Shown here: positions 1 through 43,630 of the stretch, in pieces
How the letters are laid out: the number at the start of each line of letters is the position of its first letter
Position numbering within the stretch: the stretch's first letter is position 1
DNA from: a virus
Virus record (IMG/VR): IMGVR_UViG_3300007516_000037
Coordinates: 1 to 43,630 of that record
Reading direction: 5' to 3' (one strand)
Length of the DNA: 43,630 nucleotides
Made by a program: the position numbers and the translations under genes
The notes under the pieces: generated by a model
What the model saw: the letters and a program-made list of their open reading frames with translations, nothing else
What the model was told of the DNA's origin: nothing
Databases searched by the model: none

Positions 1-110
1 ACTTTCACTTGATTCATCTCATCAAATGAATAAACCATATCACCAATAACAATATCTTTTATCTCCTTATACCCCTCACTTGTCTCAACTCTAGAATTAT
101 ATTTTAAACA
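1..110 (-). other. Intein N-terminal segment inside the portal gene (cut by window edge)
   Basis: Straight after portal residues LPYGT the frame reads Cys, then SRVETSEGYKEI and IVIGDMVYSFDE. This is the block A pattern of Hint/intein domains: catalytic Cys1, a V-x-T-x-x-G turn and a hydrophobic-GD-hydrophobic stretch. The insertion falls in the most conserved portal segment, as expected for an intein. The C-terminal splice junction lies left of the window, so it cannot be told whether an endonuclease domain is present. Confidence 0.85.
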
Positions 111-842
111 TGTACCGTAAGGTAATCTTCTATCATCACCTAACAAACGAAAATGGGCAATTTGCCATGAATTAAATTCAACGTTATTACTTCTCCATAT
201 AAATTTTGTTTTATCTGAAGAAGTACCCTCACCATTAATAGCTTCATTACCAGTAATCATATCAAATAAACCGCTTTCCATACGCTCCATTTCATAATTA
301 GGCATTTGTTTTGTACTTAAAATACCATATTTTTCATCGATATTTAAAAACACAAAATTATCACCGTATTTAACCGTGTTTCTAGTCCACATCGGTAAAG
401 ACACGTGTAAGTCTAGTCTATTGAAAAATAAATCTTCTAATATACCTTTAACTCTTTTACTGTCAGAGTAAATATTCATTACCCTACCTTTATCATTTAA
501 AGTAGTTGATTCTTCCATCATTACATCTAAAGCAGCTGCGATTGTTGGGTAGAATTCCATAGCTTCGAAATCTGAATAAGAACCAATACGTGTTGTTTCG
601 TAATTAATTGATTGTTGGAATAAACCACTTTCAACTTTTTTCCACAAACCACCCAAATATTTATTTTGTTGGGCCTGTAATTTAGCTCTATCGAAATCAG
701 CTTTATTATCTGTTTTTAATAATACATCATTTCCGATGTTATATCTTTGTGTTTGCGGTTGTTTTTGAACAACTTTAGATTTATCTGGACCTACAATTTG
801 TCCAAGTTTTTGAAAGACTGTTAGTTTTTTATTCTCTGCCAT
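1..842 (-). CDS. Portal protein, N-terminal part, interrupted by an intein (partial)
   Basis: The ATG is at 842-840 and the frame stays open to the left edge, so the 3' end is missing. About 244 residues of N-extein precede an intein that starts at Cys245. The protein has the feel of a T4 gp20-type portal: a central region (MEFYPTIAAALDVM, YGDNFVFLNIDEKYG) and a conserved WQIAHFRL...RRLPYG segment. A portal forms the dodecameric DNA channel at one capsid vertex and docks the terminase encoded just upstream. Family assignment is by motif and by position next to terminase; the C-terminal half cannot be checked here. Confidence 0.75.
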   Translation of the reverse strand, partial: MAENKKLTVFQKLGQIVGPDKSKVVQKQPQTQRYNIGNDVLLKTDNKADFDRAKLQAQQNKYLGGLWKKVESGLFQQSINYETTRIGSYSDFEAMEFYPTIAAALDVMMEESTTLNDKGRVMNIYSDSKRVKGILEDLFFNRLDLHVSLPMWTRNTVKYGDNFVFLNIDEKYGILSTKQMPNYEMERMESGLFDMITGNEAINGEGTSSDKTKFIWRSNNVEFNSWQIAHFRLLGDDRRLPYGTCLKYNSRVETSEGYKEIKDIVIGDMVYSFDEMNQVK

Positions 843-891
843 TTAAAATGATTTTTAATTAATTTAATATAGATATTTTTAAAATAAAGGA

Positions 892-1158
892 TTACTCAAC
901 ATAATCACATTCAACATAAGCAAAATGAGATTGAATATTATTTACAAACCCTAACGAATAAACGTATGTTGTAAACCAATCCTCTCCTTGAGACCCAGCT
1001 ATTGCTGAACAATACAGAATTCGTGAATGGTTACTATTATTAATATTTTGAGTTCTTTTTTTCTTGGTAAAATCTGGACAACCAGGCGACCAACTATACA
1101 TACTAGGGAGATATCCTTTATCAACAAAAACTCGATTACAATTATTTTTTCTATTCAT
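892..1158 (-). CDS. Hypothetical protein, 88 aa
   Basis: Unrecognised protein between terminase (ends 1169) and portal (starts 842), same strand, ten bases after terminase. It is rich in Asn, Tyr and aromatic residues and has four Cys (CNRV, SPGCPDF, YCSA, VECDY), with no clear membrane segment. The position suggests a minor head or packaging role, but that is inference only. Confidence 0.6.
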   Translation of the reverse strand: MNRKNNCNRVFVDKGYLPSMYSWSPGCPDFTKKKRTQNINNSNHSRILYCSAIAGSQGEDWFTTYVYSLGFVNNIQSHFAYVECDYVE

Positions 1159-1168
1159 AGTTTAAAAT

Positions 1169-4100
1169 TTATTTTGACCCACTAAATAACCACAAATATT
1201 GACCAGTTGGGTCTTGCGTATTCCTACCAACAACATGATTAAATTTAGGTTTTTGATTTGATTTTATATTTCTGTTTTCTTTACTAACAAAACCACTCCC
1301 TTTTTCTGTTTCTAATTCTTGTGGACTTTGTTGAGCCCCAACCAACCAAGCGTTTAGTATAGCTTTATTTTGTTTCTCTAATCTTTCTAAGCTTTTAAAA
1401 GAATGTTCCATCACCCAAAGTACCATAGCTAAAGCCATGAGTAAATCATCATGAGCACCTTCAGCGTGGTCTGGCCTACCGTTTTTATAGATGAATGTTT
1501 TCATCTCAGATGTCATCCTAGCTGAACGTATTTTAACCCCGTTGGTTCTTATTTTGAATTCAAGATTTGAAATCATTGGTAAACGAACGGAAGTTGCGTG
1601 AAATCCTGGGGTTTTATTATCTTTATCGTAGTGAGTTAACTCTCTCTGTCTTGCAGATAAAATTTTACCGTTTTGATTATCATAATGTAATCTCTTATAT
1701 TCGAATTCCAATAATTTTAATACTGTTGGAACACCCATACCACCAGTAACATCAATAACTGAATATGCTTTATACATATTCCCGTATTCTTCAATTAATT
1801 GAGCTAGTAAATCTGGTGGAATTTTACCTTGATATTCCATAACTTGTTCCATCGTAGTAAAATCAATAATAACAATTGTTGATGAATCTTCCCCATCACC
1901 CCTTGCAACGTCAGAACCCAAAATATATTGATGTCCTTCTATTGGTAATTCCCAAATCCAAATTTCGTTTTTATTACCTTTGGTTGATATTGGGGTTTTT
2001 ACATTAAATTTATTTTGGTATTGAATATATTTTTCATCGATGATATTACCACCAGAACCAATAAATGAAACATCTAATTCTTGTGCAATCATTTTTGCGT
2101 CATTATTCATACCACGAGCCATGTCTTCATACCATGTAGATGTTGGTTTCCAGTTGTCTAGTATTCTTGCATCGTATGATTCGAATGTGAATTCTGTTTC
2201 TGCTTCAACTATATCACCCCCTTCACCCTCAGTTTCTTTAATCCATCTTAAATCTTTATTATAACGTAAATCTTCATACCATTTCATTTCAATGATATTA
2301 AAATCGTTCTTACCCTTCCTAGCTAAATCGTATGTTGCGTAATATAACATATCCATACCGTTAGGTGTTGATATAAGTATCGCTTTACCCCCAGTATTAT
2401 GGCTTATAATACCATTTGAAATAAATGAATTCGTTTCTGGTACGTGTAAATCATAAGTATAATCTTCCGATTCATCAATAGAAATTATTTCATCAATATA
2501 AAATAATTCTTGTTTTTTTATATCTTCTTTTAATGATAATAAAAAAACATCGTTAGGTAATAATTCTATTAAACGATTTAATGAATCAACACTTAATCTA
2601 TTAAATTTTGATACCCAAAATCTTTCTAAAAACCTAAATTTAGGTTTTAATATACCGTTATTTTTTAATACTTCTAATATTTCATTTTGGTTAACATTAA
2701 CAAACCTTGAATTTTGTTTTTTGTTTAATAAATATTCTCTATTTTTTTGTTTTCTTTCTAACCTAAAACCTATTTCATCATAAAATTTTATAGCGTAATT
2801 TGAATATATTTTTAAATTATAAATTTTACAAATATGTTTTTTATTTGATATTATAGATGAATCAGAAGTTTTTTGTTCTTCGTATTTAATATGTGATACA
2901 ATACCAAAATTAAGTAATAATGTTTGTAATGTTTTTATTAATTTTTTTGATGTACTAGAATATTTAATATCTTTATGAGTTGACATACCATCACCATCAA
3001 ACATACCTTGTAAAAATGATTTTATAACATTTTTAGGCATTTTTAATAACGCTAAAGGTATTTCTTTATCTCTAGCATTATGTTTATCTAAACCAAATTT
3101 TTTAAACCAAGCTACCAACTCTGTTGAGTGGAATTGATAATGTCTGTCATCTATTTTATTAAAAGAGTTACCTAATTTAGCTTTATCAGTTAATAAAAAA
3201 TCAGTTATATATTCATCAGTGTTTGTTATACAAATACCTCTACTAGTAAAATTACCTTCAGCAACGAATAACCCTAGTAAATAAGAAAAATCTAAATTAT
3301 CACTTAAATTCTTCGGTATAAAAATATTTTTATTGTTTGGTTGTTTTACAAATGAAAAGTCAAAATTACCATTATTACCAAAATATTGTTGACCATATTG
3401 AATTATTGGTTTATCACCAATAATTAATTCATTCATACGCACCCAAATCTCGGTACCACCCCTATCTATTAAAATAGGGTGTTTCCAACTACCTTCTAAT
3501 TCAATACCTAATTTTGTTTTTATCTTAAAAGTTTGTCCGTATTCACTAACAAATGTTTCTGTAGCGTTAACTATATTACCATCCTTATTACAAACCTTGT
3601 GTGGGATATCTAAATGAGTAAAACCTATTTTTTCTTTTTCGGAAACTAATTCATCCATTTCAACCAAACCATTTTCAGTTAATATTAATGAATCTTTAGT
3701 TAAACAACCCAAAGCGGTAAACGCTGCACCAAAAACTACAGCTCCGTTATCGATGTACGCAGCCTCATCCATTATAAGATACGTTGGTGTAAAACCACGC
3801 AAAGCATCTTTAGATGTCGCAACAGCTTTAACTCTACTTCCGTTCGGTAATCTTATTTCTTTTTTGGAGTCAACTAAAAAAATAGATTTAGCTTCATTTT
3901 TTGGGTTACCATAATATTCAGAACCCCAAACCCATCTAGGTAGTTGACTTAAGAAATCTTTTATTTTAGCTAAAAATTCAAAAGCTAATTCTTGTTTATT
4001 CGCAATAATTAGAACCGCTTCTGGGTTATCTTCATCAGCAAAACCAACTTTCATTGACATATAAGCCGCTGTCGTTGTTGAAACACCAGCTTGTCTGGGT

Positions 4101-4285
4101 TTTGTTACTAAATTATGTCTATATTTTTCGTATCCGTAAATTATCTCTTTTTGTCTAGGGAATAAATTAAACGGAACAAAACCTTCTTGGGTCTTATCAA
4201 AAGTTTCTAAATAAGTTTCTATACCATAAATTGGATTGGTCAAACATTTGGCAAATTCCTTAAATATTTCAATAGTTGTTAACAT
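1169..4285 (-). CDS. Terminase large subunit (T4 gp17-like) with in-frame intein
   Basis: ATP-driven DNA-packaging motor and headful nuclease. The N-terminal ATPase has a deviant Walker A (KPRQAGVSTTTA, about residues 62-73) and Walker B (YLIMDEAAYID, about 169-179). After the intein come the coupling motif (TGGKAILISTPNG) and an RNase H-like nuclease with acidic residues in GSDVARGDGEDSS, SVIDVTGG and HDDLLMALAM. The ORF is 1038 codons. Removing residues 194-630 leaves about 601 residues, close to T4 gp17. An ATATTTAT box lies 11 nt before the ATG (4297-4304, minus sense). A palindromic terminator separates it from the gene upstream. Confidence 0.95.
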   Translation of the reverse strand: MLTTIEIFKEFAKCLTNPIYGIETYLETFDKTQEGFVPFNLFPRQKEIIYGYEKYRHNLVTKPRQAGVSTTTAAYMSMKVGFADEDNPEAVLIIANKQELAFEFLAKIKDFLSQLPRWVWGSEYYGNPKNEAKSIFLVDSKKEIRLPNGSRVKAVATSKDALRGFTPTYLIMDEAAYIDNGAVVFGAAFTALGCLTKDSLILTENGLVEMDELVSEKEKIGFTHLDIPHKVCNKDGNIVNATETFVSEYGQTFKIKTKLGIELEGSWKHPILIDRGGTEIWVRMNELIIGDKPIIQYGQQYFGNNGNFDFSFVKQPNNKNIFIPKNLSDNLDFSYLLGLFVAEGNFTSRGICITNTDEYITDFLLTDKAKLGNSFNKIDDRHYQFHSTELVAWFKKFGLDKHNARDKEIPLALLKMPKNVIKSFLQGMFDGDGMSTHKDIKYSSTSKKLIKTLQTLLLNFGIVSHIKYEEQKTSDSSIISNKKHICKIYNLKIYSNYAIKFYDEIGFRLERKQKNREYLLNKKQNSRFVNVNQNEILEVLKNNGILKPKFRFLERFWVSKFNRLSVDSLNRLIELLPNDVFLLSLKEDIKKQELFYIDEIISIDESEDYTYDLHVPETNSFISNGIISHNTGGKAILISTPNGMDMLYYATYDLARKGKNDFNIIEMKWYEDLRYNKDLRWIKETEGEGGDIVEAETEFTFESYDARILDNWKPTSTWYEDMARGMNNDAKMIAQELDVSFIGSGGNIIDEKYIQYQNKFNVKTPISTKGNKNEIWIWELPIEGHQYILGSDVARGDGEDSSTIVIIDFTTMEQVMEYQGKIPPDLLAQLIEEYGNMYKAYSVIDVTGGMGVPTVLKLLEFEYKRLHYDNQNGKILSARQRELTHYDKDNKTPGFHATSVRLPMISNLEFKIRTNGVKIRSARMTSEMKTFIYKNGRPDHAEGAHDDLLMALAMVLWVMEHSFKSLERLEKQNKAILNAWLVGAQQSPQELETEKGSGFVSKENRNIKSNQKPKFNHVVGRNTQDPTGQYLWLFSGSK
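2396..3706 (-). other. Terminase intein with LAGLIDADG endonuclease domain (437 aa)
   Basis: It starts at Cys194 (CLTKDSLILTENGLVEMDEL) and ends with ISHN before Thr631, so all splice-junction residues are present: Cys1, penultimate His, final Asn, +1 Thr. A block-B-like SWKH is near the N-terminus. Two LAGLIDADG helices are visible (YLLGLFVAEGNF and FLQGMFDGDGMS), so the homing endonuclease looks intact. It interrupts the ATPase just before the ISTPNG coupling motif. Terminase should be inactive until the intein splices out. Confidence 0.93.
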
Positions 4286-4337
4286 AGATTTTATATATAA
4301 ATATGTTAATCACGGTAAAACAGCCACCCAGAAACAA

Positions 4338-4361
4338 TTAAGGCCCCAATTGGGGCCTTAA
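4338..4361 (-). terminator. Perfect palindrome, probable terminator
   Basis: A 24-bp perfect palindrome centred on CCCCAATTGGGG lies between the stop of the gene at 4389 and the terminase start. It can form a hairpin on either strand, but the following T-tract is weak, so termination strength is uncertain. Confidence 0.55.
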
Positions 4362-4388
4362 ATGGATATAAAAACAGTTTAGAATAGT

Positions 4389-5693
4389 TTAAAATAATTC
4401 ATCAAAACTAAAACCTTCTGATTCGATATCTGGGTCCGTGTTATTTGAACCACCTAAAAGGTCTGATAAATCAAAACCTTCAGATTCTTCAGAGTTTATA
4501 TTAGTTATTTCATCATTTTTTGAACTAATTTCATTCATCACTTCATTAAACTCATCTTCTTTTAATCCTTCTTTTATCTCATCAACAATTTTTGAAACTA
4601 TTTTTTTCGCTTCTTTTGTTCCAGCCATTATTTCTCTCATGTTTCTATTAAATTCCAAAATTGGTAACTTGATAAGCTCCATGTAAATTTGATGTTTTAA
4701 ATTAAAATCGTCTGGTTCAATCATTTTGGTGAAACGTTCCCAAATACCTGGACCTAATCTCATATCCCAAGGTTCAGCCGCTAGAAAATCTGCTTTCCCG
4801 ATGACATATTCACCCATTTTTTTATTTTTTGGTAAACCATGACCAGAAATAAGCTCCATAACCCCCTTAACTAGTTCGTGTATTAAAACTGGGAAAACCA
4901 TAGCTTGTGCGTGGATAACAGCTTTAGGGTTTGAAGCAGTTGGAAATTGAACTCTAACAACACCACCATTCACACCGTTTTCCATTTCTGGGATAACGTA
5001 ATACATATAATCGGCTGCTGCCATCATTTTAGAATACTTGTTGGGTAATCTAGGGTCCATTTCTGTAAGTTCGTCATCTACCATATGGAACATGTGGTTA
5101 CATTTCTTAGCCGCACCCTGAATCATTGCGTTGATAAAACGTCTTTTATAAACCTCATCTTTTGAGTTAATCATTTCATCATGATTCTTAAATTGCATTT
5201 CTGAAGCCATTGGTTTAGGTGTTTTCTTTGTCCCAACCATATTAATTTTTGAACTTAATTCACAATGAATTTCAACAACATCTTTACTAATATCATATTC
5301 CTCTCTAATCATTTCTTCAGCTAATTTTTCTAAGGCTTTCTTGTGTTTAGATTCCATTTCCATAGAATCTTTTACCATAGACATCATATCTCTCATCAAG
5401 ACTTTGGAATCAACAGTATCTGTATCAAAAGCTCTTTTACAACGAGTAGTAACTTCCTTAAAACGTTCACCCATTATTTTTTCTTCAAAACTTGATTCAT
5501 CACCTTCTGGAAAAATTGGATGTTTACCTAATGAATGTGTTCTATCTATTAAATCCTTTTCTAGTTGAGGGTGCATTCTTTCTGACATACCCTCTGGGTA
5601 TACCACGCTTTCGTTTAATCTCTTAACGCTTAATTTGTTAACGTTTTTTGCTTTATTTAATGCGTCCTCAACTAATTTTCTATATTTGTCCAT
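4389..5693 (-). CDS. Unrecognised protein, probably virion- or head-related, 434 aa
   Basis: No family recognised. The N-terminal half is charged and helical (DSMEMESKHKKALEKLAEEMIREE). The middle contains AQAMVFPVLIHELVKGVMEL; HELVK is not a full HExxH zinc motif. The acidic C-terminus ends in two similar short peptides, SEGFDLSDLLGG and SEGFSFDELF, which look like a duplicated docking motif. The start codon overlaps the upstream gene's stop by 1 nt, so the two are probably translated together. Its place next to terminase and portal suggests a head or assembly role (inference). Confidence 0.8.
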   Translation of the reverse strand: MDKYRKLVEDALNKAKNVNKLSVKRLNESVVYPEGMSERMHPQLEKDLIDRTHSLGKHPIFPEGDESSFEEKIMGERFKEVTTRCKRAFDTDTVDSKVLMRDMMSMVKDSMEMESKHKKALEKLAEEMIREEYDISKDVVEIHCELSSKINMVGTKKTPKPMASEMQFKNHDEMINSKDEVYKRRFINAMIQGAAKKCNHMFHMVDDELTEMDPRLPNKYSKMMAAADYMYYVIPEMENGVNGGVVRVQFPTASNPKAVIHAQAMVFPVLIHELVKGVMELISGHGLPKNKKMGEYVIGKADFLAAEPWDMRLGPGIWERFTKMIEPDDFNLKHQIYMELIKLPILEFNRNMREIMAGTKEAKKIVSKIVDEIKEGLKEDEFNEVMNEISSKNDEITNINSEESEGFDLSDLLGGSNNTDPDIESEGFSFDELF

Positions 5694-6739
5694 TATTTAA
5701 TGTCTTTGATTTTAATAACTTTTATAACTTTCTTTTCAAATAAACTTTCTTCTAGAGCTTTTTTCGAAATAATTTTTCGTTCAACAACAGCTGGTTGTGT
5801 ATCATTTTTTGCGATATCTCTATAAGTGTTTATTATAGTATTCAATTTATTTAAAGGGACACCAATTTCTTGAGCCATAGCTGTTAAAAACTGTGCTTGT
5901 TCAATTGGTTTATCTAATTTAGTTAAATACATACTAAATTTATTCTTGATTAGTGCTGTTAACCTTTTAACATCGTTTTGTAATTTAGGTACATCAGTGC
6001 CAGCATCTTCTGGACCAAGTTCTTCCGTCATGTTTTTCTTGAAATAATTTCCAAATCTAAATTTTTTCAAAGTCCTTGGACTCATGAAGTTTTCGTCTTG
6101 TCCAAGACTAACACCAGATTTTGCCATTTCTTCAGAGTTTCTAAACTTTCCAGTTATTTCACCTGTTTTTGTGTTAACAAAGAAGATTTTAAACTCTGGA
6201 CTTATATCAACCAAATTTAAATGGTCCATAAAAGCCTCGTTATCGTTATGTTCTCTTTCCACGGCTGCATGTTCATAACCATCGTTTACTTGAATGTTTT
6301 GACCAACCATACCCATAGTTTCTCTCATTGGAGATGCGATATTTTCTTCAAAATATTCAGTAGGGTGAATAATGTTTTCCCCAGCTTCATTTAAATCATT
6401 ATGGCAATAAACAGCCATTTTAATTTCACCATTAGAATCTATACCTCTAACCATTTGGTATTTTTTATCTCCGATATTAAACGGTTGAGAAACCTCACCG
6501 CTTTTACTATCTTTAACATTTGATAAAAACTGTATAGGTGATTGGTCTTTTATTTCGATAACTGATTCGTTTTCACCCATAGCCATTGAAGTTGATGATG
6601 TTGTGGAATTCGCTTCCTTTCCATCCAAGTTAAATTCAACATTAGGGTTTGATTTTTGCAGATTCGCCAAGTCTTTTGTTTGGGTTGGGTTATTTAATGT
6701 TTTTGTATCAATATCTATTTGAAGTTTATCATTATCCAT
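5693..6739 (-). CDS. Unrecognised protein, 348 aa
   Basis: No family recognised. A polar, Asn/Thr/Asp-rich N-terminal third is followed by a region with FKIFFVNTKTGEITGKFRNSEEMAKSG and a Lys-rich C-terminus (RKIISKKALEESLFEKKVIKVIKIKDIK). There is no signal peptide or membrane segment. It overlaps the next gene by 1 nt and follows the gene above by 7 nt, inside a tight late-type operon (about 8,886 to 4,389). Confidence 0.75.
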   Translation of the reverse strand: MDNDKLQIDIDTKTLNNPTQTKDLANLQKSNPNVEFNLDGKEANSTTSSTSMAMGENESVIEIKDQSPIQFLSNVKDSKSGEVSQPFNIGDKKYQMVRGIDSNGEIKMAVYCHNDLNEAGENIIHPTEYFEENIASPMRETMGMVGQNIQVNDGYEHAAVEREHNDNEAFMDHLNLVDISPEFKIFFVNTKTGEITGKFRNSEEMAKSGVSLGQDENFMSPRTLKKFRFGNYFKKNMTEELGPEDAGTDVPKLQNDVKRLTALIKNKFSMYLTKLDKPIEQAQFLTAMAQEIGVPLNKLNTIINTYRDIAKNDTQPAVVERKIISKKALEESLFEKKVIKVIKIKDIK

Positions 6740-6746
6740 CTGTTTC

Positions 6747-7136
6747 TTATTTATAATTTAATATTAGGTCTTTTTCGTATAACTTTTCTTCAACAATTTT
6801 TATTTCTTCACCAAACTTAAAAGATATTCTGTTTTCTGGGTATGATTCATAAGCATTCATATTCTCCCACCCTAAAGCTATTACACCATCAACAGCATCC
6901 CAAACCGCAAAAGTGTCACTTTCTTGTACTGTATCTAATTTCAATTCAGATACCAAACTACCAACTTTTTTTATAAATTTTTCGTTAGGTGGAAGTGGTC
7001 GCCCAGAGGCTGGAATACAATCCCATTCCTCACCATCAATGTTTTTTAATGTATCGGAAAAGATAAATTCGTAAAGGTGGTTACCTTTATAATCTTTTCC
7101 AACGACATTAATATATATCAAATAAAGACTCTCCAT
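6747..7136 (-). CDS. Conserved-looking hypothetical protein, 129 aa
   Basis: Compact protein with a central stretch EEWDCIPASGRPLPPNEKFIKKVG...SDTFAVWDAVDGVIALGWENM. It looks like a conserved small phage protein, but I cannot attach a function. It is tightly packed between neighbours (2 nt from the gene upstream), so part of the same operon. Confidence 0.75.
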   Translation of the reverse strand: MESLYLIYINVVGKDYKGNHLYEFIFSDTLKNIDGEEWDCIPASGRPLPPNEKFIKKVGSLVSELKLDTVQESDTFAVWDAVDGVIALGWENMNAYESYPENRISFKFGEEIKIVEEKLYEKDLILNYK

Positions 7137-7138
7137 AC

Positions 7139-8077
7139 TTATTTAACGGCTTTTGGGTCTGGTTGAACGTTAGGTATAGGTAGAAATGGTTTATCCCTTC
7201 TAGAAGGTTGTACCATCGGTTTTTCAGATGGTTTTGTTGGTGTAATAACTGGTGCTGGTTCTGTTTCTATTTCTGGTTGATTCATATCATCTTCTTGATT
7301 AAAAGTTTCGTTAAGTTTAGCTTTAAGATAAGCCTTACCAAATATACTCTTTTTAGTTGATATCCCCAAATTTTTACCTTCTTTGATTGGAACACAATTA
7401 GGGACTTGTCTCCCGTTCTTATCTTTCATACCAATTTGCTCATAGCCTTTCCAACATGATTCATTTAACTCATCATTAGAACCTGGTTGAAACATGTTAT
7501 TTTTTTTAGGGTCCTTTAAAAACATCCCATCCATTTCTTTCCAACCTTTTGGATATAAATCAGGATTATTTTTTTCTACTTCAGTTTGTTCGAACACACG
7601 GTATTCTTCTAATTCTTCCTCAGAAGGTTCTTCTAATTCTTCCTCAGAAGGTTCATCAATAGGTTCGTCAATAGATTCATCATCATCATCATTATCCGAT
7701 GTTGAATCAATATCACCAGCTGATTTAATTTTATTAATAATATCTTTTTGGTCCTCACTATCCATTTCGGAAGTATGTGTTGCTGATAATAATGAATTTA
7801 TCGCAAATTTTTCTAACTCGAAATCTGGTTGTCCTTGTGAATCATTATATTTCCTAAGTGATTGACCTAATTTCCCAGTAAGTTTTTCAATAAAGTTTTT
7901 TGGGTCCGACTCTTCATCAACGTCAACACCAGCATCAAACGGTTCGTCATCAAACGGTTTTTCATTTGAAGGGGTTTCACCACCCATATCATCAATCGGT
8001 GCCGCATCAATTCCACCACCACCCATAGGTGGTTCTGGTTGAGGTGCTGGCTCTGGATTCGAGCCAGCTAATTTCAA
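7139..8077 (-). CDS. Acidic Pro-rich protein without an ATG start; possible -1 frameshift extension of the upstream gene
   Basis: The frame has no ATG at its 5' end. The first usable start is TTG at 8077 and the first ATG is at 8026. The frame stays open upstream to 8131, reading KKKSLISNLTEETRYKLKLAGS, which looks like real protein sequence and joins the end of the upstream gene through an A10 tract. The protein is strongly acidic and Pro/Gly-rich, with a 24-bp tandem duplication (about 7607-7654) encoding EPSEEELE twice and a SCWKGYEQIGMK segment. It may be a scaffold or internal head protein, but no family is recognised. Confidence 0.75.
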   Translation of the reverse strand: MKLAGSNPEPAPQPEPPMGGGGIDAAPIDDMGGETPSNEKPFDDEPFDAGVDVDEESDPKNFIEKLTGKLGQSLRKYNDSQGQPDFELEKFAINSLLSATHTSEMDSEDQKDIINKIKSAGDIDSTSDNDDDDESIDEPIDEPSEEELEEPSEEELEEYRVFEQTEVEKNNPDLYPKGWKEMDGMFLKDPKKNNMFQPGSNDELNESCWKGYEQIGMKDKNGRQVPNCVPIKEGKNLGISTKKSIFGKAYLKAKLNETFNQEDDMNQPEIETEPAPVITPTKPSEKPMVQPSRRDKPFLPIPNVQPDPKAVK

Positions 8078-8109
8078 TTTATATCTAGTTTCTTCAGTTA
8101 AATTACTGA

Positions 8110-8886
8110 TTAAACTTTTTTTTTTAAACCTCTAGTTAAATTATCGATAAGAAAATCCATTTTACTAATAGCGTTCTCGATAGAAAGTTTTCCTTCAGTT
8201 ACTACTTCTTCCTCTTTTTCTTCCTCTTCTTCTTCTTCTTCGTCTTCCCCTTCTTTCACTTCTGAATCATCTTCATCTTCATCATCGTTTTTATTATACG
8301 ACCACGGACCTCGAACCTCGGTAGTTAACATAGCGTCAACAGCTTTTTCAGATTCAGACATTTCATCTTCATCTTCATCTTCATCTTCGTCTTCTTCTTC
8401 AGTTACTACTTCTTCCTCTGTCTCTGTCATAGAGGTATTACCTTCTAGGTTACCTTCACCACTAAAACCGCTAGTTTTCATTTCAGAATACCCAGCAATA
8501 TCTTCTGATATAAGATTATCGTTTTCAAAAATATTAATTTCTCCTTCGAAATTATATGCTTCAGCTAAACTATTAAATTTTAAGTTTAATTGTTTTATAG
8601 CTTTGCTATATGAAGGATATGATTCTGATTTTTTATTCATCAAACCTCCGATGTATTTAAAATCTTCAGCAATCAAACCATCTTTTTTTGTGGCTTTTTT
8701 AATATACCATTCGTGATTTTCTCTTACGATTGCGTAGGCGTTACCATCAGGCCCCATCTTTGTTAACTCAATAACAATATTTTTTTTGTTCTCATTAATT
8801 GGTTGAATACCCATCAAAGTTTTCATTCGTTCGTTGATTTCATTTCCTTTAAGACCAATTGGGGTGATTCTAATATCTTTCTTCAT
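8110..8886 (-). CDS. Acidic low-complexity protein, 258 aa
   Basis: N-terminal half globular-looking (IRITPIGLKGNEINERMKTLMGIQPI; ENHEWYIKKATKKDGLIAEDFKYIGGLMNKK). The second half is dominated by Glu/Asp runs (about residues 155-235) and ends in a helix, NAISKMDFLIDNLTRGLKKKV. No family recognised. Strong acidity and position in the head operon would fit a scaffold-type protein (inference). An ATATTTAT box is 32 nt upstream (8918-8925, minus sense). Confidence 0.75.
   Translation of the reverse strand: MKKDIRITPIGLKGNEINERMKTLMGIQPINENKKNIVIELTKMGPDGNAYAIVRENHEWYIKKATKKDGLIAEDFKYIGGLMNKKSESYPSYSKAIKQLNLKFNSLAEAYNFEGEINIFENDNLISEDIAGYSEMKTSGFSGEGNLEGNTSMTETEEEVVTEEEDEDEDEDEDEMSESEKAVDAMLTTEVRGPWSYNKNDDEDEDDSEVKEGEDEEEEEEEEKEEEVVTEGKLSIENAISKMDFLIDNLTRGLKKKV
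8113..8125 (-). other. A10 homopolymer, candidate -1 frameshift site
   Basis: On the coding strand ten A residues (8116-8125) precede GTT TAA, the last codon and stop of the 8110-8886 gene. Slipping back one base enters the open frame of the next gene. Either programmed slippage or a sequencing error in the homopolymer would explain the arrangement. Confidence 0.55.
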
Positions 8887-8933
8887 TTTATCGTTTATTT
8901 ATGTTCATTTATTTTATATAAATATGGTTTAAT

Positions 8934-9179
8934 TTACATGACTATTCTACTACCTTGAAAGACATCTTGTCTTTCACCTAAAAGAAAACATCCGTTTCCA
9001 CCACTAACTGTTCTAACCCAAATATTAATCGAAGAACTAGCACCAACAGAGACGGAAACCCCGTTAACTGTTATTGTACATCCAGCAGAACCACCATAAA
9101 TTTCGTTATACGTATGTGCAGTCAAATTAGGTGATTGAGCTGGAACTATGACACTATTTATATCGTTAAGGTTTGCCAT
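8934..9179 (-). CDS. Small hypothetical protein, 81 aa
   Basis: I chose the internal ATG at 9179 (MANLNDINSVIVPAQSPN) because the upstream frame reads promoter and leader sequence and an ATATTTAT box lies 17 nt before it (9196-9203). The protein is Gly/Ser/Val-rich with beta-strand character (CTITVNGVSVSVGASSSINIWVRTVSGGNGCFLLG). It could be a small decoration or fibre-tip protein; this is a guess from composition. Confidence 0.65.
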   Translation of the reverse strand: MANLNDINSVIVPAQSPNLTAHTYNEIYGGSAGCTITVNGVSVSVGASSSINIWVRTVSGGNGCFLLGERQDVFQGSRIVM

Positions 9180-9208
9180 TTTAAATTCTTTTCTTATAAA
9201 TATCTTTA

Positions 9209-9239
9209 AAAACAAAAAAGCACCCAAATGAATGCTTTT
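9209..9239 (-). terminator. Terminator after the T9SS-sorted protein gene
   Basis: On the minus strand a stem AAAAGCA/TGCTTTT with a 10-nt loop is followed by T-rich sequence, 11 nt after the stop of the gene at 9250. It closes the secreted-protein cluster. Confidence 0.65.
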
Positions 9240-9249
9240 ATTGATTTTA

Positions 9250-9816
9250 TTAATTTACTATTGTTAAATTTCCATAAAAAGCTTGAAGGGGATTACCAAA
9301 ACCTTTCCAAGTTACTTTGTAAACATAAATATCGTTTTGAACTATTATAGGTTTTCCTAGATAAGTTCCATCCCAAAATCCTTTAGGGTTATGAGATTCG
9401 AAAATAAGTTCTCCCCATCTATTAAATATCAAAACTTCTATTTCTTCCCACCCGTCACCGATAGGGAACCAAGTATCGTTTAACCCATCACCGTTAGGTG
9501 TAAAAGCAGAAGGTATGTAAATCGTTGAACATTCTGTTACAATTATTGTGTAACGTAACGTTAATGAACGACATCCATTTGCTATTCCAAAAACAGTTAA
9601 TGTGTATGTTCCAATCCCATATTCAGTCCAATCAATAATGACTTTCTGACCATATAATTGTTCTTTACCCAATTCCCAATAAAATGTTGTGTTTGGGACG
9701 CTGGAGGTTACTGTATACGTAAATTCTGAATTCTTATTCAAACACAAATCAATTACTTGTTGTGATGATAGAAGGTTTGATATTAATAGAAATAGAGTTA
9801 CATACAGAAGTTTCAT
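9250..9816 (-). CDS. Secreted protein with type IX secretion (gliding-motility type B) C-terminal domain
   Basis: 188 aa. The N-terminal signal peptide is MKLLYVTLFLLISNLLSSQQ. An Ig/PKD-like strand region follows (FTYTVTSSVPNTTFYWELGK). From about residue 97 the C-terminus matches the CHU_C / gliding-motility-associated sorting domain: IYIPSAFTPNGDGLNDTW, then IEVLIFNRWGELIFES, then GFWDGTYLGKP and DIYVYKVTWKG. In Bacteroidetes this domain sends proteins through the T9SS to the cell surface. The start overlaps the upstream stop (ATGA), indicating translational coupling. The gene sits between structural and nucleotide genes of a phage, so it presumably targets the host surface or the virion. 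Confidence 0.85.
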   Translation of the reverse strand: MKLLYVTLFLLISNLLSSQQVIDLCLNKNSEFTYTVTSSVPNTTFYWELGKEQLYGQKVIIDWTEYGIGTYTLTVFGIANGCRSLTLRYTIIVTECSTIYIPSAFTPNGDGLNDTWFPIGDGWEEIEVLIFNRWGELIFESHNPKGFWDGTYLGKPIIVQNDIYVYKVTWKGFGNPLQAFYGNLTIVN

Positions 9817-10376
9817 CAGTTGTGTGAGATGTTTAACAAGATTGGGGTTGGATTAACCACAAAGTTGTTAACAGTCGTGGTAAACACGCACCCATCAACT
9901 GTTACTGTATAAGTCACAGAGCTAGTTCCAGCAGTTGTCGGACAAAACTCTCCGTTAACTACGTTAACACCAGACCATACACCACCAGTTGGTGAACCGA
10001 CAAGTGGTTCGCAAGGTTCTCCCTCACAAAAACTCGCCAGAACAATCGTTGGAGCTACGTTATAGATTAGCACATTTAAAAATACAATACCACTGATACA
10101 TCCGTCTGCACTGGTAGCAAAAACGCTAATAGCGTTATTGATTAAACCAGCTGGTTCAGTACTCCAATCAACAGAGATTTGGTTTGTTCCTTGACCAGAT
10201 AATAAACTTCCAGTTGTGGTCCATGTATAACTATGTCCAGCAGTGTTTGCTACCTCATAAGTTGATGGATTTGTTGAATTGATACAAACTGTATCGGGGT
10301 TAAATGTTGTTAATTGCGCTATCGAAATCAAAGGCAGAAACATTATTAAAAGTAAAACTAGTTTTTTCATAATCAT
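9816..10376 (-). CDS. Secreted Ig/PKD-like protein
   Basis: 186 aa with a signal peptide (MKKLVLLLIMFLPLISIAQ; the start could be 10376 or the second Met at 10370). The rest is beta-rich, with Ig/PKD-like patterns seen in Bacteroidetes surface proteins: HSYTWTTTG..LSGQGTNQISVDW and GGVWSGVNVVNGEFCPTTAGTSSVTYTV. It lacks its own T9SS domain. The stop TGA overlaps the start of the T9SS-domain gene. An ATATTTAT box lies at 10383-10390. Confidence 0.8.
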   Translation of the reverse strand: MIMKKLVLLLIMFLPLISIAQLTTFNPDTVCINSTNPSTYEVANTAGHSYTWTTTGSLLSGQGTNQISVDWSTEPAGLINNAISVFATSADGCISGIVFLNVLIYNVAPTIVLASFCEGEPCEPLVGSPTGGVWSGVNVVNGEFCPTTAGTSSVTYTVTVDGCVFTTTVNNFVVNPTPILLNISHN

Positions 10377-10393
10377 TTATCTATAAATATATA

Positions 10394-11128
10394 TTAGTTG
10401 TGTAAAATTTCATTAATTAAATTATTATTTGGTGGTTGTGGACAACATGGATAAACGATAGGAAAGTTCGGTGTATATCTCCATGATTCGGGTTGAGTTG
10501 ATAGAACCGCCCACTGTGTTGAGTTCCTTCCTGTAACAACGACACTTTGGGTCCCGTTTATATTGTGAAGTCCTTGAGTTGCTGTTCCATTGGCCCAAGT
10601 GAAACACACTCTTTTTTGTTGTATGTTGTTCTCGATAATCCCGTTTTCATAAAGAATAATTTGTTGGGTTCCTCGTAAACCAGTACATTGATAAAGAGGT
10701 GAATTATTCCAACTCACAACCAAATGTCTATTTGGTGAAACCCCGTACAATTGATAATAAATATATTGTATTGGTGATGGTGGATTTGAACCAGCAATCC
10801 CAGGATTTAAATCATACCAAGGGCCCATAATACAATTCTTAGGTACCAAAAAATTAGTACTAGGAATCAATTGACTAGTAAAAGATGCTGATTGAGGTAC
10901 AGTAAAACCAACCCACCCATTACTACCAATATAAAATTGTGTATATGGGTCCCCCCAATAACAAAATTGAAACCCAATTGGGAATGGTCCATATACAGCG
11001 TCATCAACTGCGGGAACCAAAGTCCCTGTTAGCGGTTTTGGTGAATAACCAATTTGGCTTATAATATAAGCTTGACCATAAACCAAATTGGTTATTAATA
11101 AAAATAAAAATAATATTTTTTTCATCAA
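10394..11128 (-). CDS. Secreted nidogen-like protein
   Basis: 244 aa, signal peptide MMKKILFLFLLITNLVYGQA. The body resembles the nidogen-like domain found at the N-terminus of many Bacteroidetes adhesins: PFPIGFQFCYWG, FYIGSNGWVGFT, then LVVSWNNSPLY and QQIILYENGIIENNIQ. It ends in Cys/Pro/Asn-rich sequence with no sorting domain. It leads the three-gene secreted cluster. Together these genes look like one host adhesin architecture spread over three ORFs. Confidence 0.8.
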   Translation of the reverse strand: MMKKILFLFLLITNLVYGQAYIISQIGYSPKPLTGTLVPAVDDAVYGPFPIGFQFCYWGDPYTQFYIGSNGWVGFTVPQSASFTSQLIPSTNFLVPKNCIMGPWYDLNPGIAGSNPPSPIQYIYYQLYGVSPNRHLVVSWNNSPLYQCTGLRGTQQIILYENGIIENNIQQKRVCFTWANGTATQGLHNINGTQSVVVTGRNSTQWAVLSTQPESWRYTPNFPIVYPCCPQPPNNNLINEILHN

Positions 11129-11133
11129 AAATA

Positions 11134-11352
11134 TTAGATAGTTTCATAAACCAGACCTAATCTATCTAGCTTATCATTTGCGCTAGTTATTTTTTCAACT
11201 AATTTATCCATTTCTTCTAAAATTTGTGGGTGTTCTCCAATCCCAACAGGGTTATTAAAATAAATCATTAATGTTGCTTCTGATTCACTTATTTCGGCTA
11301 AGTACTTTAATTTTAATGCTTTAAGCAATTTGGCTTTTAATGTTTCTTTCAT
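11134..11352 (-). CDS. Small hypothetical protein, 72 aa
   Basis: A helical protein with a central FNNPVGIGEHPQILEEMDKL motif, a pattern I associate with small phage proteins of unknown role. It follows thymidylate synthase by 5 nt and precedes the nidogen-like gene by 5 nt, so it is probably on the same transcript. Confidence 0.7.
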   Translation of the reverse strand: MKETLKAKLLKALKLKYLAEISESEATLMIYFNNPVGIGEHPQILEEMDKLVEKITSANDKLDRLGLVYETI

Positions 11353-11357
11353 AGTTT

Positions 11358-12632
11358 TTAATTTGATAGTTCTGCTGTTATTTGTGTGTGTGATTTATAT
11401 TCTTCGATTGAGAAATCACTTATTTCAAACCCTTTTAGGTTTGTTGCTAATTTACCAATACCACACTCACCCGTTTCTGTTTGCCAGAATTCAGTGTTTA
11501 TAAACAATGTTGGTAGTGGGTAAGGTGTTCTCGTATGTGTCGGTACGTCCTGTTGGTCTAATTCATAATCAGCCCAAATTTTACTTGCTGTCTTGTCACC
11601 ACCACACCTAACATCTAAATGCCATTGATTTCTTTCCTCGGAAGTCATTTTTTTACCAATTTGTTCTTTAGCTTGTTCAAGATGGTTTAAATATAAATGT
11701 GTGTCACCTAAATTTCCTATTAATTCATCAGGAATCATATTAACTTCTTTGGCTAATATCTCTAATAATAAACCGTAAGAAGCGATGTTGAATGGAAGAC
11801 CTAAAAAGGTATCTACACTACGTTGGTTCCATATTAAAGATAACGCTCTTTTAGGTATATTGAATGGTTCTAAAAAGTCTTCTTCAATACTACCCATCCT
11901 AAAAGGTAGAATTTCTTTGGAGTTGGTTCTTTTAACTAATTCTTCAATCCTTTCTTCTACACTCAGCTCTCTTGTATAAACTTGAAAACCATAGTGACAT
12001 GGTGGTAACACCATTTGGTCTAAATCACTTACATTCCAAGCGTTTACCATAAGTCTTCTTGAATCTGGATTTGTTTTAAGGTCTTTGATTAGAATTGAGA
12101 TTTGGTCTATATTTCTTTCGGTAAAACTTTTTCCTTTATTACCATTTGTTAAGGTGTAGTTCACTATAGTGTTTTCCCATTTTCTCCATTGTGCCCCATA
12201 AATTGGCCCTAAATTACCCCATTTATTAGCAAAATCATCATCGGTTTTGATTTTCTTAATAAATAAGTCTAGACTTAACAACACTTCAAAAGGTTGAAAA
12301 TCTCTAGTAGGGTTATTAGCAACCATAGTATCGTAAGCCGTAACCATTTCGTTACAGAATCTTTTATAAGCGTCTCCATTCCAAATGTTACACCCATTAT
12401 CAACCAAATCTTTTATATTTGTGTCTCCATTAAGAAACCAAAGCAATTCCGTTACAATTGTTTTAAACGGCATTTTCTTGGTTGTAATTAATGGAAAACC
12501 GTCTGACATTTTATGGCGTATTTGTCTACCAAAAACTGATAATGTCCCAGTACCTGTTCGGTCTTTTTTTTCAACACCGTTATCGAGGATATCTTTAAGA
12601 AGTGCTTGATAACCTAAATCTAATTTATTCAT
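11358..12632 (-). CDS. thyA: Thymidylate synthase (ThyA type)
   Basis: Converts dUMP to dTMP using methylene-tetrahydrofolate, supplying dTTP for phage replication. Visible motifs: DRTGTGTLSVFG near the N-terminus, FPLITTKK, WFLNGDTN, the paired arginines in SRRLMVNAWN, the catalytic Cys in LPPCHYGFQVY, and NLGDTHLYLNH. At 424 aa it is much longer than the usual 264-300 aa. The extra length lies mainly in an insertion after IWNGDAYKRF and another after the active-site Cys (TRELSVEERIEELVKRTNSKE). It is translationally coupled to the KTSC gene (1-nt overlap). Confidence 0.95.
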   Translation of the reverse strand: MNKLDLGYQALLKDILDNGVEKKDRTGTGTLSVFGRQIRHKMSDGFPLITTKKMPFKTIVTELLWFLNGDTNIKDLVDNGCNIWNGDAYKRFCNEMVTAYDTMVANNPTRDFQPFEVLLSLDLFIKKIKTDDDFANKWGNLGPIYGAQWRKWENTIVNYTLTNGNKGKSFTERNIDQISILIKDLKTNPDSRRLMVNAWNVSDLDQMVLPPCHYGFQVYTRELSVEERIEELVKRTNSKEILPFRMGSIEEDFLEPFNIPKRALSLIWNQRSVDTFLGLPFNIASYGLLLEILAKEVNMIPDELIGNLGDTHLYLNHLEQAKEQIGKKMTSEERNQWHLDVRCGGDKTASKIWADYELDQQDVPTHTRTPYPLPTLFINTEFWQTETGECGIGKLATNLKGFEISDFSIEEYKSHTQITAELSN

Positions 12633-13099
12633 TATTGTGGTGTGTTATCTAAATTATTGTAACTCGTTATTTTATCGGTCAATTTAGTTATCATGGCTTT
12701 TTCAATTTTCCCAGAACCTATATAATGAGTAACCATTGAAGACATAGTTTCAATCAGTTCTTTAGACATTTTTTCAGTTGAAGGTTTATCCTCAACTTCA
12801 GTCTTTAACTCATCGATTTCTTTTAAAATTGTGTTGATAGCCGTTTCAGTCAATGAAACTAATTTTTCAAATTTTGGATATTTCTTTTTAATATAAGTAT
12901 TAAATATTGAACCCACACTATCAGCTGTTTCTAACCTCATATAATCAGTTAATTCAACCAAGGGGTATCTATATTGACCACCATTTTTGAAAATTACTGT
13001 TAAGTCTCTATTTTCTGAATTAAAAATTGAAGCACATACTGTTGATGATGAATACATTGCTTTTGTTATTCCGTTTTTTTCGTGTTTTTTAAGAATCAT
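12632..13099 (-). CDS. KTSC-domain protein
   Basis: 155 aa. Residues about 25-75 fit the KTSC domain: LTVIFKNGGQYRYPLVELTDYMRLETADSVGSIFNTYIKKKY. KTSC domains are small, often near lysyl-tRNA synthetase-like or phage genes, and their function is not settled. The C-terminal half is helical and charged. The stop overlaps the thyA start. It is the first gene of the leftward run, divergent from the Clp gene. Confidence 0.75.
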   Translation of the reverse strand: MILKKHEKNGITKAMYSSSTVCASIFNSENRDLTVIFKNGGQYRYPLVELTDYMRLETADSVGSIFNTYIKKKYPKFEKLVSLTETAINTILKEIDELKTEVEDKPSTEKMSKELIETMSSMVTHYIGSGKIEKAMITKLTDKITSYNNLDNTPQ

Positions 13100-13193
13100 A
13101 GTTTTTCTTTTCGTTTTATTTTGTTATTTTAGTCTTAAATCATCAAGACTTACTTTTAAGTAAAGATACTAATATTTATCTAAACAATCAAGT

Positions 13194-13225
13194 ATTGTTT
13201 GATTGAAAATAATATAGTATATTTG
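13194..13225 (+). promoter_or_regulatory. Promoter of the ClpC N-half gene
   Basis: Bacteroidetes-type promoter: ATTG at 13194-13197, a 20-nt spacer, TATATTTG at 13218-13225, and ATG 12 nt later. It matches the geometry of the promoter at 16,575-16,605. It decides the ATG at 13238 over the upstream TTG at 13199. Confidence 0.6.
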
Positions 13226-13237
13226 TACAAAGAAGCT

Positions 13238-15037
13238 ATGCAAAGAGAAGTATTTCCAAAAGTAAAAGTGATTATGTCTAAATCAATGAAAGAAGCCAAA
13301 TCTTTTAACGATACCAAACTTAGGCCAGAACATATAGTGATGTCAATGTTAGTTGATGACGACAATGAGGTTGTTAAAGTTCTTAAGAGATTAAAAGTCG
13401 ATACCAAGGACCTTTATGCTAGGATACATGAGTACATAAGAAAAGTGGATTTAACACCTAGAATTGGTAATAATAGAAAAGCTTTACCTTTTTCTGATGA
13501 AACAACAATCGTTATGAAATCTGTTGACAATGAATGCGCTATCTTAAACCATAATATGATTGATACAACACATATTATGTTATCGATTTTGTCAAAGTCA
13601 CTACCAACAACCGAAATCCTTAGGGAAACATATAAAGTAAATTATAATAGTTTTAAAAAAATGATGAAAGAAATGGATGGCGATTTTAACGCATATGAAG
13701 GTGATGAAATGCCCGATGATGAATTACCTAAAAAGAAAAGTAAATTTACTGACACCAAAAGTAAAACAGCTGTTTTAGATAACTTCTGTAGAGATATATC
13801 GAAAGCTGTTGAAAAAGGTGAAATAGACCCAGTTGTTGGGCGTTCAGTTGAAATAAAAAGGCTTTCTCAAATCTTATCAAGGAGAAAGAAAAACAACCCA
13901 ATCCTTATCGGTGAACCAGGTGTCGGAAAAACTTCCATAGTAGAAGGTCTCGCTCAACTAATCAAAGATGGTGAAGCTCCAAGAACTCTTATTAATAAAA
14001 GAATCTTTACCTTGGATTTAGCCTCAGTAGTAGCTGGTACAAAATATCGTGGTCAGTTTGAAGAGCGAATGAAGGCAATATTAGAAGAATGTAAAGCAAA
14101 CACAGATGTGATTTTATTTATCGATGAATTACATACAATCGTTGGTGCTGGAAACTCTTCTGGGTCACTTGATGCTTCTAACATTTTCAAACCAGCATTG
14201 GCTAGGGGTGAAATTCAAATAATTGGTGCAACCACATTAGATGAATATCGTGAAAATATTGAAAAAGATGGAGCCTTGACAAGACGATTCCAACAAATTT
14301 TAGTTGAAGAACCAACACTGGCTGAAACTAAAATAATACTTATGAATATCAAGGAAAAATATGAAAAACATCATAAGGTAATATACAGTGAAGAAGCTAT
14401 TGATGAGTGTGTTAAATTATCTGCTCGTTACATAATGGATAGAAGTATGCCCGATAAAGCGATTGACGTTATGGATGAAGCTGGTGCAAGCACCAATGTT
14501 AGTGTTGAAAAACCAGAAGAAATAAAAATTCTGGAAGAAAAGAAAAGAATACTTATCGAGAAGAAAAAAGATGTTGTTCAAAAACAAAAATATGAAGAGG
14601 CTGCTAAGATTCGCGATGATGAGAAACAAGTTATTAGTGATTTAAAAATTGCGATGGATTCTTGGGGAAATGAACTAGAAAATAAAACAACCGAAATCGG
14701 TGTGGAAATAATTTCAGAAATTGTTTCAATAATGACTGGAATTCCTTTAACCAAAATATCAACTCAAGAAAGCAAACGTCTTATCAACATGGATAAGGAA
14801 CTTATGGGTAAAATTATTGGCCAAGATGCGGCTGTTGAAAAAGTTGTTAAATCAATTAAACGTAATCGTATCGGTATCAAAGATAAAAACAAACCAGTTG
14901 GTTCTTTTATTTTCTTAGGCCCTACTGGAGTTGGTAAGTGTTTTTGTTCTGATACTCAGATAGTTATAAGAAATAAAACTACTGGTTTAGTTGATAATAT
15001 TAATATAGATGAATTGAAAACTAGAATAAAACATTAA
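13238..15037 (+). CDS. clpC: ClpC-like AAA+ ATPase, N-terminal fragment fused to a split-intein N segment
   Basis: About 567 residues of extein plus 32 of intein. Order: Clp N domain; first AAA+ domain with Walker A GEPGVGKTS and Walker B VILFIDELHT; a UVR-like middle segment (QKQKYEEAAKIRDDE) typical of ClpC; and the beginning of the second AAA+ domain, ending GPTGVGK. Clp ATPases unfold proteins for refolding or proteolysis. The frame stops after the 32-residue intein N segment; the rest of the ATPase is encoded at 16,618. Function needs protein trans-splicing of the two polypeptides. No ClpP partner is seen in the window. Confidence 0.9.
   Translation: MQREVFPKVKVIMSKSMKEAKSFNDTKLRPEHIVMSMLVDDDNEVVKVLKRLKVDTKDLYARIHEYIRKVDLTPRIGNNRKALPFSDETTIVMKSVDNECAILNHNMIDTTHIMLSILSKSLPTTEILRETYKVNYNSFKKMMKEMDGDFNAYEGDEMPDDELPKKKSKFTDTKSKTAVLDNFCRDISKAVEKGEIDPVVGRSVEIKRLSQILSRRKKNNPILIGEPGVGKTSIVEGLAQLIKDGEAPRTLINKRIFTLDLASVVAGTKYRGQFEERMKAILEECKANTDVILFIDELHTIVGAGNSSGSLDASNIFKPALARGEIQIIGATTLDEYRENIEKDGALTRRFQQILVEEPTLAETKIILMNIKEKYEKHHKVIYSEEAIDECVKLSARYIMDRSMPDKAIDVMDEAGASTNVSVEKPEEIKILEEKKRILIEKKKDVVQKQKYEEAAKIRDDEKQVISDLKIAMDSWGNELENKTTEIGVEIISEIVSIMTGIPLTKISTQESKRLINMDKELMGKIIGQDAAVEKVVKSIKRNRIGIKDKNKPVGSFIFLGPTGVGKCFCSDTQIVIRNKTTGLVDNINIDELKTRIKH
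14939..15034 (+). other. Split-intein N segment (IntN, 32 aa)
   Basis: Immediately after GPTGVGK the frame reads CFCSDTQIVIRNKTTG..NINIDEL and stops. This is block A of an intein (Cys1, D-T, V-I-R-N-K-T-G). The break falls between Lys and Thr of the second Walker A motif, so the unspliced protein cannot bind nucleotide there. The very short IntN places it among the atypically split inteins, where the break is near the N-terminus. Confidence 0.9.
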
Positions 15038-15121
15038 CTAATACCAGTTCAACTTAAAAAAAGTCATTAACCAGTTGACTTATTATAAAGTTTGTTATAT
15101 TTATTATTAAACATAATAGAT

Positions 15122-16597
15122 ATGCAAATTTTAAAAGAAAGAAAAAAAAGAGAGGTTAGTGAAATTTTTAAAACACAAGATGAGTTTATCACTTATTTAA
15201 GTGAAATTAATGATAAGATAAATTTTTCAAACCAAACAATGATAAACAAAATTAATAACATTTATAATATTATGTTAACTGATGAGGGTGTTATTCAATG
15301 GAATAGATTTGACCGATGGTTACCAAGTAAATTTGGTTTTAAAAAATCTAATCTATTGAAACTTGAATTTTGGTTAGAACGTGGCTGGACTAGTGATGAG
15401 GGGCGTAGAAAAATTAGTTTAATAACTAGTGAAAGAGCTAATAAAGCTATCAAAACTAAATCTGATAAAAAAAAAGAAATTATTTTTAATAATCTTGAAA
15501 CAATAAAATTTAATGGTGTAGTATTCACTAGTGCTGATATTCCTAAATGTGGAAAATGTAAAAATAATTTAGAATTAACGAAGATAAATATTTGTAATAA
15601 AAATGATGAATATTATTATAAAATAATTAAATGTTCGAATCTTAATTGTGGTACACATAAAGAAAAAACTCGTGATTTATATCGTTCTTTTTTGCCACAT
15701 GATATTGGTGAAAAAAAAATAAAAGATGTAAGGGAAAATATAAAAAGTAGTAGTGTATTATCTATTGATTCTTGGTTAAAAAATGGTTATTCTGTAGATG
15801 AAGCAAATAAAAATATATCCGATATTCAATCGAATAAATCATTATTGGTTAAAAATAGGTTTATTGTTAGTAAAGAAAACTTGAAGGTTAACGGTTACTC
15901 CGAAAGTGAGATAAAAGACATTTGCAAAACACCAACTCAAATTGAGTTTTGGGTTGATAAGGGGTATAATGAGGCTGAAGCTAAAGAAAAGGTGCGTGAT
16001 AATCAATTAAACGCTATAAAATATATTGATTATGATAAAAGGTTATTACCATCTAATTTAGAATATTGGATTAATTTAGGTTTTACTTATGAACAAAGTA
16101 AAGAAAAAATAAAAGAAAGACAAACAACCTTTAGTTTAGATATATGTATTCAAAAATATGGTGAAATTAATGGGTTAAATAAGTTTAATGAAAGACAGAT
16201 AAAATGGTTAACTAACTATAAAAGGAGTAATTTTAGTAAAATATCTCAAGAATTATTCTGGGGTGTATTAAATAAAGAATTTATTGATGGTGAATTATAT
16301 TTTGCAACTTATAACAATGGTTCTAATGATGAAAGTGGTAAAAATAATGAATATAGATTGAGGTTAGATAATGGGGTTATATTACCAGATTTTTTTTTAA
16401 AAAATAAAAAAAGAATAATCGAATTCGATGGTACTTATTATCATAGAAATACACCAGAAAACAATCTTAGAGAAGATAAAAGAGATAAAATGATAATAGA
16501 ATCTGGGTATGATGTATTACATATAAATGAATCAGATTATAAAAAAAATAAACAAGAAATGATAAATAAATGTATTGAATTTTTAAATAAAAAATAG
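15122..16597 (+). CDS. Free-standing homing endonuclease (Vsr-like, EDxHD type)
   Basis: 491 aa, ATG at 15122. The N-terminal two thirds carries four spaced repeats of the form E/S-FW-L-x-x-G-W/Y-T-x-DE-A (LEFWLERGWTSDEGRRK, IDSWLKNGYSVDEANK, IEFWVDKGYNEAEAKEK, LEYWINLGFTYEQSKEK). A zinc-ribbon-like CGKC...CSNLNC lies after the first. The C-terminal ~110 residues read as a Vsr/PD-(D/E)XK-like nuclease: NGVILPDFFLKNKKRIIEFDGTYYHRN...RDKMI...VLHINESDY. It lies between the two halves of a gene broken by a split intein, the arrangement known for 'fractured genes'. An ATATTTAT box is 17 nt upstream (15097-15104). Confidence 0.85.
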   Translation: MQILKERKKREVSEIFKTQDEFITYLSEINDKINFSNQTMINKINNIYNIMLTDEGVIQWNRFDRWLPSKFGFKKSNLLKLEFWLERGWTSDEGRRKISLITSERANKAIKTKSDKKKEIIFNNLETIKFNGVVFTSADIPKCGKCKNNLELTKINICNKNDEYYYKIIKCSNLNCGTHKEKTRDLYRSFLPHDIGEKKIKDVRENIKSSSVLSIDSWLKNGYSVDEANKNISDIQSNKSLLVKNRFIVSKENLKVNGYSESEIKDICKTPTQIEFWVDKGYNEAEAKEKVRDNQLNAIKYIDYDKRLLPSNLEYWINLGFTYEQSKEKIKERQTTFSLDICIQKYGEINGLNKFNERQIKWLTNYKRSNFSKISQELFWGVLNKEFIDGELYFATYNNGSNDESGKNNEYRLRLDNGVILPDFFLKNKKRIIEFDGTYYHRNTPENNLREDKRDKMIIESGYDVLHINESDYKKNKQEMINKCIEFLNKK

Positions 16598-16605
16598 TAT
16601 CTTTG
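16575..16605 (+). promoter_or_regulatory. Promoter of the IntC-ClpC C-half gene
   Basis: TTG at 16575-16577, 20-nt spacer, perfect TATCTTTG at 16598-16605, which begins right after the endonuclease stop codon. The ATG follows 12 nt later. The C-half can therefore be transcribed independently of the endonuclease gene. Confidence 0.6.
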
Positions 16606-16617
16606 TTAATAAAAAAA

Positions 16618-17262
16618 ATGAAAAAAGAAATTAAAGTAGACGAGACATATAACCTAGATTTAGGTTCAACACCTGTAAATGTGACGGTAATCGAATTAAA
16701 AGATAATGGTGTGTTATGTAAATATAATAATTCATACGCAAATAGATTTGAAACATTAGATTATGAATTGTTTGAAATGAATGGGTTTATTAAACCATTA
16801 AATAGGGTAGAAGAAATAGAAAAAAGAGTTGGTGATAATGTTTTATTATTTAATAAACATGAGTTTGAATCATTAAAAAAAATAACAAAAACTACTAAAG
16901 TAACTGATTATGAGGTATTAACTGATGAAGGGTTTGTTGATATAGAAGCGTTACATGAAACAATACCTTATGAAGTATATCAACTTAGGTTGAGTGATGG
17001 AAAAGAGCTTAAATGTGCTGATAACCATATTGTATTTAAACAAAACTACAATGAAGAAAATTTTGAAAAAGATGGTTTAATAGAGGTCTTTGTTAAGGAT
17101 TTAAAAATTGGTGATTTTATTTGTGTTAACGAAAATAATTTATTATCCGAAACAGAAGTTATAGAATTAACTAATTTAGGTTATGAAGAAATAATGTACG
17201 ACCTTGAACTAAAAAAAGATTCTAATATGCGATATTATACAAATGGTATATTATCACATAAT
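16618..17262 (+). other. Split-intein C segment (IntC, 215 aa) with extra N-terminal domain
   Basis: The Hint core runs from about residue 97: VTDYEVLTDEGFVDIEAL, EVYQLRLSDGKELKCADNHIVF (block B His), VKDLKIGDFICV, EEIMYDLELKKDSNMRYYTNGILSHN (blocks F and G with His-Asn) before +1 Thr. The first ~90 residues (ETYNLDLGSTPVNVTVIELKD...NRFETLDYELFEMNG) do not look like intein. They resemble a small beta-barrel add-on of unknown role. Confidence 0.88.
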
Positions 17263-18057
17263 ACTATGTTGGCTAAGTTATTAGCTGAACAAGTTTTTGG
17301 AGATTCGGATGCTTTGATTAGAATGGATATGTCTGAATATATGGAGAAACATTCGGTATCTAAATTAATTGGTTCACCGCCTGGATATGTTGGTTATGAA
17401 CAAGGTGGTCAATTAACTGAAAAAGTTAGAAGAAAACCACACTGTGTTATTCTATTTGATGAAATTGAAAAAGCACATGAAGACGTATTTAACGTTCTTT
17501 TGCAATTACTTGATGAAGGGCAATTAACTGATGGGTTAGGTCGTAAAGTAAATTTCAAAAATGCTTTGATTATTCTAACTTCTAATATCGGAGTTAGAGA
17601 AGTTAATTCATTCGGAAAAGGGTTGGGTTTTGAAACACCTACAAATATGCTGAACGAGGAAAATAAAGCGCGAGAGATAATTGAGAAAGCTTTAAAAAAG
17701 AAGTTTAGACCAGAATTCCTTAACCGTATAGACGAAGCTATAGTTTTTAGACCTCTAAACGAAGGAGATATACATAAAATTATATTTCTTGAAGTTAAAA
17801 ACCTTGAGAAACGTCTATTGGAGATGAATTTCAAACTTAAAATAAGTGACGAAGCTGTAAAATATTTGGCCAAACAAGGTTATGACGAAGCTTATGGGGC
17901 GAGACCTCTAGCTAGAGCAATTCAACACTATGTTGAAGATGCTATTGCGGATGAGATTCTTAACGAAAAGATTACCGAAGGTGAGACAATCAACATAGGG
18001 TTTGACCCCGACAAAGAAGTTATAACCATAGAAAGTGATGGAATAATTTCAAAATAA
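16618..18057 (+). CDS. clpC: Split-intein C segment fused to the ClpC C-terminal half
   Basis: ATG chosen at 16618; an in-frame TTG at 16603 lies within the -7 promoter box. Residues 1-215 are intein (separate entry). Residues 216-479 complete the second AAA+ domain: Thr of the Walker A followed by MLAKLLAEQVFG, then SPPGYVGYEQGGQLTEKVRRKPHCVILFDEIEKAH (pore loop and Walker B), TSNIG and FRPEFLNRIDE, and the Clp D2 small domain ending YGARPLARAIQ. N- and C-exteins sum to about 831 residues, a normal ClpC length. This supports a functional spliced product rather than a pseudogene. Confidence 0.9.
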   Translation: MKKEIKVDETYNLDLGSTPVNVTVIELKDNGVLCKYNNSYANRFETLDYELFEMNGFIKPLNRVEEIEKRVGDNVLLFNKHEFESLKKITKTTKVTDYEVLTDEGFVDIEALHETIPYEVYQLRLSDGKELKCADNHIVFKQNYNEENFEKDGLIEVFVKDLKIGDFICVNENNLLSETEVIELTNLGYEEIMYDLELKKDSNMRYYTNGILSHNTMLAKLLAEQVFGDSDALIRMDMSEYMEKHSVSKLIGSPPGYVGYEQGGQLTEKVRRKPHCVILFDEIEKAHEDVFNVLLQLLDEGQLTDGLGRKVNFKNALIILTSNIGVREVNSFGKGLGFETPTNMLNEENKAREIIEKALKKKFRPEFLNRIDEAIVFRPLNEGDIHKIIFLEVKNLEKRLLEMNFKLKISDEAVKYLAKQGYDEAYGARPLARAIQHYVEDAIADEILNEKITEGETINIGFDPDKEVITIESDGIISK

Positions 18058-18058
18058 T

Positions 18059-18087
18059 AAAAGGCCCATTTTTTTGGGCCTTTTTTT
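18059..18087 (+). terminator. Terminator after clpC C-half
   Basis: Stem AAAGGCCCA/TGGGCCTTT with a T-rich loop followed by seven T, starting 1-2 nt after the stop codon. Strong intrinsic terminator form. Confidence 0.9.
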
Positions 18088-18099
18088 ATATTTATTACT

Positions 18100-18831
18100 A
18101 TGATTGAGGAAATTTTAAGAAATAGATACGAACCATACTTAGATGGGTTGGATATTTATGAAAATAAAACAAGCCTTATATTATCTAGAGTGGTTATTAA
18201 AAACGATTTTAGAAATACTGGTGTTGGTACTAAAATAATGGAAGATTTGGTTAGCTACGCTGACCGTAATAAACAAATCATTGCTCTAACCCCAGCATCT
18301 GATTTTGGTGGGAATAAAAATCGTTTGGTCCAGTTCTATAAACGTTTTGGTTTTAAACATAATAAAGGTATTTATAAAAGCTATGAGTTTAAAGACTCAA
18401 TGATTAGATACCCAAAATTAAATGAAACAATGAAACCAATAATTAAAAATCTCCTTAGAGAAGCTCTTATGTCACAAGAAGATAAAGTTATTAGACAAGT
18501 GGCTAATTTTGTTAATTTTGCTAAAGAATATTTAGAAATCAATGACGATGTTCAAGTCAAATTAGCTTTCGAAAGAACAGAAGAACTTACAACAACAGCT
18601 TATTATAATTTAGATGGGTTTATTATGGTCTACGCTAAAGATAGAGCGATAATAGATGTTTGTCGCTCCATAGCGCATGAACTTGTTCACCATAAACAAA
18701 ACCTAGAAGGTAGACTTGTAAATGTAGCAAAAGATGGTGAAGATGGTAGCCCAATTGAAAATGAAGCTAATTCAATCGCTGGAGTTATAATTAGAAAGTA
18801 CGGAAAATTACACCCTGAATTATATTCCTGA
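18100..18831 (+). CDS. GNAT acetyltransferase / zincin metallopeptidase fusion
   Basis: 243 aa. Residues 1-110 show GNAT features: VVIKNDFRNTGVGTKIMEDLVSYA (acetyl-CoA loop) and QFYKRFGFKHNKG. Residues about 115-243 are a zinc-peptidase-like domain with HELVHH (HExxH) in a helix and a downstream ENEAN glutamate. The two halves are joined by MKPIIKNLLREALMSQED. Substrates are unknown. An ATATTTAT box lies 4 nt before the ATG (18088-18095), so the mRNA may be almost leaderless. Confidence 0.75.
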   Translation: MIEEILRNRYEPYLDGLDIYENKTSLILSRVVIKNDFRNTGVGTKIMEDLVSYADRNKQIIALTPASDFGGNKNRLVQFYKRFGFKHNKGIYKSYEFKDSMIRYPKLNETMKPIIKNLLREALMSQEDKVIRQVANFVNFAKEYLEINDDVQVKLAFERTEELTTTAYYNLDGFIMVYAKDRAIIDVCRSIAHELVHHKQNLEGRLVNVAKDGEDGSPIENEANSIAGVIIRKYGKLHPELYS

Positions 18832-18892
18832 ACAAATAATTAATAAATTATGATAAATAATCTCGGAATAATATAAATAAAATGTCAAACAA

Positions 18893-19756
18893 ATGTATAA
18901 TATAAAAAAAATTTTAAAAGAGGAATTGTTTATTTATAACAGTAAAATTCAGTTATCTGAGGAATCATTATCTTTGATTAATAATTCATATTATGTTGAA
19001 CATATTCTAGGTATAAAAAAAGAGTTAAATGAAAATTATTCATTAAACTTAAGAAAACAAATAATAACCGAACAATTAATTGTTGAAAACTTGTTAGACT
19101 CTATCAATAAATATGTTGGAAATATTGTTGGTAAGGGAAAAGAAAAAGCAATGGAGGTGGTTGATAGTATAACAAATCTAAAGGATATTGCTAAATTATT
19201 TAAAGACCTCTTATTAGACCCAGAATTAATGGTTAATGCTATACTATCTATTAAAAAATTATTATTAAAGACCATTAATGAAATAAAACAAAGTGTTATA
19301 AAAATTGTAGGCATTATTAATAATAAAATATCTGGTTTTACCGATAAATTTGAAAAATTGATGTTACACATTGAAAAAGTAGCAACATCAGTTTCATCTG
19401 AAACTGGGTGGAAAGGGTTTTTAATGATATTGGGTTTTTTAACTTTACTATCGTACCTTGAACAAACCGTTTTTGGTAAAATAATAAATGGTGGTGTTAA
19501 CTTCATTCTACAAAATACAAACATAATTGCTGGTATTTCTGGTGTTTTTAATACGTTTAAAGAATTAAAAGAATTAGCTTTGTCAACTTTTGAAATAGTA
19601 CCTATTTTAACATGGTTTACTGGGGTTGTCGCTTCAGCAACAAAAGAAATTATCGGTTCAGCATTAATCGGTATTGAGTTAATTAATATTATTGGCGATA
19701 TTTTAACACCAGTTATTAAATCAGTTTATTGGTCAAAAAAACTTCGAAGAAATTAA
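18893..19756 (+). CDS. Membrane-associated hypothetical protein, 287 aa
   Basis: No family recognised. Starts MYNIKKILKEELFIY. A long amphipathic helical region (about 60-165) is followed by hydrophobic stretches (GFLMILGFLTLLSYL, IVPILTWFTGVVASA, IIGSALIGIELINIIGDIL) that could be membrane segments. It ends 20 nt before the convergent GNAT gene. It could be an internal virion or membrane-active protein (inference). Confidence 0.7.
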   Translation: MYNIKKILKEELFIYNSKIQLSEESLSLINNSYYVEHILGIKKELNENYSLNLRKQIITEQLIVENLLDSINKYVGNIVGKGKEKAMEVVDSITNLKDIAKLFKDLLLDPELMVNAILSIKKLLLKTINEIKQSVIKIVGIINNKISGFTDKFEKLMLHIEKVATSVSSETGWKGFLMILGFLTLLSYLEQTVFGKIINGGVNFILQNTNIIAGISGVFNTFKELKELALSTFEIVPILTWFTGVVASATKEIIGSALIGIELINIIGDILTPVIKSVYWSKKLRRN

Positions 19757-19776
19757 TCTGGATAAAACAACACAAT

Positions 19777-20199
19777 TTACTTATTAATTTTTCCGATGTA
19801 TTCATGTGAAAAACAAATCCTTTTATTATCGTAAAGGTGGTTTTTATAATTCATCCCATCTTTTACATCTGACCTAAACTTACGATTCTTACTTGTTGGT
19901 TTCCACAATATAGATTTTTCCCTATATAAACCAAGTCTTGGGTGTGAAGTCTTAGAGAAAAACCTATGACCTTCATCAAGGTGTATTTGAGCCACTGAAT
20001 TAGAAAAGTTAACCCCAATACCTAAACCTTGGAATTCAGGTAATATAACCGTTCTGTGTCCTCGCCAAGCATTCTTCAACGTACCACTAGGTAAAGTTAT
20101 AACAGCTGCGAAAGCAACTACTTGGTCTTCCCATACACCCACATAACATCTAGAAGCTTTATTTATATTCCCATCTAAATAATGATGGTCTTTAAACAT
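19777..20199 (-). CDS. GNAT-fold protein paired with ABC ATPase (possible Mom-like modifier)
   Basis: 140 aa. N-terminal FKDHHYLDGNINKASRCYVGVWEDQVVAFAAV, then WRGHRTVILPEFQGLGIGVNFS, the acetyl-CoA binding loop type of GNAT proteins, and a C-terminal SKTSHPRLGLYREKS. The HHYL start and this architecture recall Mom-type DNA-modifying GNATs, but I cannot confirm that. It overlaps the ATPase gene by 25 nt, so the two products probably act together. Confidence 0.65.
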   Translation of the reverse strand: MFKDHHYLDGNINKASRCYVGVWEDQVVAFAAVITLPSGTLKNAWRGHRTVILPEFQGLGIGVNFSNSVAQIHLDEGHRFFSKTSHPRLGLYREKSILWKPTSKNRKFRSDVKDGMNYKNHLYDNKRICFSHEYIGKINK

Positions 20200-20864
20200 T
20201 CCCCAACTACCATAGTTTGTTCGATATATTTTAACAGTGATTTTGGGTCGGACAAAAAAAAACCGTCCAAGAGTTCACCCGTGTCCGTATCGATTACCCA
20301 ATCTGGTTCCAACCAATCAACTATATCTCGATGACAAGTACATAAAACTACATTCTCAACATCATTATTTTTGACAAACCTCGAAAGAGCCACGCTAGCA
20401 GCTTTGGCTACAGTCCTATCAACAACACTAGTATATTCATCGATAACTGCGTTAGATTTAAGCTTTCGAGCTAAATCAGCCCGAAATTTCTCACCATTGG
20501 ATAACACATGATATGGTTTATACCACGATGGTATAGAATTGAAACCAACCGAGCTTAATTTATTGATTCCATCTTCTGGAGATTCGAAGTGTGATATTAC
20601 TGATTTACTAGAATCCCAAATAGGTTGTTCTTCTTTACCAAAATTTTTAATTAGAGTTGATTTACCAGAACCGCTACTACCAACAATGACACCGATTTTA
20701 AATTTCTTTGGGATATTGGTTGGGGTTTTCCATGGATAAAATTTTGATGTACCATCAAAAATACAATCAAACGCTGTTTCAGTGGCAACTATAAATTCAT
20801 CCCTTACAACACTCGAAATTAATGGTTCTAATTCTCTAACCAATTTTTCTATTACCCTTTCCAT
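20175..20864 (-). CDS. ABC-type ATPase, partner of the GNAT protein
   Basis: 229 aa with no membrane domain. Walker A GSSGSGKST (about residues 62-70), signature-like LSNGEKFRADLAR, Walker B AVIDEYTSVVDR and H-loop CTCHRDIVDW. It is a soluble ABC ATPase rather than a transporter subunit. The last residues overlap the start of the GNAT gene. Likely supplies energy or a switch for its partner (inference). Confidence 0.8.
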   Translation of the reverse strand: MERVIEKLVRELEPLISSVVRDEFIVATETAFDCIFDGTSKFYPWKTPTNIPKKFKIGVIVGSSGSGKSTLIKNFGKEEQPIWDSSKSVISHFESPEDGINKLSSVGFNSIPSWYKPYHVLSNGEKFRADLARKLKSNAVIDEYTSVVDRTVAKAASVALSRFVKNNDVENVVLCTCHRDIVDWLEPDWVIDTDTGELLDGFFLSDPKSLLKYIEQTMVVGECLKTIII

Positions 20865-20897
20865 ATAAAACTTTATTATAAGTATATGGTAAGGCCC

Positions 20898-20934
20898 ATA
20901 AAAAAAAGCTAGGAAACAATAAAGTAACCTAGCT
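20898..20934 (-). terminator. Terminator after the 70-aa gene
   Basis: On the minus strand, stem AGCTAGG/CCTAGCT with a 14-nt loop is followed by a run of eight T. It follows the stop at 20954. Confidence 0.85.
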
Positions 20935-20953
20935 ATTTTTATTTTTTAAAGAA

Positions 20954-21163
20954 TTACTTCTTTTTGTTTTGAAGTAAAGAAGTGTATTGAGATTCCAATT
21001 TTGCGATTCTACCTTCCAAAAGAGCTGTCTTTGAAGATTGCTTCTTGTTTTGTTCGTTAATCCATTCTTGTTTTTTTATTGAAATTGCTTCAGTAAGCAT
21101 GGTATCAATCAAATCAACTAAATCGTTTTCTTTAATTTTAACTGTTCTTTTTTCGTTTGACAT
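20954..21163 (-). CDS. Small coiled-coil protein, about 69 aa
   Basis: I chose the ATG at 21163 (MSNEKRTVKIKENDLVDLID). The longer frame to 21214 reads AT-rich leader. It is charged and helical, ending in a heptad-like KTALLEGRIAKLESQYTSLLQNKKK. Unknown function. It has its own terminator. Confidence 0.65.
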   Translation of the reverse strand: MSNEKRTVKIKENDLVDLIDTMLTEAISIKKQEWINEQNKKQSSKTALLEGRIAKLESQYTSLLQNKKK

Positions 21164-21246
21164 GTTCTTAAGGGTTTTTTTGAAAATCTTATTATTACTA
21201 ATAAATACTAACAAAACTTAAAAAGTTGTGTCTAAGCTAAAATTAA

Positions 21247-21765
21247 TTAACATTTTCTATCTGCGGCATTTGATGCTGCAAAAGCTTCTGGCTTTATTTT
21301 GAAACTATAACCCATACCTAATATGTATCCAATAGCATGTTGTAACGCTTTATTAGAGTCGTGAATCGGGTCAGGGTTGATATCTGCGTGTATTTCAAGT
21401 GGTATATCATACAAATCTAATAAAGGTGCTATTTCATAAGCAACCTCAACAGATTTACCTACTTCATAAACCATTCTTTCATTTACCAATTCTTTATCGT
21501 TACCTCTAGCTTTAAATTGGTTGTAATAAATACCTGATATAACCATAGCACCTCTACCAACAATAACCCCGCCACCCAAGTCTTCACTTGTTGTGATTAA
21601 AATTACAGTGGCGAATTTATAATTCCCTTTACCTGAAGATTTTTGTGAGTCAGTTCCTACAGATACTTTCAATATCATTCTCTTATTTAATTCTAAATCA
21701 AATAATTTTTCTAAGTAATCATTTATTGGTTCATCGATTACTATTTCATTTCTTTTCCATTTCAT
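21247..21765 (-). CDS. RNase H-like protein of the DUF458 / YkuK type
   Basis: 172 aa. The first strand carries VSVGTDSQKSSGKGNYKFATVILI, the RNase H-fold start with an Asp, as in the YkuK/DUF458 family. Further acidic residues are in LEIHADINPDP and the helix HDSNKALQHAIGYILGMGY. Predicted nuclease-fold protein whose substrate is not known. Confidence 0.7.
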   Translation of the reverse strand: MKWKRNEIVIDEPINDYLEKLFDLELNKRMILKVSVGTDSQKSSGKGNYKFATVILITTSEDLGGGVIVGRGAMVISGIYYNQFKARGNDKELVNERMVYEVGKSVEVAYEIAPLLDLYDIPLEIHADINPDPIHDSNKALQHAIGYILGMGYSFKIKPEAFAASNAADRKC

Positions 21766-21790
21766 ATTTTTTAGTTTTTGGAAATTTGTT

Positions 21791-21823
21791 ATAAAAAAAA
21801 AAGGTTCCGTTACTGGAACCTTT
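21791..21823 (-). terminator. Terminator after the LRR protein gene
   Basis: Minus-strand stem AAAGGTTCC/GGAACCTTT, 6-nt loop, followed by a long T-run, 5 nt after the stop at 21828. Confidence 0.9.
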
Positions 21824-21827
21824 ATCG

Positions 21828-23252
21828 TTAACTTATGATTGTTTCTGGTAACAACCGTTTTAATTTTTGATAATTTTCTGCTCCTATTTGTTCTTCTTTT
21901 ACCGCCAGTCTATATAGCGACCCACCATTGCTTTTATCTAAATACTTAATCTCAGATGGAAAGTCTTTTATTTGGTTGCCCGTTACATTAAGAAAGGTTA
22001 AGTTTTTAAGCTGACCTATTTCAACTGGTAATGTTTTAATGTTGTTATTCGTTAAGACCAATATATTAAGTGTATTTAAGTTACATACAGACGGATGTAA
22101 TTCCACCAACTTAGCGTCAGTGATAATTAATTGGTCAATATTTTTAAATCTATTCATATCTGGTAACTTAGGTATTTCTCTTTTCATTATCTTTATAGAT
22201 GGTGTATCTATTGGAAACATTTCAAATAAGCTTTCGGAAAAACCGAATTTTATTAAACTGTCTAAATATTTGTTTTGGTCAATTCCTTGCTTAAACTCTT
22301 TAGCCATTTTCATTAATGTCTCGTAAAAATAAATACTCAAACTTTCGCTTTCCGACAAAATATTCTCATATATGTTTACGTTCGAAGAATTACTTTTGTT
22401 TTTTATTTGATTTGTTTCAAAATGAATTTGATAAATTTCTTCCGATTCACCAGTGAAAAATTTGTTATCTACTATAATATAAATATCTGAATTTTCACCG
22501 TTAGGTTTTTTATTCCTAGTTGTGTAACTATTAAACATACCATTACCTTTCTTTGCTGTACACCAGTTGGCAAAATTATCAAAAACAACATTAGCCTCAG
22601 TAGTCTTTGGAATGAATAACGTGAATTTTCTATCCTTTACTGGTATTAAAGCTTGGCCAGAATCAACAAATTTTTGCATGGTCCGTTCAACAGCACTTGG
22701 CTCTTTTTCAATAAATGGGTCTACAGCATCAAATAATTGAGATAACGATTTAAACTGATTGATATTTGTTGGGTCGATAATTTGTTTAAGACTATAAGTT
22801 GAAAGACATAATTCTTTAAATTTTTTCTTTCGTTTATTTTCTTCAAATAAAACCAGATAAGAACTAGCTTGAGGTAAATCTTCTTCAACAAACCTAATGG
22901 CAGATAATATATTGGTTTTCTCACCAAATCTCAAAAATCTACTAAATACAGTTAACATCCACTGTAAATAAATCTTATTTTCCGTTGGGTCTGACACTAT
23001 CATATCGGTAAAAACTTCAGAACAAATACTAATGTGTTTTAAAATACGATTTTTTTCATTCACTTTGGTGGAAATAATAGCCATCACTTTCCCGTTAGTG
23101 GTAGATACCAACTGTGGTGTATAACCAGCTTCCGTCATTTCAAGAACTTTATTATCAGCACTGGAACCCCCAGTATTGTCAAGGCCACACTCAAAAATAT
23201 CAAAACTTTCAGCTAAAAATGTTAAACGGTCTGTTACACTAATTTCTTTCAT
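21828..23252 (-). CDS. Leucine-rich repeat protein with a 'WCTA' domain, 474 aa
   Basis: The C-terminus (about 365-455) has LRR units: LPDMNRFKNIDQLIITDAKL, LHPSVCNLNTLNILVLTNNNI, LPVEIGQLKNLTFLNVTGNQI and FPSEIKYL. The middle has TLFIPKTTEANVVFDNFANWCTAKKGNGMFNSY...IYIIVDNKFF...YQIHFET. This resembles an uncharacterised module I associate with phage proteins. The N-terminal 200 residues are helical. LRRs suggest protein binding, possibly a host target. It sits alone with its own terminator. Confidence 0.75.
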   Translation of the reverse strand: MKEISVTDRLTFLAESFDIFECGLDNTGGSSADNKVLEMTEAGYTPQLVSTTNGKVMAIISTKVNEKNRILKHISICSEVFTDMIVSDPTENKIYLQWMLTVFSRFLRFGEKTNILSAIRFVEEDLPQASSYLVLFEENKRKKKFKELCLSTYSLKQIIDPTNINQFKSLSQLFDAVDPFIEKEPSAVERTMQKFVDSGQALIPVKDRKFTLFIPKTTEANVVFDNFANWCTAKKGNGMFNSYTTRNKKPNGENSDIYIIVDNKFFTGESEEIYQIHFETNQIKNKSNSSNVNIYENILSESESLSIYFYETLMKMAKEFKQGIDQNKYLDSLIKFGFSESLFEMFPIDTPSIKIMKREIPKLPDMNRFKNIDQLIITDAKLVELHPSVCNLNTLNILVLTNNNIKTLPVEIGQLKNLTFLNVTGNQIKDFPSEIKYLDKSNGGSLYRLAVKEEQIGAENYQKLKRLLPETIIS

Positions 23253-23296
23253 AAGTAAACAAATATACTCAAAAAAAATTAATAAGACAAGTCTAT

Positions 23297-23638
23297 TTAA
23301 AAAAATCGTTTTACGAAATCTTCTTCCAAATATTCTTCAATTCTTCTTTTTAATAAAAAAGTTAGGTTATCAACATTATCTCGCTCCCTTTCTATTATAT
23401 CTAATATAACAGAATTTGGATTCTCCCCATCAGAAAACCTATACTTAAGTTCTGGTAAATATTCTTTTTTACCTTGGCTGATTAAGAATTCAATTATTAA
23501 ACTATAAGTTTCCCAACGAGTTTCTTCATCCTCGTTTATCGTAGTTAAAATGTTATTTACGTGTTGATTATATGCTTTGTCAAGTGTTGATTTTTTACCA
23601 CAACTAGGTTTTAATAAAAAAATATTAGTTCCCATCAT
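23297..23638 (-). CDS. Small protein, paralogue of the gene at 24,710
   Basis: 113 aa. ELKYRFSDGENPNSVILDIIER matches ELQYKLTDEGNPNEIIIETIER in the 24,710 gene, so the two are diverged duplicates flanking the glycosyltransferase gene. No function recognised. ATATTTAT box at 23668-23675. Confidence 0.65.
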   Translation of the reverse strand: MMGTNIFLLKPSCGKKSTLDKAYNQHVNNILTTINEDEETRWETYSLIIEFLISQGKKEYLPELKYRFSDGENPNSVILDIIERERDNVDNLTFLLKRRIEEYLEEDFVKRFF

Positions 23639-23677
23639 TACAGTTTAAGAATAAATGTTATTTATAGATAAATATCT

Positions 23678-24709
23678 TTAAAAACCCATTTCTAAAATTT
23701 TTTTAATAACTTCTCTTGGTTTAGTTTGACCCTCAGCGTTATAATCTACCGACTCTAATTCGTTAGCGCAAATTCTAGAAATATTGCTTTGAAATTCATG
23801 CCAAATGGGGGTTACATCACTAATCATAAACACATGCTTACCCAAACTCCAAGCCAACCAACTTAACCCAGAACTAACACCCAAATGAAATTCTGCGTGT
23901 TGTATATCCGTGATTCTAGACTTTAATTCAATATTACCACTCAAATCAATAACGTTCACCAAAGAAGTTTTCTCTTTTGAAATAACAACAACATTATAAC
24001 CCTTCTTAACCAAGAAATCAACCACCTCTTGCCACCCATTTTTATACCCCCAAGATTTATTTTCTGTACTCCCAAATTCTGATAAGGTAACATATTTTTT
24101 GGCAATCGATAACGTTTTTTTAGTACTAAATAACCTTGGATTTATTTCTTCAAAATCTAACCCTAAAATTGAAGAAGCAACTTTTTGTAAAGGTATCTCA
24201 TTTACTTTAAATGGTGAATAAATTGTGTTTCCATCATTACTGGCACCTATATAATATTGAATATAAATGTTGTTTATTACAGTGTTGGGCTCCACAAATA
24301 ATATCTCAGGATAGTCTTGGATAAACAAATAATTATGGAACGTTGAACAAATAACTGTGCAATTATGTTTCTTTCTAAATAACTCTACATATGGTATCCA
24401 AGCTATATTATCACCCAAGGCATACGCATCCATTTTTATAAACACTTTCTTGTTTCTTATATCAAAAAATTCTTGGTGAACTACCTCCCCTTCTTCATCC
24501 TCAACCCTAATAAACCATTCGGTATACCATTGTCTCGATTCTGAATAAATAGTCTGATTTGTTTTACAATAACCAGAACTAATTAACCCAACACCATATT
24601 CGTAAAAACCAACAAGGAAAGTTTTATTTTCATCACCACTAATAGTTAAACTGGGAGCGTTACCTGATTTGGGTAACGTTGTTACATAATCTACTTCGAA
24701 AATATGCAT
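23678..24709 (-). CDS. GT9-like (heptosyltransferase-like) glycosyltransferase
   Basis: 343 aa. KVFIKMDAYALGDNIAWIPYVELFRKKH is the N-terminal nucleotide-sugar domain start of GT9 enzymes. ISDIQHAEFHLGVSSGLSWLAWSLGKHVFMISDVTPIWHEF is the donor-site region. It resembles the autotransporter heptosyltransferase subgroup. It probably transfers a sugar to a protein, cell surface or DNA base; the target cannot be read from sequence. Abuts the 24,710 gene with no gap. Confidence 0.75.
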   Translation of the reverse strand: MHIFEVDYVTTLPKSGNAPSLTISGDENKTFLVGFYEYGVGLISSGYCKTNQTIYSESRQWYTEWFIRVEDEEGEVVHQEFFDIRNKKVFIKMDAYALGDNIAWIPYVELFRKKHNCTVICSTFHNYLFIQDYPEILFVEPNTVINNIYIQYYIGASNDGNTIYSPFKVNEIPLQKVASSILGLDFEEINPRLFSTKKTLSIAKKYVTLSEFGSTENKSWGYKNGWQEVVDFLVKKGYNVVVISKEKTSLVNVIDLSGNIELKSRITDIQHAEFHLGVSSGLSWLAWSLGKHVFMISDVTPIWHEFQSNISRICANELESVDYNAEGQTKPREVIKKILEMGF

Positions 24710-25030
24710 TTAGAAATTTTTTATCTTATAATATAACCGTTCTAACTCTGGAGTAAAGGTTTTTACTCGCTCTATGGTTTCTATTATAATCTCGTTCGGG
24801 TTTCCCTCATCAGTTAATTTATACTGTAATTCCTTTACTAGTAAATTATCTTTTAAAGAATGCTTCAACTCTAAAATTACTTGATTGTAAGTGGCCCACT
24901 GCTTACGTTTGTTCTTGGCCCCTGAAATAAGATTCTCAGTTAATTTATTCTCATATTGATGTTCTAAATTAGTTTCAAATTCACCATAAAACTCTTTGAG
25001 TACAGTTATGATTTTCGTTTTGAGGTCCAT
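24710..25030 (-). CDS. Small protein, paralogue of the gene at 23,297
   Basis: About 106 aa starting at MDLKTKI (25030). The longer start at 25072 would overlap the upstream gene. It shares the ELQYKLTDEGNPNEIIIETIER block with the 23,297 gene. It ends exactly where the glycosyltransferase begins, suggesting co-translation. Confidence 0.65.
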   Translation of the reverse strand: MDLKTKIITVLKEFYGEFETNLEHQYENKLTENLISGAKNKRKQWATYNQVILELKHSLKDNLLVKELQYKLTDEGNPNEIIIETIERVKTFTPELERLYYKIKNF

Positions 25031-25034
25031 TTCA

Positions 25035-25376
25035 TTAACTAACTTGAACGTTCTTTGACAAATGAAAGTCATTATTTATCCCACCATACATCCAATCACG
25101 AACGATTTGTTTCGTAAATTCTTCACCTACTTTATATTTGAATTTTAAATATTCATACAACGCCTTTGGTGTTATAACTTCCCCATCAGCTTTTACTTGA
25201 ATCATTGGTTTTTCAAAATATTCACCACCCTCACGCATAAATTTTTCAATTGGTTCGTAATTCTTATCCAATTCTTCTTTTACACGTTTTACCAAACTAG
25301 CGTGAATAGAAACTTCTTTTATTGTCGCTGTCAATCTAGTCATTTGAGCCTCAGTTATGATTATCTTCTTTTTCAT
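25035..25376 (-). CDS. Hypothetical protein, 113 aa
   Basis: Starts MKKKIIITEAQMTRL and is charged and helical. Segments include KPMIQVKADGEVITPKALYEYLKFKYKVGEEFTKQIVRDWMYG. No family recognised. An ATATTTAT box sits only 4 nt upstream of the ATG (25381-25388). Confidence 0.65.
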   Translation of the reverse strand: MKKKIIITEAQMTRLTATIKEVSIHASLVKRVKEELDKNYEPIEKFMREGGEYFEKPMIQVKADGEVITPKALYEYLKFKYKVGEEFTKQIVRDWMYGGINNDFHLSKNVQVS

Positions 25377-25397
25377 ATCTATAAATATCTACACCAA

Positions 25398-25421
25398 ATA
25401 AAAAGGTCCCATATGGGACCC
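25398..25421 (-). terminator. Terminator after thioredoxin gene
   Basis: Minus-strand stem GGTCCC/GGGACC around ATAT, extended by flanking pairs, followed by TTTTTA. It lies after the stop at 25429. Confidence 0.8.
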
Positions 25422-25428
25422 TTAAATT

Positions 25429-25752
25429 TTATGATAATAATGAATTTATTACTGTTTGAATATCATCTTTGGTTTTTAGACCAGTCATTCGTTCAACAAC
25501 TTCGTTATTTCTTAAAAATAGTATTGTCGGAATACCCCTAATACCATATTTAATTGCAGCCTTATCGTTTTCATCTACATTGACTTTCCCGATAGCTAAT
25601 TTATCAGTACCTATGTTATCTAAATGCAATTCATCGATTATAGGACCCAAAGTCTTACAAGGACCACACCACGGTGCCCAAAAATCTAATACTGTTAATT
25701 CATTCCCCTCTAATAATTCAGAGAGATTTGCGTCTGTTACTTCTAATGCCAT
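25429..25752 (-). CDS. trxA: Thioredoxin
   Basis: 107 aa, full-length thioredoxin. Active site WAPWCGPCK at about residues 27-35, cis-Pro segment RGIPTILFLRN, and a C-terminal helix. It reduces disulfides in the cytoplasm and can feed ribonucleotide reductase or assist a phage polymerase; no such partner is visible here. It is monocistronic with its own terminator. ATATTTAT box at 25782-25789. Confidence 0.95.
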   Translation of the reverse strand: MALEVTDANLSELLEGNELTVLDFWAPWCGPCKTLGPIIDELHLDNIGTDKLAIGKVNVDENDKAAIKYGIRGIPTILFLRNNEVVERMTGLKTKDDIQTVINSLLS

Positions 25753-25812
25753 TTACTTGTTTTTTAATTTTTGTTATAGTTATAAATATACTGTATTTTA
25801 TTCAAAAAATCA

Positions 25813-26064
25813 ATGTCCGACTCTCAACTTATTTTTAATTATCTTAATAAAGAACACCTCAATAGCCAAACTATTTTTTTCTTATATGTTAGTGCAGTAC
25901 CTAGAAGCGCAGAATATGCTAAGTGTGAAATATTTGAATCGTTAGTTGATGTTTTTACCGATGTTATTCCAGATAATGTAATACAAAAAACCATCTATGA
26001 ATTTTTAGAGTTTAAGAAAAAAGAATATTCCTTAGGTAAAATTACCTACAAACCTTTTTATTGA
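25813..26064 (+). CDS. Hypothetical protein, 83 aa
   Basis: Plus-strand gene in a mixed-strand patch. Sequence MSDSQLIFNYLNKEHLNSQTIFFLY... with a C-terminal DVIPDNVIQKTIYEFLEFKKKEYSLGKITYKPFY. No family recognised. It ends 1 nt before the convergent gene at 26066. Confidence 0.5.
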   Translation: MSDSQLIFNYLNKEHLNSQTIFFLYVSAVPRSAEYAKCEIFESLVDVFTDVIPDNVIQKTIYEFLEFKKKEYSLGKITYKPFY

Positions 26065-26065
26065 G

Positions 26066-26374
26066 TTAAAAATTTATCGGGTAATGTCTATTGGTGTCAA
26101 TTACAACTTTTTCGAATATCAAGAATTTGTCCATTGAAAAAAAATCTCTAATATACCCCCCTGTAGTCTCTGCATCCATACCGAAAATAAGGTCCAACTT
26201 ATATATTACTATATACATAAATAAATGATTAATTTTCCCCCCTTTCAAGATTAAAGTTTTTATATATTTACAAAAACCGAAATGGGTTGGAAAACCACTC
26301 TGTTTATAATTTTCTAAACTCGCTTCACAGATTGCCATGAAAATGTAATTATCGTATGTGTTCTTAGAGTTCAT
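26066..26374 (-). CDS. Hypothetical protein, 102 aa
   Basis: Starts MNSKNTYDNYIFMAICEASLENYKQ. Aromatic-rich with a hydrophobic middle (INHLFMYIVIYKLDLIFG). No family recognised. It is divergent from the plus-strand gene at 26391; the two share a very short intergenic region. Confidence 0.5.
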   Translation of the reverse strand: MNSKNTYDNYIFMAICEASLENYKQSGFPTHFGFCKYIKTLILKGGKINHLFMYIVIYKLDLIFGMDAETTGGYIRDFFSMDKFLIFEKVVIDTNRHYPINF

Positions 26375-26390
26375 ATAATATTTATTGTGT

Positions 26391-26633
26391 ATGTATTCTG
26401 AATTTGATGAAAAAATGGTTATTAACTTTTTGGAACGTAACTACCCAGTTACGCGAGTTAAACATAATACGCGCTTTAAAAGAGCGATTACAGTGGACGG
26501 TGGTTTAACATTCTTCTTGTCAGAAAAGAACTCTCATAATGTTTTGAAAAATCGATTATTGGATACACTAATCACTGTTTTTTGCTTCGAGAAAAATTTT
26601 ATCGTGAAAATGATAAATATTTTCTTACCATGA
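26391..26633 (+). CDS. Small basic hypothetical protein, 80 aa
   Basis: ATG chosen at 26391 (MYSEFDEKMVINFLERNYPV) rather than the upstream TTG. It contains YPVTRVKHNTRFKRAITVDGGLTFFLSE, a compact basic segment that could contact nucleic acid. ATATTTAT box ends 5 nt before the ATG (26378-26385). Confidence 0.55.
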   Translation: MYSEFDEKMVINFLERNYPVTRVKHNTRFKRAITVDGGLTFFLSEKNSHNVLKNRLLDTLITVFCFEKNFIVKMINIFLP

Positions 26634-26807
26634 ACGAATTTTCTTTAATCTCAATTGAGTCCAATAACGAATATTGTAACCGTTTAAACTCCCCTGCACT
26701 TCCATTAATTGAATACTAACCGTACTATCAGCAATACTAATCGTTTGACCACTAAAAGGTACCCCCAGAACCATGTAAAAGCCCTTGAGAATTAACTCTA
26801 GGCTCAA
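26625..26807 (-). pseudogene. Out-of-frame continuation of the lipoprotein gene
   Basis: This frame reads SGQTISIADSTVSIQLMEVQGSLNGYN..., which continues naturally from HGSGGTF at the end of the lipoprotein. The two frames meet at ACC TTTT AGT GGT: dropping one T of the TTTT run (26754-26757) would fuse them. Either a real frameshift mutation, programmed slippage or a sequencing error. Confidence 0.45.
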
Positions 26808-27204
26808 TTATTGTAGTGTGTGGACCCATATAAATTATCTCATAATTTTTTGTTGTGTCTAAATTCAAAACAAAATCCCCGTATCTAGAACTCCCAATGG
26901 GTCTGTAAAAAGAAAAACTAGTTTGATTTTTTATAATCGTTTCGATTTCACGAATTGGTGGGCCTAATCTTAAACTTGAAATATTTTTATTAGGACCAAA
27001 ATGGTTATACACAAGTTTTTGACCAGTTTCATGGTTATCTAAATACATTACCGCATCAATGATGATGAACTCACCCCACATACTAATACCAGTAAACGCA
27101 TCTAAACTAGGAGTATTGGCTGGTAATTCGTCAGTCGGGTAAATAGGTTCTTTCTCGCAAGAAACTATCAGAAATAATAATAATATGATATATGCTTTTT
27201 TCAT
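26752..27204 (-). CDS. Phage-encoded lipoprotein, possibly truncated by a frameshift
   Basis: 150 aa. Signal peptide with lipobox: MKKAYIILLLFLIVSC, so the mature protein would start with a lipid-modified Cys followed by EKEPIYPTDE. The body is beta-rich (MWGEFIIIDAVMYLDNHETGQKLVYNHFG, FVLNLDTTKNYEIIYMG). Surface lipoproteins in phages often act in superinfection exclusion, but nothing here proves that. The stop TAG arises at a TTTT run. Confidence 0.7.
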   Translation of the reverse strand: MKKAYIILLLFLIVSCEKEPIYPTDELPANTPSLDAFTGISMWGEFIIIDAVMYLDNHETGQKLVYNHFGPNKNISSLRLGPPIREIETIIKNQTSFSFYRPIGSSRYGDFVLNLDTTKNYEIIYMGPHTTIIEPRVNSQGLLHGSGGTF

Positions 27205-27244
27205 GATGATAAAGTTACAAAAAAAATAAATAGAAACAAAATTT

Positions 27245-27694
27245 TTATAACTTATAAACCTCCAAGGTCATTCTTTCAACAACAATCCCACCTTGGTCAT
27301 CGTTAGATAGAAAAAAATCTATCTCGTCACCTACAGTTATAACACCACCCCCAGTTGTTTCATCTTGTGATACCATCCCCCAATTTATTGGTAAATTAAC
27401 TATCTCAGTTTGTAACTGCTCGTTTACATAATAACTCACCTCAACCTCAATACTAGGGTTTCCTACTATATCATAAAGCGATATACCTTTTATACCCCAC
27501 TTTCTTAAATCTATATCGATTTTGTATCTTACCAACACCTCAGCTGAAGTGATTTCATCGATTTCATAACCCTTGAAACTTATTTTGTTTGTGTAAAAAA
27601 AAGGTTTTATCGATTTACCGTATTGGCTAACGTTTTCTTCTGTTAGTCTAGGTTTTACCCTATTGAATTGTGATTCACTCATTTTTAATTTCAT
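27245..27694 (-). CDS. Hypothetical protein, 149 aa
   Basis: Starts MKLKMSESQFNRVKPRLTEENVSQYG. Beta-rich C-terminal half with GNPSIEVEVSYYVNEQL and ETTGGGVITVGDEIDFFLSNDDQGG. No signal peptide and no family recognised. ATATTTAT box 13 nt upstream (27708-27715). Confidence 0.65.
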   Translation of the reverse strand: MKLKMSESQFNRVKPRLTEENVSQYGKSIKPFFYTNKISFKGYEIDEITSAEVLVRYKIDIDLRKWGIKGISLYDIVGNPSIEVEVSYYVNEQLQTEIVNLPINWGMVSQDETTGGGVITVGDEIDFFLSNDDQGGIVVERMTLEVYKL

Positions 27695-27749
27695 AACATA
27701 TTTTCTAATAAATATCTTGATTTTTTCAAATTATGGCTTATAATTATTA

Positions 27750-28202
27750 ATGGCTAATTTGAACTTTAGAGAAGATTTGATTTTGGGTAATGAAGGTGAA
27801 AAAATCATAAATGGTTTCTTGGAAAAAAATGGTGGGGAATTTATCAACTTCAACAACGATTCTAAATATGATTTGAAAATGAAAATAAAAAACAAATATA
27901 AAACATATGAAATAAAAACAGATGTTCTATGCATCCCCAAAAGAGATACTGGCAATATGTTCGTGGAATTTAATTGTCGAGATAAACCCTCTGGTATCGA
28001 AACAACACAAGCCGATTGGTTTGTTACCTACTTCAAATTCTTAAACCAAGTATGGTTTATCAAAACTCAAAACCTAAAAAATTTAATCAACGAAAATAAA
28101 TTTCGTGTTATTACCAACGCTGGAGACCTAAATAGCAAAACTCATGGTTATTTGATTCCTAGAAGCGTATTTAAAGATAAATTCCATGTCTATCCAATCT
28201 AA
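27750..28202 (+). CDS. PD-(D/E)XK nuclease-like protein
   Basis: 150 aa. The core looks like the PD-(D/E)XK fold: NDSKYDLKMKIKNKYKTYEIKTD (Asp...Glu-x-Lys), with GNEGEKIINGFLEKNGG before it and FVEFNCRDKPSGIETTQADWFVTYF after. Predicted DNA nuclease. The stop overlaps the HNH gene start by 17 nt, so the two probably form a functional pair. Confidence 0.7.
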   Translation: MANLNFREDLILGNEGEKIINGFLEKNGGEFINFNNDSKYDLKMKIKNKYKTYEIKTDVLCIPKRDTGNMFVEFNCRDKPSGIETTQADWFVTYFKFLNQVWFIKTQNLKNLINENKFRVITNAGDLNSKTHGYLIPRSVFKDKFHVYPI

Positions 28203-28767
28203 AGAACCAAAACTCTCAATCGAACTTATCCCAACTACTTGCCATTATAGTAACGTTAGAACTACCGTAACAACAAAACAATGGAATAAAATTCGTATGC
28301 TATCTTATGAGTCAGCCGACCATAAATGTGAAATTTGTAATCAAATCGGTAAAAATCAAGGTTTTAAACATAATGTTGAATGTCATGAAATTTGGGAATA
28401 TGATGACGAAAATCATATACAAAAACTAATCGGGCTCATATCATTATGCCCAATTTGTCACCAAGTTAAACACATTGGCCGAGCTTTGGCCATGGGTAAA
28501 GCCAAAATAGTGTTCGACCAATTAGCTTTGGTTAATAATTGGACCCCAAAACAAGTAGAAGAATATATCGCAGAGTCATTTCAAATACATAAACAACGTT
28601 CCAAATATAAATGGTCCCTAGATTTATCTATCCTAACAATAGAACCCTACAATCTAATAATAAAATTAGACTCCAAAAGAATCTTCGAAATCAAAAAATA
28701 TAAAAAGAAACGAAAGAACTCAACAACCAAAACAACCGTTATCAATAAAAGACCTAAGAAAAAATAA
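28186..28767 (+). CDS. HNH endonuclease
   Basis: 193 aa. CEICN...VECHEIWEYDD...LISLCPICHQVKHIG has two CxxC zinc pairs and the HNH histidines. The N-terminal LIPTTCHYSNVRTTVT and C-terminal KYKWSLDLSIL fit a recognisable HNH subfamily. A Lys/Arg-rich tail (KKRKNSTTKTTVINKRPKKK) is probably DNA-binding. Overlaps the PD-(D/E)XK gene. Confidence 0.85.
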   Translation: MSIQSKEPKLSIELIPTTCHYSNVRTTVTTKQWNKIRMLSYESADHKCEICNQIGKNQGFKHNVECHEIWEYDDENHIQKLIGLISLCPICHQVKHIGRALAMGKAKIVFDQLALVNNWTPKQVEEYIAESFQIHKQRSKYKWSLDLSILTIEPYNLIIKLDSKRIFEIKKYKKKRKNSTTKTTVINKRPKKK

Positions 28768-28770
28768 ACC

Positions 28771-29283
28771 CTATTCAAAGAATATTTTGTTATGTTCGAT
28801 TTCTGGTTCCAATAAAGTCCTTCCAACCCATAACTTATTTTCATAGTCTGGCTCCAATATTACAAATTGATAACACCCACTGTCTTCGTAATAATCTAAA
28901 ATAAAAATATAGTTTTTCTTAACGCCCCTATCTTTAAAAGCTATTACCACAATCAATTCATCAACATCCACTAAAGTGTTTATCAACAATATCTTGAAAA
29001 AAATGGTTTCCTCGTCCTCAACAATACCGTTGACCAAATACTTCGTCACAATATAACCCACACTGTCAACAAAACACATAAACGTTTTAATGGTCTCTGA
29101 TTTGTGATTGTCAGTTATTAGTAACTTATTCTTTCTAGATGCCTCCTGTAATGTCATATTCTTCGTTAACGGAAAAGAAATACCATACACCGAACTAGAA
29201 CGAATGTTTATTGTTTCGAAATCTAATTGACAATAACCAGACAAACCGAACGATAAAAATAAAATAATTAAATAATCTCTCAT
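28771..29283 (-). CDS. Secreted hypothetical protein, 170 aa
   Basis: Signal peptide MRDYLIILFLSFGLSGYCQ of Bacteroidetes type (cleavage before Gln-Leu-Asp). The mature part is mixed alpha/beta with no recognised family. Another exported phage protein, along with the lipoprotein and the T9SS cluster. Confidence 0.6.
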   Translation of the reverse strand: MRDYLIILFLSFGLSGYCQLDFETINIRSSSVYGISFPLTKNMTLQEASRKNKLLITDNHKSETIKTFMCFVDSVGYIVTKYLVNGIVEDEETIFFKILLINTLVDVDELIVVIAFKDRGVKKNYIFILDYYEDSGCYQFVILEPDYENKLWVGRTLLEPEIEHNKIFFE

Positions 29284-29310
29284 AGGTAATTTTTTATTAA
29301 AAATACTAAC

Positions 29311-29652
29311 TTATTCCGTTTTATCAACTGTATTGTTATACCATCGAACAAAATCAACAGCCAACTTCCAAACAGCCTCAATATCGCTTTGTTCTGACGT
29401 TATATACTCAGCATTCGAATATGAGAAATCTCTATAAAATTTACTCCCCTTCTCAACAGTACACGAAACATATGTCTTGAAAATAGCAAACTGAGTTGCC
29501 TTGTTTAAATTGTTTATTTTCCTAGTAATTGGCATCAACCAATCCCAAGATTCGTGAAATCTTAATTCATAAGACTCCAAACCCCTCGTCCCGATAAATT
29601 CATCAAGCAAAATGTTATCATCAAGCAGTCCTTTGGTGTAGTTTTCTATCAT
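29311..29652 (-). CDS. Hypothetical protein, 113 aa
   Basis: Starts MIENYTKGLLDDNILLDEFIGTRGLESYELRFHESWDWLMPITRKIN. It is aromatic-rich and no family is recognised. The ATG overlaps the stop of the upstream gene by 4 nt (ATGA), so translation is coupled. Confidence 0.65.
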   Translation of the reverse strand: MIENYTKGLLDDNILLDEFIGTRGLESYELRFHESWDWLMPITRKINNLNKATQFAIFKTYVSCTVEKGSKFYRDFSYSNAEYITSEQSDIEAVWKLAVDFVRWYNNTVDKTE

Positions 29653-30089
29653 GATTTTTTATCCCTAAAAGCCCTACGTGCGTTTATTAACTCAACTAAA
29701 AATCCGTCAACCTTAATCTTGGTGTTCATATCAAACGTATTTATCATGGCCGCATGACGGATGTCATGCAAAGAAATAAGAAATGTCTTGTCCCCCTTAT
29801 AATCCGATAAATCAAATTTATCAACTAACTCTTCACCATCATTTTCACCATCATTTTCACCATCATTTTCACCATCATTATTTGTTACAACCGTTTTTGG
29901 TGAGTCATCTGGGACATCGCCCTTTAACTGTTTGTATAAATCCTCTATGGTAATCTCTAAACCACCAGATTTCATCCCCTTCAATTTCATGAAAACGGTT
30001 TGTTTCTCAGTAAGAGTAACCTGAATTTCTCGGTTATCAAACTTTACCGAAGTCTCACGTATAATGTCTTTTTCTAAAACTGTTGCCAT
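29649..30089 (-). CDS. Hypothetical protein with DGEN repeat, 146 aa
   Basis: N-terminal VKFDNREIQVTLTEKQTVFMKLKGMKSGGLEITIEDLYKQLKG, then an acidic linker of repeated DGEN, then KFDLSDYKGDKTFLISLHDIRHAAMINTF. The linker comes from a 12-bp tandem repeat and is likely length-variable. It is divergent from the 30,164 gene. Confidence 0.65.
   Translation of the reverse strand: MATVLEKDIIRETSVKFDNREIQVTLTEKQTVFMKLKGMKSGGLEITIEDLYKQLKGDVPDDSPKTVVTNNDGENDGENDGENDGEELVDKFDLSDYKGDKTFLISLHDIRHAAMINTFDMNTKIKVDGFLVELINARRAFRDKKS
29832..29879. repeat. 12-bp tandem repeat, four units
   Basis: Unit TTCACCATCATT repeated four times inside the 29649-30089 gene, encoding the DGEN linker. Such arrays change length by slippage. 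Confidence 0.9.
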
Positions 30090-30163
30090 TATTCTATATT
30101 TTAACCAAAGGTACGAAACTTATTAACAATAACCAAATATTTATAAAAGAAAAATCTAGTAAT

Positions 30164-32185
30164 ATGAAATTCTTAAAACCATCGATAAACCAATTAACCG
30201 AAAATCAAAAACCCTTCAATACACCTAACACAATAGACGAAATTGAAGAGATTTCCAACAGCCTCGATGATAACCTAAACCAAGAAATCAAAGTCCCAAT
30301 AGATGTTCTAGATAGTTTTAAAATCAAAGATACCCTTAATACAGAACTTTGGCCAAATGAAAACCTAGACCCGAAAATTCAAAAACAACTCCTGAAAATC
30401 GCAAATGGATTTATCAAAGATATTGAACTACCCAAAGGTACCAAAATAAAAGATATCATCTTCACTGGCTCTCTCGCTAATTTTAATTGGTCGAAATTCT
30501 CAGATATAGATATTCATGTCGTTATTAACTTTAACCAATTTCAAGCCGAACCTATTCTAATCCAAGGATACTTCAACTCACAAAAAACTCTGTGGAATCA
30601 AGAACATGATATCAAATTGTTCGACTACCCAGTGGAAATGTACGTTCAAGATACAAACCAAAAACTAACAGCAACTGCCGTATATTCAATCATCAATAAC
30701 AAATGGGTCAAAAAACCTAAAGCAAAAGCCTTTCAACTAGATAAAAAAAATGTTAAAAATAAAGCTGAGAAATTTATTGGTTTCCTAAAAGATATTCGTG
30801 ACGATTATCAAAATAAACAATTCCAAACAGTAGTAGATAAATCCAAAAAACTTAAAGATAAAATAAAACAAATGAGAAAAGCTGGCCTAGAAAATGGTGG
30901 CGAATTCTCCCTAGAAAATATCGTCTTCAAAACACTCCGAAGAACACCATTCATGGAAATATTAGATAGCTTTAACGTTAAAGCCTATGACGCTCTTATG
31001 TCCGTTGATGAAAATATCGAAAACCTAAACGAATCTCAAAATATAAACAACTTCAACTTTATCGAAAAACAAGATGAAGATGTGTTCTCAATAACAGCAA
31101 TACATAACGGTAAAGAACTTGGACACTTTACAGCCGATATAATGACAAACGCTTATTGGTATTTTAGTGATGATATGCCCGAAGAAGATTATGATGATAT
31201 TTTTATCGATGACCAATTTGTTCGCATAAATCATATCAAAATAAACCCCGAAGCCAGAAGAAAAGGTCTCGGTAAAGAACTCATGCGAAGAGGTATCAAT
31301 AAAATAAAAAGATTGGGCCTAGATATGATATACCTTAACGCCTCCCCAACAGACTCATCAGGATTACCCCTAAATGAACTCGTATCATTCTATGAAAGCT
31401 TTGGTTTCAAAACCCTAATCAACCAAGGTAATAACGTTCAAATGATTTTGGACCTTAATCAAGGTATCAACGAAGGAACAAAATATCTACCCTATGACGA
31501 AAAACCAGAAATAAAAGCAGCCAGCGGATACTCTAGCCTAAGCGAACCTAACCGTAAAACTGACCTAAATAAAATAAATTTTAGAATAAACAAAGCAACA
31601 CAAATCGCTGGAGAATTTAAATCCAAATTCCCCGATGATAACTACTTCACAATTCCTACAGAAGGTGATGGTTTCTATCAAGTAGAATTCCGTCATGATG
31701 GCCAAATAAAAACCAAGTCTATAAGAAGTAGCGGTGATATGAACCAAATGAATGGTCCTTTCCAACCAAGCGATGTCGGTACATGCAAAACATTCCAAAA
31801 TGTCGCTAGATATTGCTTCGTTAAAGCTGGTAAAAATGGCAAAGCTATCGGAGCAAGCCCAGCAGAAGATGCCGCAAATAAAGCACTCGTTATCTTTAGA
31901 CAAGAAATTCTAGACTTCCTAGGTGCCAACTCATATCAAGATGGAAACGCCCCAGAAATATCTCAGGCAAATATGAACGATAAAATGAAATCTCATAAAC
32001 AAAAAAAAGACCTAGAAACCAAATTGCGTAGAAGAGTGTCCGATACCGAATGGCAAACATTCCTAAATACTGGACAAGAACCTCAACCAAAAGCCGCAAT
32101 ATCTATGGACCCTCAAAATCAATCTGACTTTGAAAAAAGACAAGATATCCTTAGAGCCAAAATCAACGCAAGACGAAGAATCTAA
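30164..32185 (+). CDS. Nucleotidyltransferase / GNAT / C-terminal domain fusion, 673 aa
   Basis: Start at MKFLKPSINQLTENQ (30164). The longer frame reads leader and overlaps the divergent gene. An ATATTTAT box lies 19 nt upstream (30137-30144). Residues about 80-180 contain FTGSLANFNWSKFSDIDIHVVI, the GS...DxD pattern of Pol-beta-like nucleotidyltransferases. About residues 335-435 are a GNAT domain (RINHIKINPEARRKGLGKELMRRGI; FYESFGFKTL). The last ~230 residues are unrecognised, containing GTCKTFQNVARYCFVKAGKNG. A multi-enzyme fusion this long may be a co-injected virion effector (inference). Confidence 0.75.
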   Translation: MKFLKPSINQLTENQKPFNTPNTIDEIEEISNSLDDNLNQEIKVPIDVLDSFKIKDTLNTELWPNENLDPKIQKQLLKIANGFIKDIELPKGTKIKDIIFTGSLANFNWSKFSDIDIHVVINFNQFQAEPILIQGYFNSQKTLWNQEHDIKLFDYPVEMYVQDTNQKLTATAVYSIINNKWVKKPKAKAFQLDKKNVKNKAEKFIGFLKDIRDDYQNKQFQTVVDKSKKLKDKIKQMRKAGLENGGEFSLENIVFKTLRRTPFMEILDSFNVKAYDALMSVDENIENLNESQNINNFNFIEKQDEDVFSITAIHNGKELGHFTADIMTNAYWYFSDDMPEEDYDDIFIDDQFVRINHIKINPEARRKGLGKELMRRGINKIKRLGLDMIYLNASPTDSSGLPLNELVSFYESFGFKTLINQGNNVQMILDLNQGINEGTKYLPYDEKPEIKAASGYSSLSEPNRKTDLNKINFRINKATQIAGEFKSKFPDDNYFTIPTEGDGFYQVEFRHDGQIKTKSIRSSGDMNQMNGPFQPSDVGTCKTFQNVARYCFVKAGKNGKAIGASPAEDAANKALVIFRQEILDFLGANSYQDGNAPEISQANMNDKMKSHKQKKDLETKLRRRVSDTEWQTFLNTGQEPQPKAAISMDPQNQSDFEKRQDILRAKINARRRI

Positions 32186-32188
32186 ATT

Positions 32189-32662
32189 TTATTTCTTCGT
32201 TGAATAATAACGCATATAACCAATCAAACACTTAGACTTGAACTTATACCACGCTTTATCATCTATAGAAATTCCTAAACCTTTTCCCAACTTATACCCC
32301 TCTTCCCAAGCCTTGAACTCTTCCTCCATACACGATACGTTATAACCTATACCACGCTTTAATCTACCACTACGCTCTTGTAAATGTACAAGCTCTGCAT
32401 GGGCCGATATAGGTAACCTTAACTCAAATAAAGTCCAATCCTTCCTCAACTGATGATGACCCAACTCATGTAATAATGCGTAAATTTGAAGCTCTAAAGA
32501 ATACTTCTTTTCTATCTTTATCTCCATAGGAGTATTTAAACTCTCACCTCCCCACGTGATTTCTGAATTTATAAAATCACCTACGACAACTCGCTTAAAT
32601 CCCTCCTTCTTAGCCCACTCCGTTAAAGTGTTCATCGCATCGTTATAATTGTGTTCATCCAT
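32189..32662 (-). CDS. Zincin-like metallopeptidase
   Basis: 157 aa. LQIYALLHELGHHQLRKDW contains HExxH followed by another His, and MEEEFKAWEEGYKLGKGLG supplies a possible third ligand Glu. Predicted zinc peptidase of the phage/toxin-associated type. An ATATTTAT box is 8 nt upstream (32671-32678). Last gene before the origin-like gap. Confidence 0.75.
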   Translation of the reverse strand: MDEHNYNDAMNTLTEWAKKEGFKRVVVGDFINSEITWGGESLNTPMEIKIEKKYSLELQIYALLHELGHHQLRKDWTLFELRLPISAHAELVHLQERSGRLKRGIGYNVSCMEEEFKAWEEGYKLGKGLGISIDDKAWYKFKSKCLIGYMRYYSTKK

Positions 32663-32707
32663 ATGTAATCATAAATATCTAATCTATATAGTATGTTTTT
32701 TTAAGTG

Positions 32708-32778
32708 AAAAATTTCTGGAAAAAAATTTTTAAAATAAGTACCCCTCTCTTATAAGGTCGAAAAAATTTCTGGAAAAA
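32708..32778. repeat. Direct repeat pair in the origin-like gap
   Basis: AAAAATTTCTGGAAAAA occurs at 32708-32724 and 32762-32778, 54 nt apart, in very AT-rich DNA. It could be an iteron pair or unwinding element. Confidence 0.7.
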
Positions 32779-32818
32779 TTTCGTGAACGACATCATAGCC
32801 CCTATATGGTACGGGTAC

Positions 32819-32882
32819 GGGGGGGTATACAAGGGGGGTAACGGAGGGGGGGGTACCGTAGGGGGGGGTGTATAGGGGGGGG
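32819..32882 (+). repeat. Five periodic G-runs
   Basis: Runs of 7, 6, 8, 8 and 8 G on the plus strand separated by 6-7 nt spacers beginning with T (TATACAA, TAACGGA, TACCGTA, TGTATA), in an otherwise AT-rich genome. They could form G-quadruplexes. No gene covers this stretch. Confidence 0.9.
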
Positions 32883-32945
32883 TATCACCACCACTAGAAC
32901 AAATGTACGCAAACTTTTTTTAATAACCTAATATAAAATGAAAAA

Positions 32946-32975
32946 AAGTTATCCACAATTTCATGTGGATAACTT
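32946..32975 (-). terminator. Hairpin of two inverted DnaA boxes, also a terminator
   Basis: Perfect 12-bp stem whose arms contain TTATCCACA (32949-32957) and its inverse (32964-32972), the consensus DnaA box. Read on the minus strand it is followed by seven T and sits 12 nt after the stop at 32987, so it also has terminator form. Confidence 0.75.
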
Positions 32976-32986
32976 CTATGTTTTTG

Positions 32987-33529
32987 TTAACGAATTATTT
33001 TGTACGTTTCATTCTGAAAGCTCAACTCCAAAACATTTTTAAGATACAATTTTCTCCAAAAAATCTCTCGTTCAGTTCCTTGATTTTCAGCACTAGCCTG
33101 CACTGGTAAGTAGTCAACCAATTCAGATTTATTTTTTCTTATGCCGTCAGCGAAATATTCAGTTTCAGGCTTGCTATTATCATTCGGACGATATTGTAAA
33201 ACAAACTCACCTTTGAACGTTCCAATAAAATTATTGTTCTCGCCAAACTCGATAGGCATCGTATTAACGCCTTTTTTGTACTCGGTGGACTCTTTGCCTT
33301 CGCGACCTAATTGATTCGTTACAGCCTTCTCATATTCGCTATTAAGCAGTATTGACACCTTTGAAACCTTTACGATTTTACCGTATGGATTTTTTTCGCC
33401 CGTAGTGCGACTTTTTACAGTTACTTTAGGCTCTGTTTGCTGAAGCACTGAAGCAAATGTAGGCATTCCTTTGACAAGTTCAACACTAGTAAGGATAGCA
33501 GCAAGTTCTTTTTCTGTTACACGTTTCAT
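32987..33529 (-). CDS. Hypothetical early protein, 180 aa
   Basis: Starts MKRVTEKELAAILTSVELVKGMPTFASVLQQTEP and contains TTGEKNPYGKIVKVSKVSILLNSEYEKAVTNQLGREG and FIGTFKGEFVLQYRPND. Beta-rich and basic. It recalls early proteins of other flavobacterial phages but I know no function. It is the largest gene of the early array. Its early promoter is at 33559-33589. Confidence 0.75.
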   Translation of the reverse strand: MKRVTEKELAAILTSVELVKGMPTFASVLQQTEPKVTVKSRTTGEKNPYGKIVKVSKVSILLNSEYEKAVTNQLGREGKESTEYKKGVNTMPIEFGENNNFIGTFKGEFVLQYRPNDNSKPETEYFADGIRKNKSELVDYLPVQASAENQGTEREIFWRKLYLKNVLELSFQNETYKIIR

Positions 33530-33558
33530 AATTTCTGTTTTTAGATTGATTGATAAGA

Positions 33559-33589
33559 CAAAGATAGTTAAAAAATTGACACCACCAAA
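33559..33589 (-). promoter_or_regulatory. Early promoter, class A
   Basis: Minus-strand TTTG (33586-33589), 19 nt, TATCTTTG (33559-33566), with the conserved spacer start GTGGTGTC. Drives the 180-aa gene. Confidence 0.8.
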
Positions 33590-33761
33590 TTTATTTTCAC
33601 TTTATTTTATTTTTATTTTGGGATGTTCTAAACGTTTGAACAGTGCAAATATGATAATAATAATTGATATATCCTAATATTGTTTATTAACAAGTTATTA
33701 ACAAATTGACTTTTTGACAATTCCTAATTTTGTTGATAACTTTTTTTATTTGAGGGTTAAA

Positions 33762-33825
33762 AAAATATAAGGTAGGCTGGAGTATACTCTCTCACCTCGT
33801 CAGCGACCCGTTCACCAATTGAACA
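33762..33825 (-). ncRNA. Structured small RNA, copy 1
   Basis: Follows an early promoter with the hairpin GUUCA-AUUGG-UGAAC at the predicted 5' end (33810-33824). Next come GGGU, a short hairpin (UCGC/GUGA) and GAGUAUACUCC, where GGGU can pair with ACUC. Nearly identical to copy 4 on the other strand. No ORF is carried. The 3' end is only estimated from a T-rich stretch. Confidence 0.65.
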
Positions 33826-33828
33826 ATA

Positions 33829-33859
33829 CAAAGATAGTAAAAAATTCGACACCACCAAA
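33829..33859 (-). promoter_or_regulatory. Early promoter, class A, of small RNA copy 1
   Basis: TTTG (33856-33859), 19 nt, TATCTTTG (33829-33836) on the minus strand. The T-tract of the preceding terminator leads straight into it. Confidence 0.8.
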
Positions 33860-33865
33860 TAAAAA

Positions 33866-33895
33866 GGCATAAAAAAATCCCTTTCGGGACTTTTT
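33866..33895 (-). terminator. Terminator after the Lys/His-rich protein gene
   Basis: Minus-strand GTCCC-GAAA-GGGAT hairpin with A- and T-runs on either side, just after the stop at 33904. Confidence 0.85.
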
Positions 33896-33903
33896 TTTTA
33901 TGT

Positions 33904-34143
33904 TTAACGTTTGTGGTTTGGATGTGCTTTTAAGCCTCTACAACCGTGACCAACAAGCCCTTTTTTCTTTGCAGCTTTGCTCTTCTTGTGGCTCTTCTTG
34001 TGGCTCTTCTTCTTGTGGTTCTTCTTCTTTGGTTTGCGGTCAGACATTTCGTACTGACTTTTGATGTTTAAGGTTTCAAAAGTTGATGCGTTAACGTTTG
34101 CACCGAAAATTGTGATAAGCAGTAAAAAGATTAAGTTTTTCAT
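33904..34143 (-). CDS. Secreted Lys/His-rich basic protein, 79 aa
   Basis: Signal peptide MKNLIFLLLITIFGANVNAS, then a strongly basic mature part with repeated KKSHKKSHKKSK and a Cys/His tail GHGCRGLKAHPNHKR. Similar short basic exported proteins occur in flavobacteria, so it may be host-derived. Its charge suggests binding to nucleic acid, envelope polymers or metal (inference). Confidence 0.7.
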   Translation of the reverse strand: MKNLIFLLLITIFGANVNASTFETLNIKSQYEMSDRKPKKKNHKKKSHKKSHKKSKAAKKKGLVGHGCRGLKAHPNHKR

Positions 34144-34176
34144 AGGTTTTTTTGTTTTTGTTTGTTTTTGTTAAGA

Positions 34177-34207
34177 CAAAGATAGTTAAAAAATCGACAC
34201 CACCAAA
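34177..34207 (-). promoter_or_regulatory. Early promoter, class A
   Basis: TTTG (34204-34207), 19 nt, TATCTTTG (34177-34184) on the minus strand, for the Lys/His-rich protein gene. Confidence 0.8.
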
Positions 34208-34219
34208 TTTATTTTCATT

Positions 34220-34294
34220 TTATTTTAAGTAGGTGTAAATACACAATGCGAATAAAATAAAAGCTTCTTTGAGGTCTTTAAGGAAAAGTTTCAT
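34220..34294 (-). CDS. Tiny hydrophobic protein, 24 aa
   Basis: Short ORF MKLFLKDLKEAFILFALCIYTYLK, 17 nt after an early promoter. A single hydrophobic segment suggests a membrane peptide. Supported only by promoter position and composition. Confidence 0.45.
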   Translation of the reverse strand: MKLFLKDLKEAFILFALCIYTYLK

Positions 34295-34311
34295 AGTTTG
34301 TTTTGATAAGA

Positions 34312-34342
34312 CAAAGATAGTCAAAAAATCGACACCACCAAA
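34312..34342 (-). promoter_or_regulatory. Early promoter, class A
   Basis: TTTG (34339-34342), 19 nt, TATCTTTG (34312-34319) on the minus strand, upstream of the 24-aa ORF. Confidence 0.8.
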
Positions 34343-34343
34343 T

Positions 34344-34517
34344 TTATTTTGATAATTCTTTGCCGTAAAATACGTTCAATATAAACGCCCATATTCCAAA
34401 AGCTATGCATAGCAATGTAGAATACATAAAACCATTTAGATTTAAAGTAGCTATAAAATAAGCTACAAAAACTAATGCAATGGCAAACAAGTTGAGGGAT
34501 ACTTTGAGTAAGTTCAT
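34344..34517 (-). CDS. Small membrane protein, 57 aa
   Basis: ATG chosen at 34517 (MNLLKVSLNLFAIALVFVAYF). The longer frame reads through the promoter box. Two hydrophobic segments (LFAIALVFVAYFIATL and YSTLLCIAFGIWAFILNVF) predict a two-pass membrane protein. Confidence 0.65.
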   Translation of the reverse strand: MNLLKVSLNLFAIALVFVAYFIATLNLNGFMYSTLLCIAFGIWAFILNVFYGKELSK

Positions 34518-34546
34518 AATTTCTGTTTTTAGATTGATTGATAAGA

Positions 34547-34577
34547 CAAAGATAAGCAAAAAATCGACACTACCAAA
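34547..34577 (-). promoter_or_regulatory. Early promoter, class A
   Basis: TTTG (34574-34577), 19 nt, TATCTTTG (34547-34554) on the minus strand. Drives the 57-aa membrane protein gene. Confidence 0.8.
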
Positions 34578-34584
34578 TTTATTT

Positions 34585-34671
34585 TCAATAAAATATCCAA
34601 GAACTAAAATAAAATAACGTGAATAGGACTACTAAAAATATACCACCTAAAAAGACTTCTTTTTTGTTCAT
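34585..34671 (-). CDS. Tiny membrane protein, 28 aa
   Basis: MNKKEVFLGGIFLVVLFTLF... with one hydrophobic span. Its ATG overlaps the stop of the 50-aa gene (ATGA), so it is probably translated by coupling. Third gene of a three-gene mini-operon. Confidence 0.5.
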   Translation of the reverse strand: MNKKEVFLGGIFLVVLFTLFYFSSWIFY

Positions 34672-34820
34672 GGGTAAAAGTCTAATAACATTTTATTTGC
34701 TCTCAAAGCTGCTGTAAGGTTAAAAATAGGGCAAGTAGTATCTTTCTTATTAACTATTCCAGCTGCGATAATGGCTCTAACTATTTGAGGTCGCATATTG
34801 ATTCTTGTATGTAAGTTCAT
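34668..34820 (-). CDS. Small hypothetical protein, 50 aa
   Basis: Starts MNLHTRINMRPQIVRAIIAAG. A short helical protein with one Cys (KDTTCPIFN). It starts 3 nt after the stop of the 47-aa gene and overlaps the 28-aa gene, so it sits in the middle of a mini-operon. Confidence 0.5.
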   Translation of the reverse strand: MNLHTRINMRPQIVRAIIAAGIVNKKDTTCPIFNLTAALRANKMLLDFYP

Positions 34821-34823
34821 AAT

Positions 34824-34967
34824 TTATTTATTTGCTGCTGTCCATAGCTTCTTAACGATTTCTTTGAAATGAAGGTTACAATTTCTCTTGATTATTTTCA
34901 AGTCGCTTGCATCAAGCTCCCAGGGAACCCAAACTGAGCATACCATAATTAACGTTTCGATAGTCAT
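34824..34967 (-). CDS. Small hypothetical protein, 47 aa
   Basis: Starts MTIETLIMVCSVWVPWELDA, then a basic helix SDLKIIKRNCNLHFKEIVKKLW. First gene of the mini-operon behind the promoter at 34991. The leader (CATAATTTCTTTGTGTTTGAT on the plus strand) is shared with other early genes, which supports the start. Confidence 0.55.
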   Translation of the reverse strand: MTIETLIMVCSVWVPWELDASDLKIIKRNCNLHFKEIVKKLWTAANK

Positions 34968-34990
34968 AATTTCTTTGTGTTTGATTAAGA

Positions 34991-35021
34991 CAAAGATAAG
35001 CAAAAAATCGACACCACCTAA
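34991..35021 (-). promoter_or_regulatory. Early promoter of the three-gene mini-operon
   Basis: TATCTTTG (34991-34998) with the class A spacer. The upstream box is TTAG rather than TTTG. Confidence 0.7.
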
Positions 35022-35049
35022 TTTTAAACGTTATTTAGATTGATTATAA

Positions 35050-35120
35050 ATAAGGTAGACTATAAAGTAGGTCGGAGTATACCTTTCGATTTAAAAATCG
35101 ACTCGTTCACCAATTGAACA
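35050..35120 (-). ncRNA. Structured small RNA, copy 2
   Basis: Same 5' hairpin GUUCA-AUUGG-UGAAC (35105-35119). The second hairpin is the longer UCGAUUU/AAAUCGA, followed by AAGGUAUACUCCGACC. GAGU here pairs with ACUC, where copies 1, 3 and 4 have GGGU. The 3' end is uncertain. Confidence 0.65.
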
Positions 35121-35123
35121 AGA

Positions 35124-35173
35124 CAAAGATAGTAAAAAAATCGACACCACCAAATGATAATGTCGATTTTTTG
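35124..35173 (-). promoter_or_regulatory. Overlapping terminator and early promoter (small RNA copy 2)
   Basis: TTTG (35151-35154), 19 nt, TATCTTTG (35124-35131). The spacer also forms the 3' arm of a hairpin (35135-35145 with 35162-35172, TGTCGATTTTT) that has terminator form for the gene at 35182. One segment thus serves as both terminator and promoter. Confidence 0.75.
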
Positions 35174-35181
35174 ATTTATTT

Positions 35182-35436
35182 TTAATCCTCAAACTCACCA
35201 ATAAAAAGTTTACCATCTTGAAATGTTGGCTCATATTCTTTGTGCGAAGCTTTCATATCGTCAGTTTCCATAAAGCCGCTGTAAGCCATTAATTTTAACT
35301 CGTGGCAACATACTAGCACTTCGGCTGTATCACCCTTTGTAGGATGCTCTAAGAAGTCAATTTCTTGACCTAATGAATTGGTCATCTTCTCGTATGAAGT
35401 CGGGTTCATCGCCATTATTTTTTCGTAGCTTATCAT
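35182..35436 (-). CDS. Hypothetical early protein, 84 aa
   Basis: MISYEKIMAMNPTSYEKMTNSLGQEIDFLEHPTKG, then EVLVCCHELKLMAYSGF. Small acidic protein, no family recognised. Class A promoter at 35466-35496. Confidence 0.7.
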   Translation of the reverse strand: MISYEKIMAMNPTSYEKMTNSLGQEIDFLEHPTKGDTAEVLVCCHELKLMAYSGFMETDDMKASHKEYEPTFQDGKLFIGEFED

Positions 35437-35465
35437 GGTATATGTTTTTAGATTGATTGATAAGA

Positions 35466-35496
35466 CAAAGATAGTTAAAAAATCGACACCACCAAA
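35466..35496 (-). promoter_or_regulatory. Early promoter, class A
   Basis: TTTG (35493-35496), 19 nt, TATCTTTG (35466-35473) on the minus strand, for the 84-aa gene. Confidence 0.8.
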
Positions 35497-35528
35497 TTTA
35501 TTTTCATTTTATTTTATTTTGTTTTTTA

Positions 35529-35559
35529 TTTGGTAGTTCGGAATTTTTGTTTATCTTTA
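35529..35559 (+). promoter_or_regulatory. Promoter of small RNA copy 3
   Basis: Plus-strand TTTG (35529-35532), 19 nt, TATCTTTA (35552-35559). The final G is replaced by A. Confidence 0.65.
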
Positions 35560-35563
35560 CAGT

Positions 35564-35640
35564 GTTGAATCAGTCAGGTCAACGGGTCGATTTTTAAATC
35601 GAAAGGTATACTCCGACATGGCTTATATTTTGCCATGAAA
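35564..35640 (+). ncRNA. Structured small RNA, copy 3
   Basis: 5' hairpin GUUGA...UCAAC (35564-35583): compared with copies 1, 2 and 4 the C-G pair has become G-C, a compensatory change. Then GGGUCGAUUU...AAAUCGAAAGG and UAUACUCCGAC as in copy 2, and a hairpin AUGGC/GCCAU at the 3' end. Confidence 0.7.
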
Positions 35641-35649
35641 TAAAAGGAA

Positions 35650-35678
35650 AAAAAGATTTGGAAATACCAAATCTTTTT
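35650..35678. terminator. Bidirectional terminator
   Basis: AAAAAGATTTGG / CCAAATCTTTTT stem with a 5-nt loop. It can end small RNA copy 3 on the plus strand and the 35,689 gene on the minus strand. Confidence 0.85.
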
Positions 35679-35688
35679 CTTATCTTTG

Positions 35689-35895
35689 TTAATTGTATTG
35701 ATTGGCGACTCTGAATGCTTCTGTTGCTTCTGAGGTGAATTCTTGTTCGGTCATTGCCAAGTATTCATTTTTAACTTCGGCATCAAACCACAATGAAAGA
35801 TTATTATTGCTTTCATCGCTAATGTTAAATAACCCTTGACCTGCAAGGTTACCTTCATTCAATGTAATTTGCCCGACTGTTCTTAAAATTTTCAT
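35689..35895 (-). CDS. Hypothetical early protein, 68 aa
   Basis: MKILRTVGQITLNEGNLAGQGLFNISDESNNNLSLWFDAEVKNEYLAMTEQEF. Acidic, no family recognised. Class A promoter at 35918-35949. Confidence 0.65.
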   Translation of the reverse strand: MKILRTVGQITLNEGNLAGQGLFNISDESNNNLSLWFDAEVKNEYLAMTEQEFTSEATEAFRVANQYN

Positions 35896-35917
35896 GGTTT
35901 GTTTGTTTTTGATAAGT

Positions 35918-35949
35918 CAAAGATAAGTAAAAGAATCGACACCACCAAA
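35918..35949 (-). promoter_or_regulatory. Early promoter, class A
   Basis: TTTG (35946-35949), 20 nt, TATCTTTG (35918-35925) on the minus strand, for the 68-aa gene. Confidence 0.8.
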
Positions 35950-35977
35950 TTTATCTTCATTTTAATTTCCCATGTAC

Positions 35978-36193
35978 TCAATTGTGTACATAGTGACGTT
36001 TATCAATAGTTTGGTTTTTTGAACGTGTATAAATGAAACCATCAATAGGACATTTGATACGTAATTTCAAGTCACCATTTTTTTTAAAACAAACCGCACT
36101 ATCAAATTCTTTGCAATGTCGCGCAGTAGGACCATAGATAAAATCATCCTTTGTTGGTTTTCTTTTGTATGTATATGCTGTTTTGTTTTTCAT
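35978..36193 (-). CDS. Small basic protein, 71 aa
   Basis: MKNKTAYTYKRKPTKDDFIYGPTARHCKEFDSAVCFKKNGDLKLRIKCPIDGF. Basic, with three Cys and two His that could bind zinc. The ATG lies 4 nt after a TATCTTTG box (36198-36205), so the message may be leaderless. The -33 box is not clear. Confidence 0.65.
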   Translation of the reverse strand: MKNKTAYTYKRKPTKDDFIYGPTARHCKEFDSAVCFKKNGDLKLRIKCPIDGFIYTRSKNQTIDKRHYVHN

Positions 36194-36211
36194 AAGACAA
36201 AGATAAGTAAA

Positions 36212-36469
36212 TTATATCCAAATATGTTCTTTACAATAAGATAATAATTCATCTTTTGTGTTTATTCTAACATCGTTGAGGTATCTATTAGTATTTGGGG
36301 TATATTTTGTTATAATAACACTTTTACCATTATCTATAATTGCCGTATAATTAGACTTCTTAAATTCGTTATCTAAATTAGTATTTTGTTTGAAACCAGA
36401 TTTCAATAGAATTGATTTTAAAGATTCTGATTGTGTATCTAACTGTTCATTCATTTGTTTGTTTTTCAT
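36212..36469 (-). CDS. Hypothetical early protein, 85 aa
   Basis: Starts MKNKQMNEQLDTQSE; an internal ATG five codons in is an alternative. Contains LKSILLKSGFKQNTNLDNEFKKSNYTAIIDNGKSVIITKY. No family recognised. Promoter at 36474-36505. Confidence 0.65.
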   Translation of the reverse strand: MKNKQMNEQLDTQSESLKSILLKSGFKQNTNLDNEFKKSNYTAIIDNGKSVIITKYTPNTNRYLNDVRINTKDELLSYCKEHIWI

Positions 36470-36473
36470 AGGA

Positions 36474-36505
36474 CAAATATAAGTAAAAGAATTGACACCA
36501 CCAAA
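36474..36505 (-). promoter_or_regulatory. Early promoter, class A
   Basis: TTTG (36502-36505), 20 nt, TATATTTG (36474-36481) on the minus strand. The ATG of the 85-aa gene is 4 nt from the box. Confidence 0.75.
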
Positions 36506-36718
36506 TTAAATCGGTATAATCATACAGTTTTCTGCAATTTCAGCCAATGGAATTCTACCATTATTGGATGAATAATACCCTTGCGCTTCGAATCTTTTTG
36601 TAAATTCTTCGAGTTCTGTTTTAACTTGCTCTTGAGTATATTCGTTATCATCCCTTTTTAGTTCGAATCCGTCAGGAGATAGTATTCTAAATTTTTGTGT
36701 TGTTTGTTTGTTTTTCAT
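36506..36718 (-). CDS. Hypothetical early protein, 70 aa
   Basis: MKNKQTTQKFRILSPDGFELKRDDNEYTQEQVKTELEEFTKRFEAQGYYSSN. Looks like a small alpha/beta protein; no family recognised. Its first residues match those of the neighbouring genes because the leader is duplicated. Promoter at 36723-36754. Confidence 0.65.
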   Translation of the reverse strand: MKNKQTTQKFRILSPDGFELKRDDNEYTQEQVKTELEEFTKRFEAQGYYSSNNGRIPLAEIAENCMIIPI

Positions 36719-36722
36719 AAGT

Positions 36723-36754
36723 CAAAGATAAGTAAAAGAATCGACACCACCAAA
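36723..36754 (-). promoter_or_regulatory. Early promoter, class A
   Basis: TTTG (36751-36754), 20 nt, TATCTTTG (36723-36730) on the minus strand. The ATG of the 70-aa gene is 4 nt from the box. Confidence 0.8.
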
Positions 36755-36755
36755 T

Positions 36756-36971
36756 TTAATTTGCACCACTTCTATTTAAATGTGATAACATTTTATTAGC
36801 ACCATACTCTAAATAGTCATTAACTTGTTGGCGTATTTGTGACATTTCTTGGCGAGTATAACGACCTTCTGTTAGTTCACCCCCAACTTTTTCAGCTATT
36901 TTAATATTACTTGAAAAGGTTAAATCCTTTATAAACCAAGAAAAACCATTGATTAAAATTTCGTACCACAT
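36756..36971 (-). CDS. Hypothetical early protein, 71 aa
   Basis: MWYEILINGFSWFIKDLTFSSNIKIAEKVGGELTEGRYTRQEMSQIRQQVNDY. Helical, no family recognised. Class A promoter at 36994-37025. Confidence 0.65.
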   Translation of the reverse strand: MWYEILINGFSWFIKDLTFSSNIKIAEKVGGELTEGRYTRQEMSQIRQQVNDYLEYGANKMLSHLNRSGAN

Positions 36972-36993
36972 AGTTTGTTTGTTTTTGATAAGT

Positions 36994-37025
36994 CAAAGAT
37001 AAGTAAAAGAATCGACACCACCAAA
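36994..37025 (-). promoter_or_regulatory. Early promoter, class A
   Basis: TTTG (37022-37025), 20 nt, TATCTTTG (36994-37001) on the minus strand, for the 71-aa gene at 36756. Confidence 0.8.
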
Positions 37026-37026
37026 T

Positions 37027-37302
37027 TTATTCTTTGTTATTTTCTATGAATTCTTCAACCATTATTTCTAACAAGATTCTAAGAGCCATAATGTCTGTAA
37101 TACTTAATCTATCCCCTCTATAGTCCAAAACGTCATAATATGGGTTATTTAAATTGTATATAATTAACCCAAGTCTTTTAGCATCATCTTGTGAAAACTT
37201 ATTACTAAAAAACTTAACAATCATTGGTGTAATTTTTTTGATTGTTTCATGTTTCCATTCGGAAAACTTAAGTGATTCCTCACGTTTATCTAATTCGTTC
37301 AT
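37027..37302 (-). CDS. Hypothetical early protein, 91 aa
   Basis: MNELDKREESLKFSEWKHETIKKITPMIVKFFSNKFSQDDAKRLGLIIYNLNNPYYD. Helical with an acidic C-terminus (MVEEFIENNKE). No family recognised. The ATG is 4 nt from the promoter box. Confidence 0.65.
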   Translation of the reverse strand: MNELDKREESLKFSEWKHETIKKITPMIVKFFSNKFSQDDAKRLGLIIYNLNNPYYDVLDYRGDRLSITDIMALRILLEIMVEEFIENNKE

Positions 37303-37306
37303 AAGT

Positions 37307-37338
37307 CAAAGATAAGTAAAAGAATCGACACCACCAAA
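37307..37338 (-). promoter_or_regulatory. Early promoter, class A
   Basis: TTTG (37335-37338), 20 nt, TATCTTTG (37307-37314) on the minus strand, for the 91-aa gene. Confidence 0.8.
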
Positions 37339-37380
37339 TTTATTTTTATTAATCTAAGGAAATACCCATAATATAACCAA

Positions 37381-37605
37381 TTACAAGTTATATGTTTTAA
37401 CACAACAACTTGGTGTGTTTGTTATCCTAACTGTTTTAGCACCATCTTTTTTGTAGGTTTTAGCATAATTTAATAATTCCCTTATTGTTGGTTTAACATC
37501 GTATGTACTATGTTTTTGCCCAATCATACTATTATTTTTATCAAATATTGTTAGTGTTACATCACACTTTCCACTTTTTGTTTTTGTGATTTTAAATCTA
37601 CTCAT
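37381..37605 (-). CDS. Small basic hypothetical protein, 74 aa
   Basis: MSRFKITKTKSGKCDVTLTIFDKNNSMIGQKHSTYDVKPTIRELLNYAKTYKK. Basic beta-beta-alpha-looking protein with a CC pair near the end. No family recognised. Promoter at 37628-37659. Confidence 0.65.
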   Translation of the reverse strand: MSRFKITKTKSGKCDVTLTIFDKNNSMIGQKHSTYDVKPTIRELLNYAKTYKKDGAKTVRITNTPSCCVKTYNL

Positions 37606-37627
37606 CGTTTCTCTGTTTTTGATAAGT

Positions 37628-37659
37628 CAAAGATAAGTAAAAGAATCGACACCACCAAA
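37628..37659 (-). promoter_or_regulatory. Early promoter, class A
   Basis: TTTG (37656-37659), 20 nt, TATCTTTG (37628-37635). The -33 box is joined to the T-tract of the terminator of the gene before it. Confidence 0.8.
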
Positions 37660-37687
37660 TAAAAAGGGAGAAACTTTCGCCTCCCCC
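37659..37687 (-). terminator. Terminator fused to the next promoter
   Basis: Minus-strand GGGAG...CTCCC hairpin followed by TTTTTATTTGG, in which the terminator T-run leads into the TTTG of the next promoter. Ends the 37,711 gene. Confidence 0.8.
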
Positions 37688-37710
37688 AAATTAATCAATC
37701 AAACAGTATT

Positions 37711-38049
37711 TTAGTTTATGTCAATAGTTACGGTAATAGTAGGTGAATTATCAACAGTTCTTTCAAGTTCTTCAACCACAAGCCCAATGTATTCATCTTT
37801 CATTCTAACCCAAATAACTTCAACTATAAATTCAGTAATTACACTACCCAAAGCATTAAGAGTTAAATGACCATATTGTTCGTTATAACAACTTATAGCA
37901 CCCTTTTTTCGTAGATTCATGAATTTTTCAAATTCAGTAAAAGTAGCATGTTCATTAAAGAACACCATTTGCGCTCTTATTGTATCACCAACATCACCAC
38001 GAAATCTTTTCAATGCTAATGCTTCTACAATTTCTTCTAATTTTTTCAT
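37711..38049 (-). CDS. Hypothetical early protein, 112 aa
   Basis: MKKLEEIVEALALKRFRGDVGDTIRAQMVFFNEHATFTEFEKFMNLRKKGAISCYN. Helical, no family recognised. It is driven by a class B promoter whose spacer is an inverted repeat. Confidence 0.7.
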   Translation of the reverse strand: MKKLEEIVEALALKRFRGDVGDTIRAQMVFFNEHATFTEFEKFMNLRKKGAISCYNEQYGHLTLNALGSVITEFIVEVIWVRMKDEYIGLVVEELERTVDNSPTITVTIDIN

Positions 38050-38076
38050 AGGTTTTTTCTTTATGTTTGATTAGGT

Positions 38077-38108
38077 CAAAGATAAGGATAAGTTTTCACT
38101 TATCCAAA
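38077..38108 (-). promoter_or_regulatory. Early promoter, class B (palindromic spacer)
   Basis: TTTG (38105-38108), then the 20-nt spacer GATAAGTGAAAACTTATCCT, then TATCTTTG (38077-38084). GGATAAG/CTTATCC is a perfect inverted repeat, either an operator or the hairpin of the preceding gene's terminator. Confidence 0.8.
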
Positions 38109-38120
38109 TCTTATTTGATT

Positions 38121-38456
38121 TTAATACGCTGATATTGGCATTATTTGATTTTGTTCATAACTTTGACCTTCATGTTCTGTATCAGGATTAGTTAGGTTAA
38201 AGAAATGTTGTTTCAATTGTTCACCAATATCACTTAAATTTTTTCGTTCTTCTTCAGTTAACTTAATATTTATATTAATACCCAACGTATCATTAACGCC
38301 AACCCTACCAAGCAATCCACCACCCAAGTAATTTTGGAATGCAGCCATTTTCTGACCTTTGAAACCTAAAGTTGATAGGTCAATTTCGATGCCACCACCG
38401 CGTGAGGAAATTTCTTTTCTAAGAGTTACTTTCGAGAATTCAATTTGTTCTGTCAT
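38121..38456 (-). CDS. Hypothetical early protein, 111 aa
   Basis: MTEQIEFSKVTLRKEISSRGGGIEIDLSTLGFKGQKMAAFQNYLGGGLLGRVG. Beta strands then a helix (LTEEERKNLSDIGEQLKQHFFNL). No family recognised. Class C promoter at 38480-38511. Confidence 0.7.
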   Translation of the reverse strand: MTEQIEFSKVTLRKEISSRGGGIEIDLSTLGFKGQKMAAFQNYLGGGLLGRVGVNDTLGININIKLTEEERKNLSDIGEQLKQHFFNLTNPDTEHEGQSYEQNQIMPISAY

Positions 38457-38479
38457 AATTTCTTTGTGTTTGATTAGGT

Positions 38480-38511
38480 CAAAGATAAGTAATTAATTTG
38501 TAACTACCAAA
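38480..38511 (-). promoter_or_regulatory. Early promoter, class C
   Basis: TTTG (38508-38511), spacer GTAGTTACAAATTAATTACT, TATCTTTG (38480-38487) on the minus strand. Confidence 0.8.
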
Positions 38512-38518
38512 TTTAATT

Positions 38519-38854
38519 TCATATTTTTGTTTCAAAACCGTTTAACAGTTCATCCAATAGAACGTACCCAACACCAATAAAATTAATGGTTGTTTCACCC
38601 CAACTATAATCATATTGAACACGAATTTGAATTCTTTGTTTGCTATCAATATAAAAGTTTGAAAAACTGCTGAAACCACGAATTGTTTTTTTCAAAATAG
38701 TCACAACTTCTTCATGTTTGATTTTTTCCGTATCGGAGAATTTTGACTTGTCTATGTATTCGTAACCTTTGTTTTGTAAGGTTAAATTTGGATATTCAGT
38801 GAATATACCAAGAAGTTTTTTGTGTTCTTCGATTGTGATTAGTTCGATTGTCAT
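38519..38854 (-). CDS. Hypothetical early protein, 111 aa
   Basis: MTIELITIEEHKKLLGIFTEYPNLTLQNKGYEYIDKSKFSDTEKIKHEEVVTILKK, then a beta-rich end with IQIRVQYDYSWGETTINFIGVGYV. No family recognised. Class C promoter at 38878-38909. Confidence 0.7.
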   Translation of the reverse strand: MTIELITIEEHKKLLGIFTEYPNLTLQNKGYEYIDKSKFSDTEKIKHEEVVTILKKTIRGFSSFSNFYIDSKQRIQIRVQYDYSWGETTINFIGVGYVLLDELLNGFETKI

Positions 38855-38877
38855 AATTTCTTTGTGTTTGATTAGGT

Positions 38878-38909
38878 CAAAGATAAGTAATTAATTTGTA
38901 ACTACCAAA
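38878..38909 (-). promoter_or_regulatory. Early promoter, class C
   Basis: TTTG (38906-38909), the same class C spacer as 38480, TATCTTTG (38878-38885) on the minus strand. Confidence 0.8.
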
Positions 38910-38939
38910 TTTATTTTCACAAATTTTAAATACGTTCCA

Positions 38940-39155
38940 TCACACCATTTTTTTACCGTTCACCCATAAAAATCGAACTTTTGATTTTTCATCTTCTGTT
39001 AGAGAAGCGTAAAGGTCAGTATCTTTTTGAGAGAAAACAAATCCTGAGTCCATTCCACCACCACTTTCTTCTTTACAATTGGTACGTAAAGCATAATCCC
39101 AAAATCTTGATGGTGTATGAGCATTACCTCTAACATAAACTTCTATTATTTCCAT
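38940..39155 (-). CDS. Hypothetical early protein, 71 aa
   Basis: ATG chosen at 39155 (MEIIEVYVRGNAHTPSRFWDYALRTN). The longer frame to 39209 only translates the promoter (VVSILLLIFDLIK). Small protein with SGGGMDSGFVFSQKDTDLYASLTEDEK. No family recognised. Confidence 0.65.
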   Translation of the reverse strand: MEIIEVYVRGNAHTPSRFWDYALRTNCKEESGGGMDSGFVFSQKDTDLYASLTEDEKSKVRFLWVNGKKMV

Positions 39156-39178
39156 AATTTCTGTGTTTTTGATTAGGT

Positions 39179-39210
39179 CAAAGATAAGCAAAAGAATCGA
39201 CACCACCAAA
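39179..39210 (-). promoter_or_regulatory. Early promoter, class A
   Basis: TTTG (39207-39210), 20 nt, TATCTTTG (39179-39186) on the minus strand, for the 71-aa gene at 38940. Confidence 0.8.
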
Positions 39211-39233
39211 TTTATTTTGATAATACCTCCTAG

Positions 39234-39521
39234 CTACCAAGAGTTTAGATTTCTAAGGTAGTTTTCATTGGTTGATAATGCCTCACGACAAGCCTTTCTA
39301 ATATCTTTATCTTCAATGGTAAATGCTCTATAAGTTCCGTAACTTGCTCCATATGTAGAGTATTGGAGTATCCCCTTATTCTTTTTACAATACTCTTCAA
39401 CTTCATCCTTTCTATCACCAAATAAACTTGGTCTAAAATTACTTCTACCTACTTGTCCATATTTGTCAGTAGTAGTTTCTTTGTGCATTTGTACTAATAT
39501 GTCTGTAATAAATTCTTTCAT
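39234..39521 (-). CDS. Hypothetical early protein, 95 aa
   Basis: MKEFITDILVQMHKETTTDKYGQVGRSNFRPSLFGDRKDEVEEYCKKNKGILQYS. Basic and helical with an aromatic patch (YGASYGTYRAF). No family recognised. Promoter at 39542-39573. Confidence 0.65.
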   Translation of the reverse strand: MKEFITDILVQMHKETTTDKYGQVGRSNFRPSLFGDRKDEVEEYCKKNKGILQYSTYGASYGTYRAFTIEDKDIRKACREALSTNENYLRNLNSW

Positions 39522-39541
39522 TTTGTTTGTTTTTGTTAAGT

Positions 39542-39573
39542 CAAAGATAAGTTAAAAAATCGACACCACCAAA
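39542..39573 (-). promoter_or_regulatory. Early promoter, class A
   Basis: TTTG (39570-39573), 20 nt, TATCTTTG (39542-39549) on the minus strand, for the 95-aa gene. Confidence 0.8.
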
Positions 39574-39587
39574 TAAAAAGGGAGAAA

Positions 39588-39761
39588 TTATTCAACAAAC
39601 TTTTTGAATTCAGAACTAAAAAATTTTAGTTCATCTACTTTTTTATTTAATTTATTAACAACAGAAATTTCTAAATTTGGTCTGCTTTTAATAAACCTTA
39701 AAATTTCATCCACTTTTCCATCGTGTTCAATAATTTTGGTTTTGATTTCTGATTGAGTCAT
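39588..39761 (-). CDS. Small helical protein, 57 aa
   Basis: ATG chosen at 39761 (MTQSEIKTKIIEHDGKVDEILRF); the upstream extension only translates the promoter. Probably a short coiled coil (NKLNKKVDELKFFSSEFKKFVE). Function unknown. Confidence 0.6.
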   Translation of the reverse strand: MTQSEIKTKIIEHDGKVDEILRFIKSRPNLEISVVNKLNKKVDELKFFSSEFKKFVE

Positions 39762-39784
39762 AATTTCTTTGTGTTTGATTAAGT

Positions 39785-39816
39785 CAAAGATAAGCAAAAG
39801 AATCGACACCACCAAA
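39785..39816 (-). promoter_or_regulatory. Early promoter, class A
   Basis: TTTG (39813-39816), 20 nt, TATCTTTG (39785-39792), fused to the preceding terminator as at 37659. Confidence 0.8.
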
Positions 39817-39845
39817 TAAAAAGGGAGAAATTTTCATTTCCCCCA
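39816..39845 (-). terminator. Terminator fused to the next promoter
   Basis: Minus-strand GGGGGAAAT/ATTTCTCCC hairpin followed by TTTTTATTTGG. Ends the 39,868 gene. Confidence 0.8.
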
Positions 39846-39867
39846 AATTAATCAATCAAACAGTATT

Positions 39868-40047
39868 TTACCAACTCATAATCGAGTAAGGGTTGAAACC
39901 TAATTCCCTTAATTTATTTCGCAACTCAATGAATTTCTTTTCAGTGATTTTGAATATTGATGTATTTTTTGTGCTTTCTACGAATTTCAATTTAGGGTTG
40001 ATATTCGAGAATATTTTTTCGTTTGCTTTGATGATTAGAATATCCAT
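39868..40047 (-). CDS. Small basic hypothetical protein, 59 aa
   Basis: MDILIIKANEKIFSNINPKLKFVE, then FKITEKKFIELRNKLRELGFNPYSIMSW. The start is fixed by the shared early leader and a class B promoter 24 nt upstream. No family recognised. Confidence 0.65.
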   Translation of the reverse strand: MDILIIKANEKIFSNINPKLKFVESTKNTSIFKITEKKFIELRNKLRELGFNPYSIMSW

Positions 40048-40070
40048 AATTTCTTTGTTTTTGATTAGGT

Positions 40071-40102
40071 CAAAGATAAGGATAAGTTTTCACTTATCCA
40101 AA
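40071..40102 (-). promoter_or_regulatory. Early promoter, class B (palindromic spacer)
   Basis: TTTG (40099-40102), the same palindromic spacer as at 38077, TATCTTTG (40071-40078). Long identity extends across both copies. Confidence 0.8.
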
Positions 40103-40119
40103 TCTTATTTGAACTAAAT

Positions 40120-40404
40120 TTAGTTTTCCCAAAACATAATAGTACCGCCATCATACCATTCAGCATACCAGCCATTTTCTTCAAGTAGGTTTCCAATTTC
40201 ATTATGGACTCCAAATACATAGCGAATTTCTTTGTAATCTTCAACGTGATGATTAAACAATCTAAAACCGTCCTTAGCAGTTAAACCATCTTCACCGCTT
40301 GACCATATACCGCCTTTTGAACCGTTGAATTCTTCTGTTGTTTTTAAAAACATCTTAGGATATGCTTTCCTAAGAATATCCATCATTTCTTCTCTGTTTT
40401 TCAT
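40120..40404 (-). CDS. Hypothetical early protein, 94 aa
   Basis: MKNREEMMDILRKAYPKMFLKTTEEFNGSKGGIWSSGEDGLTAKDGFRLFNHHVEDYKE, ending NGWYAEWYDGGTIMFWEN. It looks like a small alpha/beta protein of a type often seen in phages; no function is known to me. Confidence 0.7.
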   Translation of the reverse strand: MKNREEMMDILRKAYPKMFLKTTEEFNGSKGGIWSSGEDGLTAKDGFRLFNHHVEDYKEIRYVFGVHNEIGNLLEENGWYAEWYDGGTIMFWEN

Positions 40405-40427
40405 AATTTCTTTGTGTTTGATTAGGT

Positions 40428-40459
40428 CAAAGATAAAACAAATTTTATTGATATCCTAA
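40428..40459 (-). promoter_or_regulatory. Early promoter, diverged
   Basis: TATCTTTG (40428-40435) with TTAG (40456-40459) 20 nt upstream. The class A spacer motif is absent. Confidence 0.6.
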
Positions 40460-40492
40460 TGAAATAAATTTTTTTATATGAAATCTTTTATC

Positions 40493-40500
40493 TATATTTG
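40493..40500 (+). promoter_or_regulatory. -7 box of small RNA copy 4
   Basis: TATATTTG on the plus strand, 4 nt before the RNA hairpin. The -33 position reads TTTT, so it is a weaker match. Confidence 0.55.
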
Positions 40501-40503
40501 TCT

Positions 40504-40575
40504 TGTTCAATTGGTGAACGGGTCGCTGACGAGGTGAGAGAGTATACTCCACCTTACGTGAATGTTTTTATATAT
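40504..40575 (+). ncRNA. Structured small RNA, copy 4
   Basis: About 48 nt match copy 1 base for base, from the 5' hairpin (40505-40519) to ACUCC. It is on the opposite strand, 6.7 kb away, so the pair is also an inverted repeat flanking the early array. The 3' end is uncertain. Confidence 0.65.
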
Positions 40576-40578
40576 CAA

Positions 40579-40612
40579 CGAAAAAAAACGACACCATTTT
40601 ACTGGTATCGTT
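40579..40612 (-). terminator. Terminator of a minus-strand small RNA
   Basis: Minus-strand AACGATACCA/TGGTGTCGTT stem (one mismatch), 6-nt loop, then eight T. Confidence 0.8.
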
Positions 40613-40697
40613 TCGTATTGAACCTTGTTATTAAAAATTTATATGTGTAAATATTATGTAAGTTGATTTTAACTCGGTGGTGCTTTGTTGTTGTTCA
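40587..40697 (-). ncRNA. Candidate small RNA or tiny-ORF transcript
   Basis: Bounded by an early-type promoter (40703-40733) and a strong terminator about 110 nt away. It carries only the 9-codon ORF MNNNKAPPS, right where the other early genes start. Either a short regulatory RNA or the remnant of an early gene. Confidence 0.5.
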
Positions 40698-40702
40698 TAA
40701 GA

Positions 40703-40733
40703 CAAAGATAGTTAAAATTTTCACACCACCTAA
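40703..40733 (-). promoter_or_regulatory. Early promoter of the minus-strand small RNA
   Basis: TATCTTTG (40703-40710), 19 nt, TTAG (40730-40733), spacer diverged from class A. Confidence 0.65.
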
Positions 40734-40799
40734 TTTATTTTGATAAAAATAAAAAATAAATTATTTTCATTTATTAGTAGGATATATCAATATTATGTT

Positions 40800-40807
40800 T
40801 ATCTTTG
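40800..40807 (+). promoter_or_regulatory. -7 box for the 82-aa gene
   Basis: Plus-strand TATCTTTG, 30 nt before the ATG at 40838. The leader (TCTTATCAAACAATCTAAAAA) is the same kind as in the minus-strand early genes. A TTAG lies 22 nt upstream. Confidence 0.65.
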
Positions 40808-40837
40808 TCTTATCAAACAATCTAAAAACAAATAACG

Positions 40838-41086
40838 ATGAGAACTATTTCACAAATTGCTTCTGAAATTTCCAAAGACTGGAAAGCTACTTCAAAAAAT
40901 GGTGTTTATTTTGGTGCTGTGCCTTACTTACAAGCGATGTCAACCTTAAATTTGCCGAATGATAGATATGGTATGGACTCGGCTGACTCGATTGTTAGGT
41001 ATTTTCTTGCGAATGCTTCAACTTATCGTGGTGTAAAAGCGAAGGAGTTAAAAGCTGAATTGAAAACCCTTATGAATATCAAATAA
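40838..41086 (+). CDS. Hypothetical early protein, 82 aa
   Basis: MRTISQIASEISKDWKATSKNGVYFGAVPYLQAMSTLNLPNDRYGMDSADSIVRYFLAN. Compact helical protein; it looks like a conserved phage or mobile-element small protein, with no known function. It is one of the two plus-strand genes of the early region and has its own terminator. Confidence 0.75.
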   Translation: MRTISQIASEISKDWKATSKNGVYFGAVPYLQAMSTLNLPNDRYGMDSADSIVRYFLANASTYRGVKAKELKAELKTLMNIK

Positions 41087-41109
41087 ACCCGTTTTCTTTT
41101 GAATAATTT

Positions 41110-41141
41110 AACCCTCAGATTTTGTAGTCTGGGGGTTTTTT
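41110..41141 (+). terminator. Terminator after the 82-aa gene
   Basis: AACCCTCAGA / TCTGGGGGTT stem with a short loop followed by TTTTTT. Confidence 0.9.
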
Positions 41142-41160
41142 GTATTTTTGTTTAAAATAA

Positions 41161-41191
41161 TTTGTTAATACCAAAAATAGTTTTATCTTTA
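41161..41191 (+). promoter_or_regulatory. Promoter of the 74-aa gene
   Basis: TTTG (41161-41164), 19 nt, TATCTTTA (41184-41191). The ATG is 4 nt further on, so a leaderless message is likely. Confidence 0.7.
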
Positions 41192-41195
41192 CATC

Positions 41196-41420
41196 ATGGA
41201 AAAAAAAATAGAGGTTAGATACTGGCATAGCAAATATAGCGATTTACCATACGAACATGGATTGATTCTTAAATACTCAACCAGAAAACGTAATCAGATT
41301 ATCAATAACCTTTTATCAAAAGGATATTCGGCAATGATTCGCCCAATGAGCAAGGCTTCTGGATGGGCTAATGATGGGGAGTTAATTTGGATTGATAAAG
41401 GTAGATTCGGTCAATCTTAA
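41196..41420 (+). CDS. Hypothetical early protein, 74 aa
   Basis: MEKKIEVRYWHSKYSDLPYEHGLILKYSTRKRNQIINNLLSKGYSAMIRPMSKAS. Basic alpha/beta protein. No family recognised. It is monocistronic between a promoter and a terminator. Confidence 0.7.
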   Translation: MEKKIEVRYWHSKYSDLPYEHGLILKYSTRKRNQIINNLLSKGYSAMIRPMSKASGWANDGELIWIDKGRFGQS

Positions 41421-41441
41421 TCAGAATCTTAATCAGAATTT

Positions 41442-41467
41442 AACCTCAGCTTGTCTGGGGTTTTTTT
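41442..41467 (+). terminator. Terminator after the 74-aa gene
   Basis: AACCTCAG stem with its complement, 5-nt loop, then seven T. Preceded by a short direct repeat AATCTTAATCAG. Confidence 0.9.
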
Positions 41468-41489
41468 GTTGCCTTAAAATCGGGTATTT

Positions 41490-41569
41490 GGTGGTCCATG
41501 TACACAAATGTGTTCATATAAAAATGGCCACCCCTATGATTAGAGATGGCCATGTTTGAGGGAACCACC
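41490..41569 (-). ncRNA. Structured RNA element A in the tRNA cluster
   Basis: On the minus strand an outer stem GGTGGTTCC/GGACCACC encloses two hairpins. One has a 13-bp arm (41524-41552) with two G-U pairs and loop AUCA; the other is ACACA/TGTGT. The G-U pairs would be A-C mismatches on the plus strand, so the RNA is read leftward, in the same direction as the tRNAs. Not a tRNA by my fold. Confidence 0.55.
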
Positions 41570-41595
41570 CCTCCGATTTGCAGCCATGCAATTTG

Positions 41596-41669
41596 TCGCG
41601 TATACAGGATTCGAACCTGCGACCCTCCCCTTTGAGCGAGGCCGCTCTGACCATCTGAACTAATACGCA
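41596..41669 (-). tRNA. tRNA, anticodon uncertain (UCA by position)
   Basis: Good acceptor (UGCGUAU/AUACGCG), D-arm (GUUC/GAGC) and T-arm (GCAGG-UUCGAAU-CCUGU), discriminator A. The anticodon arm is poor: GCCUC/GGGGA leaves loop GCUCAAA, which puts UCA at 34-36 with C at 33. CAA is the other reading, but the stem then fails. Confidence 0.75.
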
Positions 41670-41735
41670 GAACCACCCTTTATTCTAGACTATTAGATGG
41701 TCCGATACAATCACGTCTATAGCCGTGACCGTATT
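41670..41735 (-). ncRNA. Structured RNA element B in the tRNA cluster
   Basis: Minus-strand 11-bp hairpin ATACGGTCACG/CGTGATTGTAT (41705-41734) with two G-U pairs and an 8-nt loop. ACCATC (41696-41701) can then pair with GGTGGT just before the next tRNA. It shares GGGTGGTTC with element A. Confidence 0.5.
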
Positions 41736-41737
41736 TG

Positions 41738-41814
41738 ATAAACAGGTGGGACTCGAACCCACATAATAGGCTAGACTTGCTAGTTCCTACGACATCCCAT
41801 GTGTCAACTGTTCA
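41738..41814 (-). tRNA. tRNA-like gene with abnormal anticodon arm
   Basis: Acceptor UGAACAG/CUGUUUA, D-arm GACA/UGUC and T-arm GUGGG-UUCGAGU-CCCAC are intact. The anticodon region folds as a longer hairpin (UAGG-AA-CUAG/CUAG-CCUA) rather than 5 bp plus 7 nt. The best conventional reading puts AGC in the loop with a weak stem. It may be degenerate or a tRNA mimic. Confidence 0.6.
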
Positions 41815-41901
41815 AACTTGTTAAAAGAATCATATTCATTTCAACATTACAAAGTTACTAAAAAGATTTGATACTACCAAATTTATTATCACTTTTTTTT
41901 G

Positions 41902-41975
41902 TGGGTCTTGCAAGACTCGAACTTGCGACCTTCTCGTTATGAGCGAGTAACTCTAACCAACTGAGCTAAAAACCC
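41902..41975 (-). tRNA. tRNA with CAU anticodon (Met or lysidine-Ile type)
   Basis: Acceptor GGGUUUU/AAGACCC, D-arm GCUC/GAGU, anticodon arm ACUCG-CUCAUAA-CGAGA with CAU at 34-36, T-arm GCAAG-UUCGAGU-CUUGC, discriminator A. First tRNA of the leftward cluster. Confidence 0.92.
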
Positions 41976-41984
41976 TTTATAATG

Positions 41985-42015
41985 CAAAGGTATAAATATT
42001 TGTGGTATTACCAAA
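41985..42015 (-). promoter_or_regulatory. Promoter of the tRNA cluster
   Basis: TTTG (42012-42015), 19 nt, TACCTTTG (41985-41992), 9 nt before the CAU tRNA. Confidence 0.7.
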
Positions 42016-42016
42016 T

Positions 42017-42313
42017 TTATTCTACAATAAAATAACCCAATAGATTATTTAAGTTTTGTTGTACCCGTTCTATTGAATCAATATGAAACCAAAACATGAT
42101 AGCTGTTGATGTTGAATGAGAGCTATAACAGCTTACTTCTTCTAGGGCTTCATTCATTGAACGCAATGTTGATGTTGTCATAGAATCGGTGGTAATGATT
42201 GCAAAATCACATTCACGTTTGATGAGTTGTGTTTGCTTATCAATACGTTTAATGGTTTGGGTAAAAGCGTTCATAGAAAATACCATGAAAGCAAACACAA
42301 CTAATTTTTTCAT
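42017..42313 (-). CDS. Secreted hypothetical protein, 98 aa
   Basis: Signal peptide MKKLVVFAFMVFSMNAFTQ, mature part with CDFAIITTDSMTTSTLRSMNEALEEVSCY (two Cys, possible disulfide). No family recognised. It starts 4 nt after the stop of the 92-aa gene, so it shares that gene's promoter. Confidence 0.7.
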   Translation of the reverse strand: MKKLVVFAFMVFSMNAFTQTIKRIDKQTQLIKRECDFAIITTDSMTTSTLRSMNEALEEVSCYSSHSTSTAIMFWFHIDSIERVQQNLNNLLGYFIVE

Positions 42314-42317
42314 AATT

Positions 42318-42596
42318 TTATTTCATTTTTAGTTCCTTCTCTATTTGGTCATTATCAAATGTTTCACTCGCTGCTACATGCAAAGCAACTGGGTGATTAT
42401 GTCTGGGGTGACAGCGATGACTAAATGAATGAATCATTTTTTCACCTTGCTTAAAACTACCCATATACTCCCAAACCTGACCTTCATTAAGGGCAACACT
42501 AGCAACTTCAACCTTTTCGTTTATTGGATGATTGGCAACCCAATCCCACATATAATCCCATTCTATCGAATTTTGTTTTATCAATACAAGCTCCAT
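42318..42596 (-). CDS. Hypothetical protein, 92 aa
   Basis: MELVLIKQNSIEWDYMWDWVANHPINEKVEVASVALNEGQVWEYMGSFKQG, then HSFSHRCHPRHNHPVALHVAAS, a His/Cys-rich patch that may bind metal. No family recognised. Promoter at 42615-42647. Confidence 0.65.
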   Translation of the reverse strand: MELVLIKQNSIEWDYMWDWVANHPINEKVEVASVALNEGQVWEYMGSFKQGEKMIHSFSHRCHPRHNHPVALHVAASETFDNDQIEKELKMK

Positions 42597-42614
42597 CTAT
42601 TTTATTTTGTTAGG

Positions 42615-42647
42615 ACAAATATAATGCAAATATTTGAATAATGCAAA
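42615..42647 (-). promoter_or_regulatory. Promoter of the 92-aa gene
   Basis: TTTG (42644-42647), 21 nt, TATATTTG (42615-42622) on the minus strand. The class A spacer is absent. Confidence 0.6.
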
Positions 42648-42667
42648 TCTATTTCTTGGATATGCCA

Positions 42668-42982
42668 TTATATGAATATCAATAAATCATGTTCGTTTCC
42701 TGAATTGATAGCATCTAAATGCTCATCACATCCAAGTTCACAAGATAAGGCAACACCTGAAATAACAGCAAGATTGCTATCTCTATAATCGAACATACCA
42801 ACTGAATCTATATCAATCGTTGAAAAAATTCTTTTTTTGGTGTCATGCAAAACTTCAGTATCATCTAAGCAACATGGTATGTTTGCGGCTAAGTTATATT
42901 TGATTCTATCAATTTCATTTAGAGTCATCGTTCCAAATTTTTGGAAATATGTCTTATTTTTATAGACAAATGTAATTTTCAT
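42668..42982 (-). CDS. Hypothetical protein, 104 aa
   Basis: ATG chosen at 42982 (MKITFVYKNKTYFQKFGTMTLNEID), 2 nt after the upstream stop. The longer frame would overlap the upstream gene. Contains FSTIDIDSVGMFDYRDSNLAVISGVALSCELGCDEHLDA. No family recognised. Confidence 0.65.
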   Translation of the reverse strand: MKITFVYKNKTYFQKFGTMTLNEIDRIKYNLAANIPCCLDDTEVLHDTKKRIFSTIDIDSVGMFDYRDSNLAVISGVALSCELGCDEHLDAINSGNEHDLLIFI

Positions 42983-42984
42983 GG

Positions 42985-43206
42985 CTAAATCTTTAATCGT
43001 AAATCTTCTTTGCCTTTTATTGAATTTATTGGTGAACCGTTCGCCCTCCAAGTGCCAGTTATAAAACCGTCATTGAAATCTTCTTTGCCCATGATAGGAC
43101 ACTTAACTCTACCAACTATGATGTTGTCTACCGCTTTCCAACGTAAGTCCTTTACAGGGTATCCCGTGACGGTTTGCGTTATCTTGTTTAAGTCTTCTTG
43201 TATCAT
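42985..43206 (-). CDS. Hypothetical early protein, 73 aa
   Basis: MIQEDLNKITQTVTGYPVKDLRWKAVDNIIVGRVKCPIMGKEDFNDGFITGTWRANG. Small beta-rich protein; no family recognised. The ATG lies 4 nt after the -7 box, so it is probably leaderless. It leads a two-gene unit with the 104-aa gene. Confidence 0.65.
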   Translation of the reverse strand: MIQEDLNKITQTVTGYPVKDLRWKAVDNIIVGRVKCPIMGKEDFNDGFITGTWRANGSPINSIKGKEDLRLKI

Positions 43207-43210
43207 ACAT

Positions 43211-43241
43211 CAAAGATAGTCAATTATTTTGAACTACCAAA
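43211..43241 (-). promoter_or_regulatory. Early promoter
   Basis: TTTG (43238-43241), 19 nt, TATCTTTG (43211-43218) on the minus strand. Spacer resembles class C. Confidence 0.75.
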
Positions 43242-43242
43242 T

Positions 43243-43554
43243 TTATTCTGTTATATTGAATAAAAAAAGATGTAGCCCTTCCATTATAACTTCTTTTGAC
43301 TCTGTGGTACATTCGCCCTCATCCAAAAGATAATCGTCAATACAATATAATGTATTTTTTTTGTTAAACATTTCAACCACTTTTTCAACCACCTCATCTG
43401 AGCATTCATAATCTGAATTCTTGATAAATTTGTCAGTGTGAAAGATGTTTATTTTATTATCTTCGGTAACAACTCGTTTGTTTGTTTTGTCAAACACTAA
43501 TATTGGTCTTGCGTTCATCATGTCGATAAATACTGCGATTACTGATTGATTCAT
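43243..43554 (-). CDS. Hypothetical early protein, 103 aa
   Basis: MNQSVIAVFIDMMNARPILVFDKTNKRVVTEDNKINIFHTDKFIKN, then ECSDEVVEKVVEMFNKKNTLYCIDDYLLDEGECTTESKEV. Acidic, no family recognised. Promoter at 43579-43610. Confidence 0.65.
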   Translation of the reverse strand: MNQSVIAVFIDMMNARPILVFDKTNKRVVTEDNKINIFHTDKFIKNSDYECSDEVVEKVVEMFNKKNTLYCIDDYLLDEGECTTESKEVIMEGLHLFLFNITE

Positions 43555-43578
43555 AATTTCTTTGGTTTTTGATTAGGT

Positions 43579-43610
43579 CAAAGATAAAACAAAAAATCGA
43601 CACTACCAAA
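43579..43610 (-). promoter_or_regulatory. Early promoter, class A, with hairpin
   Basis: TTTG (43607-43610), 20 nt, TATCTTTG (43579-43586). As at 35124, AATCGACA in the spacer pairs with TGTCGATT at 43617-43624, giving a terminator-promoter overlap. Confidence 0.75.
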
Positions 43611-43630
43611 TGATAATGTCGATTTTATGA

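What the first reader, a model, noticed from the sequence alone, without database searches (positions are those of the whole stretch)
13238..18057. ClpC-like gene fractured by a split intein, with a free-standing homing endonuclease between the halves
The first ORF ends GPTGVGK plus a 32-residue intein N segment. The second starts with an intein C segment ending ILSHN, followed by Thr-MLAKLLAEQ. The break lies between Lys and Thr of the second Walker A motif. A Vsr-like endonuclease gene sits in the gap. This is the 'fractured gene' arrangement described for helicase, NrdA/NrdJ and IMPDH genes in environmental sequence. I do not recall it in a Clp ATPase. The two exteins add up to a normal 831-residue ClpC, so trans-splicing should rebuild a working unfoldase.
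Basis: partly seen in the sequence, partly recalled or inferred. Interest (0 to 1): 0.85.

Follow-up and report, generated by a model that had tools for sequence, protein, structure and literature searches.

The report
Phage ClpC gene split by intein
A phage gene for a ClpC protein-unfolding motor is cut in two inside an ATP-binding loop by a split self-splicing element, with its DNA-cutting 'homing' enzyme between the halves; close relatives break the same gene at both ATP-binding loops, so one protein would be stitched from three separately made pieces.

Summary
ORF1 (13238-15037) is ClpC residues 1-567 ending GPTGVGK plus a 32-aa IntN. ORF3 (16618-18057) is an IntC ending ILSHN plus ClpC residues 568-831. 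An I-Bth0305I/Vsr-type endonuclease gene lies between (15122-16597). The arrangement recurs in 25 distinct viral contigs (window included); 44 intein-free relatives give exact empty alleles: in one pair at 87-93% DNA identity, 2,476 nt sit exactly between the AAA and ACA codons. The intein is of the N-terminally ('atypically') split kind (Cat, VidaL, AceL/GOS-TerL); the same family sits at the GK|T/S of Walker A in TerL, DnaB-like helicases and AAA ATPases. New here: ClpC as host, and relatives in which a homologous split intein also breaks the first Walker A. Three contigs hold all three pieces; four more are broken at both Walker A motifs, with the set incomplete or not fully traced. Lower synonymous divergence in the intein than in the exteins, and patchy distribution, argue for homing. 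Splicing itself is inferred, not shown. I judge it a new variant of a known kind; the window locus alone would be a new member.

The parts
13195..13225 (+). Bacteroidota-type promoter match (TTG-N20-TAnnTTTG), 12 nt before the ORF1 ATG
   Evidence: 25 matches in the window, 1.7 expected
13238..14938 (+). ClpC N-extein, 567 aa (N-domain, D1 AAA+, start of D2), ends GPTGVGK
13910..13933 (+). Intact D1 Walker A (GEPGVGKT): the site that is also fractured in relatives L005, L009, L013, L115
14939..15034 (+). IntN, 32 aa, Cys1; followed by TAA stop 15035-15037
   Evidence: family HMM 9e-17
15122..16597 (+). Free-standing Vsr/EDxHD-like homing endonuclease, 491 aa, with Zn-ribbon and repeated FWxxKGxSxxEAxxxIS motifs
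16415..16444 (+). Catalytic motif IIEFDGTYYH of the endonuclease; I-I-E, G and H invariant in 25 homologues
16575..16605 (+). Bacteroidota-type promoter match, 12 nt before the ORF3 ATG
16618..16893 (+). IntC leader: about 53 aa shared only with L003 and L008, then a conserved RVEEIEKR..LLFNKHEFESLKK linker
16894..17262 (+). IntC core, 123 aa: B block CADNH, F block YDLEL, G block ILSHN
17263..18054 (+). ClpC C-extein, 264 aa, starts with the Walker A Thr (+1 nucleophile); stop 18055-18057
17623..17631 (+). LGF tripeptide, ClpP-docking loop of ClpC/ClpA/ClpX type ([LMIV]G[FYL] in relatives)
   Evidence: function by family knowledge
18059..18084 (+). Intrinsic terminator-like hairpin after ORF3

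Best explanation
A phage ClpC unfoldase gene has been invaded, between the codons for Lys and Thr of its second Walker A motif, by a mobile split-intein element: IntN - free-standing Vsr-like homing endonuclease gene - IntC. The half-proteins are made as separate polypeptides. IntN (32 aa) docks into the partly folded IntC and a class-1-like Hint domain forms. Cys1 attacks, the +1 Thr of ExtC takes the chain, the terminal Asn cyclises, and the exteins join as GPTGVGK-TMLAK to give an 831-aa ClpC. The endonuclease would cut intein-free clpC alleles at the Walker A DNA and spread the whole block by recombination. Shown by sequence: anatomy, conservation, empty alleles, patchy distribution, lower dS in the intein. 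Inferred: splicing, DNA cleavage, and ClpC function with ClpP.
For: Catalytic residues conserved (A1/A7: C-A-D-x-H, S-H-N invariant; Cys1 in all listed IntN). Nearest solved structures by profile: gp41-1 6e-8, Cat 1e-7, VidaL 7e-6. AF2 model of the naturally contiguous homologue L062 (pLDDT 78, pTM 0.73) matches inteins throughout the 50 listed hits (VidaL TMt 0.83). Exact empty alleles: L006/L059 and window/L017. 25 split, 1 contiguous, 44 empty D2 sites interleaved on the ClpC tree, at least 8 gains/losses forced. dS lower in IntN and IntC than in the adjoining extein in 8/8 comparisons with the window (e.g. L005: IntN 0.115 vs ExtN 1.1), while IntC dN/dS is 0.10-0.28 and exteins 0.05-0.24 (all pairs share the window, so they are not independent). 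Endonuclease homologues in most gaps, also in TerL loci. No intron RNA. Promoter matches before both half-genes.
Against: No experiment. IntC alone scores below the Pfam intein cut-off (30.7 vs 35.8 bits). IntN pairwise dN/dS is about 0.3-1.2 over 32 codons, too few to show constraint. The endonuclease fold match has E 0.03 and a multi-domain model of pTM 0.33. The window contig is a 43.6-kb fragment with no reads available. ORF2 lacks a clear promoter match. Several relatives have lost all or part of the endonuclease, so activity in this copy is not certain.
Confidence: 0.93

Rival explanations
1. The halves work as a non-covalent 'gene in pieces' without splicing, as described for the phage Aeh1 NrdA (from memory).
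For: The endonuclease between halves resembles that case; both extein halves are under purifying selection.
Against: The break is inside the Walker A loop between Lys and Thr; both halves keep matching intein parts with all catalytic residues over 25 contigs.
Confidence: 0.03
2. A decayed intein: splicing is lost and this ClpC is dead or dispensable.
For: Inteins do decay; endonuclease remnants exist in relatives (L090, L004, and D1 of L005).
Against: All catalytic residues intact; exteins strongly constrained (dN/dS 0.05-0.24) and IntC constrained (0.10-0.28).
Confidence: 0.03
3. RNA-level or decoding-level joining (group I/II intron, frameshift, stop read-through).
For: Such phages often carry group I introns (PMC12363816, PMC7886860).
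Against: No Rfam intron match; the stop is TAA; gap not a multiple of 3; each half has IntN or IntC fused precisely at the splice junction; both half-genes have their own promoter match.
Confidence: 0.005
4. Assembly artefact joining two loci.
For: Single contig here, no reads available.
Against: Same arrangement in 24 other contigs; identical copies recovered under different IMG sample numbers (L010-L012, L014-L016, L090-L092/L113); the window's flanks are syntenic with intein-free L017.
Confidence: 0.005

Closest known systems
Atypically split TerL inteins AceL-TerL, GOS-TerL, consensus Cat (6DSL), VidaL (6VGV)
   Same: Very short IntN (25-37 aa in AceL/GOS, PMC11766414; 32 aa here) and long IntC; detectable sequence similarity to Cat and VidaL; relatives of our family sit in TerL itself.
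   Different: Host is ClpC; IntC is 215 aa with an extra leader (core 123 aa).
Fractured genes with split inteins and a free-standing Vsr-like endonuclease (Dassa et al. 2009: gp41 helicase, NrdA, NrdJ, IMPDH; paper not held, described from memory and from its citations)
   Same: Extein-IntN / endonuclease ORF / IntC-extein order; same endonuclease fold family.
   Different: New host gene; N-terminal split site; relatives fractured at two sites in one gene by homologous inteins.
PolB split intein of Pseudomonas jumbo phage MIJ3 (PMC6892783) and Aeromonas Aes123 PolB1 (9HTH)
   Same: Endonuclease homologous to ORF2 (26-30% identity) in these phages; in MIJ3 an endonuclease gene is reported between the PolB halves.
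   Different: Blocks A to N4 lie in IntN in MIJ3 (canonical split); host is PolB.
gp41-1 split intein (6QAZ)
   Same: Best profile match of IntC (6e-8).
   Different: gp41-1 is split at the canonical site (general knowledge).
I-Bth0305I catalytic domain (3R3P) and Vsr (1VSR)
   Same: First and fifth fold matches of ORF2; E-x-x-G-x-x-x-H core.
   Different: ORF2 N-terminal Zn-ribbon and repeat region have no solved match; target site untested.

Membership tests
Fractured gene with split intein | Host gene in two ORFs, each fused to one intein half | tested here: met
Fractured gene with split intein | Exact intein-free alleles exist | tested here: met
Fractured gene with split intein | Free-standing Vsr/EDxHD-like endonuclease gene between halves | tested here: met
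   (fold E 0.03, probability 1.00)
Fractured gene with split intein | Trans-splicing of the two products | not testable with these tools
   needs co-expression
Atypically (N-terminally) split intein | IntN of about 25-40 aa, block B onward in IntC | tested here: met
   IntN 28-38 aa in the ClpC D2 set; B block CADNH in IntC
Atypically (N-terminally) split intein | Sequence kinship to Cat / VidaL | tested here: met
   1e-7 and 7e-6; but gp41-1, canonically split, scores as well (6e-8)
Class 1 intein | Cys/Ser1, block B His, penultimate His-Asn, +1 Cys/Ser/Thr | tested here: met
   Cys1, CADNH, SHN, +1 Thr
ClpC-type HSP100 unfoldase | Clp_N, two AAA+ modules, D2-small domain | tested here: met
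ClpC-type HSP100 unfoldase | ClpP-docking [LIV]GF-type loop | tested here: met
   LGF at 17623-17631; [LMIV]G[FYL] in relatives
ClpC-type HSP100 unfoldase | UVR motif in the middle region | tested here: inconclusive
   PF02151 18.2 bits, cut-off 21.5
ClpC-type HSP100 unfoldase | ClpP partner in the same genome | tested here: inconclusive
   none in the 43.6-kb window; ClpP in 8 of 15 related records
Self-splicing RNA intron (rival) | Intron RNA structure in the gap | tested here: not met
   no intron family

The most novel reading that the evidence does not exclude
In relatives fractured at both Walker A motifs (L005, L009, L013 complete on the contig), three polypeptides must be joined by two homologous split inteins, and the middle piece is IntC(D1)-ClpC-IntN(D2), the layout that cyclises proteins. 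If the pairs are not fully orthogonal, phages would make alternative products at protein level: full ClpC, a form skipping D1 (IntN-D1 with IntC-D2) and a circular middle piece, in effect protein-level alternative splicing of an unfoldase.
Probability: 0.15. Interest if true: 0.88.

Novelty: new variant of a known kind. Interest (0 to 1): 0.63.

Why it matters
ClpC appears unreported as a split-intein host (no relevant paper in the held library; the held phage records show no intein-bearing ClpC among the best matches). Natural three-piece genes with two homologous split inteins give a ready set to test orthogonality, cross-splicing and how N-terminally split inteins avoid misassembly in a hexameric motor. 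About 30 contigs with full, shortened or absent endonuclease, plus a contiguous form and near-identical empty alleles, make the order of intein invasion, splitting and endonuclease loss testable. The sequences also add new short-IntN split inteins to protein-engineering tools.

Tried and rejected
Alignments mixing IntN rows with IntC rows (A2-A6) misplaced IntN; the structure was predicted from the naturally contiguous L062 homologue with, apart from one other contiguous row, IntC rows only (A7). IntN alone has no PDB match. A sigma-70 promoter scan was at chance; the Bacteroidota-type pattern was not. Intron, read-through, frameshift and assembly-error readings rejected as stated. An AU test does not reject a single origin of the D1 inteins (p 0.33), so two transfers from D2 to D1 are suggested, not shown. 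A promoter motif before other IntC ORFs was found in only 11 of 39. L106 was left out of the counts (its D2 IntN runs on into an unrelated reading frame at the contig end). L118 split status may rest on one frameshift. Two further viral scans returned almost only contigs already seen. Dassa 2009 could not be read.

Full report
WHAT IS THERE. ORF1 (13238-15037) encodes ClpC residues 1-567, ending in the D2 Walker A GPTGVGK, followed by a 32-aa IntN and TAA. ORF3 (16618-18057) encodes a 215-aa IntC ending ILSHN and ClpC residues 568-831. Pfam and PHROG matches place the two halves end to end: PHROG 4871 covers profile 5-510 in ORF1 and 510-757 in ORF3. The gap is 2,324 nt, not a multiple of three, with stops. 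ORF2 (15122-16597) fills it. The spliced sum is 831 aa. The D1 Walker A is intact in this virus. The window is an IMG/VR virus record of 43,630 bases.

IT IS NOT CHANCE OR AN ARTEFACT. A scan of viral contigs found 377 relatives of ORF3 (80 fetched) and a second scan, with the IntC alignment, 154 relatives (80 fetched). In 70 distinct contigs with a readable ClpC, the D2 site is split in 25 (window included), carries a contiguous intein in 1 (L062) and is empty in 44. Occupied and empty alleles are interleaved on the ClpC tree, with at least eight changes forced by well-supported branches (quick tree, SH-aLRT support only). L006 (occupied) and L059 (empty) are 87-93% identical in DNA over the flanks, and the 2,476-nt insert lies exactly between AAA and ACA; window against L017 shows the same. 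Identical copies occur under different IMG sample numbers. A scan of 84,980 bacterial and archaeal genomes gave one relative, a TerL locus on a 3.7-kb contig of a Prevotella MAG (TerL), so the family as sampled is essentially viral.

THE INTEIN. IntC cores from D1 and D2 share invariant C-A-D-x-H and I-L-S-H-N. Every IntN listed starts with Cys, and in the ClpC D2 set is 28-38 aa long. Profile searches of solved structures give gp41-1 (6e-8), the consensus atypical split intein Cat (1e-7) and VidaL (7e-6). The AlphaFold2 model of the natural contiguous form L062 (pLDDT 78, pTM 0.73) matches known inteins throughout the 50 listed hits, including VidaL (TMt 0.83), RadA and gp41-1. The IntN region of that model rests on two sequences. 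The short-IntN layout is that of AceL-TerL (25 aa) and GOS-TerL (37 aa) (PMC11766414). That review notes that such inteins need the N-extein to thread through IntC, a sharp constraint for a 567-aa N-extein.

THE ENDONUCLEASE. ORF2 has the motif IIEFDGTYYH; I-I-E, G and H are invariant in 25 homologues. The fold search ranks the I-Bth0305I catalytic domain first (probability 1.00, E 0.03) and Vsr fifth. Homologues lie in most split gaps in ClpC and in several TerL loci and, at 26-30% identity, in phages with PolB split inteins (MIJ3 in PMC6892783). Gaps of 455-621 nt (L118, L044, L101) have no endonuclease hit and L090 keeps 110 aa. In L005 a 49-nt stretch at the D1 site is 90% identical to the end of ORF2, a remnant. 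So the split persists after the endonuclease is lost.

SPREAD. dS between the window and eight relatives is lower in IntN (0.12-0.89) than in ExtN (1.1-2.9), and lower in IntC than in ExtC in all eight comparisons. IntC dN/dS is 0.10-0.28; exteins 0.05-0.24. The comparisons share the window and are not independent. This fits recent horizontal movement of a functional element.

ONE INTEIN FAMILY, MANY WALKER A MOTIFS. The same IntC family lies at GK|T or GK|S of TerL, DnaB-like helicases and AAA ATPases as well as ClpC D2 and D1. On the IntC tree, ClpC inteins group apart from the others with moderate support (91/77), and D1 inteins nest within D2 inteins in two places; one D1 origin is not rejected.

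THREE-PIECE ClpC. In L005, L009 and L013 a D1 split intein (GEPGVGK|T or GDPGVGK|T) accompanies the D2 one: piece 1 = N-domain + IntN-D1; piece 2 = IntC-D1 + middle + IntN-D2; piece 3 = IntC-D2 + ExtC. L013 has an endonuclease in both gaps. L115 shows both fractures but the contig ends before piece 3. L097 and L108 have the D1 fracture three residues earlier (GEPG|CGKT); L134 appears similar but its first piece was not traced. Within a genome D1 and D2 IntN are 34-47% identical (four genomes); the same site between genomes gives 54-79% (few pairs). That is consistent with, but does not show, orthogonal pairing.

EXPRESSION AND FUNCTION (inferred). TTG-N20-TAnnTTTG occurs 25 times in the window against 1.7 expected; one copy ends 12 nt before the ATG of ORF1 and another 12 nt before the ATG of ORF3. 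This pattern is the Bacteroidota promoter (general knowledge) and suggests that the halves are transcribed separately. The LGF loop suggests docking to ClpP; 8 of 15 related records encode ClpP, among them G012 (L122) and G011 (L121), whose ClpC is split at D2 (for L121 only the IntC half was identified).

LITERATURE. No held paper links inteins with ClpC in a relevant way. Split genes with inteins and endonucleases are common in large Bacteroidota phages (PMC12363816, PMC7886860). Three-segment trans-splicing has been engineered (PMC12707363). I cannot exclude an unheld report.

VERDICT. As a locus it is a new member of the fractured-gene, atypically split intein kind; with the two-fracture relatives I rate it a new variant.

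Noticed in passing
1172-4285 (-): TerL of the same virus carries a contiguous LAGLIDADG intein (about residues 194-633, FTALG|CLTKDS...IISHN|TGGKAIL); its Walker A is free.
   Followed up: partly
L010, L023, L031 (D1 site): An unrelated contiguous 364-aa intein with Ala at position 1 (AQPLDAKILTPNGW...YIVTHN) occupies the same GK|T of ClpC D1: two unrelated inteins chose one codon boundary.
   Followed up: no
L137, L140, L143, L144: TerL with two IntC-type junctions in separate ORFs (L137, L140) or three IntC-type junctions in one frame (L143, L144).
   Followed up: no
16618-16776: About 53 aa ahead of the IntC proper, shared only with L003 and L008; L004 and L122 have other leaders. Cargo at the free N-terminus of IntC would be removed on splicing. 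Function unexplained.
   Followed up: no
33500-43600 (-): Block of many small minus-strand ORFs, many preceded by TAAATTTG-N20-TATCTTTG promoter-like sites, like an early-gene region.
   Followed up: no
9253-9816 (-): Phage ORF with a CHU_C type IX secretion domain (Bacteroidota signature); neighbour 9819-10376 has a PKD-like domain.
   Followed up: no
41595-41669 and 41901-41975 (-): tRNA-Leu(caa) and tRNA-Met(cat) genes.
   Followed up: no
L106:7845-8357: D2 IntN runs on in frame into an unrelated coding sequence at the contig end, perhaps a deletion or fusion.
   Followed up: no
21831-23252 (-): Leucine-rich repeat protein of 474 aa in the phage.
   Followed up: no

Follow-up and report, generated by a model that had tools for sequence, protein, structure and literature searches.

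A new class of small structured RNA, almost confined to viruses, that lies directly behind promoter-like boxes in phages

We establish here by computation a family of small phage RNAs, with its structure, transcribed strand, virus specificity and monocistronic layout. The class is new, a novelty that applies to the class alone and not to its mechanism, and by its sequence features the molecule is well supported as a stand-alone, trans-acting structured RNA. In the window, that is, the whole IMG/VR virus record IMGVR_UViG_3300007516_000037 (43,630 bases), it occurs four times; the copies at 33.8, 35.1, 35.6 and 40.5 kb that the earlier note had described are real, and each shows UAUACUCC together with two hairpins, the first at the 5′ end. 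Only a small number of phage RNAs are known to act as non-coding molecules, mostly encountered in individual phages, whereas this RNA is frequent in viral metagenomes and has a near-invariant core.

The family architecture consists of a 5′ hairpin P1 (in Bacteroidota-type members), a GGG linker, a second hairpin P2, the near-invariant AGAGUAGAC and a variable 3′ end; the AGAGUAGAC segment in the window is AGAGUAUAC or AAGGUAUAC. The parts of the four copies are listed below with their basis in brackets, where R3 is the final covariance model, whose seed includes copy D.

Copy A, 33779-33824, minus strand: core (sequence)
Copy A, 33829-33836, minus: -7 box TATCTTTG, Bacteroidota-type promoter, 4 nt ahead of P1 (sequence)
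Copy A, 33810-33824, minus: P1 hairpin GUUCA-AUUGG-UGAAC (sequence, fold; P1 covaries among relatives)
Copy A, 33807-33809, minus: GGG linker (comparison with relatives, R3)
Copy A, 33792-33806, minus: P2 hairpin UCGCU-GACGA-GGUGA (covariation among relatives)
Copy A, 33779-33790, minus: conserved motif AGAGUAUACUCC, family form AGAGUAGACUCC (R3 E = 9.8e-10 for 33755-33809)
Copy A, 33759-33765, minus: U-tract, probable 3′ end (13 nt past CUCC, like many relatives)
Copy B, 35074-35119, minus strand: core (sequence)
Copy B, 35124-35131, minus: -7 box TATCTTTG (sequence)
Copy B, 35105-35119, minus: P1 hairpin GUUCA-AUUGG-UGAAC (sequence, fold)
Copy B, 35102-35104, minus: linker GAG (sequence)
Copy B, 35086-35101, minus: P2 hairpin UCGAUUUUUAAAUCGA (R3 E = 4e-4)
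Copy B, 35074-35085, minus: conserved motif AAGGUAUACUCC (sequence, R3)
Copy C, 35564-35614, plus strand: core (sequence)
Copy C, 35552-35559, plus: -7 box TATCTTTA (sequence)
Copy C, 35564-35583, plus: P1 hairpin GUUGA-AUCAGUCAGG-UCAAC (sequence, fold)
Copy C, 35584-35586, plus: linker GGG (sequence)
Copy C, 35587-35602, plus: P2 hairpin UCGAUUUUUAAAUCGA (R3 E = 7e-4)
Copy C, 35603-35614, plus: conserved motif AAGGUAUACUCC (sequence, R3)
Copy C, 35617-35637, plus: 3′ hairpin CAUGGC...GCCAUG (fold)
Copy C, 35650-35679, plus: terminator hairpin with U run, common to the convergent gene 35689-35895 (minus) (sequence, fold)
Copy D, 40505-40550, plus strand: core (sequence)
Copy D, 40493-40500, plus: -7 box TATATTTG (sequence)
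Copy D, 40505-40519, plus: P1 hairpin GUUCA-AUUGG-UGAAC (sequence, fold)
Copy D, 40520-40522, plus: GGG linker (comparison with relatives, R3)
Copy D, 40523-40537, plus: P2 hairpin UCGCU-GACGA-GGUGA (covariation among relatives)
Copy D, 40539-40550, plus: conserved motif AGAGUAUACUCC (R3 E = 6e-9, copy D being a seed member)
Copy D, 40586-40613, plus: terminator-like hairpin downstream (fold)

The window by itself gives weak covariation, and the proof of the RNA structure comes from the relatives. The change from GUUCA/UGAAC to GUUGA/UCAAC, which had been offered as evidence of selection, is real and keeps the pairing, but it is a single event and the loop of copy C also differs in length. The folding energies of the single window copies show nothing unusual; the whole copy C transcript folds with a z of -4.0. 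Among the relatives, the P2 hairpin is proved by covariation: when the alignment is fitted to P2, two-sided changes occur at all six pairs (84 cells) and the score is 0.786 against 0.307 in shuffles, while slid controls collapse. An alignment without gaps and without fitting to P2, made of 44 sequences with equal spacing that were not selected for P2 pairing, gives 43 two-sided cells against 12.7 and a score of 0.503 against 0.262. For P1, whose two strands were placed at set distances from promoter box and linker, pairing is 0.83 against 0.635 in shuffles, a value that none of 5000 shuffles reached. The excess of G.U over A.C cells (26 versus 7) indicates that the strand as read is the transcribed one. 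P2 varies between classes, with a U bulge and a UGAAAUA loop in the bulged class and a shorter stem in the flavobacterial class.

The G(G/A)GU-ACUC pairing of the earlier note did not survive this comparison: among 52 diverse relatives, 74.5% of cells are paired, which is precisely what shuffles give, and compensatory changes are absent. This helix is not kept in relatives with linkers AAG, GUG or AGG, and the copies of Flavobacterium phage immuto and of contig L252 are without ACUC. The GGG is a linker, and the base of P2 begins at the U. The near-invariance of AGAGUAGAC is no artefact of the first search pattern, since it is intact in 16 of 18 copies chosen by the 5′ part alone. A local hairpin GAG-UAGA-CUC is invariant across the aligned set, which is evidence neither for nor against it, and it is impossible in the immuto and L252 copies, where CUCC is replaced. 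The 3′ part takes several forms, namely CCUACCUUAUA followed by a U-tract 13 nt past CUCC, ACACG, and GGGCCGGUAC or GGAGCAGUACC. A hairpin GUAG-CUAC at the 3′ end is possible: it is paired in 93% of the bulged class, just slightly above shuffles, and its pairing across all classes is at shuffle level.

The family is far larger than is visible from the four window copies. Exact patterns taken from these copies alone gave only chance-level matches in IMG/VR. A search of whole related jumbo phage records with R2, a covariance model built from the four copies, found homologues nearly all directly behind a TAnnTTTG-type box, and the core pattern (the shared 3′ motif) occurs in at least 120 stretches of IMG/VR. 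R3 recovers all four window copies at the E values listed above. The covariance search that the earlier note had proposed as a check thus finds homologues in many phages, with compensatory changes in both hairpins. Copies number from 1 to 13 per record among the 29 carrier records searched. In a further set of 33 records, most of them ClpA relatives of the window phage and with the window itself included, 8 contain a match, which marks the RNA as accessory. By R3, two cultured phages are carriers, immuto (host Flavobacterium sp. LMO8) and Tenacibaculum phage Larrie (host Tenacibaculum sp.); both hosts are cultivable, so the function of the RNA is directly testable. Two further matches, one in MA9V-1 and a second one in immuto, were rejected as chance, as they lie inside coding regions. 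A weak but plausible copy (E = 4e-5) lies at 609420-609480 (minus) of LR745206, a 635-kb uncultured megaphage (locus L271).

A separate lineage, with contigs mostly of 35-70 kb, has other promoter types and a single copy of the RNA, always in the same location, adjoining one conserved gene near a switch in gene direction. A conserved protein (NKELIAEAISKLSPEELALIYPP...) is encoded near 48 of 56 single-copy-class sites, in most cases about 500 nt upstream of the RNA (for example at position 3936 (minus) of L207, with 47 similar sites), and is a possible partner of the RNA. This protein has no PHROG match and no cultured match. The lineage likewise has no cultured relative and no PHROG match; one of its proteins has distant matches only, in many phages.

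The RNA is almost confined to viruses. The strict core pattern has one match, on a 27-kb contig of a metagenome-assembled genome (MAG), in 257 Gb of bacterial and archaeal contigs, as against 73 distinct sites in the phage loci examined, and R3 has no match in 53 relatives of that MAG. Scans of the window and twelve relative loci with Rfam 15 at curated (gathering) thresholds returned tRNAs only, and permissive scans (E up to 5, or 2) gave chance-level matches. With no Rfam 15 match, covarying homologues and a fixed promoter spacing, the proposal of a selected structured RNA of no known class is upheld. A full-text search of open papers for the RNA core found no paper on such an RNA family.

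Promoter-like boxes of several types stand immediately before the RNA copies. A TAnnTTTG box about 4 nt upstream, as claimed earlier for every window copy, is found at exactly 4 nt in three of them, while copy C has TATCTTTA. For 49 copies preceded by a TAnnTTTG box we examined the next gene with promoter support: it runs convergently in 23 cases and is served by a promoter of its own in 17. These 40 of 49 argue against leader, riboswitch and cis-antiterminator roles; a possibly co-transcribed ORF follows in five. Many copies reach a U-tract 13 nt past the motif, and terminator hairpins follow copies C and D. Judged from sequence, the copies thus have what is expected of a trans-acting small RNA gene: an own promoter, an own end, no co-transcribed gene and a conserved structure. 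The words TGCTATACAC and GTGTATAGCAC, which recur between genes and immediately before some RNA copies (L179, L182, L213, L217, L222 and others), look like a phage-specific promoter.

In the window, copies A-D are interspersed in a row of about 20 tiny genes (33.5-40.8 kb), mostly on one strand, most of which stand behind their own near-identical TAnnTTTG promoter (TTTGGTGGTGTCGAT...TATCTTTGTC); the window repeat families D1-D5 are these promoters. A search for close relatives of the neighbouring protein 32987-33529 found none. The cores of A and D are identical and inverted, within an 84-nt inverted match of 87% that is far beyond chance, while copy B has the P1 of A/D but the P2 and 3′ half of C, a mosaic which indicates that the copies recombine or convert. 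On another contig (L118, 66-78 kb), RNA copies share one P1 (GUUGAAAGAGCAAC) and differ in their P2 stems. These combinations, together with the shuffling of P1 and P2 between the window copies, have the appearance of modular exchange. Elsewhere in the window, the large terminase subunit (1169-4285, minus) carries an intein with a LAGLIDADG endonuclease (residues about 194-631), and the ClpA-like protease has its nearest counterparts in uncultured large phages. The protein at 9250-9816 (minus) is phage-encoded and has a T9SS type B sorting domain, which normally marks secreted Bacteroidota proteins and points to a Bacteroidota host. The thymidylate synthase (11358-12632, minus; 424 aa) seems to carry an insertion, as it exceeds the matched families by about 120-150 residues and its family matches are split into several pieces.

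The reading we propose, and which we consider about equally apt to be right or wrong, is that of an early, multi-copy, trans-acting, protein-binding (decoy-like) RNA made as a one-gene unit. Transcription from a host-type early promoter would begin at the 5′ hairpin and yield an RNA of about 55-110 nt, which would end within tens of bases at a U-tract or terminator; from these promoters we infer early and abundant transcription. Each copy would be its own transcription unit, with no protein made and no downstream gene controlled, and its RNA would act in trans as a protein-binding decoy, as the overall pattern suggests. P2 would display the near-invariant strand for binding by a conserved factor of the host (or phage), and a conserved protein partner bound by P2 together with AGAGUAGAC is probably the simplest remaining reading. 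Copies with the same fold and altered stem sequences would raise the dose and limit recombination. This dosage argument does not apply in the 35-70 kb lineage, where the RNA is single-copy, which counts against the explanation. The frequency of the RNA in viruses and its near-absence elsewhere suggest that it probably serves phages as a common tool for acting on their hosts. More tentatively, this virus-only RNA of jumbo and mid-size phages, with no known cellular or viral relative, could be a trans-acting takeover factor: its near-invariant core would attach to a single conserved machine of the cell, such as RNA polymerase or an RNase, and reprogramme it early in infection. We regard this as possible but doubtful.

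Several other explanations were weighed against the protein-binding RNA. An antisense regulator, in which the AGAGUAGAC strand pairs with host or phage mRNA, seems unlikely to us: the near-invariant, probably exposed strand of 9-10 nt beside a hairpin is typical of a seed region, but words complementary to it show no enrichment across 1.25 Mb of phage DNA or in rRNA, where complementarity to the RNA is at chance level. In the phage DNA examined, the sites complementary to AGAGUAGAC are the RNA genes and about three others, against a median of 8 for permuted words; an apparent surplus of target sites was dismissed because it consists mostly of the RNA genes themselves. One seed across phages with different promoter types would also require an equally kept target, though pairing with mRNA outside the phage DNA examined may occur. 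About as improbable in our estimate is an RNA mimic directed against host defence, either a Racr-like CRISPR-repeat mimic or an antitoxin mimic (abiF RNA, ToxI), that would block a Cas or Abi nuclease. The RNA is multi-copy and phage-only and forms solitary units directly behind promoters, just as Racr does in phages (PMC10651486), and a Racr-type role is possible in principle. Mimicry predicts a likeness to some repeat or antitoxin of the host, yet no host copy was found in the 257 Gb of contigs or in the 53 MAG relatives, and arms-race targets would not usually go with a single motif in so many phages. For abiF RNA, an idea prompted by the phage-defence role, the consensus differs, RF03085 (a 37-nt covariance model) is absent from the cmscan matches at E up to 5 or 2, and the Abi_2 protein is absent from 10 carrier records. 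Nor are the copies tandem repeats ahead of a toxin gene, as for ToxI, being dispersed on both strands.

A nascent-RNA antiterminator of the HK022 put type, in which two hairpins stay on their own RNA polymerase and let it pass terminators, would account for several copies per phage, for a near-invariant motif and for two 5′ hairpins directly behind a promoter, the arrangement at the transcript 5′ end of HK022 putL (PMC9378689). Such an element needs downstream genes to serve in cis, whereas in 40 of the 49 copies the next gene is convergent (23) or under its own promoter (17), and many copies reach a U-tract 13 nt after the motif, so we judge this quite improbable. Hardly credible is a DNA element (a recombination, origin or packaging site) instead of an RNA: a gene cluster lies between the near-identical, inverted copies A and D, and GAGTATACTC is palindromic in the window, but the palindrome is lost in relatives (GAGTAGACTC), and strand-specific G.U tolerance, compensatory stems and fixed promoter spacing all speak for RNA.

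The known systems that come closest are put, Racr, abiF RNA with the ToxI-type antitoxins, and phage pRNA, GOLLD and ROOL. The RNA shares with put a phage RNA of about 70 nt with two stem-loops just past an early promoter in more than one copy; put, which attaches to RNA polymerase at the zinc-binding domain of the beta′ subunit, serves early operons in cis, whereas here we find mostly monocistronic units and the near-invariant AGAGUAGAC, the two being set apart here by layout and description. Racr likewise forms solitary phage RNA units with their own promoter. It differs from the RNA described here in that we found no matching repeat in cellular genomes searched with the core pattern, and in that one fold and motif persist here across phages with different promoter types. 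The abiF RNA (RF03085) and ToxI-type antitoxins are likewise small, structured and linked to phage conflict, and they are often multi-copy, but the abiF consensus forms just one closed hairpin, of other sequence. Phage pRNA (about 170 nt), GOLLD and ROOL (hundreds of nt) are structured non-coding RNAs of phages as well; they are much longer than the new RNA, which has no Rfam match in the DNA scanned.
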